DNA of 64,000 nucleotides from Robiginitomaculum sp. (GTDB taxonomy: Bacteria; Pseudomonadota; Alphaproteobacteria; Caulobacterales; Maricaulaceae), in assembly GCA_021776595.1 (NCBI GenBank), contig JAJFFP010000070.1, positions 1 to 64,000 of the forward strand, read 5' to 3'. Of the stretch, positions 1 to 64,000 are shown piece after piece. Position 1 is the first letter of the stretch. Each line of letters begins with the position of its first letter. Both the position numbers and the translations under genes were made by a program. The notes below the pieces were generated by a model. The model ran no database searches and was not told the origin of the DNA. It saw nothing but the letters and a program-made list of their open reading frames with translations.

Positions 1-41
1 CGCTTAACCAGCACGCGGTCATGCAAAGGACGGAATGTCAT
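1..41 (-). CDS. groES: Co-chaperonin GroES, N-terminal fragment
   Basis: Only the first 13 codons and part of the next are inside the window; the gene runs off the left edge. The reverse strand from the ATG at 41-39 reads MTFRPLHDRVLVKR, which matches the highly conserved start of GroES, the heptameric lid of the GroEL folding chamber. groEL would be expected next, outside the window. The upstream DNA carries a CIRCE-like operator (104-130), which fits a heat-shock groESL operon. The piece is short but the motif is very distinctive. Confidence 0.88.
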   Translation of the reverse strand, partial: MTFRPLHDRVLVK

Positions 42-103
42 ATCAATCGTCTCCGAATTGCTTTTCAAAATGAAACCAGATCAGCAGGTCGATACAGGGC
101 TTG

Positions 104-130
104 TTAGCACTCACCCTGCCCGGCTGCTAA
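104..130 (-). promoter_or_regulatory. Imperfect CIRCE operator (HrcA site) upstream of groES
   Basis: The left arm TTAGCACTC (104-112) is identical to the CIRCE consensus arm. After exactly nine bases comes GGCTGCTAA (122-130), which matches the consensus right arm GAGTGCTAA at seven of nine positions. CIRCE is the binding site of the HrcA repressor and normally precedes groESL. It lies 63 bases before the groES start codon. Confidence 0.8.
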
Positions 131-583
131 TGCAAGAGGGAAGTAGGTAAGCCGGGGCTGTGAGTCAAGGGATTGAGTGTGGGAAAGTTTAGCCATTGCA
201 CAAAAATAAAGCCCTGCCTGCGATCACTTGCTTACCTTTCTTGCACACGTCTTGCCCGAACCGCATGATTGCGCCCGGCCAGTACAAACGGGGAAGATGC
301 GGGGCAATGAATAACCGCGTATCTTTATATTTTTTGAGCGATTGATCATCGCCCCGCATCGGTATTTTTCGCGCCATCCATGAAATTTAATCCGCAACGA
401 GGAACTGGCGCGCCACAGTCTTCCGTGCTGCGTTATCACACGGGTTTAGGCAACCGGCTTCAACCACATTTCAGGCCGCTCCGGAAAATGCCTTCCCCGG
501 GTTGAAGCGCCGCCATTATGGGGCACCGCGCGGTCTGTGGGATAAGTTAATGTGATGCGGTGCCTTGAATATACTCTCTGGTT
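131..583. other. Intergenic stretch with no supported gene
   Basis: About 450 bases between the groES regulatory region and the first palindromic repeat. Short open frames exist on the minus strand (for example 189-377 and 224-439), but they lack a convincing ribosome site or recognisable protein. I see no RNA gene or clear terminator here. Confidence 0.5.
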
Positions 584-677
584 GTCATTGCCCGACTGGT
601 TCGGGTAATCCAGATTGGCAATGCCTCTAATCCTGAGCTTATCGAAGGATGGATTACCGGGACAAGCCGGGTTGTGA
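584..677. repeat. Paired palindromic REP-like element (copy 0)
   Basis: Two inverted units. The left one begins GTCATTGCCCGA and ends TCGGGTAATCCAG (584-613), itself a hairpin. The right one begins GGATTACCGGG and ends CCGGGTTGTGAC (650-677) in the opposite orientation. Between them is a copy of a second common motif, CCTGAGCTTATCGAAGGA (632-649). The architecture is the same as at 7712, 11495, 13959 and 37888. Confidence 0.7.
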
Positions 678-688
678 CAGACTGATGC

Positions 689-1387
689 CTATTTTCTTTT
701 GTTCCAATGTGGTTGCAGCTTTTGTATGATTGCATCTTCCAGACCTGCCGCCATATCCAAATCAAAAATACCAACTTTGGTTGGCACGACACAATAATAT
801 CCGAATATTTCCACCGGACTTCCTTCTAATAGTGACCGTAACAAAATTGCATTCAAACGGATATTGGTGCTTTGAGTGAGTCCTGGGTTTGCATAAAAAT
901 ATAGGCGCTTTGCCAATGTTTGACTGGTTTCTCCCACATACATAACCCGTTCACCAGCAACAAATGAGTACATTGCAGGTGAATTTTCTTGCATTTTTCG
1001 TTGATTGAATTTGAGCTTCCCTCTCTCCTCGTACCAATGACCTATTGGTCGAAAACCAATGTCAATTATATCACTTAACGCTGGTTGGCTTGCTGTTTGC
1101 GTGGTTCTACTAGCGGACCGTTGGACCTGTTTGGCTTTTTTAATCGTAGCTGTTGTGTTTATAACTTGGGTTTTTCCGGCGACATATTTTATGACCTTTT
1201 TGGTTCCACCACACCATTTGCAATAGCCTTTACGTCGATCAAATCCGTTTAACCTTTCTAGCTTAGTGGTCGTTTGATTAGCTTGCTGACGGTGAGAAAA
1301 TTTGAGTCTTGGGGCAATGCAGTCATCGCAAATAGCTGCAGGAACCAAGCGTTTTAACAAGGCCGTTACTTTATCCAAATCAGACAT
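689..1387 (-). CDS. GIY-YIG domain nuclease-like protein
   Basis: 232 residues. The C-terminal half has a GIY-YIG nuclease signature: AMYSF (138-142) and MYVGET (149-154) stand for the GIY and YIG motifs, followed by an Arg in LAKRL (158-162), the metal-binding Glu in GLEDAI (215-220) and the terminal Asn in HWNK. The N-terminal half has two CxxC pairs (C20/C23 and C56/C59), which could bind zinc, and then a basic linker. The family cuts DNA; the target is unknown. The ATG lies one base beyond the higA stop codon, so the gene appears to be the third gene of the higBA operon. Confidence 0.75.
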   Translation of the reverse strand: MSDLDKVTALLKRLVPAAICDDCIAPRLKFSHRQQANQTTTKLERLNGFDRRKGYCKWCGGTKKVIKYVAGKTQVINTTATIKKAKQVQRSASRTTQTASQPALSDIIDIGFRPIGHWYEERGKLKFNQRKMQENSPAMYSFVAGERVMYVGETSQTLAKRLYFYANPGLTQSTNIRLNAILLRSLLEGSPVEIFGYYCVVPTKVGIFDLDMAAGLEDAIIQKLQPHWNKRK

Positions 1388-1388
1388 T

Positions 1389-1691
1389 TCAAGCCACCTT
1401 TACCCGTTCCAGCCCCTTAACCAAATCTGCCTTGTTCAGCCTGATTTGCGCCAAATCATAGGCATTTTGCAGGCGTAGCCAGTGATCGGCAGTGGAGCCG
1501 ATCACGACTTCAAGCCGCATGGCCATTTCCGGCGAGATGGCACTGGTGCCATTGACCACCTTGTAAAGCTGCTGCCGGGTGACCCCCAGGGCTTTGGCCG
1601 CTTGGGCGATGGACAAGCCCAGGGCATCAAAATCATCACGCAGGCCGCAGCCCGGATGCGGTGGGGCAAACATTGGCATTGGCATCTTCAT
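1389..1691 (-). CDS. higA: HigA-family antitoxin (XRE-type DNA-binding)
   Basis: 100 residues with a helix-turn-helix at about 26-60 (SIAQAAKALGVTRQQLYKVV). The pattern of HTH, then a conserved PEMAMRLE segment and WLRLQNAYDLAQ is typical of the HigA/VapI antitoxin family. It would neutralise HigB and repress the operon by binding its promoter. The gene lies downstream of higB, the toxin-first order usual for higBA. A good ribosome site (AGGAGAAATG) precedes the ATG at 1691. Because higB here is frameshifted, this may be an orphan antitoxin. Confidence 0.85.
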   Translation of the reverse strand: MKMPMPMFAPPHPGCGLRDDFDALGLSIAQAAKALGVTRQQLYKVVNGTSAISPEMAMRLEVVIGSTADHWLRLQNAYDLAQIRLNKADLVKGLERVKVA

Positions 1692-1731
1692 TTCTCCTTT
1701 TCAGGCTGGCTTCATTGCCTATGGAAAACTG

Positions 1732-2009
1732 TTAGTGGTAATCTACAAAATCCACATCAAACGCATCACCCTTTTCAAAGCGAAACACAATCCGCCAATT
1801 AGCACGAACCGTGACCGCCCACTCTCCTTTACGTTGTCCTTTAATTGATGAAGACGAAAAGACGGGCGTTGCATTTGCTCAACCTTTTGCGCCGCATCCA
1901 AAGCGGCTAACAAAACACTGATCCGGACCACCATGTCAGCAGGAAGTTTGCTTCGGTCGCCCTGCTCAAACAACCGTTTTAACCCACGATGTTTGAAGCT
2001 GAGAATCAC
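1732..2009 (-). pseudogene. higB: HigB-family toxin, frameshifted
   Basis: The first 61 codons from a GTG start (2009-2007) read a normal HigB N-terminus: SFKHRGLKRLFEQGD, then LAALDAAQKVEQM and FRLHQLKDNVK. The family's remaining segment, GEWAVTVRANWRIVFRFEKG and then DAFDVDFVDYH, is present in the neighbouring frame, ending at TAA 1734-1732. Loss of one A in the run near 1830 explains the shift. Joined, the protein would be 92 residues, the usual HigB length. In the actual frame a scrambled tail ends at 1743, missing the NWRI core expected for ribosome-dependent mRNA cleavage. It is either an inactivated toxin, a sequencing error, or a slippage site. Confidence 0.85.
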
Positions 2010-2014
2010 GCCGC

Positions 2015-2043
2015 ATTGTAAACCGTAAGTTTACAGATGTCAA
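2015..2043 (-). promoter_or_regulatory. higBA promoter and palindromic operator
   Basis: On the minus strand, TTGACA (2043-2038) is followed after 17 bases by TACAAT (2020-2015), a near-consensus sigma70 promoter. A perfect inverted repeat, TGTAAAC-CGTAA-GTTTACA (2017-2035), covers the spacer and the -10 box, as expected for autorepression by HigA. The GTG start codon begins six bases after the -10 box, so the mRNA would be leaderless or nearly so. Confidence 0.8.
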
Positions 2044-2586
2044 TCAATGCAACCCCTTGCCCATCAGCACCAGCGGCACCGGAACACCATTGCTGGTGAT
2101 CTCGTCCCAGGCCCGCATCGGCGTGTAACCGCAGGCTTTATAGAGCGGTACACCGGCGGCGGTGGCGGCCAGTTCCACCTGCGTGAAACTTTCCGCACGA
2201 GCGGCGTCTTCGCATAAATTCAGGATCAGCCGCCCCACACCTTTGCGGCCATGATCCGGGTCGGTATACATGGCCCGCACCCGCGCCGCCTCTTTGGCCG
2301 CATCCAGCAGGCGCGGATTACGCCCCGATGTGTGATCGCCGCCAAACAAGGTTTCGCGCCGGGACCAGCCGCCGCACCCGGCCAGATCATCGCCATCAAA
2401 CACCATAAAATACGTGCCATCGGCAATCAGGCGCGAATCCACCCCCATAATCTCGAAACTGGCCTCAACCTGCTCCGGGCTAAGAAAATCAGGCAAAAAT
2501 GCCGATATGGCGCGCTTCATCAAACGATGCAGCGCCGGTAAATCGGCCTCATTGGCCAGCCGGTGGGTGAGATTTGGTGCGGTCAT
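2044..2586 (-). CDS. GNAT family N-acetyltransferase
   Basis: 180 residues with the order expected for a GNAT fold: an N-terminal LANEADLPALHRLM helix, a central AGCGGW strand, the acetyl-CoA pyrophosphate-binding segment DPDHGRKGVGRLIL (about 124-137, fitting the Q/RxxGxG/A motif), then LAATAAGVPLYKACGY near the C-terminus, the usual end of the domain. It should move an acetyl group from acetyl-CoA to an amine. The substrate cannot be told from the sequence. The stop lies a few bases from the higBA promoter on the same strand; the gene's own ATG is at 2586. Confidence 0.85.
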   Translation of the reverse strand: MTAPNLTHRLANEADLPALHRLMKRAISAFLPDFLSPEQVEASFEIMGVDSRLIADGTYFMVFDGDDLAGCGGWSRRETLFGGDHTSGRNPRLLDAAKEAARVRAMYTDPDHGRKGVGRLILNLCEDAARAESFTQVELAATAAGVPLYKACGYTPMRAWDEITSNGVPVPLVLMGKGLH

Positions 2587-2649
2587 AGCCTTACCCTATG
2601 ACACAATGGCAGACCTTCAATACACCGTAAGATTGAGATTTTTTTTCAT

Positions 2650-2695
2650 TTAACATTGTGCGCATAATTATTATGATTTATTATGTGATTTTATG
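2650..2695 (+). promoter_or_regulatory. parDE promoter with phased ATTATG operator repeats
   Basis: TTAACA (2650-2655) and TATGAT (2672-2677) with a 16-base spacer form a sigma70-like promoter. A perfect palindrome CATAAT-T-ATTATG (2663-2675) covers the -10 box. The hexamer recurs as ATTATG at 2670 and 2680 and TTTATG at 2690, that is every 10 bases on one face of the helix. This is the pattern expected for cooperative binding by a ribbon-helix-helix antitoxin such as ParD. Confidence 0.65.
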
Positions 2696-2711
2696 ATGAG
2701 GAGATAACGTT

Positions 2712-2954
2712 ATGGCGACAGAGCGGTTAACCGTTTCCCTTGCCCCAGAGTTGCGGCACTGGATTGAAAGTGCGATTAAATCGGGGGGATACTCCAGCGC
2801 CAGTGATTTTGTTGCAACCCTTGTTCGCAACCACCGGCGTAGTGAGCAATTGGACCATTTACTTGCTGAAGGTCTCGGCAGTGGTTCAGGCATTACCCCT
2901 GACGAAAATTACTGGGCGGATAAAAAGGCCGCCCTTGTGAAAAAAGTCTCATAA
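2712..2954 (+). CDS. parD: ParD-family antitoxin
   Basis: 80 residues. The first half, RLTVSLAPELRHWIESAIKS then SASDFVATLVRNH, is a ribbon-helix-helix DNA-binding domain of the ParD type, and the C-terminal half is short and charged, as in the flexible toxin-wrapping tail. It is expected to dimerise, repress its own promoter (2650-2695) and bind ParE. A strong ribosome site (GAGGAG) lies before the ATG. The stop codon TAA shares its last base with the parE start (TAATG), giving translational coupling. Confidence 0.88.
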   Translation: MATERLTVSLAPELRHWIESAIKSGGYSSASDFVATLVRNHRRSEQLDHLLAEGLGSGSGITPDENYWADKKAALVKKVS

Positions 2955-3265
2955 TGAAGGAACGCCGTTATCTCATCCGTCCCCAAGCGGAAACTGATCT
3001 TGATGACCATGCACGGGCTATTGCCCAGGACAATCTTGCTGCGGGATTAAGGCTATATGATCGTGCAGCGGCGACCTATAAAATGCTGTGCGACATGCCG
3101 CAAATGGGGGTTGTTTATCATACAACCAAACCAGACCTTATCGGCATGCGCTATATCCCGATCAAAGACTATTCGCGTTATCTTTTTTTTTACAAGGTCG
3201 ACGGACAAGCCATCGATATTATTCGTGTTTTACACGACAGAATGGACAGGGATGGCTGGCTTTGA
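2954..3265 (+). CDS. parE: ParE/RelE-superfamily toxin
   Basis: 103 residues with the typical ParE layout: an N-terminal strand YLIRPQAETDLDDHARAIA, a two-helix hairpin with a MLCDMPQMGVVY loop, then MRYIPIKDYSRYLFFYKV and a C-terminal IIRVLHDRMD. The last motif is characteristic of the ParE clade, which poisons DNA gyrase. The gene appears intact. It overlaps parD by one base and is clearly its partner. Confidence 0.88.
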   Translation: MKERRYLIRPQAETDLDDHARAIAQDNLAAGLRLYDRAAATYKMLCDMPQMGVVYHTTKPDLIGMRYIPIKDYSRYLFFYKVDGQAIDIIRVLHDRMDRDGWL

Positions 3266-3295
3266 ATCTTATGCTTTCAAGTGTTAAAGGATAAA

Positions 3296-4063
3296 ATGGA
3301 CGCACTCTACACTTCGTCATTAAAAGCGATGGATCAATGGTTTGAGGCATTAGCACAAACGATTGAGCAGCCGTGCCGGATTGAAAAGGAAAGAACTTAC
3401 GATTATCGGTACAAAAAGCAGTCTGTTTATCAAGCTATTATTCTGAAACTTGCCCGGATAGTGACAGGGTTGCGGGCTATAAGCACATTAAACAAAGCAG
3501 GCCTCTATCAGGAACAGGCTGCATTACAAAGAATGCAAGACGAGTGTGATGAAGATGTTATGTTTTTATCTTTCGCAACTATTCATAATGATTTCACAGA
3601 ACATCACCAGAAATATCTGGACTATTTCTTTCAAGAAGAATTTGATGATCCGGACAGCGCCTTAAATTCTACGCAGAAACGAGGGATGATATCTCGGCAA
3701 AAAATACGGGCATTTATTACCAAGGATCGCGACAATGGCTTTAGTCAAAGCTATGTGGTTGAGGTTTTCAGATCTATTCGCAAGCTTTACTCCGGTTATG
3801 TTCATGGTGCCTCACCACATATAATGGAGCTTTATTTTGGTAATCCTCCTAAATTTCATTTACTGAATACGGCCGACTCACCCTTTGTTCAAACTTATAC
3901 GAATGATCGTCTCAATTATTATTAGCGTGCTTTATGCTCCTTTGCTTTTTCTGCCAAGGCTTTTGGCCAAGACGAGCTATGCGATACAATTATTGCGTTT
4001 TCAGAAGAATTTGCCGAGCAATCAGGACACGAGGATCAATTGCGAAATACGTCCTGCCCGTAA
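3296..4063 (+). pseudogene. Hypothetical gene interrupted by an in-frame amber codon
   Basis: From the ATG at 3296 (ribosome site AAAGG five bases before) 209 codons run to TAG at 3923-3925. The same frame then stays open for 45 more codons to TAA at 4061-4063. The tail (RALCSFAFSAKAFGQDELCD followed by TIIAFSEEFAEQSGHEDQLR) has the look of a real amphipathic C-terminus. I do not recognise the family; the protein is mostly helical and charged, without membrane segments. It follows parDE by 30 bases. The gene may be dead, truncated but functional, or an amber-suppressed gene. Base composition is more AT-rich than the neighbouring core genes. Confidence 0.55.
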
Positions 4064-4154
4064 AGGTTTAGTCGGCCAATCCAGAACGACCTGAAAGCTG
4101 AATCGGATACCCTGTACACCCCGGTCACAACACGGCTAGGCCACCCTTTTCCCT

Positions 4155-4174
4155 CATCTTGAGCCTGTCGAAAG
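4155..4174. repeat. Common intergenic motif (TGAGCCTGTCGAAAG type)
   Basis: CATCTTGAGCCTGTCGAAAG is one copy of a short palindromic-type motif seen again, degenerate, at 632-649 and, inverted, at 21588-21611. The motif is widespread between genes in many Proteobacteria. It lies between the interrupted gene and the acyl-CoA operon. Confidence 0.55.
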
Positions 4175-4218
4175 AAGAGGGAAAAGAAGGTAAGAGCACA
4201 GCTCAGGCGACTCTTTTC

Positions 4219-4234
4219 TTGACGTTAACGTAAG
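4219..4234 (+). promoter_or_regulatory. Candidate LiuR-type MerR operator
   Basis: TTGACGTTAACGTAAG lies 20 bases before the regulator's likely start codon. It contains a perfect 10-base palindrome, ACGTTAACGT (4222-4231). It strongly resembles sites bound by LiuR-like MerR regulators of branched-chain and fatty-acid degradation, and its TTGACG could serve as a -35 box. The site is expected to autoregulate the operon, with repression lifted by an acyl-CoA-type signal. Confidence 0.6.
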
Positions 4235-4254
4235 CGTTATATATGAGTGCACTC

Positions 4255-4710
4255 ATGCCTCACAGCACAAGCAGAACTTATTCCATTTCTGAGCTTGCCG
4301 GTGAATTTGCAATCACCGCAAGGGCATTGCGCTTTTACGAAGATAAAGGCCTGCTGACCCCGGCACGGGACGGCCAGACCCGTGTTTTCTCGGCTACAGA
4401 CCGGGCGCGCCTGCGCCTTGTTTTACGCGGCAAACGGGTTGGTTTTTCGCTTGATGAAATCCGTGAAATGCTGGACATGGAGGCCTTAACGTCCGGCAGC
4501 CCGCAACATTTAACCCTGTGGCAAAAGCGTTTTCGCGCCCGCATTGATGCACTGAAACAACAGCGCCGCGACATTGAAGATGCCATTGAAGAACTGCAAG
4601 CCGGATGTGCCTGGATGGAAGCCCGCCAGGCCGATATGGAACCCTCAGAAGAAATTAAATCACGCGCCCGTGCGTTCGAGGCTTTGGCCCGCGCACGCCT
4701 TGAACATTAG
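4255..4710 (+). CDS. MerR-family regulator, LiuR-like
   Basis: About 151 residues from the ATG at 4255 (an alternative ATG at 4243 adds four residues but sits closer to the operator). The N-terminus TYSISELAGEFAITARALRF then YEDKGLLTP is the MerR winged helix. RARLRLVLRGKRVGFSLDEI follows, and then a long dimerisation coiled coil (WQKRFRARIDALKQQRRDIE). This subgroup, with the SELA-x-EF-x-IT-x-RA-x-RFYE pattern, controls leucine/isovalerate and fatty-acid catabolism genes. It is the first gene of the operon it probably controls, 12 bases before the first acyl-CoA dehydrogenase. It has no cysteine cluster for metal sensing. Confidence 0.82.
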   Translation: MPHSTSRTYSISELAGEFAITARALRFYEDKGLLTPARDGQTRVFSATDRARLRLVLRGKRVGFSLDEIREMLDMEALTSGSPQHLTLWQKRFRARIDALKQQRRDIEDAIEELQAGCAWMEARQADMEPSEEIKSRARAFEALARARLEH

Positions 4711-4722
4711 GAGACTGATACA

Positions 4723-6504
4723 ATGCCAAGTTACACCCCGCCTGTCCGCGATATGAAATTTCTGCTCCATGAAGTGCTGAAAATTGAACAATACGCCACC
4801 CTGCCCAAGTTCAACGAAGCGCCGCGCGATCTGGCGGATGCAATCATGGATGAAGCGGCCAAATTCGCCGAAGGGGTGTTGCAACCCTTGAACCAGATTG
4901 GCGACCAAAAGGGCTGTGTGCGTCATGATGATGGTTCGGTCAGCACCCCGCCGGGCTTTAAGGAAGCCTTTGACCAGTTTGTGGAAAACGGCTGGCCGCT
5001 GCTGGGCGCCGATCCTGAATTTGGCGGTCAGGGGCTGCCCGGTGTATTGGGCATTGCGGTTTCCGAAATGATGAGCACGGCGAATACCGCCTTTGCCATG
5101 TATCCTGGGCTAACGCGCGGCGCGGTCGAGGCCATACTGGCCGGCGGCACCGATGAGCAAAAACAAAAATACCTGCCCAAAATGACCACTTGCGAGTGGG
5201 GCGGCACGATGAATTTGACTGAACCGCATTGCGGCACGGATCTGGGGCTTTTGAAAACCAAGGCCATCCCCCAAGCCGATGGCACCTATAAAATTACCGG
5301 TCAGAAAATCTTTATTTCCTCTGGCGAGCATGACCTTACCGACAATATCATCCATATGGTGCTGGCACGTATTGAAGGTGCACCCCAGGGCACCAAGGGT
5401 ATTTCGCTGTTTATTGTGCCCAAAGTCATGGTCGGTGATGATGGTTCACTGGGTAAACGCAATGGCGTCTCCTGTGGTTCTATCGAGCACAAGATGGGTA
5501 TCCACGGCAATTCCACCTGCACGATGAATTTTGATGATGCCACAGGCTTTCTGATCGGTGAGGAAAACAAGGGCCTGCGCCTGATGTTTGTGATGATGAA
5601 TGCGGCCCGTCTTGGCACCGGCATGCAGGGGCTTTGCCAGGCCGAAGTCTCCTACCAAAATGCGGTAACCTATGCCAAAGAGCGCCTGCAGGGGCGATCC
5701 CTGACCGGCCCCAAAAACCCCGATGGCCCGGCCGATCCGATTATTGTGCATCCGGACGTGCGCCGCATGTTGCTGGAGCATAAATCCATCACCGAAGGCT
5801 GCCGGGCATTTTTATACTGGACGGCGCTGCACGGCGATCTGGAAGATCTATCACCCGATGAAAAAGTCCGCGAAAAGGCCGCCGATTATATGGCGCTAAT
5901 GACCCCGGTGATCAAAGCCTATCTTACGGATCGCGGCTATCACAATGCCACCAACGCCCAACAGGTCTATGGCGGTCACGGTTATATTGAAGAATGGGGC
6001 ATGTCGCAATTTGTGCGCGATGCACGCATCGGCATGATTTATGAAGGGGCCAACGGGGTGCAGGCACTGGACCTTGTGGGTCGTAAACTGGCCATGCACG
6101 GCGGACGGCCAATCATGAGCTTTTTTACTGAACTGGACACCTTTATTGCCGAAAACGATGGTATTAAGGGACTGGAAGGTTACATTGACGGGCTACGAAC
6201 TGCGCGCGAACGCCTGAACACCGCCACCACCTGGCTGATGGAAAACTCGCTTTCCAATTTTGATAATGCCGGCGCGGGCAGCCATGATTTCTTACATCTC
6301 TTTGCGCTGACGGCCCTGACCTATATGTGGGCAATGATGGCCAAAGAAGCCTTGCTCAAAGCAGGTGATGAGCCATTTTACGCCGCCAAGCTGAAAACCG
6401 GGGCGTTTTTCCTCAGTCATGTCCTGCCCCAATCAACCACGCATCTGGCGCGGGTCGAAGCCGGTGCCAAAGATTTGATGGCAATGGAAGCGAGCGAGTT
6501 TTGA
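4723..6504 (+). CDS. Acyl-CoA dehydrogenase, 600-residue class
   Basis: 593 residues, FAD-dependent oxidation of acyl-CoA to trans-2-enoyl-CoA. This is the large class (with an extra C-terminal helical domain) that includes DmdC and several FadE proteins. Visible motifs are FGGQGLPGVLGIAVSEM, the flavin-binding MNLTEPHCGTDLGLLKT (about 164-180), ITGQKIFISSGEHDL, and the catalytic-Glu loop IYEGANGVQALDL (about 437-449). The C-terminal part from about 470 is the extra domain. It starts with a good ribosome site (AGGAG) 12 bases after the regulator. The substrate chain length cannot be read from the sequence. Confidence 0.9.
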   Translation: MPSYTPPVRDMKFLLHEVLKIEQYATLPKFNEAPRDLADAIMDEAAKFAEGVLQPLNQIGDQKGCVRHDDGSVSTPPGFKEAFDQFVENGWPLLGADPEFGGQGLPGVLGIAVSEMMSTANTAFAMYPGLTRGAVEAILAGGTDEQKQKYLPKMTTCEWGGTMNLTEPHCGTDLGLLKTKAIPQADGTYKITGQKIFISSGEHDLTDNIIHMVLARIEGAPQGTKGISLFIVPKVMVGDDGSLGKRNGVSCGSIEHKMGIHGNSTCTMNFDDATGFLIGEENKGLRLMFVMMNAARLGTGMQGLCQAEVSYQNAVTYAKERLQGRSLTGPKNPDGPADPIIVHPDVRRMLLEHKSITEGCRAFLYWTALHGDLEDLSPDEKVREKAADYMALMTPVIKAYLTDRGYHNATNAQQVYGGHGYIEEWGMSQFVRDARIGMIYEGANGVQALDLVGRKLAMHGGRPIMSFFTELDTFIAENDGIKGLEGYIDGLRTARERLNTATTWLMENSLSNFDNAGAGSHDFLHLFALTALTYMWAMMAKEALLKAGDEPFYAAKLKTGAFFLSHVLPQSTTHLARVEAGAKDLMAMEASEF

Positions 6505-6506
6505 GC

Positions 6507-7682
6507 ATGAATGAGGCTTTGGATTTTCCACTTCCCGACTGGTACAGGGAAGAAGACATCAACATTTTCCGCGATGCCACTTTTGGCTTTTATGAGCGTG
6601 AATGTGCGCCTTTATCAGAGAAGTGGCGAAAGCAGGGTATTGTCGATCGCGATGCCTGGACCAAGGCCGGGGCCATGGGCCTTCTTTGTGCCTCCATGCC
6701 CGAAGAATATGGCGGTGCAGGCGGTGATTACCGCCATGAAATGATCATTATGGAGGAACTGCACCGGGCCGGGGTCGATGGCTTTGGCATATCGCTTCAT
6801 AATGCCATCGTGGTGCCCTATATCCTGCATTACGGCACCGAGGAGCAAAAACGCAAATGGCTGCCCAAGCTCGCCTCTGGTGAAATGGTCGGTGCCATTG
6901 CCATGACCGAACCTGGCGCCGGATCAGACCTGCAAGGCATTCGTGCCACTGCCAAAAAAACCGGCAATGGCTATGTGTTGAACGGCTCCAAAACCTTTAT
7001 TACCAATGGTGGCACCGCCAATCTGGTGATCGTGGTTGCCAAAACCGGCGATGGCAAAAATGGCGGCGAAGGGGCCAAAGGCGTCTCGCTCATGGTGGTC
7101 GAGACCGATGGGGCCGAAGGCTTCAAGCGTGGCCGCAATCTTGATAAAATCGGCAATCACGCGCAGGATACGAGTGAGCTGTTCTTTGATGATGTGGAAC
7201 TGCCGGCGGACGCCCTTTTGGGCACCGAGGAAGGTCAGGGCTTTTACCAGCTTATGGAACAATTGCCCCAGGAACGCCTGAACATAGCGGTGCAAGCGGT
7301 GGCGGCCATGGAACATGCGCTGCGCGAGACCATTGCCTATGTTAAGGAGCGCACCGCCTTCAAAAAGCCGATTCTGGCCTTTCAGAACACCCAGTTCAAA
7401 CTGGCTGAGTGCAAGACGCTGACCACAGTGGCCAAGACCTTTACCTATCATTGCGCCGAGCGCTTGCTTAAAGGTGAACTGGACGCCACCACCGCCTCTA
7501 TGGCCAAATACTGGGTCACCGATGCAGAAGGTAAGGTGATGGACGAATGTTTGCAGCTTTTTGGCGGCTATGGCTATATGGAAGAATATCCCATCGCCCG
7601 CATGTTTACCGATGCCCGTGTGCAACGCATTTATGGCGGCACCAATGAGATTATGAAGCTGCTGATCGCGAGGTCGCTCTAG
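6507..7682 (+). CDS. Acyl-CoA dehydrogenase, LCAD-like
   Basis: 391 residues from the ATG at 6507, two bases after the stop of the previous gene; a TTG at 6501 would overlap that stop. It has the normal acyl-CoA dehydrogenase order: N-terminal helices, [20 protein letters not shown] (flavin loop), [14 protein letters not shown], and C-terminal [19 protein letters not shown] then [17 protein letters not shown]. The usual catalytic Glu of IYEG is Gly here. A Glu in the helix [12 protein letters not shown] aligns by eye with the catalytic Glu of long-chain/isovaleryl-type enzymes. It probably acts beside the preceding dehydrogenase on a different chain length or branching. Confidence 0.9.
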
Positions 7683-7711
7683 GATGCCCCGGAGCGGATT
7701 TACCTCTAACC

Positions 7712-7778
7712 GTCATTCCGGCGTAGGCCGGAATCCAGAACAGAGTCACAACTGGACACCGGCTTTCGCCGGTGTGAC
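7712..7778. repeat. Paired palindromic REP-like element (copy 1)
   Basis: The left unit runs from GTCATTCCGGC to GGAATCCAG (7712-7738). The right unit runs from CTGGACACCGGC to GCCGGTGTGAC (7752-7778). Each forms a hairpin with a 4-base loop, and the two units are inverted relative to each other. It sits inside the acyl-CoA operon, between the second dehydrogenase and the thiolase, so it may tune mRNA stability rather than end transcription. Confidence 0.8.
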
Positions 7779-7821
7779 GGCATGATTTTATTTTATACTC
7801 ACTCCACAGGAGAAGCTCCCC

Positions 7822-9027
7822 ATGACTGAAGCCTATATTTATGATGCCGTTCGCACCCCGCGCGGCAAAAAGAAAAACGGCTCTTTGCACGAAATTACCG
7901 CGCTGCAACTGGCCACCCAGCAATTAGAGGCCGTTCAGACACGAAATGGTCTGGATACATCGCTTGTTGATGATGTGATTTTAGGCTGTGTAACCCCGGT
8001 TGGCGAAGAAGGGGCGAACATTGCCCGCTCTGCGGTCATCAATGCCGGTTACGCCGAAACCACAGCGGGTTTTCAGATCAACCGCTTTTGCGCCTCTGCC
8101 CTGGAAGCCTGTAATCTGGCCGCAGCGAAAGTGATGTGCGGTGAAGCCGATTTTGTAGTTGCCGGCGGCGTTGAAGCCATGAGCCGGGTGCCCATGGGAT
8201 CTGATGGCGGAGCGATGGGCGTTGACCCGGAAATTGCCTTTGATCATAATATCGTGCCGCAAGGCGTATCGGCTGATCTGATCGCCACCAAATATGGCTT
8301 TTCTCGCGATGATGTGGATGCCTATGCGGTGGAAAGCCAGAAACGCGCCGCGAAGGCCTGGAGCGAAGGCCGGTTCAAGCATTCTGTTGTGCCGGTAAAG
8401 GATCAACTGGGCCTGACCATATTGGACCATGACGAGCACATGCGCCCCGGCACCGATATGCAAAGCCTTGGTGGCCTCAATTCCGCCTTTCAGGCACTCT
8501 CGGAGTTTATCGGCCTCGATAGTGTCGCCATACAGAAATACCCAGAAGTGGAATACCTCAATTTCGTTCATACCGGCGGCAATTCCTCAGGTATTGTTGA
8601 CGGGGCAAGTGCGGTTCTCATCGGCACCAAAGAAGCCGGGATAAAAGCAGGCCTGAAGCCACGCGCGCGGATGAAAGCATTTGCCTCTATTGGCTCAGAG
8701 CCAACCATCATGCTGACCGGCCCCATTACCGTTACCAAAAAAGCACTGGCCAAGGCTGGAATGGATGTGGGCGACATTGACCTTTGGGAGCTTAATGAAG
8801 CCTTTGCCGCCGTGGTCCTGCGCCACATGCAGGCATTTGACATCGACCCGGCGATCATGAACGTCAATGGCGGCGCCATTGCCATGGGCCACCCGTTGGG
8901 GGCCACCGGCGCAATGATTTTGGGCACGGTGCTGGACGAACTGGAACGCACGGACAAACAAACCGGCCTCGCCACGCTCTGTGTCGGCGGCGGCATGGGC
9001 ACAGCAACGATTATCGAGCGGGTGTGA
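7822..9027 (+). CDS. Acetyl-CoA C-acyltransferase (thiolase)
   Basis: 401 residues. The thiolase catalytic set is complete: nucleophilic Cys90 in [11 protein letters not shown], the NEAF loop ([10 protein letters not shown]), the His of [14 protein letters not shown], and the C-terminal Cys in [10 protein letters not shown]. It cleaves 3-ketoacyl-CoA with CoA to acetyl-CoA and a shortened acyl-CoA, the last step of beta-oxidation. A clear ribosome site (AGGAG) precedes the ATG. It probably forms a complex with the FadB-like protein encoded two genes downstream. Confidence 0.92.
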
Positions 9028-9030
9028 TAT

Positions 9031-9276
9031 ATGACTGAGAAGAACCTAAGTCAGTCTTCTCCCGGAGCAAAACGACTCTTGGCTCTTGCTGTCGGCCTAG
9101 GCACAGGTGGGGTAACATTAAGTTTTTTTGCCAACCGTGTTGGAGATGCAACCGCCACAGGGTTGGCCTTACTGGTTTTTATTCTGTCTGCCGCAGCCAT
9201 GGGCGCATTTACTATTAAGAAGAAAAACTTGGAAACATCTGCGAAAAATATTTCCGAAGAGGATAAAGAAACATGA
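9031..9276 (+). CDS. Small two-helix membrane protein, unknown
   Basis: 81 residues with two predicted membrane helices (about 15-32, LLALAVGLGTGGVTLSFF, and about 39-60, TATGLALLVFILSAAAMGAF) and a charged, Lys/Glu-rich tail. I do not recognise a family. It begins three bases after the thiolase stop, and its last codons overlap the FadB-like start (ATGA at 9273-9276), so it is translationally coupled within the operon. A membrane anchor for the beta-oxidation enzymes is one possibility, but nothing in the sequence proves it. Confidence 0.65.
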   Translation: MTEKNLSQSSPGAKRLLALAVGLGTGGVTLSFFANRVGDATATGLALLVFILSAAAMGAFTIKKKNLETSAKNISEEDKET

Positions 9277-11474
9277 AACACTTTACGATTGAAACCGACA
9301 AAGACGGCATTGCACTGGTCACATTTGACAGCCCTGGTGTCACCATGAATGTGCTTTCTGCCGACGTGTTGAACGAGATGGGGGAAATGGTTGATGCACT
9401 GGTCAGGGACGAGGCCATCAAGGGCGCAGTTGTTACCTCCGGCAAAGCCAATTCCTTTTGCGCCGGTGCCGATCTTTCCGGCCTTGGCAGCGTGTTTGGC
9501 GAGATAAAAAAACTATCCGCTGAAGAACGCAGCGCCCGGCTGTATAATGAATTTTTCAAAATCAATGAAGTTTTTCGCAAACTCGAAACTTGCGGCAAGC
9601 CGGTGGCTGCGGCCATTAATGGTCTGGCACTGGGCGGCGGTCTGGAAATTACGCTGGCCTGTCATTATCGCATCGCCGCCAATGATGACCCCAAAATGAA
9701 GCTCGGCCTGCCCGAAGCCATGGTCGGCGTGCTGCCCGGCGGTGGCGGCACCCAGCGCCTGCCACGTCTGATCGGGGCGATGAACGCCTTTGATTTGATG
9801 ATGCAGGGCAAGATGATCAAGGCCGACAAGGCGCTGGCTCTTGGGGTGATCCATGAAACCGCACCGGGTGCAGAGCTTATCGAGAAAGCCAAAGCCTGGG
9901 TAAAGACCAACCCCGATGCCAAACAGCCCTGGGATCTGGAAAAATTTCGCATCCCCGGCGGCGGCCCCTATCACCCCAAAGGCGCACAAACCTTTATGGG
10001 CGTGGCCCCGATGATCCGCAAAAACACCTACGGCAACTACCCGGCGCAGCGCTATATCATGTCCTGCGTTTATGAAGGCCTGCAGGTGGATATTGATGCG
10101 GGTTTGCGCATAGAAGCGCGCTATTTCACGCGCCTGATGCAACGCCCCGAAAGCCGCAATATGATCCGCTCGATATTCCTGTCCAAACAGGCCCTGGACA
10201 AGGGCGGCACCCGGCCAGCGGGTCAGACAAAGGGCGAAATTAACAAAGTTGCCGTCATTGGTGCGGGCTTTATGGGTGCAGGCATTGCCTATGTCACTGC
10301 CATGGCCGGCGTTGAAGTGGCGCTGATAGACGTCGATCAGGCCGGAGCGGATAAAGGCAAGGCCTTTGCCGCCAAGGAACTGGAAAAGCGGGTGTCACGC
10401 AAAAAAATGGACAGGGAAAAGGCCGATGCCATTTTGGCCCGTATTACACCAACCACTGATTACAGCATCATGAAAGATGCCGATCTGGTGGTCGAAGCGG
10501 TGTTCGAGAACCGCGAACTGAAAGCCAAAATTACCAAAATGGCCGAAGAGCACATGCGCGCCGATGCCGTCTTTGGCTCCAACACCTCGACCCTGCCGAT
10601 CTCCGGTCTGGCAAAGGCCAGCAAACGCCCGGAAAACTTTATCGGTATTCACTTCTTTTCGCCGGTGCATAAAATGATGCTGGTCGAGCTGATCGTCGGG
10701 AAGGAAACTTCCGATTACGCCATTTCACGGGCGCTGGATTTTGTGACTAAAATTCGCAAAACGCCGATTGTGGTCTCAGATACCCGTGGCTTTTATGCCA
10801 ACCGCTGTGTTATGCGTTATATTGAACAGGGCATGGCGCTCTTGTCCGAAGGGGTCTATCCGGCACTCATTGAAAATGGCGCGCGCATGGCCGGCATGCC
10901 GGTTGGCCCGCTTTCCTTGCAAGATGAAGTGGCTATCGATCTTGGCTACAAGATCATCAAACAAACCGAAGCCGATCTTGGCCCGCAAGCCATAAAAGGC
11001 CCCACGGCACAAATCCTGATTGCCATGATTGAGAAATATGACCGCAAGGGCCGCAAAAACGGCAAGGGTTTTTATGACTATCTGCCGGATGGCAAAAAAC
11101 GTCTGTGGCCAGAACTTGACCAGTTTGCCCTGCATGGTGTTCTGCCCGAAGATGAGCAGCCCACCCCGGCCTATCTGAAAGAACGTATTTTGTATGCACA
11201 GGCGCTGGAAGCTGCCCGCTGTATGGAAGAAGGCATTGTCAAAGACCCGCGCGAGGCTGATGTTGGCTCAATCCTGGGCTGGGGCTTTGCCCCCTATACC
11301 GGCGGTGTGCTTTCCTACATCGACACCATTGGTGCTGCCGTTTTCGTTGCCCGCGCTGATGAATTGGCGCAGAAAAATGGTGCTGCCTATGCCGTGCCCA
11401 CACTCTTGCGTGAGATGGCCGATCGCGGCGAGACGTTTTATGGCCGCTTCGGACAAGATAAAAAGGCGGCTTGA
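9273..11474 (+). CDS. FadB/FadJ-like enoyl-CoA hydratase / 3-hydroxyacyl-CoA dehydrogenase
   Basis: 733 residues. The N-terminal crotonase domain (about 1-190) has the two catalytic-Glu regions NGLALGGGLEITLACHYRIA and GLPEAMVGVLPGGGGTQRLP. The NAD-binding domain starts at about 325 with IGAGFMGAGIAYVTAMAG. The dehydrogenase His-Glu pair is in IHFFSPVHKMMLVELIV, followed by two C-terminal 3HCDH domains. The protein hydrates enoyl-CoA and oxidises the 3-hydroxyacyl-CoA; the following thiolase step is encoded upstream in the same operon. The ATG overlaps the end of the small membrane protein gene. Confidence 0.93.
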   Translation: MKHFTIETDKDGIALVTFDSPGVTMNVLSADVLNEMGEMVDALVRDEAIKGAVVTSGKANSFCAGADLSGLGSVFGEIKKLSAEERSARLYNEFFKINEVFRKLETCGKPVAAAINGLALGGGLEITLACHYRIAANDDPKMKLGLPEAMVGVLPGGGGTQRLPRLIGAMNAFDLMMQGKMIKADKALALGVIHETAPGAELIEKAKAWVKTNPDAKQPWDLEKFRIPGGGPYHPKGAQTFMGVAPMIRKNTYGNYPAQRYIMSCVYEGLQVDIDAGLRIEARYFTRLMQRPESRNMIRSIFLSKQALDKGGTRPAGQTKGEINKVAVIGAGFMGAGIAYVTAMAGVEVALIDVDQAGADKGKAFAAKELEKRVSRKKMDREKADAILARITPTTDYSIMKDADLVVEAVFENRELKAKITKMAEEHMRADAVFGSNTSTLPISGLAKASKRPENFIGIHFFSPVHKMMLVELIVGKETSDYAISRALDFVTKIRKTPIVVSDTRGFYANRCVMRYIEQGMALLSEGVYPALIENGARMAGMPVGPLSLQDEVAIDLGYKIIKQTEADLGPQAIKGPTAQILIAMIEKYDRKGRKNGKGFYDYLPDGKKRLWPELDQFALHGVLPEDEQPTPAYLKERILYAQALEAARCMEEGIVKDPREADVGSILGWGFAPYTGGVLSYIDTIGAAVFVARADELAQKNGAAYAVPTLLREMADRGETFYGRFGQDKKAA

Positions 11475-11494
11475 GCTGGTTCTACGCACTAATC

Positions 11495-11563
11495 GTCATT
11501 CCGTTGCAAAACGGAATCCAGCTTTTAAGCCATAACTGGACCTAAGATTTTCATCGGGGTGAC
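11495..11563. repeat. Paired palindromic REP-like element (copy 2)
   Basis: The left unit GTCATTCCG...CGGAATCCAG (11495-11521) is intact. The right unit CTGGAC...GGGGTGAC (11536-11563) is more degraded. It directly follows the FadB-like gene and precedes a rho-independent terminator. Confidence 0.7.
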
Positions 11564-11595
11564 GAAAGAGGTCGGAGTAACGAGAAAACCAAAAG

Positions 11596-11626
11596 GGCAT
11601 GGGTGCATCCGCATCCATGCCTTTTT
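11596..11626. terminator. Bidirectional rho-independent terminator
   Basis: An 11-pair stem, GGCATGGGTGC (11596-11606) with GCATCCATGCC (11611-11621), has a four-base loop and is followed by five Ts. AAAA immediately before the stem gives a U-run on the other strand. It separates the acyl-CoA operon from the convergent host-attachment-like gene and can serve both. Confidence 0.85.
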
Positions 11627-11647
11627 GTTATCAAAATTGTATCGGTT

Positions 11648-12085
11648 TCAGTATTTTTGCAGCAATTTTTCGATCTTATTGATTGGCTCTCCGGTCAGAT
11701 CTTTGGGAATTTCCGCGACGAGGCGCTTTAATACCTCTTCGTGTAAATGTGGACGTATATTGCCCAATGTGCGTGGATCGGCAATTAACACGAGTTCATT
11801 ATATGCAGCCCCCTGCGCTGCCTTGGATAACCGTTTCGCAAGTTCGGCAGCAAATTTGGCCTCCGCGATCTGGTGCCAGTCGGCCTGCGTCACTGCGCTT
11901 TTCCCGCCAGTCGGATCAGACAGCCGACCAGGCTGGTCTGTGCCTTGCTCATGGGTGGCACTCTGGTCCTTGATGCCATGCTCTATTACCCTGAGATCAA
12001 GGGCGAAAACATCACCCGCATTAACGGTTAAAAGATATTTGGCACCATCGGCTATAACGACCCAGGCATTATGTTTGATTTTCAT
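11648..12085 (-). CDS. Host attachment family protein
   Basis: 145 residues from the ATG at 12085; AAGAGG lies seven bases before it, whereas the longer frame to 12109 has no such site. The start MKIKHNAWVVIADGAKYLL, a polar middle, HQIAEAKFAAELAKRL and NELVLIADPRTLGNIRPHLH then match the family annotated as host attachment protein (first noted in Agrobacterium attachment studies). The fold is thought to resemble translation release factor domains. Its role in a free-living bacterium is unclear. Confidence 0.82.
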   Translation of the reverse strand: MKIKHNAWVVIADGAKYLLTVNAGDVFALDLRVIEHGIKDQSATHEQGTDQPGRLSDPTGGKSAVTQADWHQIAEAKFAAELAKRLSKAAQGAAYNELVLIADPRTLGNIRPHLHEEVLKRLVAEIPKDLTGEPINKIEKLLQKY

Positions 12086-12220
12086 TTTATACCTCTTGTT
12101 TGTGCTCACTTTCCTGTTTTTGATATAGTCATTGTTTTATTTGGTGCCAGCATTGTGGGCTGGTTCTGGCACGACAGATTGCCGCATGGCATTTCAACAA
12201 GCCCCGGAAAGACGCGCTAA
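12071..12220 (+). other. Possible 49-residue membrane peptide ORF
   Basis: An ATG at 12071 opens a 49-codon frame whose second half, VFDIVIVLFGASIVGWFW, would be one membrane helix. It overlaps the start of the host-attachment gene on the other strand and has no clear ribosome site. It could be a gene remnant upstream of coaBC or chance. Apart from it, 12086-12283 shows no feature beyond the coaBC leader. Confidence 0.2.
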
Positions 12221-12283
12221 TACCTTACAGTCTTTTGCACCTCTGCGCTTTGCCAAGTCCAGGCATACGCGTAAGGTGAGGCC

Positions 12284-13480
12284 ATGAACGGGAATTCCAT
12301 AACGATCATTATTGGCGGTGGCATTGCGGCTTATAAATCGCTGGAATTGATCCGGCTTTTCAAGAAGGCCGGTGCACGGGTGCGCGCGGTATTAACCCGC
12401 GCCGGGGCGGAGTTTGTCACGCCTCTTTCGGTCAGTGCGCTTACCGGTGAGCCGGTTTTTGAAGACCTTTTTAATCTCGATGATGAAGCGAAGATGGGCC
12501 ATATTCAGCTTTCCCGCGCCGCCGACTTGATCATTGTTGCCCCGGCCACGGCGGACCTGATGGCCAAAATGGCTAATGGTCTGGCCAATGATCTGGCCAC
12601 TACGCTTTTGCTGGCCACGGATACCCCTGTGCTGATTGCACCGGCCATGAATGTGCGCATGTGGGAACATATAGCCACCAAACGCAATCTGGCGACCTTA
12701 CGAGCAGACGGCATTATGACCGTTGGCCCCGATGAAGGCGATATGGCCTGCGGCGAATTTGGCTTTGGCCGCATGGCCGAACCGGATGCCATCTTTGAAG
12801 CCGCCAAAGCGGCACTTGGTGTGCCCGGACCGTTAGACGGTAAATACATCGTGGTCACTTCCGGCCCCACACACGAGCCGATTGATCCGGTGCGCTATAT
12901 TGCCAATCGCTCCTCCGGGCGGCAAGGGGCTGCCATTGCCGAGGCGCTCGCCCGGCGCGGCGCGCAGGTCAGCTATATCACTGGCCCGGTGAGTATTCCT
13001 GCTCCCAAAGGGGTGGATGTGATCAAGGTGGAAACCGCCGCACAAATGTTTGATGCGGTGAATAATTCCTTGCCCGCCGATGTCACCATATTTGCCGCCG
13101 CCGTAGCTGACTGGCGGGTGGATGGTGCGGGCGCGAGCAAAATCAAAAAACAAAAGGGCGAACTGCCAACCTTCACCTTTGCCGAAAACCCGGATATTCT
13201 GGCCAGCATCAGCGCTTTACCCAAAAAACAACGTCCCAAATTGGTCATCGGCTTTGCCGCCGAAACCGATCATGTGCTGGAAAATGCCCGCGCCAAGAAA
13301 AAACGCAAAAATTGTGACTGGCTGCTAGCCAATGATGTTTCCGGTGATGTCATGGGCGGGACCAATAACCAGATCACCTTGATCAGCGATTCCGGCGAGG
13401 AAAGCTGGCCCATGATGAGTAAAAACGATGTGGCCAATCGTTTGGCAGAAAAAATAATGAAAGCGCTGACAACCCCATGA
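12284..13480 (+). CDS. coaBC: Bifunctional phosphopantothenoylcysteine decarboxylase/synthetase
   Basis: 398 residues, the usual length. The N-terminal CoaC flavoprotein domain has [20 protein letters not shown], the catalytic His in [27 protein letters not shown] and the substrate lid [13 protein letters not shown]. The C-terminal CoaB domain starts near 185 with [20 protein letters not shown] and contains [10 protein letters not shown] and LLANDV. It joins cysteine to phosphopantothenate and decarboxylates the product, two steps in coenzyme A synthesis. The stop overlaps the dut start (ATGA), so the pair is coupled, a gene order common in Proteobacteria. Confidence 0.95.
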
Positions 13481-13944
13481 CAAACACACCATCACGGCCT
13501 CCATTGGCTGTAAAAACGCTCTCCCATTTTGAAGGTCTGGAGCTGCCCGGTTATGAAACCAGCCTGTCGGCCGGTGCAGACCTGCGCGCGGCATTAAGCG
13601 AAGATGCACCCGTCACACTCAAACCGGGTGAACGGGCATTGATCCCCACTGGCCTTGGCATTGCCATTCCACCGGGTTTTGAGGCCCAGGTGCGCCCCCG
13701 CTCCGGGCTGGCGCTCAAACACGGCCTGACGGTGCTCAACAGCCCCGGCACCATTGATGCAGATTATCGCGGCGAGGTGAAAATCATGCTGATCAATCAT
13801 GGTGATCAAGCCTTTGAAGTCACCCGTGGTATGCGCATCGCCCAATTGGTGATTGCGCCGGTGGTGCAAATGGATTGGGTGAGTGTGTCTGACTTGCCCG
13901 CATCAGATCGCGGCACCGGCGGATTTGGCTCAACGGGCGTTTAG
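13477..13944 (+). CDS. dut: dUTP diphosphatase
   Basis: 155 residues. The five dUTPase motifs are visible in order: [17 protein letters not shown] (about 69-79), [20 protein letters not shown] (with the catalytic Asp), RIAQLVI and the C-terminal P-loop-like [10 protein letters not shown]. It hydrolyses dUTP to dUMP, keeping uracil out of DNA and feeding dTMP synthesis. It is a trimeric enzyme in this family. It overlaps coaBC by four bases and ends just before repeat copy 3. Confidence 0.95.
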
Positions 13945-13958
13945 ATTATTTTTTCTTT

Positions 13959-14024
13959 GTCATTCCGATGAAAATCGAAATCCAGACTACATTCCCACTG
14001 GACACCGTTTTTCAACGGTGTGAC
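13959..14024. repeat. Paired palindromic REP-like element (copy 3)
   Basis: The left unit starts GTCATTCCGATG and ends GAAATCCAG (13959-13985). The right unit runs CTGGACACCG...CGGTGTGAC (13998-14024). It directly follows dut and may act as its transcript end, since cysK is preceded by its own leader. Confidence 0.7.
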
Positions 14025-14107
14025 GATGATTTGAGAAAAATACTTTATGGCTTTGCATCCAGCCAAGAGTCCCCCATATATAAGGCTGTATTACCGGAGA
14101 TACCATC

Positions 14108-15073
14108 ATGACAGAGACACCCGCCAATGCTCCAAATCGGGGACGTATTTTTGACAATATGCCGGCCACTATGGGCAATACGCCGCTGGTGCGCCTTTCC
14201 CGCCTTGCAGAGGCAAATGGCGTAAAGGCAGAAATTCTGGCCAAGCTGGAATTTTTTAACCCGCTGGCCTCCGTTAAAGACCGCATTGGCGTGGCCATGA
14301 TTGATGATTTGGAGGCGCAAGGCGTCCTCAAACCCGGTGGCACCATTGTCGAGCCAACATCTGGTAATACTGGCATTGCACTGGCTTTTGTGGCTGCCGC
14401 GCGCGGTTATAAACTGATCCTGACCATGCCTGAAACCATGTCGGTTGAGCGGCGCAAAATGCTAACCCATTTGGGGGCGAAAATTGACCTCACCCCCGGC
14501 CCAAAAGGCATGCAGGGGGCGCTGGATCGTGCCGAAGAAATTGTCCGCGAAATACCGGGCGCGGTGCTCGCCCGACAATTCTCAAACCCGGCCAACCCGG
14601 CCATTCACGAAGCCACCACCGCTGAAGAGTTATGGGCTGATACCGATGGCCAGCTTGATTATTTCGTCGCCGGCGTAGGCACTGGTGGGACGATTACCGG
14701 CGTGGCTCGCACCTTGAAGCCTCGCCTGCCAGGCCTCAAGATTGTGGCCGTAGAACCCGCCGAAAGCCCGCTTTTAGGCGGCGGTGATCCCGGCCCACAC
14801 AAAATACAAGGCATTGGCGCCAATTTCATCCCTGACAATCTGGACCGTGATCTGGTGGATCAGGTCATTGCCGTCAATTCTGATGAAGCCTTTGAAACTG
14901 CGCGCCTTGCCGCTCGCCTTGAAGGTCTGCCATGTGGTATTTCTTCGGGTGCGGCGCTCAAGGCTGCGCTTGATCTGGGTGCCCGCGATAACATGGCCGG
15001 CAAGCGCATTGTGGTGATTGTGCCCAGCTTTGCCGAACGCTATCTCTCCACACCCTTGTTTGAAGGGGCATAA
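14108..15073 (+). CDS. cysK: Cysteine synthase A (O-acetylserine sulfhydrylase)
   Basis: 321 residues. The PLP lysine is in [19 protein letters not shown] (about 47-65). The substrate loop is [15 protein letters not shown], the phosphate-binding glycine loop [13 protein letters not shown], and the C-terminal [10 protein letters not shown] holds the pyridine-binding Ser region. It makes cysteine from O-acetylserine and sulfide. A ribosome site CGGAG precedes the ATG. It is longer than CysM and has the CysK-type NP(L/A)xSVKDR pattern. Confidence 0.92.
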
Positions 15074-15152
15074 CAGGCAAAAGCATATTCCAGTAAAATG
15101 CCCATAATATTGATTTTATCGTCTATTTAGCCTACAGTACAGAGAGTACATC

Positions 15153-18100
15153 TTGTGGGTGCCGATTGTGACTGGCTGGTTTCATAACATACATGCGTGT
15201 TTCCGTAATAGCTTCATTGCGACCTTTGGGTCATTGCTATTGTTATTGCCTAGCCCAAGCAGCGCAGGGAATTCACAGTATTCGCGAGTACGGCAAATAT
15301 CACCACTTGGAATAACCCAGGAAATTCAAGGTGCCGGAAAACCTCTGGCAGATAATGCCAGTTCACGGACTGTTTTTGATATTGTCATCAGTATCCACGC
15401 CAAGGCAGGGCAGGCAAGTTATCCGTCCGGTGATAATGATGCCACGGTGGATTCAGGGTTTTCGGACAACGAACAAAATGCCTATGAAGATATTGTTCAG
15501 TTTTTTGCCGACGGTGTATGCGAAATGAGCAATGGCACCCATCATTTGGGGGAAGTGCGCATTTTCAAACGCGGGAAACGAGCCTCCAGTGCTGATATCG
15601 TCTGGTCAAAAAGTGACTGGCCACGCGCTAATGTTTCTGGCTTTGGTCGCAATGGTAAAAGCATTCTCTTTGGGGATATCTTTCCTTTTGTAGATAAGTC
15701 CAAACCACCAAGACCGATTCCTTATGACGCACTCAATCAGAGCAATCGTGAGGGCGCAGGCTATACTCTGGCGCATGAATGGGGCCATTACACACTTGGG
15801 CTGTTTGACGAATACCAGGGCACAGATAATACTGGCGGGCCATCTTTTCCACGCAAAAGCGACACGCCTCCCTCTTTTCCCGCCATCATGAATACCCAGT
15901 GGGATGCCGCCAATGCGGCGCAGTCGAACCGTTTTCGTTTCCTGAACCTGTCGCAAAAGGATAATTTTTCAAAAACAACCGCCCAGGGACGCACCTATGG
16001 CCGCGCCGACTGGGATATTGTCCAACTATCGACGGATCTGGATGTCAAGGAGGCTAAAAAGGCGGTCGGGAGCAAAACCAGCCGGGTGCACTACACGTCC
16101 CTGAATGGTAAGGGTCCGGCCCCAAAGGGCGACAACCAGACAACGCCGAATTATGTGATTACATTGCCTGCCGGGCGGACGGATTGCCGCCAAGACCTTA
16201 AAATCATCTGGATGGAAGAGAATATCAATATAGCCTTGGCCATTGATACATCGGCCAGTATGTCATTCTCGCTCGGCAATGCCCGGCTGGCAGCCCAGAC
16301 CCTTGTCAATCTTGTTCCCGCCAACAGGACAACCATGGGTCTGCTGCATTTTGCCACCAGTGTAACCACGGATAAATTACTGACACCCATCGTTAATCCA
16401 CCAGGCCCCACCGCCACTGTCCGCAACGAGCTGATTTCAGCGATTGACGGCTATCAGGCCAGCGGTTCAACACAGCTTTTTGATGGCGCGCAGGCGGCAT
16501 TGCAATTGCTGGAAGATTTTCTGGCCGCCAACAGCCAGACTAAAGCCATACGCATGGCCTTTGTTCTCAGCGACGGAAATGACACCAATAGCAAAACCTC
16601 CACGGAAGCTTCAGTTATTGCCAATTATAAGGGAGCCGTCGTGGCCTTGAGTACATTTGGTTATGGAGACGATGCCCCTGGCTCAGTGCTGCGGCGCATG
16701 TCGCGCCAGACCAAGGGGACTTACCGCGAAACGCCCAGAAATTCCGGCACCGTTTTGCGTGCCTTTGTCTCTGCCCTGAACAGGGCTACGGATTTCCAGA
16801 TTTTAAAACTAAAAAACGTTTTCACAGGCACAGGACCTGGCGGACCGGGTAAAAACGCAAGCATGCCGTTTCAGGTGGATTCCACGGTGGGGGACTTGAC
16901 GTTATTCGTCAATTTCAATTTTAGCGACAATTCTAATGTCGCCCTGAGCGTTGATACGCCGTCGGGTCCACTTGCCGCAAACTTTGATTGCAGCGCTGCA
17001 GGAGGGGGGCGGGGCGAAAATATCTGTCGGTTATCTTTGGATGAAAGCGCCGTTGCCGCAGCGGGTACCGGTGCGTGGACCATCAATGCCACAAACAATA
17101 TAGGCGGTGATCTGATATTTGACTTCACCACTCTGACCAATCCCAAAGATGGTGAAAGCTATGATGTAACTGTGGAAACCGCCGGCAATAATGAACTTTC
17201 CTATCCAGATCCCATTCCGGTTACCGCCGCCATAAGTAAAGGTGGGCGCCCGATTACCGGTGTCACGGTTGAGGCTACCCGGAGCGCCCCCGCGACAGGC
17301 GGCGGTGTCTTTTCCTCGCCTCCGGCACCGACTCCTTTTGCCATGAATGACCAGGGCATTGATGGCGATGCGGTGGCGGGTGACGGCATTTACACGGTGT
17401 TACTGGATTATTCCGGCGTTCCGTTTAGCCCGGTTATTGGCCCGCAAACGATAAATGTTACCGTCACCAACCCCAACAACACCGCCGTCTTTACCGACAC
17501 TGGTTTCAGTCCGGCACATGGCTACCCGTTTATTGCGCGAAACGCTCAGGGATCTCTTGGACCGAATGGAGAAACATTTCCAGCTCCAGCCAACGCGCCA
17601 GTGGGCGAAGATTTTAACCGCAGCGGTTCGGTGCAGATTACTTTGTTGGACAATAACGCTGACAATCATGGCGATAATACTGGCATGGCAACTCCGCTGT
17701 TCGATGACAACGTGCCGATCAAGGGCCGGATCGACAGCGCCGGTGATCTTGATGTGTTTCAAATCGCCACGCCCGACACCAGTCACGATCTGACGGTGCG
17801 GGTGTTTAACATGGCGTTGGGCATGACACCCAAAGTTACCGTGCTGGATTCCAGCGCCATGAACGAGCTGGCTTCGGGAACTGTGTCCACTTCGCAAAGC
17901 CAAAACGGTTATGTCCGCCTGTCCATCCCCAAGGAAAACCTCAGTGGTGGTATTTTCATTATTGTTGAACACACGGACCCTGCGGCCAGCATGGGCAATT
18001 ACGAAATCAGTGCCGGGGGTGCCATTGAGGGCGATACCATCACGCCTGCGCCGGTGCTGGTCTCGGCAATTTTACCATCCAGTCGATCCGTGCAAACAGG

Positions 18101-18821
18101 TCAAACGGTAACCATTTTCATGACCATATTGAATGCCACAGACAACCCTGCCTATGACATTGGCGTGGCCTTAAAAACCCTGGGCCTGCCTATTCTAGAT
18201 TTTTCATTTCAGATCACCTCTCCCCTGACCAACGCCCCGATTGGCAATAAGGACGAACCTGCCTTTCTGAGTGGACTGCAAGGCCAGACCTATCTGGTTT
18301 CATTCTTGCCGTTTAACACCATCGCCCCGACCAATCTGGAATTTGATGCTTCCAGTTTCAACGCCGCATCCATCACGCCGATACGCGGCGTTAATACGCT
18401 GCAATTGCGGGCATCCGCAACACCGGTGACGGATCTGATTGCTCTGGTCGCCACCTTGAACAATGACGGGTTTGTCGATATTCCGGGCACCAATGGCACT
18501 GGTATTTTTGCTGCTGCAACCTCTAATCTTGGCCTTGGTGGACTGGTCACAGTCAGGGCAAATACTGGCGATGCCACACTGCCACTGACCATCAGTATCT
18601 GCCAAACCGATATTGCCGGGGCCTGTATGGCACCACCAGCGGGACAAATTGATGTAAACATCAACAATGGGGCCACACCAACCTTTGGTGTCTTTGTGGC
18701 GGGCACAGGCGACATTGCCAATAACGCTGCGACCAACCGGGTCTTCCTTGCATTTCTGGATACCGAAGGCGTGCTGGTTGGCTCCACAAGCGTGGCCGTC
18801 AAAACCGTGGCCGCACCCTGA
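15153..18821 (+). CDS. Large secreted protein with CLCA-type metalloprotease motif and VWA domain
   Basis: 1222 residues. A signal peptide lies at about 15-38 (FIATFGSLLLLLPSPSSAG). The first domain (about 60-345) contains HEWGHYTLGLFDEY (208-221), an HExxH zinc site with the downstream Gly and Asp-Glu that characterises the calcium-activated chloride channel regulator (CLCA) protease family. A VWA domain follows (about 360-545) with a complete metal site: DTSAS (365-369), the Thr of GSTQLFDGA and the Asp of LSDGND. The C-terminal half is beta-rich, with an NDQGIDGDAVAGDGIYT segment, a PPC-like domain (DLDVFQIATPDTSHDLTVRV) and repeats without an anchor. The start is uncertain: TTG at 15153, or GTG at 15159 or 15168. 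It stands alone, between cysK and a convergent HNH gene. Confidence 0.8.
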   Translation: MWVPIVTGWFHNIHACFRNSFIATFGSLLLLLPSPSSAGNSQYSRVRQISPLGITQEIQGAGKPLADNASSRTVFDIVISIHAKAGQASYPSGDNDATVDSGFSDNEQNAYEDIVQFFADGVCEMSNGTHHLGEVRIFKRGKRASSADIVWSKSDWPRANVSGFGRNGKSILFGDIFPFVDKSKPPRPIPYDALNQSNREGAGYTLAHEWGHYTLGLFDEYQGTDNTGGPSFPRKSDTPPSFPAIMNTQWDAANAAQSNRFRFLNLSQKDNFSKTTAQGRTYGRADWDIVQLSTDLDVKEAKKAVGSKTSRVHYTSLNGKGPAPKGDNQTTPNYVITLPAGRTDCRQDLKIIWMEENINIALAIDTSASMSFSLGNARLAAQTLVNLVPANRTTMGLLHFATSVTTDKLLTPIVNPPGPTATVRNELISAIDGYQASGSTQLFDGAQAALQLLEDFLAANSQTKAIRMAFVLSDGNDTNSKTSTEASVIANYKGAVVALSTFGYGDDAPGSVLRRMSRQTKGTYRETPRNSGTVLRAFVSALNRATDFQILKLKNVFTGTGPGGPGKNASMPFQVDSTVGDLTLFVNFNFSDNSNVALSVDTPSGPLAANFDCSAAGGGRGENICRLSLDESAVAAAGTGAWTINATNNIGGDLIFDFTTLTNPKDGESYDVTVETAGNNELSYPDPIPVTAAISKGGRPITGVTVEATRSAPATGGGVFSSPPAPTPFAMNDQGIDGDAVAGDGIYTVLLDYSGVPFSPVIGPQTINVTVTNPNNTAVFTDTGFSPAHGYPFIARNAQGSLGPNGETFPAPANAPVGEDFNRSGSVQITLLDNNADNHGDNTGMATPLFDDNVPIKGRIDSAGDLDVFQIATPDTSHDLTVRVFNMALGMTPKVTVLDSSAMNELASGTVSTSQSQNGYVRLSIPKENLSGGIFIIVEHTDPAASMGNYEISAGGAIEGDTITPAPVLVSAILPSSRSVQTGQTVTIFMTILNATDNPAYDIGVALKTLGLPILDFSFQITSPLTNAPIGNKDEPAFLSGLQGQTYLVSFLPFNTIAPTNLEFDASSFNAASITPIRGVNTLQLRASATPVTDLIALVATLNNDGFVDIPGTNGTGIFAAATSNLGLGGLVTVRANTGDATLPLTISICQTDIAGACMAPPAGQIDVNINNGATPTFGVFVAGTGDIANNAATNRVFLAFLDTEGVLVGSTSVAVKTVAAP

Positions 18822-18830
18822 TGGATTAGG

Positions 18831-19475
18831 TTACGCCTCCAGTTCGGCATCCCAATAGAGAAAATCGAGCCAGCTTTCGTGTAAAAAGCCGGGCGGGAAA
18901 CGCCGCCCTTGCGCCTGTAATTCAAACGCGGTTGGCCTTCGCGGCGGATGCGCCGGCACCATGCCCGCCTGTCTGGGCATACGCCCGCCCTTGCGCAGAT
19001 TACACGGTGAGCAGGCGGTAACGATATTATTCCATTTTGTAGTGCCGCCTTTTGAGCGCGGGATAAGGTGATCAAAAGTTAGATCATGACCGGAGTTGCA
19101 ATACACACAGGCAAAACCATCGCGCAAGAATACGTTAAACCTTGTAAACGCCGGCACCCGGTTTTGAACCACATAATCTTTTAGCGCCACCACGCTGGGC
19201 AAGGTCATGCTGAGGGTGGGCGAATGCACCTGGTGATCATATTGCGCAACAATATTCACCCGGTCAAGAAACACCGCCTTGATGGCTTCTTTCCAGGGTA
19301 GCAGGGACAAGGGGTGATAGCTTAGCGGCTGATAATCCGCATTTAAGATTAAACAAGGCCAGCCGCGCGCCTTGGCCGTTATGGCGGCTATGGCGGTCAC
19401 GAACACCTCCACCGGCAAGGGTGGTAAACTGGTGTGCTCTGTTTTCTTAATCCTTTGAAGGCGCGAATACTCCAA
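18831..19475 (-). CDS. HNH endonuclease
   Basis: 214 residues at most. The nuclease core is CVYCNSGHDLTFDHLIPRSK, then GGTTKWNNIVTACSPCN (about 134-170): two CxxC zinc pairs enclose the DH and N of the HNH motif. The N-terminal LILNADYQPLSYHPLSLLPW and C-terminal PPGFLHESWLDFLYWDAELE segments are conserved in a single-copy alphaproteobacterial HNH family. It cuts DNA with a metal ion; the biological role is not known to me. The first 30 or so residues are poorly conserved by eye, so the true start may be internal. It converges on the CLCA-like gene with nine bases between. Confidence 0.82.
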   Translation of the reverse strand: MEYSRLQRIKKTEHTSLPPLPVEVFVTAIAAITAKARGWPCLILNADYQPLSYHPLSLLPWKEAIKAVFLDRVNIVAQYDHQVHSPTLSMTLPSVVALKDYVVQNRVPAFTRFNVFLRDGFACVYCNSGHDLTFDHLIPRSKGGTTKWNNIVTACSPCNLRKGGRMPRQAGMVPAHPPRRPTAFELQAQGRRFPPGFLHESWLDFLYWDAELEA

Positions 19476-19540
19476 CTCTGATTCGTAAATACTCTAACGC
19501 ATATTTTATGTCCCTGCCAAGCCGGCTGGACAAATCCGCT

Positions 19541-20191
19541 CTATCCTTCAAGTTGCTCGCGCAGGAATTGACCGCCTAAAACCAGGCCATCCTGATCAAT
19601 TGAATGGGGCACACGGTGGCTGATATGCCAGCGGGTTGGCACGGCGGCGGCCCGCAAATTTTCCAATGCTTCAACCATAAAACGGACGGGCAGCACATCA
19701 TCGGCATCGCCGTGAACAAGCTGCACTGGCGGTTTACTTTTTATGTCATTCTGTAAAGCCTCCGGCATCGCCAGCGCCCCTGAATAACCCAGTATTCCAG
19801 CGAGTTGCTGTTCGCGACGCAAACCCACATGCAGCGACAACATGGTGCCCTGACTGAAACCCACCAACGCCAGCCGGTCGGCAGAAAGCCCGGTGCGCAC
19901 CAGTTCCTGATCAATAAATTCATCCAGCACCGGCCCGGCCGCGCGCGCACCCTGTGCAATCACTTTTGGATCCAGATTGGAAATACCAAACCATTGATAG
20001 GCCCCCGCCATGCCCGGCACGCTTTGCGGCGCATTGGGGGCGACAAATTCCGTATCGGGAAGCGCTGCTGCCCAATGCGGGGCCAGCCCCATCAGATCAT
20101 CCCCGTTAGAGCCATAGCCATGACATAATATGACCAGGGATTTTGGCGCCCCCCCTGATTTTGGTGCCTGACGCGGACCACTTAAAGACAT
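19541..20191 (-). CDS. Phospholipase/carboxylesterase-family hydrolase
   Basis: 216 residues from the ATG at 20191, chosen because GAGG lies eight bases upstream; a TTG at 20215 would add eight residues. It has an alpha/beta-hydrolase fold with the early CHGYGSNGDDL loop, the nucleophile Ser in LVGFSQGTMLSL, the acid Asp in VHGDADDVLPV and the His in VPHSIDQDG. This is the carboxylesterase 2 (YpfH/acyl-protein thioesterase) group, which cleaves short esters. It has no signal peptide. Confidence 0.87.
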   Translation of the reverse strand: MSLSGPRQAPKSGGAPKSLVILCHGYGSNGDDLMGLAPHWAAALPDTEFVAPNAPQSVPGMAGAYQWFGISNLDPKVIAQGARAAGPVLDEFIDQELVRTGLSADRLALVGFSQGTMLSLHVGLRREQQLAGILGYSGALAMPEALQNDIKSKPPVQLVHGDADDVLPVRFMVEALENLRAAAVPTRWHISHRVPHSIDQDGLVLGGQFLREQLEG

Positions 20192-20288
20192 ATGCAAAAC
20201 CTCAATTGCCAGCAAAAATAAAACCTATCAGTTTGAGCCAGCCCCGCAATCACTTGCGGCAGATCGCCTTTTGCTGCAAAGCACTGAC

Positions 20289-21149
20289 ATGAACGATTTT
20301 GTCACCAGATTTGCGCCATCGCCCTCTGGTTTGTTGCATATGGGCCACGCTTATAGCGCTTTGCAGGCCTTTGAAGCGGCCAAAACTGTCGGCGGGCGCT
20401 TTATCCTGCGTATTGAGGACATTGATACCACCCGTTGCCGCCCAGAATTCGAGCGCGCCATAGAGAACGATCTGCACTGGCTGGGCCTGCACTGGGACGA
20501 ACCCGTGCGCCGCCAGTCTGACCATATGGCTGATTTCACCGCCGCCCTTGAACAACTACGCGATCTTGGTGTTCTATATCGCTGTTTTTTAACCCGGCGC
20601 GAAGTTTTATCCGAAATTTCCCGCGCCCCCCACGGCACGGGCGAAGTGTATACCGGTCCGCAAACCCCCATGAGCATGGACGAAGAAACCAAACGCCTGC
20701 AAAACGGTGAAACCTATGCCTGGCGGCTATCCCTAAAGGCCGCACGGGCATATCTGGGCGAAGCATGGGATGGACTTTTCTTTACAGAACAGGGCACTGG
20801 CCCCCATGGCGAACATGGCACCATAATGGCGCAGCCAGAGCGTCTGGGCGATGTGGTGCTGGCGCGAAAGGACATTGCCACCTCTTATCATTTGGCCGTC
20901 ACCCACGATGATGCCCTGCAAGGCATCACCCATATCATACGCGGGGTGGACCTTTTTGAAAGCACCCACATTCATGTCCTGCTACAGGCCTTGTTGGGCC
21001 TGACCACCCCCGTCTATCGCCACCACCGGCTTTTAGTTGACGAGACGGGCAAGCGCCTTGCCAAACGCGACCAGGCAGCGACCTTGCACGATCTGCGAAA
21101 TTCCGGAATAAAACCCGAAGCATTACGGCAAAACCTGCTAGCAAATTGA
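20289..21149 (+). CDS. gluQ: Glutamyl-Q tRNA(Asp) synthetase (GluQRS), zinc site degenerate
   Basis: 286 residues from the ATG at 20289. It is a truncated class-I glutamyl-tRNA synthetase lacking the anticodon domain. The HIGH-type motif is in RFAPSPSGLLHMGHAYSALQ and the KMSKS-type motif is GKRLAKRDQA. It attaches glutamate to queuosine in the tRNA-Asp anticodon. The usual CxC...Y...C zinc ligands are mostly missing: YRCFLTRREV keeps one Cys, the second is Leu, and the later GxC is GPQ. Zinc-free variants occur in the family, so activity is still likely. A TTG at 20271 could add six residues. Confidence 0.88.
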   Translation: MNDFVTRFAPSPSGLLHMGHAYSALQAFEAAKTVGGRFILRIEDIDTTRCRPEFERAIENDLHWLGLHWDEPVRRQSDHMADFTAALEQLRDLGVLYRCFLTRREVLSEISRAPHGTGEVYTGPQTPMSMDEETKRLQNGETYAWRLSLKAARAYLGEAWDGLFFTEQGTGPHGEHGTIMAQPERLGDVVLARKDIATSYHLAVTHDDALQGITHIIRGVDLFESTHIHVLLQALLGLTTPVYRHHRLLVDETGKRLAKRDQAATLHDLRNSGIKPEALRQNLLAN

Positions 21150-21366
21150 ACCATAATAAACGGCTTGGCGCGGGTGCGCACAAAGCCGATTTATCCCCGA
21201 TTATGCGAGGGGCATTAAGGGGCAATAAGGGTTGTTTATGGGTCCATAAAAGCGCGTTTTGGGTAATTTTAGGGGGTATTCATGGACACCATGAGGGTCA
21301 TTAAGGGGCACCGCCTAACCCTAGATGTGTTCCTTGAGGTCTATGCACGGGATAACATAGTCTGCT

Positions 21367-21441
21367 GTCATCCCGGACCTGATCCGGGACAAAAGTGAAT
21401 ATCCATATGCCCTATAGACCCCGGACTAAATCCAGGGTGAC
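21367..21441. repeat. REP-like inverted pair, GTCATCCCGG subtype
   Basis: GTCATCCCGGACCTGATCC and its GGGAC end (21367-21390) form one hairpin. CCCCGGAC...CAGGGTGAC (to 21441) forms the inverted partner. It is a different sequence subtype from the GTCATTCCG elements in this window but has the same two-hairpin layout. Confidence 0.65.
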
Positions 21442-21587
21442 ACGTTTGATTTAGAGCGTGGGGGATTGCCGAAACTTATCCAACGAAGGCGCTGGTGGGG
21501 TATATTAGTGGCAAGTGGCACTCCATGTTTCTAGGGCGCTGCGCGCCGCCTCAACATGAGGTCGTAGTAAATAGGCTCTAACCTCTT

Positions 21588-21611
21588 CCTTCGACAGGCT
21601 CAGGATGAGGT
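21588..21611. repeat. Inverted copy of the CTTCGACAGGCTCAGGATGAG motif
   Basis: CCTTCGACAGGCTCAGGATG is the reverse complement type of the motif at 4155-4174. It lies about 90 bases from the end of the convergent gene at 21697. Confidence 0.6.
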
Positions 21612-21696
21612 TGTGGTAAATTTATTATTTGCCTTATCCTACAGACGCGCTGGTGGCGTATGATAGCCGTATTGCCATAATTTTGGTCAATTTATC

Positions 21697-22002
21697 TCAA
21701 TTAGAATAAAACAGCCGATGATTTAGAGAATTGTCCTCTTTTTCCAATAAATAACGATCATCTTCGGGATAATATTTGGCCTTGGCAGGTTCGTCACCGG
21801 CGAAGGCTTTGACTGCTTCCATATTTTCCCAAACGGTGATCAGTAAAAAATGCGCAATATCACCTTCATCACGGCGAGTGAATAAAAGTTGTTTCAGTCC
21901 CGATACAGAAGCATAATCCGGTGCAGCGCGTTCTTTCATAAAGGTTTCATAGGCATCGGCATCGGATATTCTGGTGCGGCCATGCCAGGTTCTGACAATC
22001 AT
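21697..22002 (-). CDS. Antibiotic biosynthesis monooxygenase-like (dimeric barrel) protein
   Basis: 101 residues. The beginning MIVRTWHGRTRISDADAYET, the middle HFLLITVWENMEAVKAFAGD and the end ...AKYYPEDDRYLLE fit the small ferredoxin-like dimeric alpha/beta-barrel (ABM) fold, found in heme-degrading and quinone-forming monooxygenases and in many proteins of unknown role. A catalytic set cannot be assigned. It faces away from kynU, and the two genes share a 105-base divergent promoter region, so a link to that cluster is possible. Confidence 0.7.
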   Translation of the reverse strand: MIVRTWHGRTRISDADAYETFMKERAAPDYASVSGLKQLLFTRRDEGDIAHFLLITVWENMEAVKAFAGDEPAKAKYYPEDDRYLLEKEDNSLNHRLFYSN

Positions 22003-22107
22003 GGTTTTCCTTTTTACATTTTATCTTCCCTGTTATACCTGATAATCCAGAGCGGACAAAACATGGCGCGCTGCATTTTGCCATGCTAACCAGCACATTC
22101 ATTCCTA

Positions 22108-23376
22108 ATGGAGCCTTCCGTGCCAATGGAGCCTTCCGTGTCCCTTACCCGCCAAGCCCTTGAAACCCTTGATCGCGAGGATCCGCTCGCCAGCTTTCGT
22201 GAAGAATTTATGCTGCCCGATGGCCTGATTTATCTTGATGGCAATTCACTGGGGGCCATGCCCAAAACCGCGCGCGCACGTATTGATGAAGTGGTGTCAC
22301 AAGAGTGGGGACACGATCTCATCACCAGCTGGAACAAAAACGACTGGTTTGATTTATCCTTACGGCTGGGCACAAAAATCGCCAGATTGATCGGTGCCAA
22401 TGATGATGAGGTTGTGGTCAGCGACAGCACCGGGATCAATCTTTATAAAGTGCTTTGCATGGCGCTTGCACTGCGGCCTGACCGAAATGTAATCCTGATG
22501 GAGGACAGTAATTTTCCAACCGATAATTACGTGGCCCAGGGTCTGGTCCGCCAGTTGGGACGTGGCCAGGAAGTGCGTTTTGCCAGCCGTGAAACCATTA
22601 TTGATCACATCACCAGCGATGTGGCGGTTCTTGCCTTAACCCAGGTGCATTACAAAACCGGGGCCGTTTTTGACATGGATGAGATCACCAGACGCGCCCA
22701 TGAGGCCGGGGCACTGGCCTGTTGGGATTTATGCCACAGTGCCGGTGCCATCGCGGTTGATCTTGGCCGCGCCAGGGCGGATTTTGCCGTAGGCTGCGGT
22801 TATAAATTTCTGAATGGTGGCCCCGGCGCACCGGCTTTTTTATATGTGGCCAAGCGCCATCAAGGCAAAGCGCAACAACCCCTTAGCGGCTGGTGGGGGC
22901 ACGCAGACCCCTTTGCCTTTGAGCGCGATTATCGCCCGACCAAAGACATTCGCCAATTGCAAAGCGGCACCCAGCCGATTCTGTCGCTGGCCGCGCTGGA
23001 ATGTGGGCTGGATATTATGGGACGCGCCGATATGGCGTTGCTGCGCACAAAATCAATGGCCCTTGGGGCAAGTTTTAAGGCCCTGATGGATGCGCATTGT
23101 GCCGAATTTGGCTTTACCCTGACCAGCCCACAAAGGGCAGAGGATCGCGCCAGCCAGATCGCTTACACCCATCCCCATGGCTATGCCATTATGCAGGCCC
23201 TGATCGCGCAAGACGTGATTGGCGATTTTCGCGCCCCCGATATTTTACGCTTTGGCTTTACCCCGCTTTACACACGTTATCAGGATATGTGGAACGCGGT
23301 TATGGCGATTAAAGCTGTCATGACGGAGCAAAGCTGGAAATTACCACAATACGCCACACGGACGAAGGTAACGTAG
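22108..23376 (+). CDS. kynU: Kynureninase
   Basis: 422 residues, usual length. It is a PLP enzyme that splits kynurenine into anthranilate and alanine. Seen: FMLPDGLIYLDGNSLGAMPK at the N-terminus, SDSTGINLYKVL (phosphate contact), WDLCHSAGAIAVDL (the Asp that pairs with PLP) and the PLP lysine in GCGYKFLNGGPGAP (Lys233). The first 36 bases are an exact-type 18-base tandem duplication (MEPSVP then MEPSVS), so there are two possible ATGs, 22108 and 22126. It points to tryptophan breakdown by way of anthranilate, which fits the aminobenzoyl-CoA-type monooxygenase at 32998. Confidence 0.93.
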   Translation: MEPSVPMEPSVSLTRQALETLDREDPLASFREEFMLPDGLIYLDGNSLGAMPKTARARIDEVVSQEWGHDLITSWNKNDWFDLSLRLGTKIARLIGANDDEVVVSDSTGINLYKVLCMALALRPDRNVILMEDSNFPTDNYVAQGLVRQLGRGQEVRFASRETIIDHITSDVAVLALTQVHYKTGAVFDMDEITRRAHEAGALACWDLCHSAGAIAVDLGRARADFAVGCGYKFLNGGPGAPAFLYVAKRHQGKAQQPLSGWWGHADPFAFERDYRPTKDIRQLQSGTQPILSLAALECGLDIMGRADMALLRTKSMALGASFKALMDAHCAEFGFTLTSPQRAEDRASQIAYTHPHGYAIMQALIAQDVIGDFRAPDILRFGFTPLYTRYQDMWNAVMAIKAVMTEQSWKLPQYATRTKVT

Positions 23377-23636
23377 GGCCAGCTTCCCACTTGATTACCC
23401 ATTCTGCACAGCACCCCAAAGCCAACAGTGCGACTTATTTGCACCACCTTGTCATCCGTTCGGTTTTTTTTGCTCTACAATTTGCTTTAGTATTAAAATT
23501 AAGCTAAATTGCACCATAGTCGCCTCGTTTACCGGGATGCAAATGCACGTATTTGCACCGCGAACGGGCAAGGCAAGTATGGCTAAATGCCCGAAGAAAC
23601 GGGCAGGCGTTTTGATAACCAAAGGGGAAAACACCA
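23377..23636 (+). promoter_or_regulatory. Leader of the TonB receptor with three TTGCACC repeats
   Basis: A 260-base non-coding stretch. Three direct repeats of (T/A)TTGCACC occur at 23438-23445, 23508-23515 and 23552-23559, and GATGCAAATGCACG at 23536-23549 contains an inverted partial copy. They may be regulator sites for the receptor gene; this is a guess from the repetition. The ribosome site GGGGAAA lies just before the ATG at 23637. Confidence 0.35.
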
Positions 23637-25964
23637 ATGAAAACCGGGACTTTAACCTCCAGAACACACGGGCGAAAACGCCGGCAATGCTTGATAGCCA
23701 GTGCGTCTTTGCTGGCCATGATCAGTGCGCCCGCATTAGCCATGGCCCAGGCGAATGATGACGCCAATGGCGATGAAATCATTATTACCGCCTCAAAACG
23801 TGGCGGGCAGTCCCTGCATGACGTACCCATTCCGGTGCAGGCCATTACCGGTGATGAGCTGGCCGCGCGCGGGGTCAAGGACTTTGCCGACTGGGCCATT
23901 GCCGTGCCTTCCTTGCGCTATGAGGACCTGGGGCCGGGCGACAAGCGGATATTCCTGCGCGGGATCAATTCCATTGGTGCTTCGACCGCCGGTGTCTATT
24001 TTGACGAAGCGGTAATCACCGGATCCAACAAGGAAGATGGCGGTGGCCGCAGTGTTGACATCAAGCTCTATGACCTTGACCGCATCGAGGTTCTTAAAGG
24101 CCCGCAAGGCACACTTTATGGCGCCAATTCCATGTCTGGCACCATTAAAATGATACCCAATAAACCCAAATTCAACCGGACCGAAAGCTTTGTCGATACG
24201 ACCGTTGGCAGCACCAAGCATGGTGGCTTTGACTGGGGCATTAATGGTATGATCAACCTGCCTCTGGCCGAGGACAAGGCGGCACTTCGTGTGGTGGCCT
24301 GGAATGATGAAAAATCCGGCTATATTGATAATGTCCGCCTGGGCACCAAGAATATCAATAATGAGGACACCTATGGCGGACGGGCGATGTTACGCCTGGC
24401 AGCCAGCGAACGATTTACCCTTGATGCTTCGGCCATGTTCCAGCGCACCAGCTCGAACGGCACCTCACGGGAAACCCCGACCGGGACCATCGGCCATGTG
24501 CCCACCAATGCCCTGCCGACTTTTCAGGGCGGTGATTACCTGACCACTTCATTCACCAAGGATGAGTGGAATGATAACTGGGAAATCTATAGCCTGACCG
24601 GCGAGTATGAAATGGAAAACGGCACGATTACCGCCACCACCAACTGGTTTGATCGTGACATCAATTTCAACTTTGATTCCACGCCAATCCTGCTGTTCTT
24701 TGGGGTGCCGATTCCGGCGATTACCAAACAACCGCAATCGCGCCGCATCTGGTCCAACGAGTTGCGCTATGCCTCCGACTGGGAAGGCCCGTTGCAGGTT
24801 GTCATGGGCGGTCTTCTTGAACGTGAAAAAACCAATTTTGAAGTGCAGGTGATTGCCTCTGACCCCGTCACCGGTGAAGCACTGGGGCCGTTTGATCCCA
24901 ACACTGATGCGTTGGCGGGCACCGGCAATGCCTTCTTTGGCCGCACCAATGATGGCACCATTAATCAGGAGGCCCTTTTTGGTGAAGCCAGCTTCGCGCT
25001 TAGCGACAAGCTGTCGGCGACTGCGGGCCTGCGGTATTTCCATTCCCAGCAAAAATCTCTGGAATTACAAACCCACCCGTTTGGCGGCTTTCCCAATGCC
25101 AACCGTCCGCCACCCGATCCTAACAATGACAGCAATAATAAACTCACCAGCAAATTTAACCTGTCCTATAAAGCCAATGACGATCTGCTGATCTTTGCCA
25201 CCGCCTCTCAAGGCTTCCGTGTTGGCGGGCTAAATGCCGCTGCCATTCCGCTGATTGCCGGTATTCCGCGGAATTTCGGGCCGGACAGCTTGTGGAATTA
25301 TGAAGTCGGTATCAAAAACAGCCTTGGCGGTGGCCGCGTGTTCTTTGATCTGTCGTTTTACCAAATTGACTGGTCAAACATGCAATCGGTCAGCAAGGAC
25401 TCCACCGGTGCTTTCCAGTTTATTGCCAATGCGGGGGACGCACGCATAAACGGGATCGAAATGAACGGCACAGCCAAGCTCACCGACAATTTTGAGCTAT
25501 CAGGCGGCTTTGCCTACACCGATGCACGGCTGGTCAAGGATCAGCCTGGCGTAACACCGGGCAATATCATTGAGGTGACCAATCCCGGCCATAAGGGCGA
25601 TAGCATCCCCAATGTGCCGAGCTTTACCTTCAATGCCTCTGGTGAATACACCTTCCCGGTTGGTGACACCAATCAAGGTTTTGCACGGCTGGATTATTCC
25701 TATGTCGGCCATTACAAGACCGAGTTTCGTCCCCAGGGCACCGGACCTGGCTTTAACCCGTTCACCCAGCGTGTTGGCGGTTATAGCAATGTCAATGCCA
25801 GATTGGGCGTAGCGAATGATCGCTGGAGTGCCAAACTGTTCATCAACAATCTGTTTGACAAACGTGGCATTGTTGATGCCATCGCTTCGGATCAGGACCC
25901 ATTGGCATTATTGCAAATCCGTCCAAGAACTGTTGGATTGAACGTCACTGTGCGTATGCCGTAA
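23637..25964 (+). CDS. TonB-dependent outer-membrane receptor
   Basis: 775 residues. A signal peptide (basic RKRRQCLIASASLLAMISAP, cleaved near AMAQA) is followed by a TonB-box-like DEIIITASKRGG, a plug domain (about 55-165, ending DLDRIEVLKGPQGTLYGANS) and a long beta-barrel. It would import a ligand across the outer membrane with energy from TonB-ExbBD. The ligand is not visible; no siderophore genes are nearby, while kynU and two amino-acid-type symporters are, so an aromatic or peptide ligand is a reasonable guess. The C-terminus ends NVTVRMP, without the usual terminal aromatic residue. A hairpin terminator follows. Confidence 0.9.
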   Translation: MKTGTLTSRTHGRKRRQCLIASASLLAMISAPALAMAQANDDANGDEIIITASKRGGQSLHDVPIPVQAITGDELAARGVKDFADWAIAVPSLRYEDLGPGDKRIFLRGINSIGASTAGVYFDEAVITGSNKEDGGGRSVDIKLYDLDRIEVLKGPQGTLYGANSMSGTIKMIPNKPKFNRTESFVDTTVGSTKHGGFDWGINGMINLPLAEDKAALRVVAWNDEKSGYIDNVRLGTKNINNEDTYGGRAMLRLAASERFTLDASAMFQRTSSNGTSRETPTGTIGHVPTNALPTFQGGDYLTTSFTKDEWNDNWEIYSLTGEYEMENGTITATTNWFDRDINFNFDSTPILLFFGVPIPAITKQPQSRRIWSNELRYASDWEGPLQVVMGGLLEREKTNFEVQVIASDPVTGEALGPFDPNTDALAGTGNAFFGRTNDGTINQEALFGEASFALSDKLSATAGLRYFHSQQKSLELQTHPFGGFPNANRPPPDPNNDSNNKLTSKFNLSYKANDDLLIFATASQGFRVGGLNAAAIPLIAGIPRNFGPDSLWNYEVGIKNSLGGGRVFFDLSFYQIDWSNMQSVSKDSTGAFQFIANAGDARINGIEMNGTAKLTDNFELSGGFAYTDARLVKDQPGVTPGNIIEVTNPGHKGDSIPNVPSFTFNASGEYTFPVGDTNQGFARLDYSYVGHYKTEFRPQGTGPGFNPFTQRVGGYSNVNARLGVANDRWSAKLFINNLFDKRGIVDAIASDQDPLALLQIRPRTVGLNVTVRMP

Positions 25965-25992
25965 AAAAACGCGCATAATAGAGTAACGATTG

Positions 25993-26019
25993 CCGCCGGT
26001 GGGCTACTCTCACCGGCGG
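25993..26019 (+). terminator. Hairpin after the TonB receptor gene
   Basis: CCGCCGGTG (25993-26001) pairs perfectly with CACCGGCGG (26011-26019) around a nine-base loop. The following TATTGTTTTA is T-rich but not a clean run, so it is a probable rather than certain terminator. Confidence 0.6.
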
Positions 26020-26068
26020 TATTGTTTTATGGTAATCCCTTGCCGTGAACCTTTGTAAGGATTCCAAC

Positions 26069-27445
26069 ATGTCCCCCAGCCCTCCCCTTGCGCGTAAATG
26101 GTCCTCACAACGGGCCTTTGTATTGGCCGCCATTGGCGTTGCCGTGGGGCTGGGCAATATATGGCGCTTTCCCTTCATTACTGGCGAAAATGGCGGCAGC
26201 GCTTTTGTGCTGGTCTATTTCGGCTTTGTCGTCATCATTGGGCTGCCCCTGATTATGGCCGAACTGGCCATTGGCCGCGCCGGGGGTGCCAGCGCCATTA
26301 CCAGCATGCAAAAGCTGGTGCACGCGGGCGGCTTTTCACCTTTTTGGCTTATCATTGGCTGGGCCGCGATTGTGATTCCGCTGATTGCACTGACCTATTA
26401 CAGCGTGGTGTCGGGCTGGGCGCTTGGCTATATTTTCAAAGCCGCATCGGGTGCCTTTTCGGGCATAGACGTGCAAGGTTCAACAGCATTGTTTGGCGCG
26501 CTGCAAAGCTCTTTTTGGCAATTGGCGCTCTGGCACAGCCTCAACATAGCGTTGATTGTTTTTATTATCGCTCGCGGCTTGCATAATGGCCTTGAACTAG
26601 CAGTGAAAATCATGATGCCGCTCTTGTTTATAGCGCTGCTGGCCTTGTGTGCTTATGCACTGATCACAGGGGACGCGCGCGCGGCCATCCGGTTTTTATT
26701 CACGCCTGACTTTTCCAGGCTGAGCTTCCAGGGCGTCATGCTGGCCCTGGGTCAGGCTTTTTTCTCACTGGCCATTGGCGTGGGGGCGCTGATCACTTAT
26801 GGCGCTTATATGAGCAAAGACGTGCATATCCCGGCGGCGGCCCGCACCATCGTTATCGCCGATACCGGGGTCGCCATCCTGGCTGGCCTGACCATCTTTC
26901 CGCTGGTGTTTGCTTATGGACTGGAAATTGGCGAAGGGCCGGGGCTTATTTTTATCAGCCTGCCCATCGCCTTTGGCCAGATGCCTGGCGGGGCCATATT
27001 TGCCACGGCCTTTTTCGCTTTATTGTTTGGTGCCGCTTTTACCTCTTCTATCGCCATGCTGGAACCGGTCGTGGCCTGGCTGGAGGACCGGGGGCATTCA
27101 CGGCCCAAAATGACGGTGCTGGTGGGCGCGGCCGCCTGGGCCGTTGGTCTTCTCATGGTGGCCAGTTTTAATAGCCTTAAAGACTTTCATCCTTTGGCGT
27201 TTTTCAAACCCTTTGCGGATTTCAACCTGTTCCGGGTGGCCGATTATCTGGTCACCAATATCATGCTGCCCTTTAATGCGCTGCTGATTGCGCTCTTTGC
27301 CAGTTGGGTAATGTCAAAAAAAACCATCGCCGAACAATTGGGTTTCAAACACCCGCGCGGGTTTTCGTTATGGCAATTTTCCGTGCGCTATCTGGTGCCG
27401 CTGGCCATCGGGTTTATTGTCTATACGCTGGTGTTTGGAGGATGA
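26069..27445 (+). CDS. Sodium:neurotransmitter symporter (NSS) family transporter 1
   Basis: 458 residues from the ATG at 26069 (AAGGA eight bases before); a GTG at 26045 is less likely. About twelve membrane helices. The NSS signature in helix 1, AAIGVAVGLGNIWRFPFITG then ENGGSAFVLVY, contains the unwound sodium/substrate-binding segment. Bacterial NSS proteins carry amino acids with sodium; TnaT, a tryptophan transporter, is in this family. With kynU and an arylformamidase-like gene beside it, an aromatic amino acid is a plausible substrate. The 3' end overlaps the convergent hydrolase gene by 78 bases. Confidence 0.92.
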   Translation: MSPSPPLARKWSSQRAFVLAAIGVAVGLGNIWRFPFITGENGGSAFVLVYFGFVVIIGLPLIMAELAIGRAGGASAITSMQKLVHAGGFSPFWLIIGWAAIVIPLIALTYYSVVSGWALGYIFKAASGAFSGIDVQGSTALFGALQSSFWQLALWHSLNIALIVFIIARGLHNGLELAVKIMMPLLFIALLALCAYALITGDARAAIRFLFTPDFSRLSFQGVMLALGQAFFSLAIGVGALITYGAYMSKDVHIPAAARTIVIADTGVAILAGLTIFPLVFAYGLEIGEGPGLIFISLPIAFGQMPGGAIFATAFFALLFGAAFTSSIAMLEPVVAWLEDRGHSRPKMTVLVGAAAWAVGLLMVASFNSLKDFHPLAFFKPFADFNLFRVADYLVTNIMLPFNALLIALFASWVMSKKTIAEQLGFKHPRGFSLWQFSVRYLVPLAIGFIVYTLVFGG

Positions 27446-28300
27446 GGCTTCATGTTGCCCCCCCCTCACCGCCGCAAACAACGCACTCTTTGCATTGCCC
27501 AGTTCCAGAACCACATCAAAATGATTAAAGCCGGGCATGGGAATATTGATGCTATCAAAACCCGCTTTGGCCAAAGCCATTTGATAATCGCTGGTTTGCT
27601 TATGAAAAGCGGCCGTTTCATTTTCGCCAACGCTAAACATCAGGGGGCAGGTCTGGTCCGGTAAATGAAGAAGCGGACTGGCGGCCACTGCCGTTATTTT
27701 GTCCATACCCAGAGCATCATTGATATAGGTATCGACCAGCGGACGCAGATCATAAACGCCGCTGATGAGCAGCGCCGCCAAAAAAGGACACGCGGTAAAA
27801 CCCTCTTTTTCCCAATCCAGACCCAGCGCCATGGCCAACAAATGTGCCCCGGCGGAATGGCCGGACACAGTGATTTTACGCGCATCGCCATCATAAAAAT
27901 CGATATGGCGTAATATCCATAACAACCCGGCTTTAACCTCGGCCGTGATTTGCAATATGTTTGCCTCTGGCGCCAGCGTATAATCCAGCGCCACGAATAT
28001 GGAATTGTGATCCAGAAAGTTGCCGGCGGCAAAAGCGCTTTCGCGTTTGGAAAGCTCCTGCCAATACCCGCCATGAATAAAAACATACACCGGAAATGGA
28101 CCCGCACCATCAGGCACAAAAATGTCCATATTATTGCGCGCCCCCGCACCATAAGAGACATTTTCATGCAGGCCGCCTGCATGGATTTTGCGCATTTGCG
28201 CGCTTTGTTTCACATATTGCCCGACATAGGCACCTATATCATCAACACAGGTGCTGGGCGAATAGTCGCGCTCCAACGCTGTCATCTGCGCTTCAGTCAT
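27368..28300 (-). CDS. Alpha/beta hydrolase, arylformamidase-like (HGGYW type)
   Basis: 310 residues. The oxyanion motif is VFIHGGYWQEL (about 73-83), the nucleophile Ser lies in SGHSAGAHLLA, and the C-terminal His is in MPGFNHFDVV. The HGGxW plus GHSAGAH combination is that of the animal/fungal-type kynurenine formamidase, which makes kynurenine from N-formylkynurenine. Several other esterases share it. The ATG overlaps the stop of the upstream MBL gene (8 bases). The last 25 or so residues (after AAVRGG) look unstructured and are encoded antisense to the end of the symporter, suggesting a lost original stop codon. Confidence 0.78.
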   Translation of the reverse strand: MTEAQMTALERDYSPSTCVDDIGAYVGQYVKQSAQMRKIHAGGLHENVSYGAGARNNMDIFVPDGAGPFPVYVFIHGGYWQELSKRESAFAAGNFLDHNSIFVALDYTLAPEANILQITAEVKAGLLWILRHIDFYDGDARKITVSGHSAGAHLLAMALGLDWEKEGFTACPFLAALLISGVYDLRPLVDTYINDALGMDKITAVAASPLLHLPDQTCPLMFSVGENETAAFHKQTSDYQMALAKAGFDSINIPMPGFNHFDVVLELGNAKSALFAAVRGGQHEASSSKHQRIDNKPDGQRHQIAHGKLP

Positions 28301-29249
28301 GGCTGGCTGGTCTTAACCCATGCTTGCGCAGATCGGCATAAACCATATCCAGCAACCAATCCGCCGTAATCAGATTATCCCCCCATTCAGCATCAAGGTC
28401 GGCAAGCGGTTTGGCCGCTTTCAGGTTTTGCAGATCAACGCCCCTGGCAATGGCCAACGCCACCCGTGTGCGCACGATTTTGAGCATATCCTGATAGGCG
28501 CGCACCTCTTCGCGGTTGGAGATCGGGCCGTGCCCCGGAATGATTTTGGTATGCGCATCGGCCAGTTCATAAAGATCATCATAAAAAGCGATCATATTGT
28601 CGATCGAGCCGCCAAAGGGCACATCGATAAAAGGGTAAAAGCCATTAAAATACATGTCGCCAGTTTGGATTACATTGGCGTTTTTGAAGATCACCAGCGT
28701 ATCGCCAGAGGTATGCACATTAGGCACATAATGCAGCTCTATGATCTCATCACCAAAATGAAAGGTCATGGCACGATCATAGGTGATCGTGGGTAAATTC
28801 TTTGCCGAAGGACCAATTTCGCTTTGCATTTCCGGGGTTTTTTGCGCCAGCGCCATAATGCGCCGGGTTTCTTTCTGTGCGACAATCACCGCCCCGGCAT
28901 TGGCAAAGTTTTCATTGCCGCCACGGTGATCCCGGTGCCAATGGGTATTGACCACATAGCGCACGGGCTGGTCGCTGCGCTTGCCCAGCGCCGTCATAAT
29001 TTTTTGCGACAGAGGCGCATATTCATCATCAATCAGAAAAATACCGTCCGGCCCCACATACGCCCCGATATTACTGCCAAAACCCTGTAGCATATACACA
29101 TCATGCCCCAGTTCTTCGGTGGTGATGTTTACGGTTTTCCAGTCAGGTAATTCGATCTGTGCCCACACCGGAAACGCCATCAATAATGCCGGCAGCATTG
29201 CCAGTCGCCCAAATTTTCGCAAAACTGTTTTCATCTTTTCATTCACCAT
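28293..29249 (-). CDS. MBL-fold metallo-hydrolase, exported
   Basis: 318 residues from the ATG at 29249; the longer frame to 29453 would run into the divergent gene. A signal peptide is visible (KFGRLAMLPALLMAFPVWAQ). The metal site is NTHWHRDHRGG (HxHxDH), with further ligands in NVHTSGDTLVIF, IQTGDMYFNG and IPGHGP. This is a metallo-beta-lactamase fold enzyme probably acting in the periplasm; the substrate cannot be read. It is in one operon with the arylformamidase-like gene, upstream and overlapping. Confidence 0.85.
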   Translation of the reverse strand: MVNEKMKTVLRKFGRLAMLPALLMAFPVWAQIELPDWKTVNITTEELGHDVYMLQGFGSNIGAYVGPDGIFLIDDEYAPLSQKIMTALGKRSDQPVRYVVNTHWHRDHRGGNENFANAGAVIVAQKETRRIMALAQKTPEMQSEIGPSAKNLPTITYDRAMTFHFGDEIIELHYVPNVHTSGDTLVIFKNANVIQTGDMYFNGFYPFIDVPFGGSIDNMIAFYDDLYELADAHTKIIPGHGPISNREEVRAYQDMLKIVRTRVALAIARGVDLQNLKAAKPLADLDAEWGDNLITADWLLDMVYADLRKHGLRPASHD

Positions 29250-29312
29250 CACAATGTCCCAGCCTTGATTTTTTCTATAGCATAAATGATTGTTAAGGGC
29301 TAAAGTAATTTT

Positions 29313-30392
29313 ATGACTGAGCAAAACACAAATAAAGCCGAGCCGGAAATTGCTGCTTACAAACCTTGCCTCGTGCCATTGAAGCAAGGCAAGCGTTATT
29401 TCTGGTGCTCGTGCGGACGCAGTAAAAACCAGCCATTTTGCGATGGCTCTCATGCGGGCACAGACTTCAAACCCTTAATGTTCGTTGCCAATAAAACTGA
29501 AGAGGTCCTGCTTTGCGCCTGCAAGCGCACCCGCTCTGCGCCCTATTGCGATGGCGCGCACAACAACCTTCAGGATACCTATGAAGAAGCCAGCGCCGAT
29601 GAAATCGCCGCCATGAGCCATGCAAAGCTGGTTAAACGCGATCCTGCAAACGGCGGCAAGGCGGTGCTGGACGGTGGTGCCTATGTTCTCACCCCGGACC
29701 CGGCCAATGACACAAGCCGGGGCACGTTGGCCATACAAAAACTGATAGATAAAAAGGATGGTGCCAGACACCTTAGCCTGTTGCGCATGATGGCTGATAA
29801 AGGCACATCGCCCTGGTGCCGTTATGATGAAAGCGATACGGTTTTGTTCGTAGTTTCTGGAAACGGCACGATCAGCATTGAAGGCAAGGATTTTACCATC
29901 GGGCCGGAAACCGGTATTTATGTGCAACGCGGTGAAGCCTTTCGCTTTTGCGCCGATACGCCACTGTCCCTGATGGCCACCATCTGCCCGCAAAGCGATC
30001 AGGCACAATGGCCCGATGCACCGGATGGTAAGTTTGACATGAATTTTCCCGAACGCCGGGTTGGTGTTGATCATGATAAAGCCAGTGTCATGGCCGACCG
30101 GTTTTTTCAAATCCTGGTGGATGATCAGGTTGGCTCAAAAGAAATCACCCAGTTTATTGGTGAGGTTCCGCTTTCCCGTGCGGCTTTTCATCGACATTTA
30201 TATGAGGAAGCCATTGTTATTTTATCTGGTGAAGGCATGATGTGGACTGAAAACTGCAAAGCCCCGGTTAAACCCGGCGACATCATTTTTCTGGCCAAAC
30301 GTCAGGGCCATTCACTGGAATGCACCGACCCCGGAGGCCTGCGCCTGATGGGGGCTTTTTATCCCGCTGGCAGCCCTGCCATCAACTATTAA
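29313..30392 (+). CDS. Double CDGSH iron-sulfur and bicupin fusion protein
   Basis: 359 residues. Two consecutive CDGSH motifs lie at the N-terminus: CSCGRSKNQPFCDGSH (32-47) and CACKRTRSAPYCDGAH (68-83). Each should hold a 2Fe-2S cluster with three Cys and one His. Two cupin domains follow: about 140-235, whose motif YDESDTVLFVVSGNG lacks the metal histidines, and about 260-355, with FHRHLYEEAIVILSGEG and a later GHSLEC that keep a His/Glu metal set. I know no named enzyme with this order; an electron-supplied dioxygenase or sensor is possible. Divergent from the MBL/formamidase pair and 22 bases before the second symporter gene, likely in one operon with it. Confidence 0.82.
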   Translation: MTEQNTNKAEPEIAAYKPCLVPLKQGKRYFWCSCGRSKNQPFCDGSHAGTDFKPLMFVANKTEEVLLCACKRTRSAPYCDGAHNNLQDTYEEASADEIAAMSHAKLVKRDPANGGKAVLDGGAYVLTPDPANDTSRGTLAIQKLIDKKDGARHLSLLRMMADKGTSPWCRYDESDTVLFVVSGNGTISIEGKDFTIGPETGIYVQRGEAFRFCADTPLSLMATICPQSDQAQWPDAPDGKFDMNFPERRVGVDHDKASVMADRFFQILVDDQVGSKEITQFIGEVPLSRAAFHRHLYEEAIVILSGEGMMWTENCKAPVKPGDIIFLAKRQGHSLECTDPGGLRLMGAFYPAGSPAINY

Positions 30393-30414
30393 ACCAAAAG
30401 TCAGGACAGACATT

Positions 30415-31767
30415 ATGGCCGCAGAACCAAAGCACTGGTCCTCAAGTCTTGGCTTTATTCTGGCCACCACCGGCGCAGCGGTCGGCCTTGGCAATTTATG
30501 GCGATTTTCATTTCTGGCCGGGGAAAATGGCGGCGGCGCTTTTGTGCTGATCTATATTGCCTGTGTGTTATTGATCGGCATGCCGATCATGCTGGCCGAA
30601 TTAATCCTTGGGCGCATCGGCGGCGGCAGTGCGGTGCACAGCATTAATGCGCTGATTAAACAAACCGGGGCCAACCCGGCATGGAAGCTGATCGGTGCAT
30701 TAAGCGTCTTTATCCCCTTTGTCGGCATTGCTTATTACAGCGTGGTTGGCGGCTGGACTGTGGATTATGCGGCGCAAGGACTGGCCGGTCAGGTCGCCAG
30801 CGCCAGTGGCAATCTGGCGGATAAGAATTTCAATGCCATGCTGGCCAACCCCTTACGCATGTTGCTGGCCCACAGCGTGTTTATGATTGGTGTCATGATG
30901 GTGCTGATTCGCGGCGTGCAAGGAGGCATTGAGGCCCTGTCTCGCCTGCTCATGCCCGCCTTGTTCATCATGCTGGCCGGGTTGATGACTTACGCTTTGC
31001 TGGTCGGGGATGCGGCAAAAGCGCTTGATTTTCTGTTTCTGCCTGACTGGTCGGCGGTCACGGGTAAAACCGTGGTATTGGCCGCAGGACAGGCATTTTT
31101 CTCGCTGGCCATCGGGGTTGGTATCATGATTACCTATGGGGCTTATGTTCCCAACTCCATATCTTTGGGACGTTCGGTCGCCATTATTGCGCTGGTTGAT
31201 ACCGCCGTAGCGATTATGGCCGGACTGGCCATTTTTCCCTTGGTGTTTTCGCAAGGCCTTGATCCGGCAGGTGGACCCGGCCTGATTTTTGTGACCCTGC
31301 CCACCGCCTTTGGCCAGATGAGCGGCGGTATGGTGGTCGGCGCGGTGTTTTTCATCCTGCTCTTTTTTGCTGCCTTTACCACCGGCATTGGCACCCTGGA
31401 ACCGGTGGTGGCATGGATGGAGGAACGGCGCGGCATGTCGCGCACACGCGGCACGCTAATCGCCGGTTCTGCGGCCTGGGCCATTGGCATTGCGGCACTG
31501 TTATCCTTTAATGTCTGGGCAAAGTTTTTCCCGTTAAATGCCATACCGGGCTTTGTCGGCAAGGGCGTCTTTGATGTGATGGATTTTGCCATTGCCAGCA
31601 TATTGTTGCCATTTAATGGCTTGTTGATTGCACTCTTTACTGGCTGGGTCGCCGCGCAACTGGCACACGGAAAACTTGGCCTTACCCCGGCGCTGGAGCG
31701 CGCCTGGATCTGGGTTTTGCGCCTGCTGATCCCGTTTGCGATTTTGTTGATTGCCCTTTGGAAATGA
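30415..31767 (+). CDS. Sodium:neurotransmitter symporter (NSS) family transporter 2
   Basis: 450 residues, about twelve helices. Helix 1 carries ATTGAAVGLGNLWRFSFLAG then ENGGGAFVLIY, the NSS sodium-binding signature. It resembles transporter 1 at 26069 along its length but is clearly diverged, so it is an older paralogue rather than a recent copy. An amino acid or related substrate is expected. It is followed with ATGA overlap by a class-V PLP enzyme, which may act on what it imports. Confidence 0.92.
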   Translation: MAAEPKHWSSSLGFILATTGAAVGLGNLWRFSFLAGENGGGAFVLIYIACVLLIGMPIMLAELILGRIGGGSAVHSINALIKQTGANPAWKLIGALSVFIPFVGIAYYSVVGGWTVDYAAQGLAGQVASASGNLADKNFNAMLANPLRMLLAHSVFMIGVMMVLIRGVQGGIEALSRLLMPALFIMLAGLMTYALLVGDAAKALDFLFLPDWSAVTGKTVVLAAGQAFFSLAIGVGIMITYGAYVPNSISLGRSVAIIALVDTAVAIMAGLAIFPLVFSQGLDPAGGPGLIFVTLPTAFGQMSGGMVVGAVFFILLFFAAFTTGIGTLEPVVAWMEERRGMSRTRGTLIAGSAAWAIGIAALLSFNVWAKFFPLNAIPGFVGKGVFDVMDFAIASILLPFNGLLIALFTGWVAAQLAHGKLGLTPALERAWIWVLRLLIPFAILLIALWK

Positions 31768-32909
31768 ATGACACGATTATGGAAAAATACCGGCGGGAAT
31801 TCCCGATCTTCAAACACGCCCACTACATCAATTCCTGCTCTTACGGTGCCTTGTCGCATCAGGTGGAAGCGGCCTATGGAGACTATCTTAATTGCCGCCG
31901 CACCAAGGGCGCGGACTGGCTGTATTGGTGCGAAATCCATGAGGATGTCCGGGCGCGCTTTGCCGCGCTGGTGAACGCTGCGCCTGATGAGATTGCGGTT
32001 ACCACTTCGGCCTCCGCATCGTTAAGCAGCCTGATCAGCGCGCTTGATTTTTCCGGGCCGCGCCACCGCGTTGTCACCACCGATCATGCCTTTCCCACCG
32101 AGGCACAAAACTGGCACGCGCAGGCCACGCGCGGGGCGGAAATTGTGCATGTGCGTGAACGTGATGGCCAACTTGACCTTGAACATATGGCCGAGCTGGT
32201 AGACGAAAAAACACTGATCGTTGCCGTGCCTTTGGTCTGTTATCGCCACGGGGTGCTGAACGACATTGCCGCGATTAGCAAAATAGCCCGCAAAGCCGGG
32301 GCAATGATTCTGGTAGATGGCTATCAGGGTCTGGGGGCTGTGCCTTTTGATGTGCGTGCGCTAGATGTGGATTTTCTCATTGGCGGGGCGTTAAAATACT
32401 TGCTCTCCAGCGCCGGTGTTGGCTTTCTTTATGTGCGTGAAAATCTGGTCGCCGGTCTTTACCCCCTACAAACCGGCTGGTTTGCGCAGGCCGATATTCA
32501 CGCCATGAAAATTCATGGCAATGAACCCGCCCCTAACGCCCGCCGGTTTGAACAAGGCACCCCATCCGTGCCATCACTTTATGCCGCCAGAGCCGGTCTT
32601 GATTATATGCTGAACGTAGGGGTTGCCGCCACGCGGAAACATGTGCAAGGCCTGAACCGGGCCTTGAAAGACGGGGTGCGCGCCCTTGGTGGCACGTTAA
32701 CAGTGGCCCTTGATGACGTGGCCCAGGGGCCGATGGTTGCCATACGCAGCACAGATGATCACGCCCTCGTCGCCGCCCTTGAAGCCGACAATATTGTTAC
32801 CTCATGCCGGGATGGGAACTTACGTGTCTCTGCACATTTTTATAATGATATGAGCGACATTAATGCGGTGCTGGCAGCGCTTGAAAAAAACAAGGCCTTA
32901 TTGGCCTGA
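31764..32909 (+). CDS. Class-V aminotransferase-fold PLP enzyme
   Basis: 381 residues from the ATG at 31764 overlapping the symporter stop (ATGA). The fold is that of cysteine desulfurase/isopenicillin-N-epimerase/kynureninase relatives. Seen: INSCSYGALSHQVEAA at the N-terminus, TTSASASLSSLI (phosphate loop), VDGYQGLGAVPFDV (the Asp that pairs with PLP) and the lysine loop LIGGALKYLLSSAGVGFLYV, where Lys should bind PLP. The reaction cannot be fixed: transamination, elimination or C-S/C-C cleavage are all known in this class. Its position suggests it uses an imported amino acid. Confidence 0.83.
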   Translation: MNDTIMEKYRREFPIFKHAHYINSCSYGALSHQVEAAYGDYLNCRRTKGADWLYWCEIHEDVRARFAALVNAAPDEIAVTTSASASLSSLISALDFSGPRHRVVTTDHAFPTEAQNWHAQATRGAEIVHVRERDGQLDLEHMAELVDEKTLIVAVPLVCYRHGVLNDIAAISKIARKAGAMILVDGYQGLGAVPFDVRALDVDFLIGGALKYLLSSAGVGFLYVRENLVAGLYPLQTGWFAQADIHAMKIHGNEPAPNARRFEQGTPSVPSLYAARAGLDYMLNVGVAATRKHVQGLNRALKDGVRALGGTLTVALDDVAQGPMVAIRSTDDHALVAALEADNIVTSCRDGNLRVSAHFYNDMSDINAVLAALEKNKALLA

Positions 32910-32962
32910 CGAGCGCATTGGCGGCACCGCGTTGCTACACAGGGTTCCAATTGCCAGCCAGC

Positions 32963-32989
32963 CTGGATTCCGGCCTGCGCCGGAATGAC
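32963..32989. repeat. Single REP-like unit (copy 4)
   Basis: CTGGATTCCGGC...GCCGGAATGAC forms one hairpin with a short loop. It is the right-hand unit of the paired elements without its partner. It lies between two convergent genes and may serve as their terminator. Confidence 0.75.
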
Positions 32990-32997
32990 CGTGTAAT

Positions 32998-35343
32998 TTA
33001 TTTCACCGCGCGCTGGTAATGACGGCGATTGGGTCTGGCTTTCATGGCCAGATCCAGTGCTTTTTCATTGGTCTTTTCCGCTTCGCGATAAAGCTGGTAT
33101 TCGCCGGTTTCATATTGTGGTGGCCAGCCTTGATCGCGCACCCCGTAATGCCCCGCCGCCTCGCGGGTAATATTGGGGTTATTCAGGTGCGGCCGCCCCA
33201 GTGCACATAAATCTGCGCGATGATCGGCAATGATGGTGTTGATCTGCTCCGGCAGGGTAATATCGCCCACGGCGATGGTAGGAATATCTACCTCTTGGCG
33301 GATAAATTCTGCGAACGGGGTTTGCCACATGCGCCCGTAAACCGGTTTTTGCCAGGGCACGGTCTGCCCTGATGAAGCATGAATAATATCCACGCCTGCA
33401 TCCTTAAAGGCTTTGGCAATGGCCGCAAGGTCATCAAGACTCAGGCCACCCTCTGCCCAGTCAGTTGAAGAAAGGCGCACCGACATGGGTTTGTCTTTTG
33501 ACCAGACGGCGCGCATGGCTGCAAAAATTTCCAGCGGGAATTTAAGCCGGTTTTGCACCGTGCCGCCATATTCATCATCGCGGATATTGGTCAGCGGCGA
33601 GAGAAAACTCGCCAGCAGATAACCATGGGCGCAATGTAGCTCAAGCATATCAAATCCGGCGCGCTTGGCGCGTTTGGTTGCGCCGACAAATTCAGCAATT
33701 ATGCGATCCATACCTGCCCGGTCCAGCTCTTCCGGCACCGCAGATTGACCCTCGACATAAGGGATGGGAGAGGCCGAAACAATTGGCCAGTTATCCGCAT
33801 CCTTTGGTTCATCCATACCTTCCCAGCCGCGCTTGGTAGAGCCTTTGCGCCCCGCATGGCCAAGCTGAATAGCGATTTTTGCGCCAGAATTTTCATGAAT
33901 GAAGCCAGTGATGCGCGCCCATGCCGCCTCCTGATCATCATTCCATAAACCGGTGCAGCCATCGGTAATGCGGGCGTCCGCCGACGGGCAGGTCATTTCC
34001 ACAAAAACCAGGCCGGACCCGCCAATGGCGCGGGTTGTATAGTGGGTAAAATGCCAGTCGGTCGGACAGCCATCCACAGCGCTATATTGCGCCATGGGTG
34101 CCACTGCCACCCGGTTGGGAAAGGTCAGGCCACGTATGGAAAAAGACGTAAACATCGGCGTTGGCCGTTTTGCCGAAACATCAAGACCGGTTTCGCTTTG
34201 ATAGCCACGATAAAACTCATCTTCGGCGGCGCGCAGAAAACCCGCATCGCGCAGTTTCAGATTATCCCAGGTGATCGACTTGGCCCGGCTCATAATGGAA
34301 AAGGCGAAGGCATAGCGCGGCTTGTCCCAATGCTGTGGCATATTCTCAAACCAGCGCAAGGAAACGGCGGCATTGTGCTGGGTAATCTCCACCGGTGTGC
34401 GGCGGTTTTTTTCGTATTGTGCAAAGGCCTCCGGCACGTGTTCAGGGTTATCCAGCACCGCCTGGGAAAGCCCAATGGCACATTCCATGGCCAGTTTGGT
34501 TCCCGACCCGATAGACCAGTGCGCCGTGGCCTTGTTATCACCCAGCAATACGATATTACCCGCATTCCAGCGATCGCAGGTAATTACCGGGAAATTGCGC
34601 CACAAGGAACGGTTGGTAATAAACCCGTGGCCATCCAGTTCCTCGGCGAATACACCTTCAAGATACCGGGCACATTCATCTTCATCCATGTCGTCAAAGC
34701 CGCTCGCCTGCCAGCAATCATCGGTGGTTTCCACCACCCAGGTCGAGTGCCCCTCCTCATACTGATAGGTATGGGCGCAAAAATGCCCGTGTTTGGTTTT
34801 CTTGAAAAAAAATGTAAACGCATCCAGAGGCCGCGACGAACCAAGCCAGACAAAATGGTTCGGACGCAATTGGGTTTTCATCCCAAATTCGTCCCGGTGT
34901 TTATCGCGAATGGCGCTGTTGATCCCGTCCGCCGCCACAATGATGTCAGAATCGGCAAAGCGGGTGGATACATCGTCCGGGTCAATGCGGGTGGCATAAT
35001 GAATGGGCACCCCAACGGCGGCGCAACGGTTTTGTAAAACCTGCAACAGGGTCAGGCGCGAACACCCGGCAAAGCCATTGCCGCCAACAATGGTGCGTTC
35101 GCCCTTGTGCTGGATCACAATATCGCTCCAGTGGGCAAAACTGTCGCGGATCATCTCATAAGACGCCGGGTCGGCGCTCAGGAATTCGTCCAGCGTTTCA
35201 TCCGAGAAAACCACACCAAAGCCAAACGTATCATCGGCGCGATTTTGCTCGAAAACCTCAATTTCAAAATCAGGCCGCGCCTTTTTGGTCAAAAGCGCAA
35301 AATACAAACCGCCTGGCCCGCCACCAATCACTGTGATTTTCAT
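32998..35343 (-). CDS. 2-aminobenzoyl-CoA / salicylyl-CoA monooxygenase fused to old-yellow-enzyme-type reductase
   Basis: 781 residues from the ATG at 35343 (GGGAG seven bases upstream); an ATG at 35364 is possible. The N-terminal half is a flavin monooxygenase (VIGGGPGGLYFALLTKKA; LLGDNKATAHWSIGSGTKLA near 290). The C-terminal half from about 400 is an old-yellow-enzyme barrel (FTSFSIRGLTFPNRVAVAPM; LELHCAHGYLLASFLSPLTN). This fusion is known for 2-aminobenzoyl-CoA monooxygenase/reductase of Azoarcus evansii, and similar proteins are annotated salicylyl-CoA 5-hydroxylase. With kynU in the cluster, anthraniloyl-CoA is the better guess. It is divergent from a MarR regulator. Confidence 0.88.
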   Translation of the reverse strand: MKITVIGGGPGGLYFALLTKKARPDFEIEVFEQNRADDTFGFGVVFSDETLDEFLSADPASYEMIRDSFAHWSDIVIQHKGERTIVGGNGFAGCSRLTLLQVLQNRCAAVGVPIHYATRIDPDDVSTRFADSDIIVAADGINSAIRDKHRDEFGMKTQLRPNHFVWLGSSRPLDAFTFFFKKTKHGHFCAHTYQYEEGHSTWVVETTDDCWQASGFDDMDEDECARYLEGVFAEELDGHGFITNRSLWRNFPVITCDRWNAGNIVLLGDNKATAHWSIGSGTKLAMECAIGLSQAVLDNPEHVPEAFAQYEKNRRTPVEITQHNAAVSLRWFENMPQHWDKPRYAFAFSIMSRAKSITWDNLKLRDAGFLRAAEDEFYRGYQSETGLDVSAKRPTPMFTSFSIRGLTFPNRVAVAPMAQYSAVDGCPTDWHFTHYTTRAIGGSGLVFVEMTCPSADARITDGCTGLWNDDQEAAWARITGFIHENSGAKIAIQLGHAGRKGSTKRGWEGMDEPKDADNWPIVSASPIPYVEGQSAVPEELDRAGMDRIIAEFVGATKRAKRAGFDMLELHCAHGYLLASFLSPLTNIRDDEYGGTVQNRLKFPLEIFAAMRAVWSKDKPMSVRLSSTDWAEGGLSLDDLAAIAKAFKDAGVDIIHASSGQTVPWQKPVYGRMWQTPFAEFIRQEVDIPTIAVGDITLPEQINTIIADHRADLCALGRPHLNNPNITREAAGHYGVRDQGWPPQYETGEYQLYREAEKTNEKALDLAMKARPNRRHYQRAVK

Positions 35344-35384
35344 GTTATTCTCCCGATCTTGCATTTATTTTAGCTTTAAGATAC

Positions 35385-35394
35385 TTACATGTAA
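35385..35394. promoter_or_regulatory. Candidate MarR operator in the divergent promoter
   Basis: TTACATGTAA is a perfect 10-base palindrome, 41 bases from the monooxygenase start and 22 bases from the MarR start. MarR proteins of aromatic-CoA pathways commonly bind such palindromes in divergent promoters and release in the presence of the aryl-CoA thioester. Confidence 0.6.
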
Positions 35395-35416
35395 ACTAAT
35401 AATTCGGACCAATACC

Positions 35417-35878
35417 ATGACCGATACCACCGCGTTGAAACTCTGGCTGCAACTGGCCAAGACCTCTTCCAGCCTGCAGGCAAGGATCAATGCACGACTA
35501 AAAGACAAATATAATCAGTCCATGGTGCGTTTTGATGTGCTTTCGCAACTGGCGCGTAGCGATGATCAGACCATGCAAATCAGCGCCTTATCGCGCGCAT
35601 TGATTGCTTCATCTGGCAATATCACGCGCCTTTTGGACCGGATGCAAAGCGAAGGTCTGATAATCCGCACCCCGGCGCCTCATGATCGGCGCAGTGTATT
35701 GGTTACGCTGAGCGCACCGGGGGCGGCTCTTTTTGATAAAATGGCAAAAGATCATGCGCGCTGGGTTGATGACTTGCTTACAGAACTGCCAGGTCAGAAA
35801 AAAAGTGATCTATTGGAAAGCCTGCATGAATTGCAAAGCGTTTTATCGAAATGCCCCGGCGGTCAAGACAGAGCTTGA
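35417..35878 (+). CDS. MarR-family regulator 1
   Basis: 153 residues from the ATG at 35417; the longer open frame from 35285 runs over the divergent promoter and is not used. The winged helix is seen in MVRFDVLSQLARSDDQTMQI, ALSRALIASSGNITRLLDRM and GLIIRTPAPHDRRSVLVTLS (the DR-R wing). It probably represses the monooxygenase gene and itself through the palindrome at 35385-35394. It converges with the Rid-family gene. Confidence 0.87.
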   Translation: MTDTTALKLWLQLAKTSSSLQARINARLKDKYNQSMVRFDVLSQLARSDDQTMQISALSRALIASSGNITRLLDRMQSEGLIIRTPAPHDRRSVLVTLSAPGAALFDKMAKDHARWVDDLLTELPGQKKSDLLESLHELQSVLSKCPGGQDRA

Positions 35879-35883
35879 GAACA

Positions 35884-36288
35884 TCACAAGGGCACCACGG
35901 CTGTGGTTTCTATTTCAATTTTGGCACGTTTTTCCATCAATGAGCTCACTTGAACGCAAGCCATGCAGGGAAAATTTGTGCCCATCAGTTCTTTCCATAT
36001 GGCACCAATTTCCTTTTGACGGGCCAGATAGTCTTCACGGTCGGTAACATACCAGGTCATGCGCACAACGTGCTCTGCCCCGGCCCCGGCTTCGGCAAGT
36101 ATGGCCATTGTATTGACCAGGGTTTGGCGCAATTGATCCACCAGATCATCGCTTTCAAATTCTTCCTGCGGGTTCCAGCCAATGATGCCTGCCGTCATTA
36201 CCAGACGGCCATTAGTCTCTATACCGTTGGCATATCCTTTTGGCCGCTTCCAGCCTTTTGGTTGTAATACGCGTTTCACGAAAGGCAC
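35884..36288 (-). CDS. Rid-family protein lacking the RidA arginine
   Basis: 134 residues, YjgF/RidA fold: GIETNGRLVMTAGIIGWNPQ, LVDQLRQTLVNTMAILAEAG, VVRMTWYVTDREDYLARQKE. In RidA the substrate-binding Arg lies in a PAR-x(2)-V segment; here the matching stretch is FPCMACVQVSSL with Met instead. So imine/enamine deaminase activity as in RidA cannot be assumed, and it belongs to another Rid subfamily. Its start overlaps the thioesterase gene by 13 bases and it is the last gene of the minus-strand operon. The pathway has an amino-cyclohexene intermediate, which makes a Rid protein interesting here. Confidence 0.85.
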   Translation of the reverse strand: MPFVKRVLQPKGWKRPKGYANGIETNGRLVMTAGIIGWNPQEEFESDDLVDQLRQTLVNTMAILAEAGAGAEHVVRMTWYVTDREDYLARQKEIGAIWKELMGTNFPCMACVQVSSLMEKRAKIEIETTAVVPL

Positions 36289-36704
36289 CCCTCCTCAAGA
36301 TAGCCCTTCATACGGTCTTGAACCGATTGTGGCCAGTCATGAGCGCCGGACATATCTTTTTTTGCGCAGACCAGCACCAGTTTTGAGGTAATTCGCACTT
36401 CATCACCACCGCCCAGAACCAAAACCGTTAGCGCTACGGTGGCGCGGCGCACTTCGCTAACATTAAGTCGGAAAACCACATGGTCCCCCAACCGGCAAGG
36501 GGCCATAAAACGGGTTTGTATATCGCCAAGCGGGGCGCCAACACCATGCTCCCCCAGCAACACGCCAAAACTCATGCCCAAGGCCTCGTCAAACCAGTCT
36601 TCGACGACTTCATTTAGAAGCTCAAAATAGCGCGGATAGAACATGATCCCCGCCGGGTCGGTATGGCCAAAGCGGATTTTTTTCTTTTTTTCAAACACAG
36701 GCAT
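36276..36704 (-). CDS. Acyl-CoA thioesterase, 4-hydroxybenzoyl-CoA thioesterase-like
   Basis: 142 residues, hotdog fold. The signature RFGHTDPAGIMFYPRYFELL (about 11-30) contains the catalytic Asp of the 4-hydroxybenzoyl-CoA thioesterase group. It would release CoA from an aromatic or related acid at the pathway end or rescue trapped CoA. It overlaps the dehydrogenase gene by one base upstream and the Rid gene downstream, so all three are coupled. Confidence 0.85.
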   Translation of the reverse strand: MPVFEKKKKIRFGHTDPAGIMFYPRYFELLNEVVEDWFDEALGMSFGVLLGEHGVGAPLGDIQTRFMAPCRLGDHVVFRLNVSEVRRATVALTVLVLGGGDEVRITSKLVLVCAKKDMSGAHDWPQSVQDRMKGYLEEGCLS

Positions 36705-37870
36705 TATTCAGCCGTTTCCTGCAAGAGCTGGCGGGCAATGACTATTTTTTGCACTTCTGACGCCCCCTCATAAATACGCAAGGCCCGAACCTCCCGGTAA
36801 AGTTCTTCAACTTTTTGCCCCTTGGTTACGCCAAGGCCGCCCAGCAATTGCACCGCCTTGTCAATCACGGATTGCGCCTGATCTGTGGCGTAGAGTTTGG
36901 CCATGGCCGCTTCGCGGGTAACCCGCGTTTTTTGCACATCCTTGGTCCAGGCGGAGCGATAGATCAGCAAGGCCGACGCATCCACATCCAGCGCCATTTC
37001 GGCCAACATACCCTGTGCCAGCGGCAAATCAGAGAGCGTTGCACCAAACATGGATCGACGGCGCGCATGGCCCAGGGCCTCATCCAGCGCCCGCCTGGAA
37101 AAGCCAAGGGCGGCGGCCCCTACCGTGGTGCGAAACACATCCAGGGTGGAAAGGGCAACCTTAAAGCCCCGCCCTTCTTCACCCAACAGGTTTGTCACCG
37201 GTATAACACAATCGGTAAATTGCAATTTGGCCAATGGGTGCGGGGCAATCACCTCAATACGCCCGGCGACCTGCAAGCCTGGCGTATCGGCATCGACAAT
37301 TATGGCGCTAACCCCGGCATCGGTTTTGGCAAACAGCGTATAAAAATCGGCAATACCGCCATTGGAAATAAAAGTTTTTTGCCCATTGGCGAGATAGTGA
37401 TTACCGTTTCGCAGCAAGCTGGTCGTCATGGCCGCCGCATCAGAGCCGGCATCCGGTTCGGTCAGGGCAAAGGCAGCAATCTTTTCACCACTGGCTACTT
37501 TTGGCAGATAGGCAGATTTTTGTTCCCCATTGCCAAACATGCTGATGGCGCCGGAACCAAGCCCCTGCATGGCAAAGACAAAATCAGCAAGCCCGCTATG
37601 GCGCGCCAAAGTTTCGCGGATGATGCACAGCGAACGCACATCAAGGCCTTCATGCACACCGCCAAATTCAGCCGGCACACAATAGCGCAACCAGCCCCCG
37701 GCCCCCAGCACAGCCACCAGCGCGCGGCATGTGGCGTCCACATCATCATGGGCTTCTTTTGTATCGACTATGGCCAGCAATTCGCGTGAGGCCCAGGCGT
37801 CCAGCTCTTGCGCCAGCACACGGTGGTGATCTTCTAAAAACGGCCAGTGCAGAAAACCAGTGTCGCTCAT
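36704..37870 (-). CDS. Acyl-CoA dehydrogenase (aromatic-CoA cluster)
   Basis: 388 residues with the usual order: [20 protein letters not shown] (flavin loop), [60 protein letters not shown] and the catalytic-Glu loop [18 protein letters not shown]. It may oxidise the alicyclic CoA thioester made by the monooxygenase/reductase. It overlaps the thioesterase gene. A REP-like pair separates it from the enoyl-CoA hydratase gene upstream, yet all are on one strand and likely co-transcribed. Confidence 0.9.
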
Positions 37871-37887
37871 GATGTAAAAACATTCGC

Positions 37888-37954
37888 GTCATTCCGGCGA
37901 AAGCCGGAATCCAGATTGCAGTCACTACTGGATTCCGGCTTTCGCCGGAATGAC
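37888..37954. repeat. Paired palindromic REP-like element (copy 5), perfect inverted repeat
   Basis: GTCATTCCGGCGAAAGCCGG... (37888-37914) and its exact reverse complement (37928-37954) are separated by 13 bases. Each 27-base arm is itself a hairpin. It is the best preserved copy in the window and lies between the enoyl-CoA hydratase and dehydrogenase genes. Confidence 0.9.
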
Positions 37955-37988
37955 AAAAATACAACATCAAACCCCATACTTACCTCCA

Positions 37989-38798
37989 TCAATCGCCCTC
38001 AAACACTGGTTTTTCCTTGGCCACAAAAGCCTTATAGGCCCGTTCAAAATCACGGGTCTGCATACAAATGGCCTGTGCCTGTGCCTCGGCCTCAATGGCG
38101 GTATCAAGGCTCATATCCCATTCCATATTAAGCTGGTTCTTGGTGATACCATTGGCAAATGAAGGCCCCGATGCCAGCCGTCCGGCCAGTTTCATGGCAG
38201 CACCGTCTAAATCCTCTGCCCCATGAATGGCATTAAAAAAGCCCCAGGCCAGCCCTTCATCTGCGCCAAAACTGCGCCCGGTCATCAGCAATTCCGTGGC
38301 CCGGCCCTGCCCGATAATGCGCGGCAGCATCGCGCACGCCCCCATATCACATCCGGCAAGGCCCACCCGGTTAAACAAAAACGCGGTTTTGACCGCCGGG
38401 CTGGCCAGACGCAGATCAGAGGCCATGGCGATGATCGCCCCGGCACCCACACAAATACCGTCTATCGCGGTAATGATGGGTTGTGGACAGCCGCGCATGG
38501 CCTTGACCAGATCGCCAGTCATGCGGGTAAAATCCAGCAATTGCGTCATATTCATCTTTGTCAGTGGGGCAATGATTTCATGCACATCACCGCCGGAACA
38601 AAAATTGCCGCCATGGCTGCCAAAGACGATGGCTTTGACGTCTTTATCATACACCAGCGCCCGAAAGAGATCGCGTAATTCGGCGTAAGACTCAAAGGTT
38701 AGCGGGTTTTTTCGCTCTGGCCGGTTTAAGGTAATGCGGGCAATATGGTTCTCAAATGTCCAGCAAAAGTGTGTGGGCGTGTAGGTTTGCGGGTTCAT
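37989..38798 (-). CDS. Enoyl-CoA hydratase/isomerase family protein
   Basis: 269 residues, crotonase fold. [17 protein letters not shown] is the oxyanion-hole loop with the family's (C/A)SGGD pattern. [20 protein letters not shown] and [20 protein letters not shown] follow. The C-terminal helices end normally. It would hydrate or open an alicyclic enoyl-CoA. Its start overlaps the MarR2 stop by four bases (ATGA). The catalytic Glu of hydratases at the GLAGCD position is not obvious (Gly/Cys/Asp instead), so isomerase or ring hydrolase action is also possible. Confidence 0.85.
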
Positions 38799-39250
38799 GC
38801 GCTTTTCCGTTTCGTGCGGACATCGGGCTCCAACTGGTCAAGCAAGGCGCGCAATGTGGCAAGGTCACTGGCGCTCAGGCGTTCAAAAGCATCATGTATC
38901 CATTCTTTATGCTGTGCCGCCATATCCGCGAACAAATCCCGCCCTTCTGACGTCAAAGAGAAAATAACGCCGCGCGCATCCCTGGTGCTGGTGCGGCGTT
39001 CCACATAACCATCACGAATGAGCGGTGCCGTAACCTGGGTCGTATTACCCTCGGTCACCATTAGCTGGCGCGATAGCTCCCCGGCCCGCAGGCCTTCCGG
39101 ATCGTGGCGATCAAGGGCGGACATGACATCAAATCTGGATATGGAAACCCCAAAGCGGGTGCGCAATTGCGCATCTACAGATTTCTTGATCATATTGGAA
39201 GCATTGAGCAGGCTAAGCCAGGCCCGTAATGTGTCGCGTCCATCAGTCAT
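38795..39250 (-). CDS. MarR-family regulator 2
   Basis: 151 residues. Winged helix seen in [40 protein letters not shown] and [20 protein letters not shown]. It lies between the SDR and enoyl-CoA hydratase genes with four-base overlaps on both sides, so it is part of the operon it may control. It differs from MarR1, giving the cluster two sensors, maybe for different CoA thioesters. Confidence 0.87.
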
Positions 39251-39984
39251 GCAATTACCTCTCCGCCATCCACGATTATGGCCTGCCCATTGGTAGCGGC
39301 CGCCCCTTCTCCGGACAAATAAAGCACCGCCCCGGCAACTTCTTCGGGCTGCACCAGGCGGCCCATGGGGTTTGCCTTGACCAGTGATTGCAAGGCGGCC
39401 TCTTTTGATCGTCCGGTCTTGTTCATAATCATGTCTAGCGATTCTGTCACCAATGCTGTTTCGGTAAAACCCGGACAGACCGCATTGGAAGTCACGCCGG
39501 TTTTGGCCAGTTCTATCGCCAGGGTCTTGACCAGACCCAAAACCCCGTGCTTGGCCGCACTATAGGCCGCCGTATAGGCATAGCCCTTAATTGAAGCGGT
39601 GGATGCAATCACAATAAAGCGCCCCCAGCGGCGTTCCACCATGCCAGGCAGCGCCGCCCTGGCGCATAAAAACGCGCCCGTCAGATTGACCGCCAACATA
39701 TTTTGCCACATCGACAGATCCGTTTTTAGTGCGGGTGCGGTTGCCGCTGCGCCCGCATTATTGACCAGAATATCCACCGGACCGACCCTGGCAAAGGCCT
39801 GGTTTACCGAAGTCTCATCGGTTACATCCATAACGGTATAATCAAACCCGCTGGCCTTCAAAGGCCCTTCTTTACGCCCGGCCACCAACACCCTGGCACC
39901 GTTTTGGGCAAAGCGGTGCGCACAGGCCAAGCCAATACCGGTGCCGCCGCCGGTTATCAGAACTGTCTTTTTTGCACCGCTCAT
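39247..39984 (-). CDS. Short-chain dehydrogenase/reductase (3-hydroxyacyl-CoA type)
   Basis: 245 residues. The NAD-binding glycine motif is LITGGGTGIGLACAHRFAQN, NNAGAA follows, and the catalytic Ser-Tyr-Lys set is in IASTASIKGYAYTAAYSAAKHG. PGFTETALV and the C-terminal GQAIIVDGG are standard. It probably oxidises a 3-hydroxyacyl-CoA ring or open-chain intermediate made after the hydratase. It is the first gene of the minus-strand operon, divergent from iorA. Confidence 0.88.
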   Translation of the reverse strand: MSGAKKTVLITGGGTGIGLACAHRFAQNGARVLVAGRKEGPLKASGFDYTVMDVTDETSVNQAFARVGPVDILVNNAGAAATAPALKTDLSMWQNMLAVNLTGAFLCARAALPGMVERRWGRFIVIASTASIKGYAYTAAYSAAKHGVLGLVKTLAIELAKTGVTSNAVCPGFTETALVTESLDMIMNKTGRSKEAALQSLVKANPMGRLVQPEEVAGAVLYLSGEGAAATNGQAIIVDGGEVIA

Positions 39985-40027
39985 CTTTCAATCATTTCCA
40001 TGAATTTGGGTTTAGCACATCCTTACA

Positions 40028-40033
40028 ATTATA
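40028..40033 (-). promoter_or_regulatory. Candidate -10 box for the SDR operon
   Basis: On the minus strand TATAAT (40033-40028) is a perfect -10 box about 45 bases before the SDR start. The -35 region is weak (ACATTG with a 17-base spacer). The 125-base divergent region with iorA is AT-rich here; no clear palindrome was found. Confidence 0.4.
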
Positions 40034-40109
40034 GCACTAAAATAAATTAGCAATGTGGCCTAGCCATATCAGTTTTCACGCGGCAAGATAGGAAAAAAGG
40101 AGCAATCCA

Positions 40110-42260
40110 TTGGCAGAGCGATCTTTCGCAAGAGAAGTTCAAAAACTAAAAGCCAAAAAAGGGGAGACCTTTCACGGCGAAGGCATTCTTGCCGTTACCA
40201 AGGCCTTGTTGCAATCGGGTGTTTCTTATGTCGGCGGCTATCAGGGCGCACCGATTTCTCACCTGATGGATGTGCTGTCCGATGCCGAACCGATCCTGAA
40301 CGAACTGGGCGTGCATTTTGAAACTTCGGCCAGTGAAGCGGCCGCCGCCGCCATGCTGGCGGCTTCGGTCAATTATCCCCTTCGCGGAGCGGTAACCTGG
40401 AAATCCACCGTGGGCACCAATGTTGCATCCGATGCGCTGGCCAGCGTGGCCTCCAGCGGCGTCATGGGCGGCACTTTGGTTATTGTTGGCGAGGATTATG
40501 GTGAAGGCTCCTCCATCATGCAGGAGCGATCGCACCCCTTTGCCATGAAATCGCAAATCTGGTTGCTGGATCCTCGCCCCAACCTGACCGCGATCACCCA
40601 AATGGTGGAAAAAGGCTTTGAACTTTCCGAGGCTTCCAACACCCCGGTTATGCTGGAGCTGCGTATTCGTGCCTGCCATGTGTCTGGCTCATTTATAGCC
40701 AAAGACAATGTGCGACCGGCGTTTACATTGGCCGATGCCATGGAAAATCCGGTGCGTGATTATGACCGGGTGGTTCTGCCGCCTTCTAATTTCGTCCATG
40801 AGGTGGAAAAGATTGAAAAGCGCTGGCCCGCCGCTGTCTCTTACATCAAAAAGCACAAGCTGAATGAATTTCTGGGCGGCCATAAAGGCGATGTGGGTAT
40901 CGTGGTGCAGGGCGGCCTTTATAACACCTTGATGCGCGCCATGGAGCTGGCCGGACTGGCCGATTGTTTCGGGCAAACCGACATTCCCATCTATTGCCTG
41001 AACGTCACTTACCCGATGATTGAGGACGAGGTGCGCGGGTTTTGTGCCGACAAGCGCGCCGTTCTGATGATTGAAGAAGGCCAGCCGGAATATATTGAAC
41101 AGGCGCTTAACACCATCTTGCGTCAGGCAGACCTGTCCACTCGCGTGATCGGAAAAAAACTTCTTCCCCGTGCCGGGGAATATACCGGTCAGGTCTTACG
41201 CGAAGCGCTATCGGCCTTTTTTGCAGACCAGGCCCCCGGCAAAATAAAATCCACTGCCGTTGACCACCCGTTACCGGAAAAAGAGCAAAAAACGCTCATG
41301 GCTACCGTGCCGCCACGCCCTGTAGGATTTTGCACCGGATGCCCGGAACGTCCGGTTTTTACCGCCATGAAACTGGTGCAGCGCAAACTGGGTGATTTTC
41401 ATGTTTCTTGCGACATTGGCTGTCATCTGTTTTCCATCTTACCGCCCTTTAACATTGGCAATACCACCATGGGCTATGGGCTTGGCTGGTCCGGCGCTTC
41501 GGCCTTTAATACCCCCGCCAGCAAACGAACCATCAGCATTATGGGCGATGGCGGGTTCTGGCATAATGGCCTGACCAGCGGTGTCGGCAATGCTGTTTTC
41601 AATAAAAATGATAATGTGCTGGTGATCATTGATAATGGGTATTCGGCGGCGACCGGCGGGCAGGACCTGCTTTCCTCACGCGCCGATAATGCCAATCGCC
41701 GGACTGGCCAATCCATAGAAAACGCAGTGCGGGGCCTGGGGGTAAAATGGGTGAGGCCGGTCAATACCTATGATCTGGGAAAAATGGTCAAAACCCTCAC
41801 GGATGCCCTGACCACCAGTGACAAGGGCCCAAAAATCATTCTGGCCCAGTCCGAATGTATGTTGAACCGCCAGCGCCGCGAAAAACCTTTGCGCAATAAA
41901 GCCATCAAGGACGGCAAGCGGATAGAAATCACCCGTTTTGGCGTGGACGCAGATACCTGCACCGGCGATCATGCCTGCATCCGCCTTTCGGGCTGCCCGT
42001 CATTGACCATTATTGATAATCCGGACCCGTTGCGTGAGGACCCGGTGACACGTGTCAATAATGATTGCGTTGGCTGTGGCGTTTGCGGCGAGATCACCCA
42101 TGCGGCCATTTTGTGCCCATCTTTTTACAGTGCCAAAGTCATCAACAACCCCACCGGGTTTGACCGTTTTCGCGCGGCCATCGCCCATGCGGTCATTGGC
42201 TTTTTGCAAGGCCGTGCTGATAATAAGCGCCAGAAATACAGTTTTGGTACCACCCCATGA
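40110..42260 (+). CDS. iorA: Indolepyruvate ferredoxin oxidoreductase, alpha subunit
   Basis: 716 residues. The start is a TTG: AAGGAG at 40097-40102 lies seven bases upstream and no ATG fits. The N-terminal pyrimidine domain (SYVGGYQGAPISHLMD), the thiamine-diphosphate motif SIMGDGGFWHNGLTSG...NGY (about 475-510) and C-terminal ferredoxin clusters (CTGDHACIRLSGCP; CVGCGVCG with a later Cys-Pro) are all present. It oxidatively decarboxylates aryl-2-oxoacids such as indolepyruvate to acyl-CoA, reducing ferredoxin. Its stop overlaps iorB by four bases. Confidence 0.92.
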   Translation: MAERSFAREVQKLKAKKGETFHGEGILAVTKALLQSGVSYVGGYQGAPISHLMDVLSDAEPILNELGVHFETSASEAAAAAMLAASVNYPLRGAVTWKSTVGTNVASDALASVASSGVMGGTLVIVGEDYGEGSSIMQERSHPFAMKSQIWLLDPRPNLTAITQMVEKGFELSEASNTPVMLELRIRACHVSGSFIAKDNVRPAFTLADAMENPVRDYDRVVLPPSNFVHEVEKIEKRWPAAVSYIKKHKLNEFLGGHKGDVGIVVQGGLYNTLMRAMELAGLADCFGQTDIPIYCLNVTYPMIEDEVRGFCADKRAVLMIEEGQPEYIEQALNTILRQADLSTRVIGKKLLPRAGEYTGQVLREALSAFFADQAPGKIKSTAVDHPLPEKEQKTLMATVPPRPVGFCTGCPERPVFTAMKLVQRKLGDFHVSCDIGCHLFSILPPFNIGNTTMGYGLGWSGASAFNTPASKRTISIMGDGGFWHNGLTSGVGNAVFNKNDNVLVIIDNGYSAATGGQDLLSSRADNANRRTGQSIENAVRGLGVKWVRPVNTYDLGKMVKTLTDALTTSDKGPKIILAQSECMLNRQRREKPLRNKAIKDGKRIEITRFGVDADTCTGDHACIRLSGCPSLTIIDNPDPLREDPVTRVNNDCVGCGVCGEITHAAILCPSFYSAKVINNPTGFDRFRAAIAHAVIGFLQGRADNKRQKYSFGTTP

Positions 42261-43774
42261 AACCCGTTCGCCCGATCACCATTGCCATCACCGCCATGGG
42301 CGGACAGGGCGGCGGTGTGCTGGCTGGCTGGATCACCCAATTGGCTGAATCCCAAAATTATATCGCCCAGTCCACGTCTGTGCCGGGGGTGGCACAGCGC
42401 ACCGGTGCGACCATTTATTATGTTGAGCTTTTCCCAAAAGAGGCCGCCAAAAAAGCCGGGCGCGCGCCGGTTCTGGCGCTCATGCCATTGCCTGGGGATG
42501 TGGACATTGTCATTGCCTCAGAGATGATGGAGGCAGGCCGCGCCCTGATGCGTGGCTTTGTTACCAAACGCACCACGCTGATCGCCTCCACCCATCGCAT
42601 TTACGCCATTTCCGAAAAAGAACCATTGGGCGATGGCCGTCAGGATCTGGAGGCAGTGCAAAAACTGGCCGAAGATACCGCCGGGCGCTTTATTGGCTTT
42701 GATATGGAGGCGGCGGCCCAGAGCGCGCAGAGCTTTATCAGTTCCGTGCTATTTGGGGCCTTGGCCGGATCGGATGCCCTGCCCTTTTCCCGTGATCAGT
42801 TTACAGCGGTTATTCGCAAAAGCGGGAAGGCCGTCAAGGCCAATCTAAGCGGCTTTGCCCTTGGCTATGCCAAAGGCGCAGGCCAGAAGGACAGCATAGA
42901 ACCGGAAGCGGGTGGAACACCCGCATCCACCACAACGCCGTTGACGCCAGCACCGGCCATTGCGCCCTTGCTGGCGCACCTGCACGAAGAATTTTCCCCG
43001 GCCACCCACGACATGCTGCGCCTGGGGCTGGAACGCGTTGTGGATTTTCAGGATGTGGCCTATGGCACACTTTATCTTGATCGCATGAGCGCCATTCACG
43101 CGCTGGACAAGGCTTATAATGGTGCCCGCAAGAGCTGGCGGCTTAGTAAAGCGGTGGCGCGTTATCTGGCACTGGCCATGGCTTATGAGGATACCATTCG
43201 CATCGCAGATCTGAAAACCAGATCCAGCCGCTTTGACCGCTTTGCTAATGAGGTCGGTGCAAAGGATGGACAGATCATCACCATTACCGAATTTATGCAC
43301 CCGCGGGTGGAGGAAATCTGTGATATTCTGCCCGTATCGCTTGGACGCTTTATGCTGCAAAACAAGGTGGCCAACTCTGCTTTGGGTTTCTTCTTTGCCA
43401 AAGGACGTAAAATCAAAACCACCAGCGTTGGCGGTTTCTTGTTATTATACACGCTGGCCGCGTTCAAACCCATACGCCGCGCCAGCCTGCGCTTTATGCA
43501 GGAGCAAAAACGCATGGATCACTGGCTGGATGCCATTACCAATGCGGCACCAGTCAATTACGCACTGGCTTGTGAAATTGCCGGCATGCAACGCCTGATC
43601 AAGGGCTATGGCGACACACATGCGCGAGGCCTGAAAAACTATCAAAGCATTATGGCCGCGTTAGACACCATTGGCACCGACCGTAATGCCAACAAGCGAT
43701 TACAGGCTTTAAAAGAGGCCGCCTTGCAACATGAGGACGGACAAGCCCTGAAAATCGCGCTAGAAAAATATTAA
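42257..43774 (+). CDS. iorB: Indolepyruvate oxidoreductase beta subunit with C-terminal extension
   Basis: 505 residues. The first 200 or so are the gamma-type IorB domain (ITAMGGQGGGVLAGWITQLA, STSVPGVAQRTGATIYYVEL). A linker rich in Thr/Pro/Ala (about 215-235) leads to a C-terminal helical domain of about 270 residues (HEEFSPATHDMLRLGLERVV ... LKNYQSIMAALDTIGTDRN) that classical archaeal IorB proteins do not have. Such long forms accompany aerobic proteobacterial IorA. The extension may protect or couple the enzyme; its role is not shown here. Confidence 0.88.
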   Translation: MKPVRPITIAITAMGGQGGGVLAGWITQLAESQNYIAQSTSVPGVAQRTGATIYYVELFPKEAAKKAGRAPVLALMPLPGDVDIVIASEMMEAGRALMRGFVTKRTTLIASTHRIYAISEKEPLGDGRQDLEAVQKLAEDTAGRFIGFDMEAAAQSAQSFISSVLFGALAGSDALPFSRDQFTAVIRKSGKAVKANLSGFALGYAKGAGQKDSIEPEAGGTPASTTTPLTPAPAIAPLLAHLHEEFSPATHDMLRLGLERVVDFQDVAYGTLYLDRMSAIHALDKAYNGARKSWRLSKAVARYLALAMAYEDTIRIADLKTRSSRFDRFANEVGAKDGQIITITEFMHPRVEEICDILPVSLGRFMLQNKVANSALGFFFAKGRKIKTTSVGGFLLLYTLAAFKPIRRASLRFMQEQKRMDHWLDAITNAAPVNYALACEIAGMQRLIKGYGDTHARGLKNYQSIMAALDTIGTDRNANKRLQALKEAALQHEDGQALKIALEKY

Positions 43775-43787
43775 AAGGGAGAGTGAC

Positions 43788-44579
43788 ATGAATGGAACTG
43801 AAATATTAAGCGCATTGACCGGTGCATTGGGCGGCGGCGGTGTGCGCGTGGTGGATCTGACACAACCGTTGGAGCCCAAAACGCCGGTTTTGCAATTACC
43901 ACCGGAATTTGTGCAAAACCCGCCTTTTGAGATTGAGGTGCTTTCCAAATATGATGACCGCGGCCCCGCCTGGTATTGGAACAAGTTCAAATGCGGGGAA
44001 CATACCGGCACTCATTTTGATGCCCCGATCCATTTCGTTACCGGCAAGGATTACGAGAACAACGCCACCGACACCATTCCCGTGGAAAAATTCATTGGAC
44101 CAGCCTGTGTCATTGACGCCAGCAAGGAAGTGGAAAAAGACCCGGACTTTCTGGTGAGCATTGATTACGTCAAATCCTGGGAAGCCGCCCACGGTAAAAT
44201 TGCCCCCGGATCATGGGTGCTGTTTCGCACCGATTGGTCCAAACGCACCGACCCGGATGCTTTTTTGAATTTCCAGGAAGATGGCGCCCACACCCCAGGA
44301 TGGGAAGCGGCCTGTATTCCATTTTTGGCCAATGAACGCGACGTTTTGGGCGTTGGCGTGGAAACCGTAGGCACTGATGCGGGCCAGGCGCACATGTTTG
44401 ACCCGGCTTTTCCCTGTCATACCTTAATGCACGGGGCCAATAAATTCGGGCTGGCCAGCCTGACCAATCTGGATCAACTGCCCCCCACGGGTGCCATTGT
44501 CATTGCCCCGCCGCTGAAAATCGTGGGCGGTTCCGGCAGTCCGCTACGGGTGCTGGCACTGGTGCCAAACGGGGCTTAG
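43788..44579 (+). CDS. Cyclase-family metal-dependent hydrolase
   Basis: 263 residues. RVVDLTQPLEPKTPVLQLPP at the N-terminus and the metal motif CGEHTGTHFDAPIHFVTGKD (about 65-84) are those of the cyclase/KynB family (PF04199 type). Members include bacterial kynurenine formamidase and isatin hydrolase, both zinc or manganese enzymes linked to tryptophan/indole breakdown. It follows iorB by 13 bases with a strong ribosome site (GGGAGAG), so it is the third gene of the ior operon. N-formylkynurenine, isatin or another cyclic amide could be the substrate. Confidence 0.85.
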   Translation: MNGTEILSALTGALGGGGVRVVDLTQPLEPKTPVLQLPPEFVQNPPFEIEVLSKYDDRGPAWYWNKFKCGEHTGTHFDAPIHFVTGKDYENNATDTIPVEKFIGPACVIDASKEVEKDPDFLVSIDYVKSWEAAHGKIAPGSWVLFRTDWSKRTDPDAFLNFQEDGAHTPGWEAACIPFLANERDVLGVGVETVGTDAGQAHMFDPAFPCHTLMHGANKFGLASLTNLDQLPPTGAIVIAPPLKIVGGSGSPLRVLALVPNGA

Positions 44580-44592
44580 GTGATTTTCAGTT

Positions 44593-44630
44593 GGGCTAAA
44601 CAAAGGATACCAGTGTCCTTTGCTTTGCCC
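44593..44630 (+). terminator. Long hairpin after the cyclase-family gene
   Basis: GGGCTAAACAAAGGA (44593-44607) pairs with TCCTTTGCTTTGCCC (44616-44630) at 13 of 15 positions, loop of eight bases. The following GTTTGGATTTT is only partly T-rich. It is likely the end of the ior operon. Confidence 0.5.
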
Positions 44631-44780
44631 GTTTGGATTTTGACCGTGATTGCTTGAAAATCCAGCATAAAAACACGGGTCAGGGTTTTGTCGGCAAAAC
44701 AAAGCCAACACTTGAAATGCGGCATATAGCGCATTTTGCACCTTATTTCCTCAACAGCATTCATGGCGCCTATCAATATG

Positions 44781-44840
44781 TGTCGTATTAATTTGACATA
44801 TAGGAATATATTTAATACTTTATGTCGTAATAACACGACA
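44781..44840 (+). promoter_or_regulatory. Promoter flanked by twin TGTCGT-N6-ACGACA operators
   Basis: Operator 2 (44823-44840), TGTCGTAATAACACGACA, is a perfect inverted repeat with six-base spacer. Operator 1 (44781-44798), TGTCGTATTAATTTGACA, has the same layout with one weaker arm that is also a consensus -35 box TTGACA (44793-44798). A weak -10, TACTTT (44816-44821), follows after 17 bases. The operators start 42 bases apart, four helical turns. They probably bind the XRE regulator encoded two genes downstream. Confidence 0.7.
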
Positions 44841-44846
44841 CAGGAG

Positions 44847-45302
44847 GTGAAAATATCCCATCAAGAGAAAAATGTTTTTATTTCGCTTATTAGCGCGCTG
44901 ATCGTATCCATTCTCTATGCTTTATATGTATTTTATCTGTTTCAAAACGGACGTTTCGCTGGTTCTGACGCAGGCAGCCTTGTCGGCAGGAGCGCTTTTG
45001 CGATGATTGTTGTGGGCGTTGGCGTAAGGATCGTGGTGCAAGCCATATTCTCCGTCATCCATACAAAGCTCACGCAGGAAAAAGATCGTCCAGTCAACGA
45101 TGAACGCGATAAACTGATTGAGCTTAAAGGAATGCAGATTGCCTTTATAACATTCAGTGTCGGTTTTTTAGCGTTAACGGCTTTATTGGCCTTAAATATG
45201 TTGGTTCCTTATACAGTGATCCTGCTCACTATCGCAGGTTTGTATCTGGCAAGTATTGTGGCAGATAGCGTAAAAATCTTCCTTTACCGCAGGGGATTCT
45301 GA
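44847..45302 (+). CDS. Four-helix membrane protein linked to an XRE regulator
   Basis: About 151 residues if started at GTG 44847. The frame is open back to 44736, but that part covers the promoter and operators. The best ribosome site AGGAGGTGA (44842-44850) points to a start near 44853, where the in-frame codon is ATA, so either GTG inside the site or a rare ATA start is used. Helices at about 10-32, 45-68, 95-118 and 123-142 (ISLISALIVSILYALYVFYL; FITFSVGFLALTALLALNML). A polar NDERDKLIELKG loop resembles small DUF2178-like membrane proteins that pair with XRE regulators. Function unknown. Confidence 0.7.
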   Translation: MKISHQEKNVFISLISALIVSILYALYVFYLFQNGRFAGSDAGSLVGRSAFAMIVVGVGVRIVVQAIFSVIHTKLTQEKDRPVNDERDKLIELKGMQIAFITFSVGFLALTALLALNMLVPYTVILLTIAGLYLASIVADSVKIFLYRRGF

Positions 45303-45303
45303 A

Positions 45304-45558
45304 GTGGTAAGAGGCCAGATCAGCAGTAATGTTCGAAAATTGCGTTTTGAGCATGGTGAAATGACTCAAAAACAACTGGCGGAAAAAGTAGGCGTAAGCC
45401 GACAAACAATTGTCGCTATTGAAAAGGCCAGATATTCACCCTCATTGGAATTGGCTTTCTTAATCGCCCACGCCTTTGGCCAACCGATTCAAAATGTTTT
45501 CTCATACAAAATCGGAGACGGGGCATCCATATTATTCGAGAAAGGCAGGGAAAAATGA
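45304..45558 (+). CDS. XRE-family transcriptional regulator
   Basis: 84 residues from a GTG start. QISSNVRKLRFEHGEMTQKQ, LAEKVGVSRQTIVAIEKARY and SPSLELAFLIAHAFGQPIQN form a complete Cro/CI-type helix-turn-helix domain with little else. This short type commonly sits beside membrane-protein genes and represses its own operon. It starts one base after the membrane protein stop and its end overlaps the DUF4386 gene (ATGA). Confidence 0.88.
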   Translation: MVRGQISSNVRKLRFEHGEMTQKQLAEKVGVSRQTIVAIEKARYSPSLELAFLIAHAFGQPIQNVFSYKIGDGASILFEKGREK

Positions 45559-46280
45559 TGCCCCCCCAAAAAACAGCAAGAAGAGCCGGAGCACTTTATC
45601 TGATGATGACTCCATTCGCTATTTTCAGTATGATGTATGTCCCCTCCCTCCTTATGGAATCGAGCGATGCAGGGACATTAGCCTCTAATATAATTGTATC
45701 GGAAAATTTGATCCGTGCCAGTATCATTAGCTGGATCATATGCCAGATGATATTTATATTTCTATTGGCAGCTTTATATGATTTGCTTAAACCGGTTAAT
45801 AAAAACACCGCATTGCTAATGCTGGCTTTGGCTCTTTCAGGTGTCCCTATTGCATGCCTGAATGAGCTGAACCGCTATGCTGCGCTATCACTCTTGAGTG
45901 ACAATGACTATCTGAAGATGGTGAATATAAAAAATCTGCATGCCCAGGCAATGTTGTTTTTTAAATTACACGCTGCCGGGCTTAATATCGCCCAAATATT
46001 TTGGGGTCTGTGGCTGTTCCCCTTTGGTTATTTAGTGTTCAAGTCTGGATTCTTGCCCAAACTGTTAGGCATATTGTTGATGATCGGATGCTTTGGTTAT
46101 CTAATAGACTCTGTTTCATTTTTTCTTTTCCCCAACTTCAGCATTTCCATTAGTCCAATTACCGGTATTGGGGAGTTGTTACTACCGCTGTGGCTCTTGA
46201 TTAAAGGCGTAAACGTCAAACAGTGGAGAAAGCGCGCCCTTCAATCTGCAAATCACCATGACGATTTACTGAACACCTAA
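45555..46280 (+). CDS. DUF4386-type membrane protein
   Basis: 241 residues, six likely membrane helices (for example ALYLMMTPFAIFSMMYVPSL, IISWIICQMIFIFLLAALYD, LFPFGYLVFKSGFLPKLLGI, GELLLPLWLLIKGV). The opening ARRAGALYLMMT, the GLWLFPFGYLVFKSGFLPK region and the final GE-x-LLPLWLL are typical for the DUF4386 family, whose function is unknown. It overlaps the XRE gene and completes a three-gene operon. Confidence 0.82.
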   Translation: MMPPQKTARRAGALYLMMTPFAIFSMMYVPSLLMESSDAGTLASNIIVSENLIRASIISWIICQMIFIFLLAALYDLLKPVNKNTALLMLALALSGVPIACLNELNRYAALSLLSDNDYLKMVNIKNLHAQAMLFFKLHAAGLNIAQIFWGLWLFPFGYLVFKSGFLPKLLGILLMIGCFGYLIDSVSFFLFPNFSISISPITGIGELLLPLWLLIKGVNVKQWRKRALQSANHHDDLLNT

Positions 46281-46325
46281 CCTCTGTTTCAATCTGGCTG
46301 GGTCAGAATGTGTAGCTGCGCACCT

Positions 46326-46718
46326 TCACCCTGGCCTTGCATTGCTGATAGCCTGATGGATTTGCAGCGCGCCCATAAGATTGCCGTAGGTATAGCCGCC
46401 CAAGAGGGCGCGCAGGTCTTTGGCGTCCTCCAGCGCTTGTATATATCTGGCTTTGACCCCTTCATCTTTTGGGTCATGGCCTAGTTCTTCGGCCCAGTCC
46501 ACAAGGTCATCGCAATCGTCAATATGTTGCGCCACCAGAGCAAAATGGTGGAGCAGATTGGCGGCGCCGGGGGCATGAACTACGCCCTCTTTTACGGTTA
46601 TATCACGCACCATCTGATTATGGTCGCTGCGCAGTGTGCACCGATACATGCTCTTTGCTGTCTTATATGCCTCAAGGGTAACATTGGCCTCAATCACCGC
46701 TTCATCAACAAAATCCAC
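46326..46718 (-). CDS. Hypothetical soluble protein
   Basis: 130 residues from a GTG at 46718, chosen because GGAGG lies seven bases upstream; the frame is open to 46805, but that part overlaps the end of sfsA. The protein is helical and acidic (LLHHFALVAQHIDDCDDLVD, GHDPKDEGVKARYIQALEDA) with no membrane segment or signal. I do not recognise the family. Being just after sfsA on the same strand, it is probably co-transcribed with it. Confidence 0.6.
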   Translation of the reverse strand: MDFVDEAVIEANVTLEAYKTAKSMYRCTLRSDHNQMVRDITVKEGVVHAPGAANLLHHFALVAQHIDDCDDLVDWAEELGHDPKDEGVKARYIQALEDAKDLRALLGGYTYGNLMGALQIHQAISNARPG

Positions 46719-46750
46719 TGGTTTGTCCTCCGTAATTGAAACCTCAGGTT

Positions 46751-47449
46751 TTATACAAACGCGATCGGATGGGTAATGCAAATCCCGGATGGGTTTACGC
46801 GGCAAGTATAGACCATCATCTCAACCCCGTTCGCGCGGGCGGATTTAAGGGCTTTTGCATAGGCGGGGTCAATATCACTGGCCGGGGCAAAACGGGTGCA
46901 ATCTTCGCGTTGCACCACAAAAAGAACGGCGGCGCGATTACCGTTTTTTATCTCCGCCGCCAGATCGTCCATATGTTTGGCGGCACGCTTGCTTACGCTG
47001 TCCGGAAACTCGCCCAGCTTTGGTGTGCGCGACAGGGTTACGCTTTTCACCTCTACATAACAGGGAGGCCGGTTTTCGTCCTCAAGCAGAAAATCCACCC
47101 GGCTGGCTGCGCCGTATTTAACCTCACGGCGTAAAGAAGCATAGCCAGCCAGTGGCGCAATCGTGCCCGCCTTTATGGCTTCCCCGGCCAAAGCATTGGC
47201 CCGCCCGGTATGCACCCCCACCAGCACGCCATCAGCTTCCATCAGTTCCAGACTGTGGCGCAATTTGCGGTTGGGGTTGTGGCTGTCAGAAATAAAAACC
47301 CGTGCATCCGGCGCGCCAAGCCCCAGCATGGAGCCGGGATTGGCACAGTGCACCGTAATTTCCTCGCCGCTTTGCAGGCGCACATCGGCCAGAAACCGCT
47401 TATAGCGTTTGATGAGACGGGCTTCGACCAGGGGTTCGGGGAATCGCAT
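46751..47449 (-). CDS. sfsA: SfsA-family DNA-binding/nuclease-like protein
   Basis: 232 residues from the ATG at 47449, which matches the start position of the E. coli protein (MRFPEPLVEARLIKRYKRFL); a GTG at 47470 could add seven. Family segments: VHCANPGSMLGLGAPDARVF, VHTGRANALAGEAIKAG, SRVDFLLEDENRPPCYVEVK (a restriction-endonuclease-like D-x-E-x-K core) and FVVQREDCTRFAPASDIDPA. SfsA was named for sugar fermentation stimulation; its true job is unsure. Confidence 0.92.
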   Translation of the reverse strand: MRFPEPLVEARLIKRYKRFLADVRLQSGEEITVHCANPGSMLGLGAPDARVFISDSHNPNRKLRHSLELMEADGVLVGVHTGRANALAGEAIKAGTIAPLAGYASLRREVKYGAASRVDFLLEDENRPPCYVEVKSVTLSRTPKLGEFPDSVSKRAAKHMDDLAAEIKNGNRAAVLFVVQREDCTRFAPASDIDPAYAKALKSARANGVEMMVYTCRVNPSGICITHPIAFV

Positions 47450-47541
47450 GGGCCAATACTGCCCCTTCACAGCACTTCACCGCAATAGGGGCTTTATTTT
47501 ACCGGCGCTTTTGCCATAGTGCGCAAATCACCCACGGCTTT

Positions 47542-47628
47542 GCGGGCGTGGCGGAATTGGTAGACGCACAGGACTTAAAATCCTGGGATCATTTGATCGT
47601 GGGGGTTCGATTCCCCCCGCCCGCACCA
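47542..47628 (+). tRNA. tRNA-Leu (anticodon UAA)
   Basis: 87 bases with the CCA end encoded. Acceptor stem GCGGGCG (47542-47548) pairs with CGCCCGC (47618-47624). Anticodon stem CAGGA/TCCTG holds the loop CTTAAAA with anticodon TAA at 47576-47578. There is a long variable arm (GGATCATTTGATC), as expected for a class-II tRNA, and a GGTTCGATTCC T-arm. Confidence 0.97.
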
Positions 47629-47629
47629 A

Positions 47630-48169
47630 TTAAGGATTGAGGTTCTCGTTGTTTTCTTCAATCCGGGTCGGATCAAATGTCGGGTTGCTTTCGCGCAAGG
47701 GGCGCACGGGACAATGATTGAGCTTTTGCGACACATATTGGCAGAAAACGGGGTCCAGCATCACTTTATGGTTTTCCCACCATTCACGCCGACCGGGGGC
47801 GCTATGCAGGTCCAGCCAATAGCTTTCCTTGCCTTCCAACAGTTTTTCATCCAGCGCGTTTTGCCGGCGTAGATGATAACACAATTCCCACATGGCGGTT
47901 TCAGAAAAACACCACAGGGTGTATCGGTGTTGCTCCCAATGGTTAAGACTTTTCATGTCTTCATTGCCGCGAAGCGCTATTTTATAGAGCACGGAATCCG
48001 CCAATAGCTGGTCCACAAGCGCCTTTTGATAATCAAGAACGGCGATGGTCGCCTGCCCTTTCATTTGATTGCGGGTCAGGACGATTTGAACAGCCACAAA
48101 CATTAGTGAGCCAAGAATGGCCAGCACAGCCACCGTCTGACCGACATAGTAAATGCTCTCAAGCGTCAT
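47630..48169 (-). CDS. Paralogue array member 1 (last gene): membrane-anchored protein of unknown function
   Basis: 179 residues from the ATG at 48169 (start MTLESIYYVGQTVAVLAILG, as in its neighbours; the longer frame has no support). One N-terminal helix (about 9-31), then a soluble domain with the array pattern: LNHWEQHRYTLW, ELCYHLRRQNAL and PGRREWWENH. The C-terminal tail is acidic. Its start lies inside the last 11 bases of member 2, so translation is coupled. It ends two bases from the 3' end of the tRNA-Leu gene on the other strand. Confidence 0.78.
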   Translation of the reverse strand: MTLESIYYVGQTVAVLAILGSLMFVAVQIVLTRNQMKGQATIAVLDYQKALVDQLLADSVLYKIALRGNEDMKSLNHWEQHRYTLWCFSETAMWELCYHLRRQNALDEKLLEGKESYWLDLHSAPGRREWWENHKVMLDPVFCQYVSQKLNHCPVRPLRESNPTFDPTRIEENNENLNP

Positions 48170-48692
48170 GGTTTTCACTCTCAGCGTCTGGCTTTCTTGA
48201 AGCGCCGAACGGTTTTGAATTTGGGTGAACCTCACGTTTCATCAGATCAGTATCAATATAATCTTGAAACGACTGGCTGAACATATAACCGCGTTCGGCC
48301 CAGAATTCTTTTCCACCGTTGTTTGTGAACAGGTTCATGGAAACCGATTCCCACCCGCGCCATAGATCGGGCGAGAGCGAGCCATCCTTCCATTTTAAAT
48401 ATGCGTCCTGATGGTATAATGAAAACGACATGAACACGGTAATAAACTGCGCTTTCTCAATTTCTGTTAGCCGCTGATACTCCCTGAACCCTTTAATACT
48501 GATGGCCAACACATCGGGTTGGTTTTGCACTGAGGTATACCAGGCAGCGAAATTGCTGTGCACGGCTTGCGCGGCGGAGGCCCTGGTCGCAATAGTGCTC
48601 TGGCGCACTTGCAAGCCGACAAAAATGAGCGAGATGACCACGCTAAAGGCGGCAACAATGCTGGCAATAAAATAAATATCTTCAAGAGTCAT
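48159..48692 (-). CDS. Paralogue array member 2: membrane-anchored protein of unknown function
   Basis: 177 residues. The N-terminus MTLEDIYFIASIVAAFSVVI and the helix end LIFVGLQVRQ are the family's anchor. The domain shows the shared points RLTEIEKAQFITVF, AYLKWKDGSL and GGKEFWAER. It is the most diverged member in its helix, and the first WW is FW. It begins in a four-base overlap (ATGA) with member 3 and has a ribosome site (AGGA) inside that gene's end. Confidence 0.78.
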   Translation of the reverse strand: MTLEDIYFIASIVAAFSVVISLIFVGLQVRQSTIATRASAAQAVHSNFAAWYTSVQNQPDVLAISIKGFREYQRLTEIEKAQFITVFMSFSLYHQDAYLKWKDGSLSPDLWRGWESVSMNLFTNNGGKEFWAERGYMFSQSFQDYIDTDLMKREVHPNSKPFGASRKPDAESENHDA

Positions 48693-49261
48693 GTTCCTGG
48701 TTCCTCAGGATCATCCGAAGGTAATGGCGATGCCGATGCCACGGGCTTTGTGCCGGGCGATTTCGCCGCCTGTGCCTCGATCTCGCTGACCATGCGGTCA
48801 ATAAGCGCAATATATGCTGGGTCGCTCCTCTTCAGGCGATACCGCCGCCACCAATTACGGGCCGCCGGATCTTTCATATAGCTCAATGTCGTTGCTTCCA
48901 TTTGTGAATAGGTTGCTTCTTCGATCAGTCCACGACGATGCAGGTTAAAACCGGCTTCGTGGCTGCCAAGCGCTACACTCATGACATACAGGAACCGTAA
49001 TTTTTCCGGCCCGGTCAACGGTTGATTTTCGACCAGCGTCCGGTATAGGAAATCGGCCTTTTCTGGGGAATCTGCCAGTGACAACTGTATTGCACCCGTC
49101 TGCATCCAGACATTTAGGGTCAGGTCGACGCGTGCGAGCTCGCTCATTTGCTGTGTCTGCTTGCTGATTTGGCGCATCTGAAAAAATACCGCCGCTAGCG
49201 ACGCCAGGATCGCCAATACCGCCACCGTCTGGCCGATATAATAAATGCTCTCAAGGGTCAT
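48689..49261 (-). CDS. Paralogue array member 3: membrane-anchored protein of unknown function
   Basis: 190 residues, the longest member. Anchor MTLESIYYIGQTVAVLAILA then SLAAVFFQMRQ. A polar stretch rich in Gln follows (ISKQTQQMSELARVD), which may form a coiled coil. Shared points: PLTGPEKLRFLYVMSVAL, GFNLHRRGLI and PAARNWWRRYRLK. The tail is rich in Pro/Ser/Ala/Asp. ATGA overlap with member 4. Confidence 0.8.
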   Translation of the reverse strand: MTLESIYYIGQTVAVLAILASLAAVFFQMRQISKQTQQMSELARVDLTLNVWMQTGAIQLSLADSPEKADFLYRTLVENQPLTGPEKLRFLYVMSVALGSHEAGFNLHRRGLIEEATYSQMEATTLSYMKDPAARNWWRRYRLKRSDPAYIALIDRMVSEIEAQAAKSPGTKPVASASPLPSDDPEEPGT

Positions 49262-49785
49262 GATTGTGGCTCTTCCTTTTTGGCTGGGCGGACTTTCGCC
49301 TCGGCACGGGCAGCGATCTTGTCAATGATTTCACTGAAAGGAGGAACGAAGCGATCCTTGCGGGCCAGCGCCCACCATTTACGCACCCGTGGGCTTTCAA
49401 AATAAACCGCCATGGATCGCATGGTCCGCTGATGGCTCGTCTCGTCGAACAAGCCTTGCCGCCATAACACATACCCGCTTTCTACGGTGCTCAGCATATT
49501 TGACATATTAATGCTAAAGCGCAGCTTTTCTGCATCAGTCAGGGGCGCCGCGCCATAAAGGCCACGCTGCATCAGATCAGCACTCTCAGGCGTCGAGTAC
49601 ATTTGCGCTTGGGTTACCAGAATAGTGTCCCAGGAAGCCTGCGTCATGTCCGCTTTGGCTAATGTGTTCGCCTGCTCCGCTGCCCGATTGCTTTGACGCA
49701 CTTGCAAGCCTACAAATATGAGCGAGGCAAGGATCGCAATGACGGCAACGATCTGGCTTATAAAATAGATGCTTTCAAGCGTCAT
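49258..49785 (-). CDS. Paralogue array member 4: membrane-anchored protein of unknown function
   Basis: 175 residues from the ATG at 49785 (AGGGG upstream; overlaps the end of member 5 by four bases). Anchor MTLESIYFISQIVAVIAILA then SLIFVGLQVRQ. Shared points: PLTDAEKLRFSINMSNML, YVLWRQGLF and PRVRKWWALAR. It is most like member 3 in the middle of the domain. The Lys/Glu-rich C-terminal tail is not conserved. Confidence 0.8.
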   Translation of the reverse strand: MTLESIYFISQIVAVIAILASLIFVGLQVRQSNRAAEQANTLAKADMTQASWDTILVTQAQMYSTPESADLMQRGLYGAAPLTDAEKLRFSINMSNMLSTVESGYVLWRQGLFDETSHQRTMRSMAVYFESPRVRKWWALARKDRFVPPFSEIIDKIAARAEAKVRPAKKEEPQS

Positions 49786-50300
49786 TTGTTTGTTTCCCCT
49801 GCTGGTTTGGCATAAGGCTCTTCCAACAATTGCGGTGCGCAAGCGAGACAATTGTCAAAATAAGCGATAAACTCAGGCGAGAAGCGCAACGCCTTGTTTG
49901 CCTCCCAACTTGCCCGGGCAAGCGGGCTCTTCTGTTGCTGCCAAACCACCATGGCTTCCAGACGCCTGACAATATCGGGTTCAACCAGATGGTTACGATG
50001 GAGGTTATACACACGCTCAAGGTTCATCAGTCCCTTTTCCAGCCAGGAGATAAACCGGGTGCATTCCACATCGGTTAAACGTTTGCTGGTGAACATGGCC
50101 TGATGGTAAATTTTCGCAAAAGTATCGTTTTCAATGACATAGCGAGTATGATCAGCAATCAGGTCTTGCGATGAAGACGTCAGTTGCGCCCGGGCCAGAC
50201 GATTGGCCTGACGCATTTGAACAATAACACCGACCAGTGAACCAAGAATGGCCAGCACCGCCACCGTCTGGCCGATGTAATAGATGCTTTCAAGGCTCAT
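49782..50300 (-). CDS. Paralogue array member 5: membrane-anchored protein of unknown function
   Basis: 172 residues. Anchor MSLESIYYIGQTVAVLAILG then SLVGVIVQMRQANRLARAQL; the basic residues just after the helix suggest the soluble domain is in the cytoplasm. Shared points: RLTDVECTRFISWL, VYNLHRNHLV and PLARASWEAN. It overlaps members 4 and 6 by four bases each. Confidence 0.8.
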   Translation of the reverse strand: MSLESIYYIGQTVAVLAILGSLVGVIVQMRQANRLARAQLTSSSQDLIADHTRYVIENDTFAKIYHQAMFTSKRLTDVECTRFISWLEKGLMNLERVYNLHRNHLVEPDIVRRLEAMVVWQQQKSPLARASWEANKALRFSPEFIAYFDNCLACAPQLLEEPYAKPAGETNK

Positions 50301-50824
50301 GACTTTGATTTTTCCATTGGAGCGAATTGGGGCATAAACTCGTAGATTGGCGGCGTCACGCCACCCAGCGCCGTCAGGCGCTGGTCAAGATGATCAACCA
50401 GATCAACGCCCATAAATTTTCTCGTATGCGCCCACCATTGCGCCCCGCCGGGCGTAGAAATGATCCCCAATGTAAATAATTCAAAGCCATTGTAAGAGGA
50501 ATCCGTGATCAGTTCATCTTTTTTCATGTAAATACACTGTTCCATGATGAGCAAAAATGTCATGGCCCAGGTCGCGAAATTACTCTTGGTTTCATGTGAT
50601 GCGCCGTCAAACTCCATCAACCCATGGCGAACGTCCTTTAGAACTTTTGAATTGTCGAATGTCAGGAGCATAAATTCGGAGGCGTTCTTGAGAAGTTCGC
50701 GCTGGCTGCTGGCCCGCGCAATCAACTGGCCCTGTCGCATCTGAAAGAAAATAGCCCCTAACGATGCAATGATAACCAGCACCGCCATTGTCTGGCCGAT
50801 ATAATAGATGCTTTCAAGGGTCAT
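50297..50824 (-). CDS. Paralogue array member 6 (first of the six): membrane-anchored protein of unknown function
   Basis: 175 residues. Anchor MTLESIYYIGQTMAVLVIIA then SLGAIFFQMRQGQL. The shared points are weaker: HETKSNFATWAMTF, CIYMKKDELI and PGGAQWWAHTRKF. It begins 15 bases after the stop of the four-helix membrane protein gene, with a GGAGAGGC ribosome site, and is followed by member 5 with ATGA overlap. Confidence 0.8.
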   Translation of the reverse strand: MTLESIYYIGQTMAVLVIIASLGAIFFQMRQGQLIARASSQRELLKNASEFMLLTFDNSKVLKDVRHGLMEFDGASHETKSNFATWAMTFLLIMEQCIYMKKDELITDSSYNGFELFTLGIISTPGGAQWWAHTRKFMGVDLVDHLDQRLTALGGVTPPIYEFMPQFAPMEKSKS

Positions 50825-50839
50825 AGAATGGCCTCTCCT

Positions 50840-51334
50840 TTATTTGCGAGGTGTCAGGACCAGGCGCACGAACAAAATGGACGCCAATATTAATTGCCAT
50901 ATCAGGGAAATGACAAAAACGCCGGGTGATGCCGTCTGTGTCGCATTGATGAACAGCCAGAGCACCAGTGCGCCACTACCGCCAAAAAACAGCACCCAGA
51001 CCCATAATGATAATTTCTTGCGGACACTGGTTTCCAGCCGCGAAGCGGCAAAAATTGGCCCGGCCATGCTGGCCATAATAATAATAACGGCAAGAAAGGT
51101 GCTGGACAGGCGCCACAAATCATTGCCCGCGATTCCAAACGCACTCAAAACAAGAGGGATGAGCGAACCAAAGGCAGCGCCAAAAGCGACAAGCAACATG
51201 CTTAGCGTTCGGAAATGATCCAGCGGCGCAAAATCTTTGCCATGAACCCCGATAATGATGGCGATAACGATCCCGGAAAACCCGATCAACGCCACGGCAA
51301 AGTCTGTCAGAATTGTTATATCGCCCGGTGTCAT
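50840..51334 (-). CDS. Four-helix membrane protein heading the paralogue operon
   Basis: 164 residues, four membrane helices: FAVALIGFSGIVIAIIIGVH, MLLVAFGAAFGSLIPLVLSA, STFLAVIIIMASMAGPIFAA and LWVWVLFFGGSGALVLWLFI, with a fifth short one possible near the end (ISLIWQLILASILFVRLVL). I do not recognise a family. It is first in the minus-strand operon, so it may be the membrane partner of the six single-helix paralogues. The ATG has GGAG nine bases upstream. Confidence 0.75.
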   Translation of the reverse strand: MTPGDITILTDFAVALIGFSGIVIAIIIGVHGKDFAPLDHFRTLSMLLVAFGAAFGSLIPLVLSAFGIAGNDLWRLSSTFLAVIIIMASMAGPIFAASRLETSVRKKLSLWVWVLFFGGSGALVLWLFINATQTASPGVFVISLIWQLILASILFVRLVLTPRK

Positions 51335-51558
51335 GGGCTTGCTCCGTATGTTTTATCTTCACTGATCATCCACATTCTCTCAGGTGCCTGCTCAACACCT
51401 ATAGGCAATTTTAATTCCCATGACCACAATTCAGTCGGGATACATGGCGCGGGCAATTTGGAAGCAGCGCCTGCCGCCTTTGCTAATGTCACCACCTAAT
51501 GGTTCAGCTATCTCACAGCAATGCTATACGATATAAAGCAGGCATACGGGAGATGGTG

Positions 51559-52695
51559 ATGAAATTTCGGGGTGTTGGTTTGGTTATCGCTTTATGTGCG
51601 GGTTTATCGGGATGTGAACAAAAAAGCGCGGTGCCAGTGGCGGTGGTTCCCGCCCTGGAAATGAATACCGCTCAGGAAGCACGGTTTTCCAAACTGGCGC
51701 TTGCCTGTGTTCACCGTGAATACCCCAACAAGATCAGCCACACCATGCGTAGTGATGCAGATGCGAAAACCCCGCGCCAACTGCATCCATCGTTTTATGG
51801 GTGTTTTGACTGGCACTCCTCCGTGCATGGGCATTGGTTGCTGGTGCGCCTGTTGCACACGGGTGCCGCCAATGCGCCCTGGCGGAATGCGGCGATTAAC
51901 GCCCTGTCATTAAGCTTTACACCGGATAACATCGCCCCAGAAATCGCCTATTTTGACAATGAGAACCGTGGCTCGTTCGAGCGTCCCTACGGTCTCGCCT
52001 GGTATCTGCAATTGATGAGCGAGTTACGGGAATGGGACGATCCACAGGCCAAAGTCTGGCTTGAAACCTTGTCGCCATTAGAGGCGGTCATTGCGGCGCG
52101 GATCAAAACCTGGTTGCCAAAACTGGCGTATCCGATCCGTCTTGGCACCCATAACCAGTCTGCTTTTGCCTTTGGTCTGATCCTCGATTGGGCGCGTGGT
52201 GCCGGAGATACGGATATGGAGGATTTGATTATCCAGCGCACACGGGATTTTCACCTAAAAGATCGCAACTGCCCGCTTGATTATGAGCCAAGCGGCGAGG
52301 ATTTTCTCTCGCCCTGCCTGATGGAGGCCGATTTGATGCGTCGGGTCTTGGGAAAACACGAATTTGCCAACTGGCTTACTGATTTTCTGCCATACCTGCC
52401 TATGGATGGCCGTGAGGACTGGCTGGCACCGGGAATTGTGCAAGATGCGTCAGATGGCAAGCTGGTGCATCTGGATGGGGTAAATTTATCGCGGGCATGG
52501 AATTTGGAAAACATCGCACTGGCTCTACCGCAAGACGATCCACGTATTGCCGCGCTATATGCGGCGGCGAAAGTGCATAAAGCGGCGGGACTGGCGGCTG
52601 TTACGGATGCCCATTACAGCGGCTCGCACTGGCTGGCCAGCTTTGCCACCTACCTGATAACCAAAAGAGGCCGATCAGCGCAGGAAGTTCAGTAA
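51559..52695 (+). CDS. DUF2891-like putative lipoprotein
   Basis: 378 residues from the ATG at 51559 (CGGGAG six bases upstream). The N-terminus MKFRGVGLVIALCAGLSGCE is a lipoprotein signal with Cys in the LSGC lipobox. The body resembles DUF2891 proteins: HPSFYGCFDWHSSVHGHWLL, GSFERPYGLAWYLQLMSELR, HNQSAFAFGLILDWA, GEDFLSPCLMEADLM and a final HYSGSHWLASFATYLI. Several conserved Trp/His residues suggest an alpha-barrel glycosidase-like fold, but the activity is unknown to me. Its end overlaps the convergent flgL by 21 bases. Confidence 0.78.
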   Translation: MKFRGVGLVIALCAGLSGCEQKSAVPVAVVPALEMNTAQEARFSKLALACVHREYPNKISHTMRSDADAKTPRQLHPSFYGCFDWHSSVHGHWLLVRLLHTGAANAPWRNAAINALSLSFTPDNIAPEIAYFDNENRGSFERPYGLAWYLQLMSELREWDDPQAKVWLETLSPLEAVIAARIKTWLPKLAYPIRLGTHNQSAFAFGLILDWARGAGDTDMEDLIIQRTRDFHLKDRNCPLDYEPSGEDFLSPCLMEADLMRRVLGKHEFANWLTDFLPYLPMDGREDWLAPGIVQDASDGKLVHLDGVNLSRAWNLENIALALPQDDPRIAALYAAAKVHKAAGLAAVTDAHYSGSHWLASFATYLITKRGRSAQEVQ

Positions 52696-53601
52696 GGAAA
52701 GATTGCTGAGGATCGAGAAGGTTCGCGCCGAGGCCTCGACCGCCGTTTGCGCCTGTGACAACCTTGTAGCAGCTTCGGCCAGATCCACATCCTCAATATC
52801 ACCGACGACCTGCTTTAGCAGAACTTGTTGGTCTTCTGCGCGTTGTTGGGCAGTTTCCACCCGCTGTTGTAACAGGCCGTTTTTGGCAACCACCGTATTC
52901 AAACCATCGGCGGCGCTGGAAATACTGGCCAAAGTGCCTTGCAGGAAGGTCTTTTGCGCGGATGTCAACGTTGCGCCAAAAGGACCGGAGGCACTATCGT
53001 TATAATCCTTGATGGATTTAATCACGGTGAGCAGATCCTTGCCGACCTCATCGGCCAAAAAGCCGATCTCGACTGAATTGCCCTCGTCAATACGTGCGGT
53101 GGCTTTAACCTTGGTGTTATCAAATACATCGGCAACCGCTGCGGCGGCACCAAGTTCGTTCAGGGTTTTGATATTCACTGGTGATGCATCAACCTTGGTG
53201 CCGCCAAAAAGCGGTCGTCCGGCAAAGCTCTGGTTCAGGCCGTTCAGCGCACGGCCAAAGGCAGCCTCCAATTGCTGGACTAGCGTAACACCTGAATTAA
53301 GCCCGATCGCATCAATGACTGCCTGGCGTAAATCGTCAGCGGAACCGGAAATTTCATTTAAGGCAAGGTCTTGCGTTGCCAGTCGGCCGGTAATTTCCTT
53401 GGTGGTCTGAATATAGGTTTCTGTGCGCGCCGATAGCGTATAAGCAGCATTTAAGGCCCCCAATTGCGGCGCAAACCCTTTCAAATCATCGGCTTTTTTA
53501 CCACTGGACACTTGTTTTTGTGCCGTCAGTAAATCGCTCTGATTGCGCAATAACTCAATCAGGGAAGCCTGGTTGGAAACATTGGTGGCAATGCGTGGCA
53601 T
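52675..53601 (-). CDS. flgL: Flagellar hook-filament junction protein FlgL
   Basis: 308 residues. It has the flagellin-like ends: the N-terminal helix (NQASLIELLRNQSDLLTAQK, QVSSGKKADDLKGF) and the C-terminal helix (ATRLSQAQTAVEASARTFSI, LSNLSLLNFLR). The middle is short. FlgL (HAP3) joins hook-associated FlgK to the filament. It follows flgK on the same strand, 23 bases after its stop. Confidence 0.9.
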   Translation of the reverse strand: MPRIATNVSNQASLIELLRNQSDLLTAQKQVSSGKKADDLKGFAPQLGALNAAYTLSARTETYIQTTKEITGRLATQDLALNEISGSADDLRQAVIDAIGLNSGVTLVQQLEAAFGRALNGLNQSFAGRPLFGGTKVDASPVNIKTLNELGAAAAVADVFDNTKVKATARIDEGNSVEIGFLADEVGKDLLTVIKSIKDYNDSASGPFGATLTSAQKTFLQGTLASISSAADGLNTVVAKNGLLQQRVETAQQRAEDQQVLLKQVVGDIEDVDLAEAATRLSQAQTAVEASARTFSILSNLSLLNFLR

Positions 53602-53624
53602 GTTGTTGGCTTTCTAAAAAGACG

Positions 53625-55754
53625 TCAGATAATGGATAACAGGATATCGTTCAGTTCTTTGGCGGCCTGTATCAGACGCGCCGAAGCATTATAAGATTGC
53701 TGGAATTGTGTCATCAGCGCCAATTCCTCGTCAATATTGACCCCTTGTGCATTGGCCAGGCGCTGTTCGGCTTCGCTACGTAGCGCAATTGCCGCCTCGG
53801 ATTGCCGTTCTGCCCGCGCAGCTCGTGTCCCAACATCCGTGGCAAAGCGCCCGGCGAAGTCATTGAGCGTCCCGGTAACGCCTGACAATGATCCAGCGCT
53901 CTGAAAAGTTCGTGTGGTTTCCATAGCGCGAGCGATGGCTTCCCCACCGCGCCCATCACCTTTACCCAAAACCGTATCGCCGGTTGAAGTGGTTGCGCTC
54001 AATTCCAGCTTGGCCAGCGCCAGCAGGTCCGGGTTTTTGGCAATATCGTTACGGATGGCAAATGCAGAGGACCGGGTGCCGCGAACCGCTTCACCCAGGC
54101 CGAATATCTGGGTAAACGACAAGCCCGTTGCACCACGTGCCGTGGTATCGCCGCTGGGCTCAACGCTGTAGCTTTCCGCGCCCACCGTTGGGGTTTGCAC
54201 AAGGCGACCGCTGGCATCCAGGGAGAAATTTGCAAAGCGCCCAACCCCGGTTGTGGTATTGTTCAGGGCAACAAGATAGTCATTGATGCTGGCCCCGGCG
54301 ACAGGCACACTGATTTGCGCAGCCACTCGACCATCTGCACCAGTTACGGTAAAGTCAAGCGCGCCGCCAGCAGCCAGACCATGGGCATCAGTGCCAGATA
54401 ATCCGGTTTCAAATTGTGTTGGGCGGGCGCTGGTGACAAGCTCGTTCAGCCCAAAGAACTGTGCAAAACTACGCCCTGCGCGCCCTGAAGGTGTGGTTGC
54501 ATCCTGCACCAGAGCAACGCCATTGGCACCAACGGCACTGATTTTAAGGGCTCCTCCAGAAAAACTGGCTGAACCACTTGCGCCCAGGGCCGTGTTCAAT
54601 GCCGTGGTAATACCATCAAGGGTTGCTCCAAATGCGGCGGGCGCACTGCCGTCCACACTTAGACTTCCCGCATCAAAATCAATATCCACACGTTTGACCA
54701 AGGCGCCAGCATTATCAACAATGGCAAGGCTGGTCTTGCCATTAAAATTCAAGCTATCCGCGCCAAGAAGGCCGGTATTGCGGCCTGTCAAACTTGATGG
54801 CGCCGGTATGGCACTGGCATTGGTATGAGCGGCATTGAGCGCATCGGCGCTACCAGCCGCAAATTCAGCCAGTTCTAACGCCAGCGCTGGTAGTTCTTTA
54901 TCACGCAGGTCAAGAAAACCACGCAATTCCCCGCTATTGAAATGCGATTGTAATTCCACAACATTGCCAGAAGGTGTGCGGCCCTGAATGGCGGCAAAAC
55001 TCTGTCCCAGATTACCAGGAGCCGGTCCTGGACCTTCAAGGGTCAGGGGGAATTGGCCCAACAACAAGACTCCGTCTGAAGTGCGCAAAATAGCCGACCC
55101 GTTGGTGGTTCTGTCCAGCTTGATGTCGATAATGGAGGATAGCTCGGTTATCAGGGCGTCCTGGCGGTTTTCAGCACCGGTTGCATCGCCCTGAATGCGG
55201 CCGCGGGCTATGTCATCGTTTAAGGAGCCAATCTGCACTATCAAATCATTGGCCCGCTCTATACTGAAACCGATCTGGCGTTGCGCCTCAGCCCGCGCAC
55301 CTAACAACTCGCTATCAAGGCGCGCAAACTCATCAAAAAGGAACTGCACATCATTAACGGCAGTTTGACGGCGCACTCCTGAAGCCGGATCAAGAGCCGC
55401 TGAGCCGATTTCTGTAAACGCGCTGTTCAGGCGGGCAAACAGCGATCCCGCATCATCCAGAGAGCCAAATTGTGCCTGCACCCGATCCAAATATCCGGCT
55501 CTGGCTTTTCCGCTGGCGGCTTCTCCATTAGCACTTAATGAGGTGGCGAACAAAAACCGGTCAGTAATTCGAGAAAGACTGGACGCATCGACCCCAAGGC
55601 CAGTACCGTTTACGCTGCGGGAGGTCAGGTTTGCCTGGGAGCGTGCATAGGCCGGCGTGTTGACATTGCTGATATTGGTTGAAGCAGAGCGTAAACCAAG
55701 TTGCGCTGCATTCAGGCCGGAAAGTGCGTTGCCAAGTATGGTGTTCACGGACAT
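53625..55754 (-). CDS. flgK: Flagellar hook-associated protein FlgK
   Basis: 709 residues. The N-terminal rod/hook motif is LSGLNAAQLGLRSASTNISN then VNTPAYARS, and the C-terminal helix is EELALMTQFQQSYNASARLI, QAAKELNDILLSII. The large middle (about 330-560) is repetitive beta-rich sequence. FlgK (HAP1) sits between hook and FlgL. The ribosome site AAGGA precedes the ATG. It heads a flgK-flgL operon read away from fliK. Confidence 0.93.
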   Translation of the reverse strand: MSVNTILGNALSGLNAAQLGLRSASTNISNVNTPAYARSQANLTSRSVNGTGLGVDASSLSRITDRFLFATSLSANGEAASGKARAGYLDRVQAQFGSLDDAGSLFARLNSAFTEIGSAALDPASGVRRQTAVNDVQFLFDEFARLDSELLGARAEAQRQIGFSIERANDLIVQIGSLNDDIARGRIQGDATGAENRQDALITELSSIIDIKLDRTTNGSAILRTSDGVLLLGQFPLTLEGPGPAPGNLGQSFAAIQGRTPSGNVVELQSHFNSGELRGFLDLRDKELPALALELAEFAAGSADALNAAHTNASAIPAPSSLTGRNTGLLGADSLNFNGKTSLAIVDNAGALVKRVDIDFDAGSLSVDGSAPAAFGATLDGITTALNTALGASGSASFSGGALKISAVGANGVALVQDATTPSGRAGRSFAQFFGLNELVTSARPTQFETGLSGTDAHGLAAGGALDFTVTGADGRVAAQISVPVAGASINDYLVALNNTTTGVGRFANFSLDASGRLVQTPTVGAESYSVEPSGDTTARGATGLSFTQIFGLGEAVRGTRSSAFAIRNDIAKNPDLLALAKLELSATTSTGDTVLGKGDGRGGEAIARAMETTRTFQSAGSLSGVTGTLNDFAGRFATDVGTRAARAERQSEAAIALRSEAEQRLANAQGVNIDEELALMTQFQQSYNASARLIQAAKELNDILLSII

Positions 55755-56175
55755 TTCTTTATTCCTTACCGGCAGGACTTGCCGCCATCTGGGTTATTAT
55801 TTCCGACTTCATCAAGGCCGCAGATATTGGCTGAGCCATCATATAAATTTCCATAACCATATGTTTTATATACGCATTACCTGTTTTTATGAGAGCTTTT
55901 CCATCTATATGTGCATTAACCATAAGAAGGGTAACGCAAGGGCCGGGCCAATTGCGCTCTACAGGTGCATTGCAAAGACCCTGGGGCGGATCATTTTACC
56001 CCGGCAAATATGCGCAAGTGGGCAGAAACAACCCTATAAGCAGAGCTTACCCTCCCCCTGCATACACCGTAACTTGTTGTATTCTCTGTATTATATAAAA
56101 TTCATAACAATGGCCCATCTCTTGCAGCCCTTTGCACAACGCATTGTGCGAAGATAATTTTAACAGGTTGATTGA
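55755..56175. other. Divergent intergenic region between flgK and fliK
   Basis: About 420 bases without a supported gene; a plus-strand frame (55657-56157) covers it but starts inside flgK on the wrong strand and has no family look. It must hold promoters for flgK (minus) and fliK (plus). I found no exact sigma54 (GG-N10-GC) or CtrA (TTAA-N7-TTAA) match. ACCGGCAGGACTTGCCG near 55777 is a short inverted repeat close to flgK. Confidence 0.5.
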
Positions 56176-57891
56176 ATGGGTTTGGATTTCAATTTCTTGA
56201 CTGCATTAACCGGCAGTGCAGCAAAAACTGCCGCTACAGGTGTGATTACAAACAAAAGCACAAGCACAGGCAATACATCTGTATTTTCTGATTTATTACA
56301 GGCCAGCCTGCAGGGCAATCAGATGATTACTCCTGTAGAAACCGGCAAGGCAAGCAATGGTAATTCAGCCAAAGCCCCTACGGGTCAGTTTGCACCTGCC
56401 ACACCGTTGCAGCCGATAAATACGCAAAAAGTAGACAACAATGCTGCCTTATCCGGTCAGGGCGATACGCCTGATGCACAAAGTGAGTTAGCCATAGAGG
56501 GTTTGGTATCTGTTCAAGGACAGGTGCAGATCACACCTCAAAGCAGCATTCAGCTTGATCAATTAACGCCTGATGGCATCCCGGTAATTCGCACTGGACC
56601 GGGTTTTGGCGCGACGGGTAATGAAAAGTCCCTGCCTCCAAACTTATCTGGTTTGCCCGTCGAAAATCTGGGTAAGGTTATAGCTGAACAAACGCCAACG
56701 ATTACGCCGCAACCGGTAGGTGCCCCCGGTATCCAGACCGGTGAGGTGATTGCTGCACTTGATCCAAAGAATATTTCTGTCCCGCATCCAGCCCGCGCAC
56801 CCGGTTTTCAAACCGGCCCGGTGGTGAGAACGGTAGATTCCAAAACCACAGGCATTTTACAACCATCAGGATCACCTGGCTTTCAGTCCGGTGAGGTGGC
56901 CGCTGCGCTTGATCCAAAGAATATTTCTGTCCCGCATCCAGCTCGTGCACCCGGTTTTCAGACCGGCCCGGTGGAAACTGCTACCAACCAAAAAACTGCG
57001 CTAAGCCAACTGATTTCTGGCTTTACGCAAAGCGCAATGGCGGTAAAACTAGGCGAGGGCCAGGCCATACGATTAAAAGGTCATGGCAAGGCCACCGTAA
57101 AAGGCACACCAACGCCTGGCGGAAGTTCCCCCACGGCATCCAGTCAAGTCACGCAGACAGGCGCATCAAGTCAGCCGGGCAAAGCCGGTGCAGTGGTTGG
57201 CGCACCACCCTTACCGTCAACTAAATCAAGGTCGGCACCAACTTTAGCATCACATGGTGTAAATGAGGTATTCCAGGATAAAGCCTCGATTACCTTGGCA
57301 CCTTTTGGTGCAAACGTTCTTGCTATCGGTGATGAGGAACAGGAAATACGCTCGAACAATGATCTGGCGCTCTCCGGCAAGACAGCGCAGGGCCATAATG
57401 GCCTGGCCACAAAGGCGGCATCTTTGAGTTCATCAAACGCGCCCCGACTGAATGCCGCAGCATTAGCCAGTTTTGCCACCTCCGTTGCTCAACGGGCGCA
57501 AGGTGGCAGCACCCGGTTTGAAATTCGGCTTGATCCGGCTGCACTAGGCAGGGTTCAGGTGAAACTGGAAGTCAGTGCGGATAACCGTGTGGAAGCCATG
57601 GTTAGCACCCATCGTCCCGATGTATTGGCCGATTTGCAAAGAGGAGCGGATTCCCTGCGCCGGGCGTTAAGTGATTTGGGCTTTGATGTGAGCTCTGACG
57701 GTCTGGCATTTTCTCTGGAGCATGAAAATGATGGATTTGCAGCCGGTGAAGATACGGGCAGACAACATTTCACAGACGAGCCTGTGGAGCCGGAAATTCA
57801 GCCCCTGACCAATGCGCCACTCCTGGCAAGCAGTGAATATAAATACGGTCTGACACGTATTCTGACCGACCGTGTCGATGTGAAAATATAG
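56176..57891 (+). CDS. fliK: Flagellar hook-length control protein FliK
   Basis: 571 residues. The long low-complexity N-terminal part acts as the molecular ruler in this family. It holds 25-residue repeats of the type (R)APGFQTGPV (about 177-265). The C-terminal conserved domain (about 430-520) has FEIRLDPAALGRVQVKLEVS then ADNRVEAMVSTHRPDVLADL and LRRALSDLGFDVSSDGLAFS, the switch domain that meets FlhB. It is first of the fliK-flgD-flgE series. Confidence 0.88.
   Translation: MGLDFNFLTALTGSAAKTAATGVITNKSTSTGNTSVFSDLLQASLQGNQMITPVETGKASNGNSAKAPTGQFAPATPLQPINTQKVDNNAALSGQGDTPDAQSELAIEGLVSVQGQVQITPQSSIQLDQLTPDGIPVIRTGPGFGATGNEKSLPPNLSGLPVENLGKVIAEQTPTITPQPVGAPGIQTGEVIAALDPKNISVPHPARAPGFQTGPVVRTVDSKTTGILQPSGSPGFQSGEVAAALDPKNISVPHPARAPGFQTGPVETATNQKTALSQLISGFTQSAMAVKLGEGQAIRLKGHGKATVKGTPTPGGSSPTASSQVTQTGASSQPGKAGAVVGAPPLPSTKSRSAPTLASHGVNEVFQDKASITLAPFGANVLAIGDEEQEIRSNNDLALSGKTAQGHNGLATKAASLSSSNAPRLNAAALASFATSVAQRAQGGSTRFEIRLDPAALGRVQVKLEVSADNRVEAMVSTHRPDVLADLQRGADSLRRALSDLGFDVSSDGLAFSLEHENDGFAAGEDTGRQHFTDEPVEPEIQPLTNAPLLASSEYKYGLTRILTDRVDVKI
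56734..56973 (+). repeat. Internal repeats in fliK
   Basis: Two nearly identical 90-base blocks (56734-56823 and 56884-56973) lie 150 bases apart. At protein level the unit is 25 residues (PG(F/I)Q(T/S)G(E/P)V plus a spacer such as LDPKNISVPHPAR), present three and a half times, with alternate units most alike. This suggests a 50-residue duplication of an older 25-residue pair. Confidence 0.85.
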
Positions 57892-57900
57892 GAAGTCAAC

Positions 57901-58575
57901 ATGCCAGTTCTTAATGGATTAGGACTAAACCTAAACGCTTCAAATACGCAGGCGGCTGGTGCCGGACTGGCGGATAATTTTGATACGTTTTTGACCCTGC
58001 TGACCGAGCAGCTCAAGAACCAGGACCCGCTTAGTCCATTAGATTCGAATGAATTTGTTGGCCAGTTGGTGCAGTTTTCCGGTGTAGAGCAACAAATCGC
58101 CCAAAACCGCAATCTTGAATCACTTATTAATTTGAATGCGGCCAGTTCCGCCACATCGGCGGTTGGCTTTATCGGTAAGGAAGTTGATGTACTTGGCAGT
58201 CGTGTCGATCTGCAAAACGGCAGTGCGAAATGGACCTATACCAGTGCCAATGATGCTGATTCAGTTACCATATTAGTAAAAGACACCAACGGTAAGATTG
58301 TTTTTCAAACGCAAGGACAAACTGGTGCAGGCAATCAGAGTTTTACCTGGGATGGCCGCGATAATGCAGGCACACAACTGGCAGATGGGGCATATGATCT
58401 GGAGGTTAGCGCCCTGGATACCAGTGGTAATCTGGTCTCGACATCAGTTTCCACAACACAAGTCATAACCGGTGCAGATTTTTCAGGCTCTGAGCCGGCA
58501 TTACTGGTGGGCAATACTCGCCTTGCCTTTTCAGATATTCTGGCGGTGCGTGAACGTGCACCATTAGCAATTTAA
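57901..58575 (+). CDS. flgD: Flagellar hook assembly (cap) protein FlgD
   Basis: 224 residues. The N-terminal motif is FDTFLTLLTEQLKNQDPLSP then LDSNEFVGQLVQFSGVEQQI (about 24-63), diagnostic for FlgD. The C-terminal part has the FlgD Ig/Tudor-like domain (VTILVKDTNGKIVFQTQGQT, FTWDGRDNAGTQLADGAYDL). It caps the growing hook so that FlgE can assemble. Nine bases after fliK. Confidence 0.93.
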   Translation: MPVLNGLGLNLNASNTQAAGAGLADNFDTFLTLLTEQLKNQDPLSPLDSNEFVGQLVQFSGVEQQIAQNRNLESLINLNAASSATSAVGFIGKEVDVLGSRVDLQNGSAKWTYTSANDADSVTILVKDTNGKIVFQTQGQTGAGNQSFTWDGRDNAGTQLADGAYDLEVSALDTSGNLVSTSVSTTQVITGADFSGSEPALLVGNTRLAFSDILAVRERAPLAI

Positions 58576-58661
58576 CCAAGGAGATCCAGAATCGTGATCT
58601 TCACATACAGCAGAAGCTCCTCAAAAAATAAATGAGTGAATAAGCAAATAGGAGCCAATAC

Positions 58662-60044
58662 ATGTCACTTTATTCAGCATTGACAATCGGGGTTGCAGGT
58701 CTGCGCGCCAATTCATCCGCACTTAGCGGCATATCCAACAATATCGCCAACGTTAATACGGTTGGTTACAAGCGCACCAGAGCTGATTTTTCGTCGCTGG
58801 TCAGTGCATCCATTGGTAATCCGCTGGATGCCGGTGCCGGGGTTTCGGCGGCTTCACAGCGTCTGATTTCTACCGAGGGCCCATTACAGCTTGCCAGCGC
58901 AAGCACGGATTTGGCCATTGCCGGTTCCGGTTTCTTTGTAGTCGGCACGGCGACACAGAATGGCGCCAGTGATGATGCCTTACGTTTCACCCGTGCAGGC
59001 AATTTTGCACCGGATGAACAAGGCTTTTTACGCAATTCCGCCGGTTATTATTTACGCGGCTGGGCCGCCAAGCCCGATGGCAGCTTTGTGACCAACGCAT
59101 CTGATACGGCGGCTTTATCCTCTGTCAACATTGCTTCGATCAGTGGCGCGGCAAAAGCATCAAGCAGTGTGCAGGTAAATGGTAATCTAAAAGCCAGCCA
59201 GGCCATTTCCGCCGCCGAGGCGACCTATGATGCCACAGCAACGGCAACAAATATGGCTTCGGGCACGGTAACGCCTGATTTTGTGCGCACCATCCAGGTT
59301 TTTGACAGCCAGGGCGGTGTTCACAACATTAACCTGGCCTTTTTGAAAAGTAGTACGGCGGCAAATACCTGGAATACAGAGGTTTATGTGACCCCAGCCA
59401 GCGATGTCACCATTGGTGCGCCGCTGGTTGATGGCCAACTTGCCACTGGCGTAGTAAAATTTGACGCCAACGGGCAATTTGATGCCGCCGGTTCCATGTC
59501 TCTTGCCTTGTCGTTTGGGGCTTCTACGGCTGGTGCGCCTGCTGGTGGTGCCTATAACTGGGCCAGTGGTCTTGGCATTGCTGCGCAGAATATCGCCGTA
59601 AATCTTGGCAGCGCAGGTGCATCCGGCGGCATGACACAGTTTGATTCAAACTCAGTTCTGGATTCGTCTATTGTTGATGGTGCCATTTTTGGCAGCCTTA
59701 CCGGCGTAGACGTAAACAATCAAGGCTTTGTCACCGCGAGTTTTTCAAATGGGCTGGTGCAAAAAATCTATCAATTACCACTCGCCACCTTTGTTAATCC
59801 CAATGGTCTGAATGCAGAAAGCGGCGATGCCTTTAGTCTGGCAATCAATTCGGGCTCGCTTAATCTGAAGGCCGCCGGTGATGGTGCTGGTAAAGTGGCT
59901 TCACGGTCTCTGGAAGGCTCTAACGTGGATCTTGCCGAAGAATTTACCAATCTGATTACCGTGCAACGGGCCTACTCCGCCTCTTCGCGAATCATCACTA
60001 CGGCAGATGAAATGCTCGATGAACTGATCAGGATCAAACGATAA
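58662..60044 (+). CDS. flgE: Flagellar hook protein FlgE
   Basis: 460 residues. The N-terminal motif is LRANSSALSGISNNIANVNT then VGYKRTRADF, and the C-terminal motif SNVDLAEEFTNLITVQRAYS then ASSRIITTADEMLDELIRIK. DLAIAGSGFFVVG is the usual second conserved segment. It polymerises into the hook outside the cell. An 86-base gap after flgD includes a ribosome site (AGGAG) but no clear promoter. A hairpin terminator follows. Confidence 0.93.
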   Translation: MSLYSALTIGVAGLRANSSALSGISNNIANVNTVGYKRTRADFSSLVSASIGNPLDAGAGVSAASQRLISTEGPLQLASASTDLAIAGSGFFVVGTATQNGASDDALRFTRAGNFAPDEQGFLRNSAGYYLRGWAAKPDGSFVTNASDTAALSSVNIASISGAAKASSSVQVNGNLKASQAISAAEATYDATATATNMASGTVTPDFVRTIQVFDSQGGVHNINLAFLKSSTAANTWNTEVYVTPASDVTIGAPLVDGQLATGVVKFDANGQFDAAGSMSLALSFGASTAGAPAGGAYNWASGLGIAAQNIAVNLGSAGASGGMTQFDSNSVLDSSIVDGAIFGSLTGVDVNNQGFVTASFSNGLVQKIYQLPLATFVNPNGLNAESGDAFSLAINSGSLNLKAAGDGAGKVASRSLEGSNVDLAEEFTNLITVQRAYSASSRIITTADEMLDELIRIKR

Positions 60045-60053
60045 GTGAGTAAC

Positions 60054-60078
60054 CCCCTCCGGCCGTAAACCGGAGGGG
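60054..60078 (+). terminator. Hairpin terminator after flgE
   Basis: CCCCTCCGG (60054-60062) and CCGGAGGGG (60070-60078) form a perfect nine-pair stem with a seven-base loop. ATTTAATT follows, only partly T-rich, but the stem is strong. Confidence 0.7.
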
Positions 60079-60179
60079 ATTTAATTAAAATTGCACGGAA
60101 TATTTTTTGGAGGAATTCACCAGCTTTATTTGCCGGATATTTAAGTTCTCTCGTTAGGGTCAATCCCAGAGACATAAAA

Positions 60180-60482
60180 ATGTCCACAACAAGCATGGGA
60201 ATGGGTGATATGGGTTACGCAAGAAAAGCACGAGAAACACTGGTAATTGGTCCTGATGGCAGTCCGCTGACGCTGGCTGACTTGCCAAAGGCGGAAACCC
60301 GACGCTGGGTCATCAGACGCAAGGCAGAAGTAGTGGCAGCCGTGCGCGGCGGTTTGCTAACCCTTGAAGATGCCTGCAAGCGTTATCGTTTAACGGTTGA
60401 GGAATTTCTGGGATGGCAGCAAATGATCGACCGTCACGGACTGGCGGGCCTGCGCACAACCAAGGTGCAGCAATATCGCTAA
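60180..60482 (+). CDS. sciP: SciP-like DUF1153 protein (CtrA inhibitor)
   Basis: 100 residues. VIGPDGSPLTLADLPKAETR, RWVIRRKAEVVAAVRGGLLT, LEDACKRYRLTVEEFLGWQQ and the end HGLAGLRTTKVQQYR are nearly the family consensus. In Caulobacter SciP binds the cell-cycle regulator CtrA and blocks transcription from CtrA promoters. The DNA-binding helix-turn-helix is the LEDACKRYRLTVEEFLGW part. Its place between flgE and fliF is conserved-looking and supports CtrA control of the flagellar genes. The first ATG at 60180 gives eight or so extra variable residues; a later ATG at 60195 is possible. Confidence 0.9.
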   Translation: MSTTSMGMGDMGYARKARETLVIGPDGSPLTLADLPKAETRRWVIRRKAEVVAAVRGGLLTLEDACKRYRLTVEEFLGWQQMIDRHGLAGLRTTKVQQYR

Positions 60483-60510
60483 ACGCTGAAAATCCTAAAA
60501 AACACATCAA

Positions 60511-60544
60511 AAGAGCCGGTTGTTGACCTTCCGGCTCTTTTTTT
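60511..60544 (+). terminator. Rho-independent terminator after sciP
   Basis: AAGAGCCGG (60511-60519) pairs with CCGGCTCTT (60531-60539) around an 11-base loop and is followed by a run of seven Ts (60538-60544). Clear intrinsic terminator. Confidence 0.9.
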
Positions 60545-60574
60545 ATGCCTTTTCAGCCCTCTGTAGCAGTTTCA

Positions 60575-60590
60575 TTAAGCATACGTTTAC
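60575..60590 (+). promoter_or_regulatory. Candidate CtrA box upstream of fliF
   Basis: TTAAGCATACGTTTAC fits the CtrA site TTAA-N7-TTAAC with one mismatch (TTTA for TTAA). It lies about 60-75 bases before the fliF start and just after the sciP terminator. CtrA drives early flagellar operons such as fliF in Caulobacter. Confidence 0.5.
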
Positions 60591-60651
60591 AACGTAGTGG
60601 GAAATTCCTGCCTAGTGAAGCGTGTTAAACGCGTTGGAGGCAGGGAAACTC

Positions 60652-62313
60652 GTGAACGGTATTCTCAATACATTAAACCAGTTTGGCGCCATGCGTTTGA
60701 TCATCATTATGGGCGTCACCGTTGGTGTTACGCTGGCACTGATGATGATGGCGTTCCGAATTGGCTCACCAGATAAAGCCCTGCTCTATTCCGGGCTTGA
60801 ACTGAAAGAGGCCTCCGAGATCAGTGCGCGCCTGGATCAAATGGGTGTGGCTTATTCTGTAGCCGCTGGCGGCTCTACGGTTTTGGTGCCCCGTAAAAAG
60901 GTCAATACCGTGCGGATGGCACTGGCCAGTGAAAACCTGCCCAGTTCCGGCTCCATGGGCTATGAAATTTTTGATGAAACCGGGGCCATGGGTCAAACCA
61001 GCTTTGCCCAGAACATGGCCCAGTTGCGCGCCTTGCAGGGTGAGCTGGAGCGCACTATCACCTCGCTCAATGGTATCAGTGCCGCCCGCGTGTTGCTGGT
61101 TCTTCCCAAACGACGTTTATTTGAACGCGATGCAGAACAGGCCAAGGCATCCGTGGTCGTGCGCCTGCAGGCCAATGTCATCGGGGTTTCACAAACCCAG
61201 GCCATTCGCCAATTGGTAGCCAGTGCCGTTCCAGGCCTGAAAGCCGGGGCGGTAACGGTTGCCGATGAAACCGGACGCGTTCTGGCCCGCCAGCAAGATG
61301 ATGATCAAGGCAGCAGTGTTGTCGCCGGGCAGCGTCTGATGTTTGAGACGGCTTTGGCCAAAAAAATTACCAATATGCTGAGCCCCATTACCGGGCATGA
61401 GGGTGTTCAGGTGCAGGTCAGTGCCGATCTTGATCAGGACCGGATTACCGAGCGTTCCACTACTTATGATCCGGATAACCGTGTGGTGATTTCAAGCGAT
61501 ACCAGTGAGGAAAGTTCTGACCAGTCAGAGGGTAAAAACAGTGCTGCGGTCAGTGTTGCCGCCAATGTGCCCGCTGGTGATGACTCCAGCTCTGAAGATG
61601 CTGGCGAGTCTAATGCCATCAGTTCGCGAACCAATGAAATTGTAAACTATGGTAATTCAAAAACAGAACGCACCATCATTCGTTCCGCTGGTGATATAAA
61701 ACGTCTTTCGGTTGCCGTTGTCGTTGATGGTATTCTTGATAAAGATGCTGATGGTGTCGAAAGCTACACCCCGCGCAGCGCCGAACAATTAAGTGAAATT
61801 GAGGCCCTGGTAAAAACCGCGATTGGCTTCAATGAAACCCGTGGCGATAGTGTAAAGGTTTCTAATGTGCGTTTTTCCAGGCCGGCACCGATTGGCGAGG
61901 TTGCCAAGCCCGGCATGTTTGCCTTTGAAAAAAGTGATATCATGCGCGGCATAGAATTACTGATCCTGGCAATCGTCTCCATTGCCATGATGATTTTTAT
62001 CGTCAAGCCACTCTTATCCGGCATTGTCGGTGGTGGTGGTTCGATGCCGGCATTGGCTGGTGCCGGGGCTTCGCCCGCACTCGCAGGACCTGCCGGGAAT
62101 GTGGTTCCGCAAATCCCGGTTGGTGAAGTGAGCCAAACTGCACAAGGCGCATTACCTGCGCCGGCACAAATGGCGCAATCCGAAGACACTATTGATGTTG
62201 CCAAAATTCAGGGCCAGGTCAAAGCCTCGTCTGTTAACAAGGTTGCCGAGATCGTGGAATCACACCCGGAGGAATCCATCTCGATCCTTCGCACCTGGCT
62301 GCATGAGGCATAA
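60652..62313 (+). CDS. fliF: Flagellar MS-ring protein FliF
   Basis: 553 residues from the GTG at 60652 (AGGGA just upstream; GTG 60622 would add ten). An N-terminal membrane helix (LIIIMGVTVGVTLALMMMAF), the periplasmic ring-building domains (LLYSGLELKEASEISARLDQ; NTVRMALASENLPSSGSMGY; RVLLVLPKRRLF), a second helix (ELLILAIVSIAMMIFIVKPL, about 435-455) and the C-terminal FliG-binding tail (VNKVAEIVESHPEESISILR) are all there. It is the first ring of the motor, in the inner membrane. Three bases before fliG. Confidence 0.94.
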   Translation: MNGILNTLNQFGAMRLIIIMGVTVGVTLALMMMAFRIGSPDKALLYSGLELKEASEISARLDQMGVAYSVAAGGSTVLVPRKKVNTVRMALASENLPSSGSMGYEIFDETGAMGQTSFAQNMAQLRALQGELERTITSLNGISAARVLLVLPKRRLFERDAEQAKASVVVRLQANVIGVSQTQAIRQLVASAVPGLKAGAVTVADETGRVLARQQDDDQGSSVVAGQRLMFETALAKKITNMLSPITGHEGVQVQVSADLDQDRITERSTTYDPDNRVVISSDTSEESSDQSEGKNSAAVSVAANVPAGDDSSSEDAGESNAISSRTNEIVNYGNSKTERTIIRSAGDIKRLSVAVVVDGILDKDADGVESYTPRSAEQLSEIEALVKTAIGFNETRGDSVKVSNVRFSRPAPIGEVAKPGMFAFEKSDIMRGIELLILAIVSIAMMIFIVKPLLSGIVGGGGSMPALAGAGASPALAGPAGNVVPQIPVGEVSQTAQGALPAPAQMAQSEDTIDVAKIQGQVKASSVNKVAEIVESHPEESISILRTWLHEA

Positions 62314-62316
62314 GAA

Positions 62317-63351
62317 ATGGCACGAGCAGTAACCAATCGCGCCGTCGTTGATGATGTAACCCGGCTTTCGGGGTCGGACAAGGCTGCCATAATTCTGTTG
62401 GCACTGGGCGAAGAACACCACAAATTATGGGAATTAATGGATGATGAGGAGATTAAGGAAATCTCTCAATCCATGTCCAATCTGGGCAATGTCACCGCTT
62501 CTGCAGTGGAAAAGCTGATTGTTGAATTTGTCAGTCAGATGTCTTCAACCGGGGCGATTATGGGCTCATATGAGGCCACGCAGCGTTTGCTTACCAGCTT
62601 TATGGACCCGGACAAAGTTGAAAATGTCATGGAAGAAATTCGCGGTCCGGCCGGGCGCACCATGTGGGACAAGCTGGGTAATGTGAATGAAGGCGTATTG
62701 GCAAACTATCTCAAGAACGAATACCCGCAAACGGTCGCTGTGGTCCTTTCCAAGGTCAAGGCCGATCATGCGGCACGGGTGCTAAGCGCCCTGCCGGACG
62801 ACTTTTCTCTGGAAGTCGTGATGCGCATGTTGCGCATGGAGCCAGTGCAAAAAGAAATCATGGACGAGATTGAATCCACCTTGCGCCGTGAATTCATGTC
62901 CAATCTGGCACGCACCAACAAGCGCGACAGTCATGAGATGATGGCCGATATTTTCAATAATTTTGATCGCCAGACAGAAAACAGGTTTTTGGCGGCTCTG
63001 GAAGAACGCAACCGGGATGCCTCCGAACAAATTCGCTCCTTGATGTTTGTATATGAAGACCTGCAGAAGCTGGACCCCGGCGGGGCGCAGACCCTGCTTC
63101 GGGCTGTTGAGAAAGAACAATTGGCACTGGCGATGAAGGGCGCATCGGAGGCGCTTAGAAACCTGTTCTTTTCAAACATGTCTGAACGGGCTGCCAAAAT
63201 CCTGCGCGAGGATATGGAGGCCATGGGGCCGGTGCGTTTGAAAGACGTCGAAGGTGCTCAGCAAATGATGGTCAATCTGGCCAAGGACCTGGCGGCCAAG
63301 GGCGAAATTTTACTGGCCGATGGCGGTGCGGATGATGAGTTAATTTATTAA
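62317..63351 (+). CDS. fliG: Flagellar motor switch protein FliG
   Basis: 344 residues. N-terminal domain: [20 protein letters not shown] and [12 protein letters not shown]. Middle: [34 protein letters not shown] (FliM contact). C-terminal: [20 protein letters not shown] then [40 protein letters not shown], with the charged residues that meet the stator. It binds the FliF tail, one gene upstream. Confidence 0.94.
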
Positions 63352-63352
63352 A

Positions 63353-64000
63353 ATGGAAACGCAAAGCGCAACAACAAAATTTGCTTTTGATACGGAATTT
63401 GCCGCCGATGGCACCATTTTGCGTGATGGAGAAGAATGGCGTCTCAGCTTCACCCGTGATGAAATGCAAAGCGAGTGTGACAAGGCTTACGAGCGTGGCC
63501 GCCAGGATGCTCTGGTAAAGGCCGAAGAGGATAGCGCACAGCAGATGCAGCTTCTTGTAACGCAAAGCACCGAAATATTGTCTACCTTGGCGGCGCAAAG
63601 CACGGCCTGCCGCGCGCAGGCTATCGAGCTCGTTCTTATTACCGCCCGTAAAATTGCCGGCGCAGCACTGGAGCAATTCCCGGATGAGCGGGTTCAAGGC
63701 GCTTTGAATGACATTCTCAAAGATTTACGCAACACACCGCGTCTGGTGTTGACGTGCCCTACCGGCATTACAGAAAACGCAATCAATAATCTACGCGAGC
63801 AGGTGAATCAAAGTGCATTTGATGGGGAACTCATCATACGCAAGACAGAACAGGCGGCACCGGGCGATGTCACTTTGGAATGGGCGCAGGGCGAAGTTTG
63901 TATCAAAACAGATGATATTGCCGAACGTGTTGAAAAAACCGTGCGGCACTGGCTGTCAGCCACAGAAGAACAAGAAGCACAGGGTGATCTGTTTGATGAT
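63353..64000 (+). CDS. fliH: Flagellar assembly protein FliH, open at window end
   Basis: 216 codons run from the ATG at 63353 to the end without a stop. METQSATTKFAFDTEFAADG begins it, an RDEMQSECDKAYERGRQDAL helical segment follows, then VLITARKIAGAALEQFPDER and GDVTLEWAQGEVCIKTDDIA, the C-terminal domain that binds FliI. FliH controls the export ATPase. The gene order fliF-fliG-fliH supports the call although sequence conservation in this family is low. The ending ...GDLFDD is likely near the true C-terminus. Confidence 0.82.
   Translation, partial: METQSATTKFAFDTEFAADGTILRDGEEWRLSFTRDEMQSECDKAYERGRQDALVKAEEDSAQQMQLLVTQSTEILSTLAAQSTACRAQAIELVLITARKIAGAALEQFPDERVQGALNDILKDLRNTPRLVLTCPTGITENAINNLREQVNQSAFDGELIIRKTEQAAPGDVTLEWAQGEVCIKTDDIAERVEKTVRHWLSATEEQEAQGDLFDD

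Follow-up and report, generated by a model that had tools for sequence, protein, structure and literature searches.

The window, a 64,000-nucleotide stretch of DNA, encodes a Rid protein with methionine in the place of the RidA arginine, and the gene for this protein is an almost constant companion of the gene for a fused 2-aminobenzoyl-CoA monooxygenase/reductase (ACMR). Judged from sequence, the Arg-less Rid variant appears to be new. We propose, with a probability of roughly 60%, that this Met-type Rid is a hydrolase dedicated to the 2-aminobenzoyl-CoA pathway, which would deaminate an enamine thioester without the arginine, since the carboxyl group of this substrate is bound to CoA.

A Rid protein with methionine at the RidA arginine position

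The open reading frame at positions 35884 to 36288 of the minus strand starts with GTG, stops with TGA and encodes 134 amino acids. Its product matched PF01042 over residues 18 to 132 with 79 bits (cut-off, 27.3), in agreement with the preliminary description, which had assigned a Rid protein to exactly these coordinates. The NCBIfam model for RidA-type hydrolases, TIGR00004, scored 61.3 bits, below its cut-off of 106.25, and the score of the NCBI RutC model was also below the cut-off. We aligned the protein with HI0719, YabJ and TdcF, whose structures are solved, and with RidA, TdcF, RutC and YoaB from the Escherichia coli K-12 record. The segment FPCMACVQVS aligned with FPARSCVEVA, placing Met109 (codon at 35962 to 35964, minus strand) in the column of RidA Arg105. 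The alignments to solved and K-12 proteins agreed on this point, and the methionine that had been noted from the letters alone was therefore confirmed. In E. coli K-12, four Rid proteins have arginine in this column and a fifth, YjgH, has tryptophan. The arginine is also the mark of the deaminase group formed by RidA, Rid1 to Rid3 and RutC, and the Met-type protein lacks it.

The preliminary description had named an arginine at a shifted position as evidence against its reading. We searched for such a residue in an alignment of 110 sequences, made up of the window protein, 29 sequences from genomes of its class and 80 named loci. No arginine at a shifted position emerged from the 110 sequences, and the Met reading stands. 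Only two columns held arginine in at least 90 of the 110 sequences: column 76 (105 sequences; lysine in RidA) and column 99 (97 sequences, with lysine in 9 more). Lysine or arginine was frequent at columns 17 (96 of 110), 84 (102), 123 (93) and 104 (88), the last of which belongs to the preceding loop, five residues ahead of Met109. Arginine was found at column 121 in 74 of the 110. None of these columns adjoins Met109.

Two trivial readings of the substitution were rejected. A sequencing or frame artefact was ruled out because relatives share the residue. The protein is also not the sole, degenerating RidA of the organism, because the genome holds six PF01042 matches, one of which has PARSSV at the arginine place and is an Arg-bearing, RidA-like protein.

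Conservation and predicted structure

The Arg105 column held methionine in 109 of the 110 sequences and isoleucine in the remaining one (L032), whose genome, G095, has no entry for fused ACMR. Methionine was also found in the Rid protein of plasmid pAL1 of Arthrobacter Rue61a (36% identity; YPAMAG at the column) and in plasmid-borne Rid proteins of Deinococcus psychrotolerans and Paracoccus denitrificans. Because the residue is shared by 109 of 110 relatives and by the Arthrobacter, Deinococcus and Paracoccus proteins, the substitution appears to mark a subfamily and not to be a quirk of one gene. The RidA pocket residues Tyr17 and Glu120 (TdcF numbering) are retained as Tyr19 (106 of 110, phenylalanine in the remainder) and Glu125 (110 of 110), and RidA Asn88 is replaced by Gly95. 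The residues W13, G37, G95 and G103 are fixed in all 110 sequences and missing from E. coli RidA; W38 (109 of 110), W79 (105), R76 (105) and R99 (97) are further residues of this sort.

The loss of a residue thought necessary for catalysis would fit a protein that does not catalyze at all and instead binds, chaperones or senses ACMR or its CoA product. We regard this as distinctly improbable, given that a protein that only binds would have no evident need for the invariant Glu125 and the nearly invariant Tyr19. The glutamate, though, is also kept in Rid4 to Rid7, for which the available text of PMC4433059 gives no shown activity.

In a tree of 50 short sequences, built to see whether the Met-type rows share a single origin, the 36 Met-type rows (including the isoleucine-bearing L032) required 2 changes, compared to a mean of 12.3 upon shuffling. 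In only 20% of the bootstrap trees was one change enough for these rows, and the long-branch row own_L002 fell beside them. Rid5 and Rid6 retain the glutamate and are variable in the arginine column (PMC4433059). Compared with these two groups, the Met-type proteins likewise keep the glutamate and lack the arginine, but their column is fixed as methionine rather than variable, and their placement in the 50-row tree is not firm.

The AlphaFold2 model of the protein, built from 54 sequences, had the Rid fold, with a mean pLDDT of 96.3. The best 50 structure matches listed were all of the Rid/YjgF/UK114 kind, with Z scores from 12.5 to 18.1. Among those listed, the best solved structure was 5v4f (Z, 18.1; 128 residues; 1.8 A), and plant RidA scored 14.3. 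The same 5v4f was the best profile match among solved proteins.

The Rid gene closes a tight gene run

Rid is the last gene of a minus-strand run that spans 39984 to 35884. The run begins with a short-chain dehydrogenase (SDR; 39247 to 39984; PF00106, 173.6 bits) and continues with a MarR family regulator (38795 to 39250; PF12802, 37.6 bits), an enoyl-CoA hydratase family protein, or crotonase (37989 to 38798; NF006107, 476 bits, cut-off 330), an acyl-CoA dehydrogenase (36704 to 37870; PF00441, 149 bits) and a 4HBT/YbgC-like thioesterase (36276 to 36704; PF13279, 35.9 bits; TIGR00051 below its cut-off). All junctions overlap except for a gap of 118 bases between the hydratase and dehydrogenase genes; the start of Rid overlaps the stop of the thioesterase gene by 13 bases. 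Downstream of Rid and on the same strand lies a fused flavin monooxygenase/FMN reductase of the ACMR type (35364 to 32998), which scored 1025 bits with NF006101, slightly below the curated cut-off of 1078, and 209.5 bits with PF00724. Between the two, a second MarR-like regulator occupies the plus strand (35285 to 35878, start codon provisional) and is 31% identical to the MarR protein of the run.

The segments from 22108 to 23376 and from 23637 to 31767 encode a kynureninase (321 bits, above the NCBI cut-off), a pair of sodium-dependent transporters, a protein resembling TonB receptors and an alpha/beta hydrolase. These genes are likely a region for tryptophan/kynurenine uptake and breakdown that feeds anthranilate. 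A class V aminotransferase is also encoded within the window. On the plus strand, positions 40110 to 44579 hold genes like the alpha and beta genes of indolepyruvate oxidoreductase and, after them, a gene for a homologue of isatin hydrolase (5nmp, E = 5.3e-106). We found no close 2-aminobenzoate-CoA ligase in the genome of the window, which is 93.7% complete (best match, 30% identity), and the ligase was absent from the available DNA of four of the six named loci with the oxidoreductase-like pair. A direct route from isatin via isatinate to 2-aminobenzoyl-CoA and CO2 is possible at 40110 to 44579. Phenylglyoxylate oxidoreductase performs an analogous conversion that yields benzoyl-CoA. For the like-named iadA/iadB of auxin-degrading loci, no assigned role was found in the available text of the literature. 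Farther along, at 47630 to 50824 of the minus strand, six consecutive open reading frames of 172 to 201 amino acids resemble one another close to their beginnings, in TLESIYYIGQTVAVLAILASL-like segments, and diverge beyond them. The three tested gave no Pfam match, and the six are probably a tandem family of small membrane-anchored proteins.

A close Rid match accompanies fused ACMR across genomes

Our first sample comprised 398 genomes of the phylum of the window, with Rid matches accepted at E values up to 1e-18. Rid was present in 69 of the 71 genomes with fused ACMR and in 0 of the 327 without it (Fisher p = 9e-76; the genomes are not independent). By genus, Rid occurred in 44 and fused ACMR in 46 of 213 genera. 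The second sample consisted of 190 genomes of the class, with Rid matches above 100 bits. Here, Rid was found in 28 of 30 genomes with fused ACMR (a count that includes the partial gene of G064 and that of G007, which is split over contigs) versus 5 of 160 without it (G011, G067, G095, G125 and G187, or six genomes with the 63-bit match of G093 included). The two samples have few genomes in common, that of the window included. Because species are not independent draws, p values for co-occurrence serve as a guide only.

The two genes are also close together. Among the 57 other genomes of the first sample with a single Rid match, 53 had it on the same contig as ACMR and 50 within 15 kb. Full-length ACMR was present at 38 of the 47 named loci with 8 kb of DNA on both sides. 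Seven of the other nine (L058, L062, L063, L066, L069, L098 and L106) retain acyl-CoA dehydrogenase and hydratase genes, some of them at the edge of the available DNA. L113 has SDR and MarR matches and a thioesterase-like reading frame; at L067, none of the sought pathway genes was found. The pairing was seen in named Alpha- and Gammaproteobacteria, in a Rubrobacter and on plasmids of Actinomycetota and Deinococcota, and a plasmid of Paracoccus denitrificans PD1222 carries a clean version of the gene run. Such a pairing across these taxa is hard to obtain without a shared job. Together with the adjacency of the genes in many genomes, the co-occurrence (69 of 71 against 0 of 327) supports the placement of Rid in the enamine-forming 2-aminobenzoyl-CoA pathway, which the preliminary description had put forward. 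The closeness of the genes indicates the pathway and not the reaction.

Over all 80 named loci, many of which are cut by contig ends, we counted, at the thresholds applied, the hydratase at 66, the dehydrogenase at 61, MarR at 60, ACMR at 54, SDR at 44 and the thioesterase at 25. These counts bear on the possibility that Rid acts in damage control, clearing a reactive by-product of ACMR or of nearby PLP enzymes instead of the main intermediate. Such a role is the accepted one for RidA (PMC4433059, PMC8113886), and kynureninase and the class V aminotransferase are both within the window. We nevertheless consider it quite unlikely. Across the same loci, so often cut by contig ends, the link is with ACMR (54 of 80) and not with kynureninase (6 of 80) or the aminotransferase (3 of 80); the genome retains an Arg-bearing RidA-like protein elsewhere; and side products of PLP enzymes have a free carboxylate, for which the arginine should be kept.

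Among the genomes listed with the monooxygenase half alone, none of seven (G004, G033, G070, G093, G102, G107 and G162) had a close Rid; the listing from which they come reaches down to about 164 bits, and there may be more half-only genomes. The weak match of G093 (63 bits) had 31% identity and an E value of 1.4e-16. We infer that the monooxygenase half alone would not make the enamine. A link of Rid to salicylyl-CoA 5-hydroxylase in general, the NCBI name of the fused protein, was rejected on the same 0 of 7 among the genomes listed. A close Met-type Rid was missing from two of the 71 ACMR genomes of the phylum. In G466, the best match was a RidA with arginine, and G516 (L136) carries a different type of Arg-less Rid, perhaps a second solution, 14 kb away from fused ACMR.

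Proposed deamination of the ACMR product

The product of ACMR is 2-amino-5-oxocyclohex-1-enecarbonyl-CoA (PMC4539516), a ring enamine and beta-enamino thioester, a cyclic CoA-thioester analogue of 3-aminoacrylate. In the proposed sequence, ACMR would form this compound, and Met-type Rid, with its retained Glu and Tyr region, would add water to the imine form. Ammonia would leave, and the resulting 2,5-dioxocyclohexane-1-carbonyl-CoA would be opened and degraded by the crotonase, dehydrogenases and thioesterase encoded nearby. The arginine of RidA holds the carboxylate of the substrate through a salt bridge (PMC4433059, PMC4960622), and its removal nearly or fully abolishes the activity of RidA and RutC (PMC4433059, PMC8113886). 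An esterified carboxyl would give the arginine nothing to bind, and the residue may have been given up because the carboxylate is masked by CoA. The change from Asn88 to glycine should make room for the ring and the pantetheine arm. We infer this reaction, a CoA site and roles for W13, G37-W38, W79, R76, R99 and E119 from the conserved residues and the gene context. The preliminary description had left two options, either that other residues do the work of the arginine or that the protein does something else, for instance hydrolysing the ring or binding. We favour the first and add a reason for it, namely, that a CoA thioester would replace the group that the arginine holds.

Rid might instead act one step later, cutting the C-C bond in the ring of the 1,3-dicarbonyl thioester or assisting the crotonase in this, with the enamine lost spontaneously or through another enzyme. 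The residues newly conserved in this group point to a reshaped pocket, NF006107, the model matched by the crotonase, specifies no reaction, and the model of the ring-opening oxepin-CoA hydrolase gave the crotonase 139 bits against a cut-off of 300, all of which would suit this alternative. We still think it unlikely, as the tyrosine and glutamate of the deaminase pocket are retained, crotonases such as BadI already perform ring-opening chemistry and we know of no Rid protein that cuts C-C bonds. Published work on Arg-less Rid proteins weighs against the proposed deamination and favours a later step, in that those tested were without deaminase activity (PMC4433059, PMC8113886, PMC7221256). According to the available text of these sources, this holds for Rid7 of Salmonella (PMC4433059) and for Rid4 to Rid7 in general where tested (PMC8113886), and Y3550 of Yersinia pestis could not take the place of RidA (PMC7221256). 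The substrates in these negative results, where named there, had free carboxylates (PMC4433059, PMC8113886, PMC7221256).

Metabolite data from Arthrobacter Rue61a would fit deamination of the enamine thioester, in that a CoA ester of a C7H8O4 acid was detected only in anthranilate-grown cells (PMC3534580). The authors of that study suggested that this ester, whose C7H8O4 assignment is tentative, might be cyclohexanedione-carboxyl-CoA, and they attributed their failure to detect the enamine thioester to its instability below pH 5 (PMC3534580). The C7H8O4 ester is possibly a trace of the deaminated product, and it may have formed without an enzyme. On plasmid pAL1 of this strain, four genes separate Met-type Rid from ACMR. 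At this locus (L129, 4137 to 11050), Rid is divergent from genes for a fumarylacetoacetate-hydrolase-family protein, a cupin, a TesB-type thioesterase, a ligase and ACMR; the first of these may be the enzyme that opens the dione ring. At the Deinococcus psychrotolerans plasmid locus (L131, 6552 to 9402), an AMP-binding, ligase-like gene and Met-type Rid flank two further genes, one of the cyclase family and one like a TPP-dependent decarboxylase, possibly a branch of isatin hydrolase and isatinate decarboxylase.

Implications for Arg-less Rid proteins

One arginine is used to predict Rid deaminases, and the available text of PMC4433059 and PMC8113886 gives no function for the Arg-less subfamilies. 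The odds seem to us evenly balanced that a further Rid branch deaminates without arginine by virtue of a CoA thioester substrate. If so, the Arg105 rule would read the form of the substrate carboxyl group and not catalytic ability, and other Arg-less Rid proteins would be worth trying on esterified or amidated enamines. The Met-type subfamily offers a named substrate, a partner enzyme (69 of 71 genomes) and a chemical reason for the loss of the arginine, and the question of the Arg-less Rid proteins can therefore be tested with one enzyme and one substrate. The 2-aminobenzoyl-CoA pathway is one of four proposed routes for aerobic anthranilate breakdown (PMC4539516). To this pathway, Rid probably supplies the missing deaminase, and its ammonia-releasing step would then have an enzyme. 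In the open-licence literature, we found no paper that ties a Rid protein to the pathway and no published activity of a Met-type Rid; the original 2001 Azoarcus paper lies outside that literature and may list a Rid gene.

Comparison with known systems

The 2-aminobenzoyl-CoA pathway of Azoarcus evansii shares with the window a monooxygenase/reductase and enzymes of the beta-oxidation type and also includes the ligase, whereas no deamination enzyme is named in the available text of PMC4539516. Among solved Rid proteins, the top match, 5v4f (YyfB of Yersinia pestis, Rid5/Rid6-like), also lacks arginine at the column but has another residue there and is only 29 to 30% identical. This protein may be Y3550 of PMC7221256, which differs further in that its gene lies near an aminotransferase gene (PMC7221256). 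RidA and TdcF have the same fold and the same pocket tyrosine and glutamate; they differ from the Met-type protein at Met109 (Arg105), Gly95 (Asn88) and Gly-Trp at 37-38 (Pro-Val), and the Met-type protein has four extra residues before column 95. AmnE, the 2-aminomuconate deaminase, likewise belongs to the Rid family and deaminates an enamine that arises in a pathway for aromatic amines, but it has a conserved cleft arginine, Arg117, which we take to be the RidA arginine, and its substrate is a free acid and not a CoA thioester (PMC6742747). RutC, the 3-aminoacrylate deaminase of E. coli, shares the Rid fold, a catabolic operon with a monooxygenase (RutA) and a beta-enamino acid substrate, as proposed for Met-type Rid (PMC8113886). 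RutC differs in that it has Arg104 and depends on it (PMC8113886), whereas Met-type Rid has methionine and is predicted to act on a CoA thioester.

Follow-up and report, generated by a model that had tools for sequence, protein, structure and literature searches.

The locus described here raises the question whether six adjacent, distantly related genes for small membrane proteins code for the subunits of one machine or for a collection of exchangeable functions. It is located in a 64,000-nucleotide stretch, the window, of contig JAJFFP010000070.1 of Robiginitomaculum sp. (Table 1). The original prediction had proposed a hetero-oligomeric membrane complex, perhaps sensory or involved in immunity or defence, composed of six single-helix paralogues and a four-helix partner. 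Open reading frames for six consecutive minus-strand paralogues, A1–A6, were indeed found at 47630–50824, all starting with ATG and coding for proteins of 172–190 amino acids, and no other gene, toxin genes included, interrupts the series. Pairwise identities of the proteins are 21–38%; their paralogy is well beyond chance, since BLASTP comparisons between them yielded E-values of about 1e-15 to 1e-37.

Table 1 Features of the paralogue array and of the chromosomal block that carries it
Feature	Position	Strand	Remarks
tRNA-Leu (TAA), left edge of inserted block	47542..47628	+	A6 stop codon starts 2 bases past its end
A6, paralogue 6, 179 aa	47630..48169	-	gammaproteobacterium NOR5-3 protein 72%
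A5, paralogue 5, 177 aa	48159..48692	-	G015, G004 and G006 copies 67–85%; Parvularculaceae copy 45%
A4, paralogue 4, 190 aa	48689..49261	-	G015 and G013 copies 78–80%; Myxococcales protein 50%
A3, paralogue 3, 175 aa	49258..49785	-	AlphaFold2 model available; chimera whose anchor and domain are of different types
A2, paralogue 2, 172 aa	49782..50300	-	ORF; orthologue search empty
A1, paralogue 1, 175 aa	50297..50824	-	ORF; G006 C106 orthologue 83% identical
T4, five-helix membrane protein, heads operon	50840..51334	-	ORF; 15-bp gap to A1
DUF2891 lipoprotein-like gene, divergent from T4	51499..52695	+	Pfam PF11199, 449.6 bits
flgL-like flagellin gene, right edge of block	52675..53601	-	adjoins tRNA-Leu in relatives

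The five junctions within A1–A6 overlap by 4, 4, 4, 4, and 11 bp, the last value referring to A5/A6. The overlap anticipated for every junction thus applies to the array itself, but not to T4 and A1. A1–A6 form a single compact operon, which probably gives rise to one transcript. Promoter-like sites were no more numerous than expected by chance; terminator-like matches outnumbered those in shuffled sequences, yet their positions are intragenic. All six proteins start with the predicted M[TS]LE[SD]IY[YF] signature, and the [VM]RQ motif at the end of the membrane helix is present in five of them, A6 being the exception. The proposed P-x4-WW motif is exact in A1, A3, A4, and A6, but reduced to a single tryptophan in A2 and A5. 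The high divergence noted between the copies is very uneven: among 42 family members, mean identity is 52% over the first ~33 residues, as compared to 20% over the soluble domain.

A protein of this family consists of two modules. The N-terminal anchor of ~36 residues, which is strongly conserved, comprises one membrane helix and a basic exit motif; the second module, a domain of five helices, has diverged strongly. The membrane helix is conserved, with Q28 and L22 invariant. The AlphaFold2 model of A3 shows a long membrane-plus-stalk helix and the five-helix domain (pLDDT 92). This domain is probably located in the cytoplasm; the basic residues reported to follow the single N-terminal helix were seen and are consistent with that orientation. 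As the original prediction had supposed, the family is not one of those recognised by curated libraries, A1–A6 scoring under every cut-off of Pfam, NCBIfam, PHROG, and PADLOC. No match in the Pfam-A, NCBIfam, and PADLOC scans reached its cut-off, immunity families included, and the PHROG scan returned weak, scattered matches only, all below cut-off. A search against PADLOC-DB 2.0.0 likewise gave scattered, unrelated models (best E 0.005) and no credible defence-system match. Foldseek comparison of the A3 model to the PDB produced no significant match (best E 0.37). Among viral structures, the best match (E 0.068, probability 0.97) was a full-length viral protein of 193 amino acids, which serves as a lead only, and assignment of the domain to a known fold was abandoned on the basis of both searches.

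The leading gene, T4, had been thought to code for a four-helix partner. Hydropathy analysis, however, predicts five helices (residues 12–30, 44–62, 79–97, 111–129, and 138–156), as does an AlphaFold2 model of low confidence (pLDDT 66; residues 3–35, 40–65, 71–91, 105–133, and 137–160). A Pfam scan of T4 gave no match, and fold assignment by structure matching was dropped because the model is too poor for the matches to have meaning. Orthologues with 83–86% identity were found only in the relatives G004, G015, and G010, with dN/dS ratios of 0.17–0.20; the gene is nearly confined to the genus. T4 adjoins an array in three of the four genomes that carry it, G010 possessing T4 without an array, and arrays without T4 are present in G006 and in one genome of the Parvularculaceae. 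This distribution does not support T4 as an obligate partner of the array.

At the chromosomal level, sfsA, tRNA-Leu, and flgL are adjacent in G012 and G002, while the genome of the window contains a 5-kb block between tRNA-Leu and flgL. The block thus shows features by which mobile elements are recognised, namely location at a tRNA 3′ end and absence from relatives, with the empty site preserved in G012 and G002. The DUF2891 gene lies within the block and is missing at the empty site; its functional membership is putative. A tRNA-borne integrative element with att repeats was considered and rejected, as a second tRNA 3′ end is absent from the region searched and no integrase gene was seen in the block; the neighbouring genes that were examined include no recombinase. 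In G004 and G006, the array adjoins trxB instead of the tRNA-Leu/flgL site.

Arrays recur in Robiginitomaculum-like genomes, in line with the original prediction; gene set and order differ in every genome compared, and the sites vary as well. The order T4-A1-A2-A3-A4-A5-A6 of the window corresponds to T4-A5′-X-A3-type-A3-type-Y in G004, to T4-A5′-X in G015, with Y-A4′ on another contig, and to A5′-Z-A3-type-A3-type and ...Y-A1′-Z′ in G006, which carries two haplotypes of the locus; contig ends cut the arrays of the relatives and limit their completeness. No orthologue was found for A2, and none within the genus for A6. The A4 copy of G013 is broken, and further broken or truncated copies occur as a fragment in G006 and in Hyphomonas. 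The family is distributed patchily (11 of 190 genomes of the class, 14 of 349 of the phylum), with independent expansions in several genera, and elsewhere paralogues often occur singly. The pattern named at the outset as speaking against a system, scattered single copies that lack a conserved neighbour, prevails outside the Maricaulales and in part within them, except for a strong preference for DUF6090-like neighbours.

These data bear on the proposal of a fixed hetero-oligomeric sensor or signalling complex, assembled via the common anchors, with T4 as scaffold and with distinct, conserved roles for the subunits. The single operon with its coupled overlaps, a conserved helix whose invariant Q28 and L22 are fit for helix packing, the position of T4 beside an array in most genomes that carry it, and purifying selection (see below) would all suit such a complex. 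We nevertheless consider it distinctly improbable, given that composition and order vary in every genome compared, that A2 lacks an orthologue and A6 has none in the genus, that T4 and arrays occur without each other, and that paralogues elsewhere often stand alone.

Single members look horizontally transferred, which is likely because A6 shares 72% identity with the protein of NOR5-3 and A4 50% with that of a member of the Myxococcales, as compared to 20–38% among the paralogues. Moreover, the genes G006a_4 and G006b_z share 97/85% nucleotide identity over the first 40 codons and 28–47% thereafter, while G006a_2 and G006b_z share 73/49% over the first 40 codons and then mostly 77–92%. AU tests rejected a shared history of anchor and domain (anchor, p = 0.0013; domain, p = 3e-58), and did so for A3 as well (anchor, p = 2e-89; domain, p = 0.026). 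These alignments and tests show anchor and domain to recombine independently, A3 and one gene of a relative being chimeras. The chimeras between genomes are stronger evidence of swapping than the synonymous identity at the 5′ ends within the window array, which is only modestly raised (0.49 versus 0.35), and recent gene conversion inside that array was discarded as an explanation. As a chromosomal block, the array is variable and turns over by gain, loss, likely transfer, and recombination between tandem copies, the last also exchanging anchors between domains. A variable gene set and order, members that look transferred, and recombined modules do not support the suggestion that the copies persist because each has its own role in a fixed hetero-oligomer; a repertoire is the best reading.

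Such turnover might also reflect a largely neutral or selfish expansion, in which unequal crossing-over at 5′ ends that are nearly identical drives both the gain and the decay of tandem copies, and copy number is of little adaptive value. Crossing-over at 5′ repeats accounts for the chimeras, and the broken or truncated copies of G013, G006, and Hyphomonas would be its remnants. However, dN/dS ratios are 0.05–0.32 for the domains and 0.03–0.12 for the anchors at dS values of 0.3 to above 1, showing, as judged from substitution rates, that the members are under purifying selection; together with full-length, overlapping reading frames and independent expansion in several genera, this makes a neutral origin quite unlikely. 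No sign of positive selection was found in the dN/dS values. The low ratios and the conserved anchor would suit a housekeeping or signalling role as well as a protective one.

DUF6090-like genes are situated within 2 kb of family members at 19 of 43 loci, as compared to 0.21 expected, and in many cases the start codon of one gene overlaps the stop codon of the other (L050, L044). In NOR5-3, which harbours the A6 homologue, a neighbouring gene passes PF19578 (DUF6090) with 34 bits at a cut-off of 23.5 bits, a score that none of A1–A6 exceeded. DUF6090-like proteins (PF19578, MILRR...GLQV) resemble the family in having a single conserved N-terminal anchor, a diverged domain, and an organisation in tandem arrays, but differ in their N-terminal signature and longer domain; homology of the two families could not be established (hhalign probability 9%). 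Both might be anchored adaptors, of a regulatory or envelope-stress kind, which jointly tune a membrane process, with arrays as lineage-specific regulatory expansions. The linkage and the shared architecture argue for this possibility; it is somewhat unlikely all the same, because core regulators would not be expected to show a patchy distribution, likely transfer, and broken copies, and because the array of the window is pure, with no DUF6090-like gene beside it.

In better-studied bacteria, comparable arrays mark genes under ecological conflict. Our preferred explanation, to which we give somewhat less than an even chance, is a fluid set of anchored domains with an organisation resembling that of polyimmunity loci and, by analogy, a protective role. 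Polyimmunity loci are defined by paralogues that lie on one strand at short spacing, are only distantly related, and differ between strains in number and type (PMC3482391). The array resembles homogeneous polyimmunity loci (Zhang et al. 2012, PMC3482391) in its tandem, distant, closely spaced same-strand paralogues, in being uninterrupted by toxins, and in the variation of gene number and type between close relatives. Unlike them, it matches no known immunity family, carries a conserved membrane anchor on every member, contains anchor–domain chimeras, and has no toxin among the neighbouring genes examined, nor a recombinase such as adjoins several polyimmunity loci; neutralisation is putative. 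A likeness also exists to the arrays of orphan T6SS immunity genes in Vibrio cholerae, which expand through horizontal acquisition and homologous recombination and need no specific integration site (PMC5361080). Those arrays, however, follow the 3′ ends of T6SS clusters, and none of the 41 genomes tested here contains the type VI secretion gene VipB.

In a repertoire of this kind, the products of the array would be single-pass inner-membrane proteins whose anchor brings all domains to one common membrane site, either a shared partner or a mixed oligomer, with the domains differing in their recognition target. The cell would keep and reshuffle functionally equivalent specificities, not the parts of a single machine. 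By analogy, these would most likely serve protection, neutralising phage components or incoming antibacterial proteins for which the inner membrane is the site of action or the route of entry. Immunity or defence, as raised by the original prediction, is retained as a candidate function, although A1–A6 match no known family of either kind. That this family and the DUF6090-like family together form a new diversity-generating membrane repertoire, in which arrays of up to ~22 genes swap a near-invariant anchor between diverged recognition domains and give marine alphaproteobacteria strain-variable inner-membrane protection, is an unlikely extension. The significance of the locus lies in a family outside all curated libraries searched, a confident domain model without a significant match among solved structures, and strain-variable arrays with direct evidence of swapping. 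If protective, the arrays would constitute an unmapped repertoire in marine alphaproteobacteria; if not, the fact that two anchored families have expanded in linkage is still a clear puzzle open to test.

Set against a protective role are the missing match to known immunity or defence families and the lack of a recurring toxin or secretion neighbour and of VipB. A Pfam and PADLOC scan for a toxin or secretion partner, covering 121 genes next to members at 32 loci, revealed only generic metabolism and one cas1/cas2 match. Enoyl-CoA hydratases were dismissed as partners, their six occurrences being in unrelated contexts. The lack of an integrase or tRNA-end repeat and the near absence of members from phages and plasmids also speak against protection; cargo of phages or plasmids was rejected after zero matches to phages or viral contigs and one weak match to a megaplasmid.

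No paper naming DUF6082 or DUF6090 was found in the literature library searched. The helical domain shows a weak likeness to DUF6082 (PF19560), with scores of 19.3 bits for A3 (E 8.8e-4) and 12.4 bits for A4, below the gathering cut-off of 26.7 bits. Five of the 42 relatives match this model, below the cut-off wherever one was given, at E-values up to 0.05, the best being 1e-4.

The six overlapping minus-strand genes A1–A6 and the leading membrane-protein gene T4 are organized as originally predicted, save that T4 and A1 are separated by a 15-bp gap, whereas all junctions had been said to overlap, and that five rather than four membrane helices are predicted for T4. All six paralogs start with ATG at the conserved motif M[TS]LE[SD]IY[YF], and their junctions overlap by 4 bp (four junctions) or 11 bp (one junction). 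Chance likeness is excluded by the BLASTP E-values between paralogs, about 1e-15 to 1e-37. Searches of A1–A6 retrieved no Pfam or NCBIfam family at the curated cut-off and no credible match in PHROG or PADLOC; the closest curated family was DUF6082 (PF19560), below threshold. The array is a real, unrecognized feature.

Coordinates of the array, its neighbors and related loci
Feature	Sequence	Position	Observation
A1–A6	window	47630–50824	
T4	window	50840–51334	
DUF2891 gene	window	51499–52695	divergent from T4; stop codon overlaps 3' end of flgL
Mixed cluster	G000:C83 (L044)	8593–15211	second locus of the window genome; family genes (four) alternate with DUF6090-like ones (five) in an interleaved cluster; start/stop codons mostly overlapping
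Lone family member	G000:C73 (L045)	2491–3198	adjoins sulfotransferase-like gene; similar copies in G004, G012, G033
Decayed array remnants	G013 (L034)	9–1150	adjoin tRNA-Asp; second case of array genes at a tRNA
DUF6090-like cluster	G023:C1	309297–328283	22 genes in one 19-kb tandem cluster
Sole plasmid match	NZ_CP141050.1 (1.1-Mb replicon, Microvirga lotononidis)	404218–404658	no gene listed there

The array proteins consist of two modules, a conserved N-terminal membrane anchor and a diverged domain; mean identity among 42 members is 52% in the first ~33 residues and 20% in the domain. AlphaFold2, supplied with an alignment of 27 relatives, gave a confident monomer (mean pLDDT 91.9) with a helix (residues 3–62) comprising the membrane span and a stalk continuation, followed by five helices (66–165). 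Neither a comparison of this fold with PDB chains (E < 0.001) nor a sequence-profile search for PDB relatives yielded a match. The top full-length structural match, the 193-aa viral protein A0A3G8F6F1 of BFVD (prob 0.97, E 0.068, 15% identity), is a possible viral counterpart. Two to four K/R within 20 residues after the membrane helix suggest, by the positive-inside rule, that the domain is probably cytoplasmic.

In genomes G012 and G002, sfsA, tRNA-Leu(TAA) and flgL are contiguous, with a tRNA-flgL spacing of roughly 70–160 bp. In the window this gap is filled by a block of about 5 kb, comprising A6–A1, T4 and the DUF2891 gene, which begins at most 2 bases from the tRNA-Leu 3' end; neither a duplicate of the tRNA end nor an integrase was found there. 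A second site for array or T4, between trxB and a TetR gene (L116, L130, L029–L031), is a hot spot whose cargo differs by genome: T4 and an unrelated SnoaL-like lipoprotein gene in G010; an array lacking T4 in G006; T4 plus array, the TetR side being unassembled, in G004; and CaiB with enoyl-CoA hydratase in G012. In G015, T4 and two family members adjoin a dihydrolipoamide dehydrogenase-like gene. T4 occurs in 4 of 18 same-genus genomes, the window's own included, with two weak matches and no clear occurrence beyond the genus. Since T4 is found without an array and vice versa, it is a frequent but separable companion.

The genome carrying the window is a draft (2.63 Mb, 94% complete), its closest named relatives being MAGs labelled Robiginitomaculum. 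A broad profile gave 12 family matches in it: six in the window, four among DUF6090-like genes on C83, one on C73 and a fragment on C53. The family is patchy, being present in 20 of 41 relatives, 11 of 190 genomes across the class and 14 of 349 across the phylum, with further single loci in one Myxococcales and one Acidobacteria MAG. Beyond the order, copies are mostly single and scattered; an array of seven genes, lacking T4, occurs in a Parvularculaceae genome. Counterparts were found for A1 (G006), A3 (G004, G006), A4 (G015; the G013 copy is broken) and A5 (G004, G006, G015), in differing gene order, and none for A2. That of A6 occurs only in the gammaproteobacterium NOR5-3, the two genes being similar in GC content; its 72% identity across classes, against 20–38% among paralogs, points to horizontal transfer.

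Around codon 40, nucleotide identity shifts abruptly (20-codon blocks). Anchor and domain trees conflict, and AU tests rejected the alternative grouping in each part, with p-values that are indicative, the groups having been picked after block identities were seen. A3, located within a 68-kb contig, combines an anchor of one type with a domain of another; the chimera of G006, a genome holding two versions of the trxB-TetR locus, could reflect mixed strains. A plausible crossing point is the motif shared near QANRLARAD, where anchor and domain join, and near-identical 5' ends of tandem copies would permit such recombination without special machinery. Orthologous pairs gave dN/dS values (Nei-Gojobori, some dS near saturation) of 0.05–0.32 for the domain and, recombined pairs excluded, 0.03–0.12 for the anchor; T4 gave 0.17–0.20. 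Judged from these ratios, array proteins and T4 are functional, under purifying selection and without sign of positive selection; near-neutral expansion of the variable, recombining arrays seems improbable.

Anchors might share a docking site, domains might differ by ligand, and the array might form a repertoire. Such a fluid repertoire is likelier than the fixed hetero-oligomeric complex of the original prediction, which we rate as improbable as near-neutral expansion. The array layout has the organizational features published for homogeneous polyimmunity loci (PMC3482391). However, the family falls outside the known immunity families, toxin genes were not found near the array, and none of the 41 genomes has the T6SS gene VipB; a protective role is therefore favored tentatively, and a regulatory one is rather unlikely, if less so than a fixed complex.

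Of the 43 window-family clusters counted in 41 genomes, 19 have genes of a second single-anchor family, DUF6090-like (PF19578; start MILRR...GLQV almost invariant), at a distance of 2 kb or less, where random placement predicts 0.21; this count is given without P-value because clusters are non-independent. Other neighbor types were not convincingly recurrent. The neighbor gene in NOR5-3 is DUF6090 by Pfam (34 bits, over the cut-off), and one of those on C83 comes near it (22.3 vs 23.5 bits). In G023, of the same family as the window genome and devoid of window-family members, the DUF6090-like cluster represents an extreme tandem expansion.
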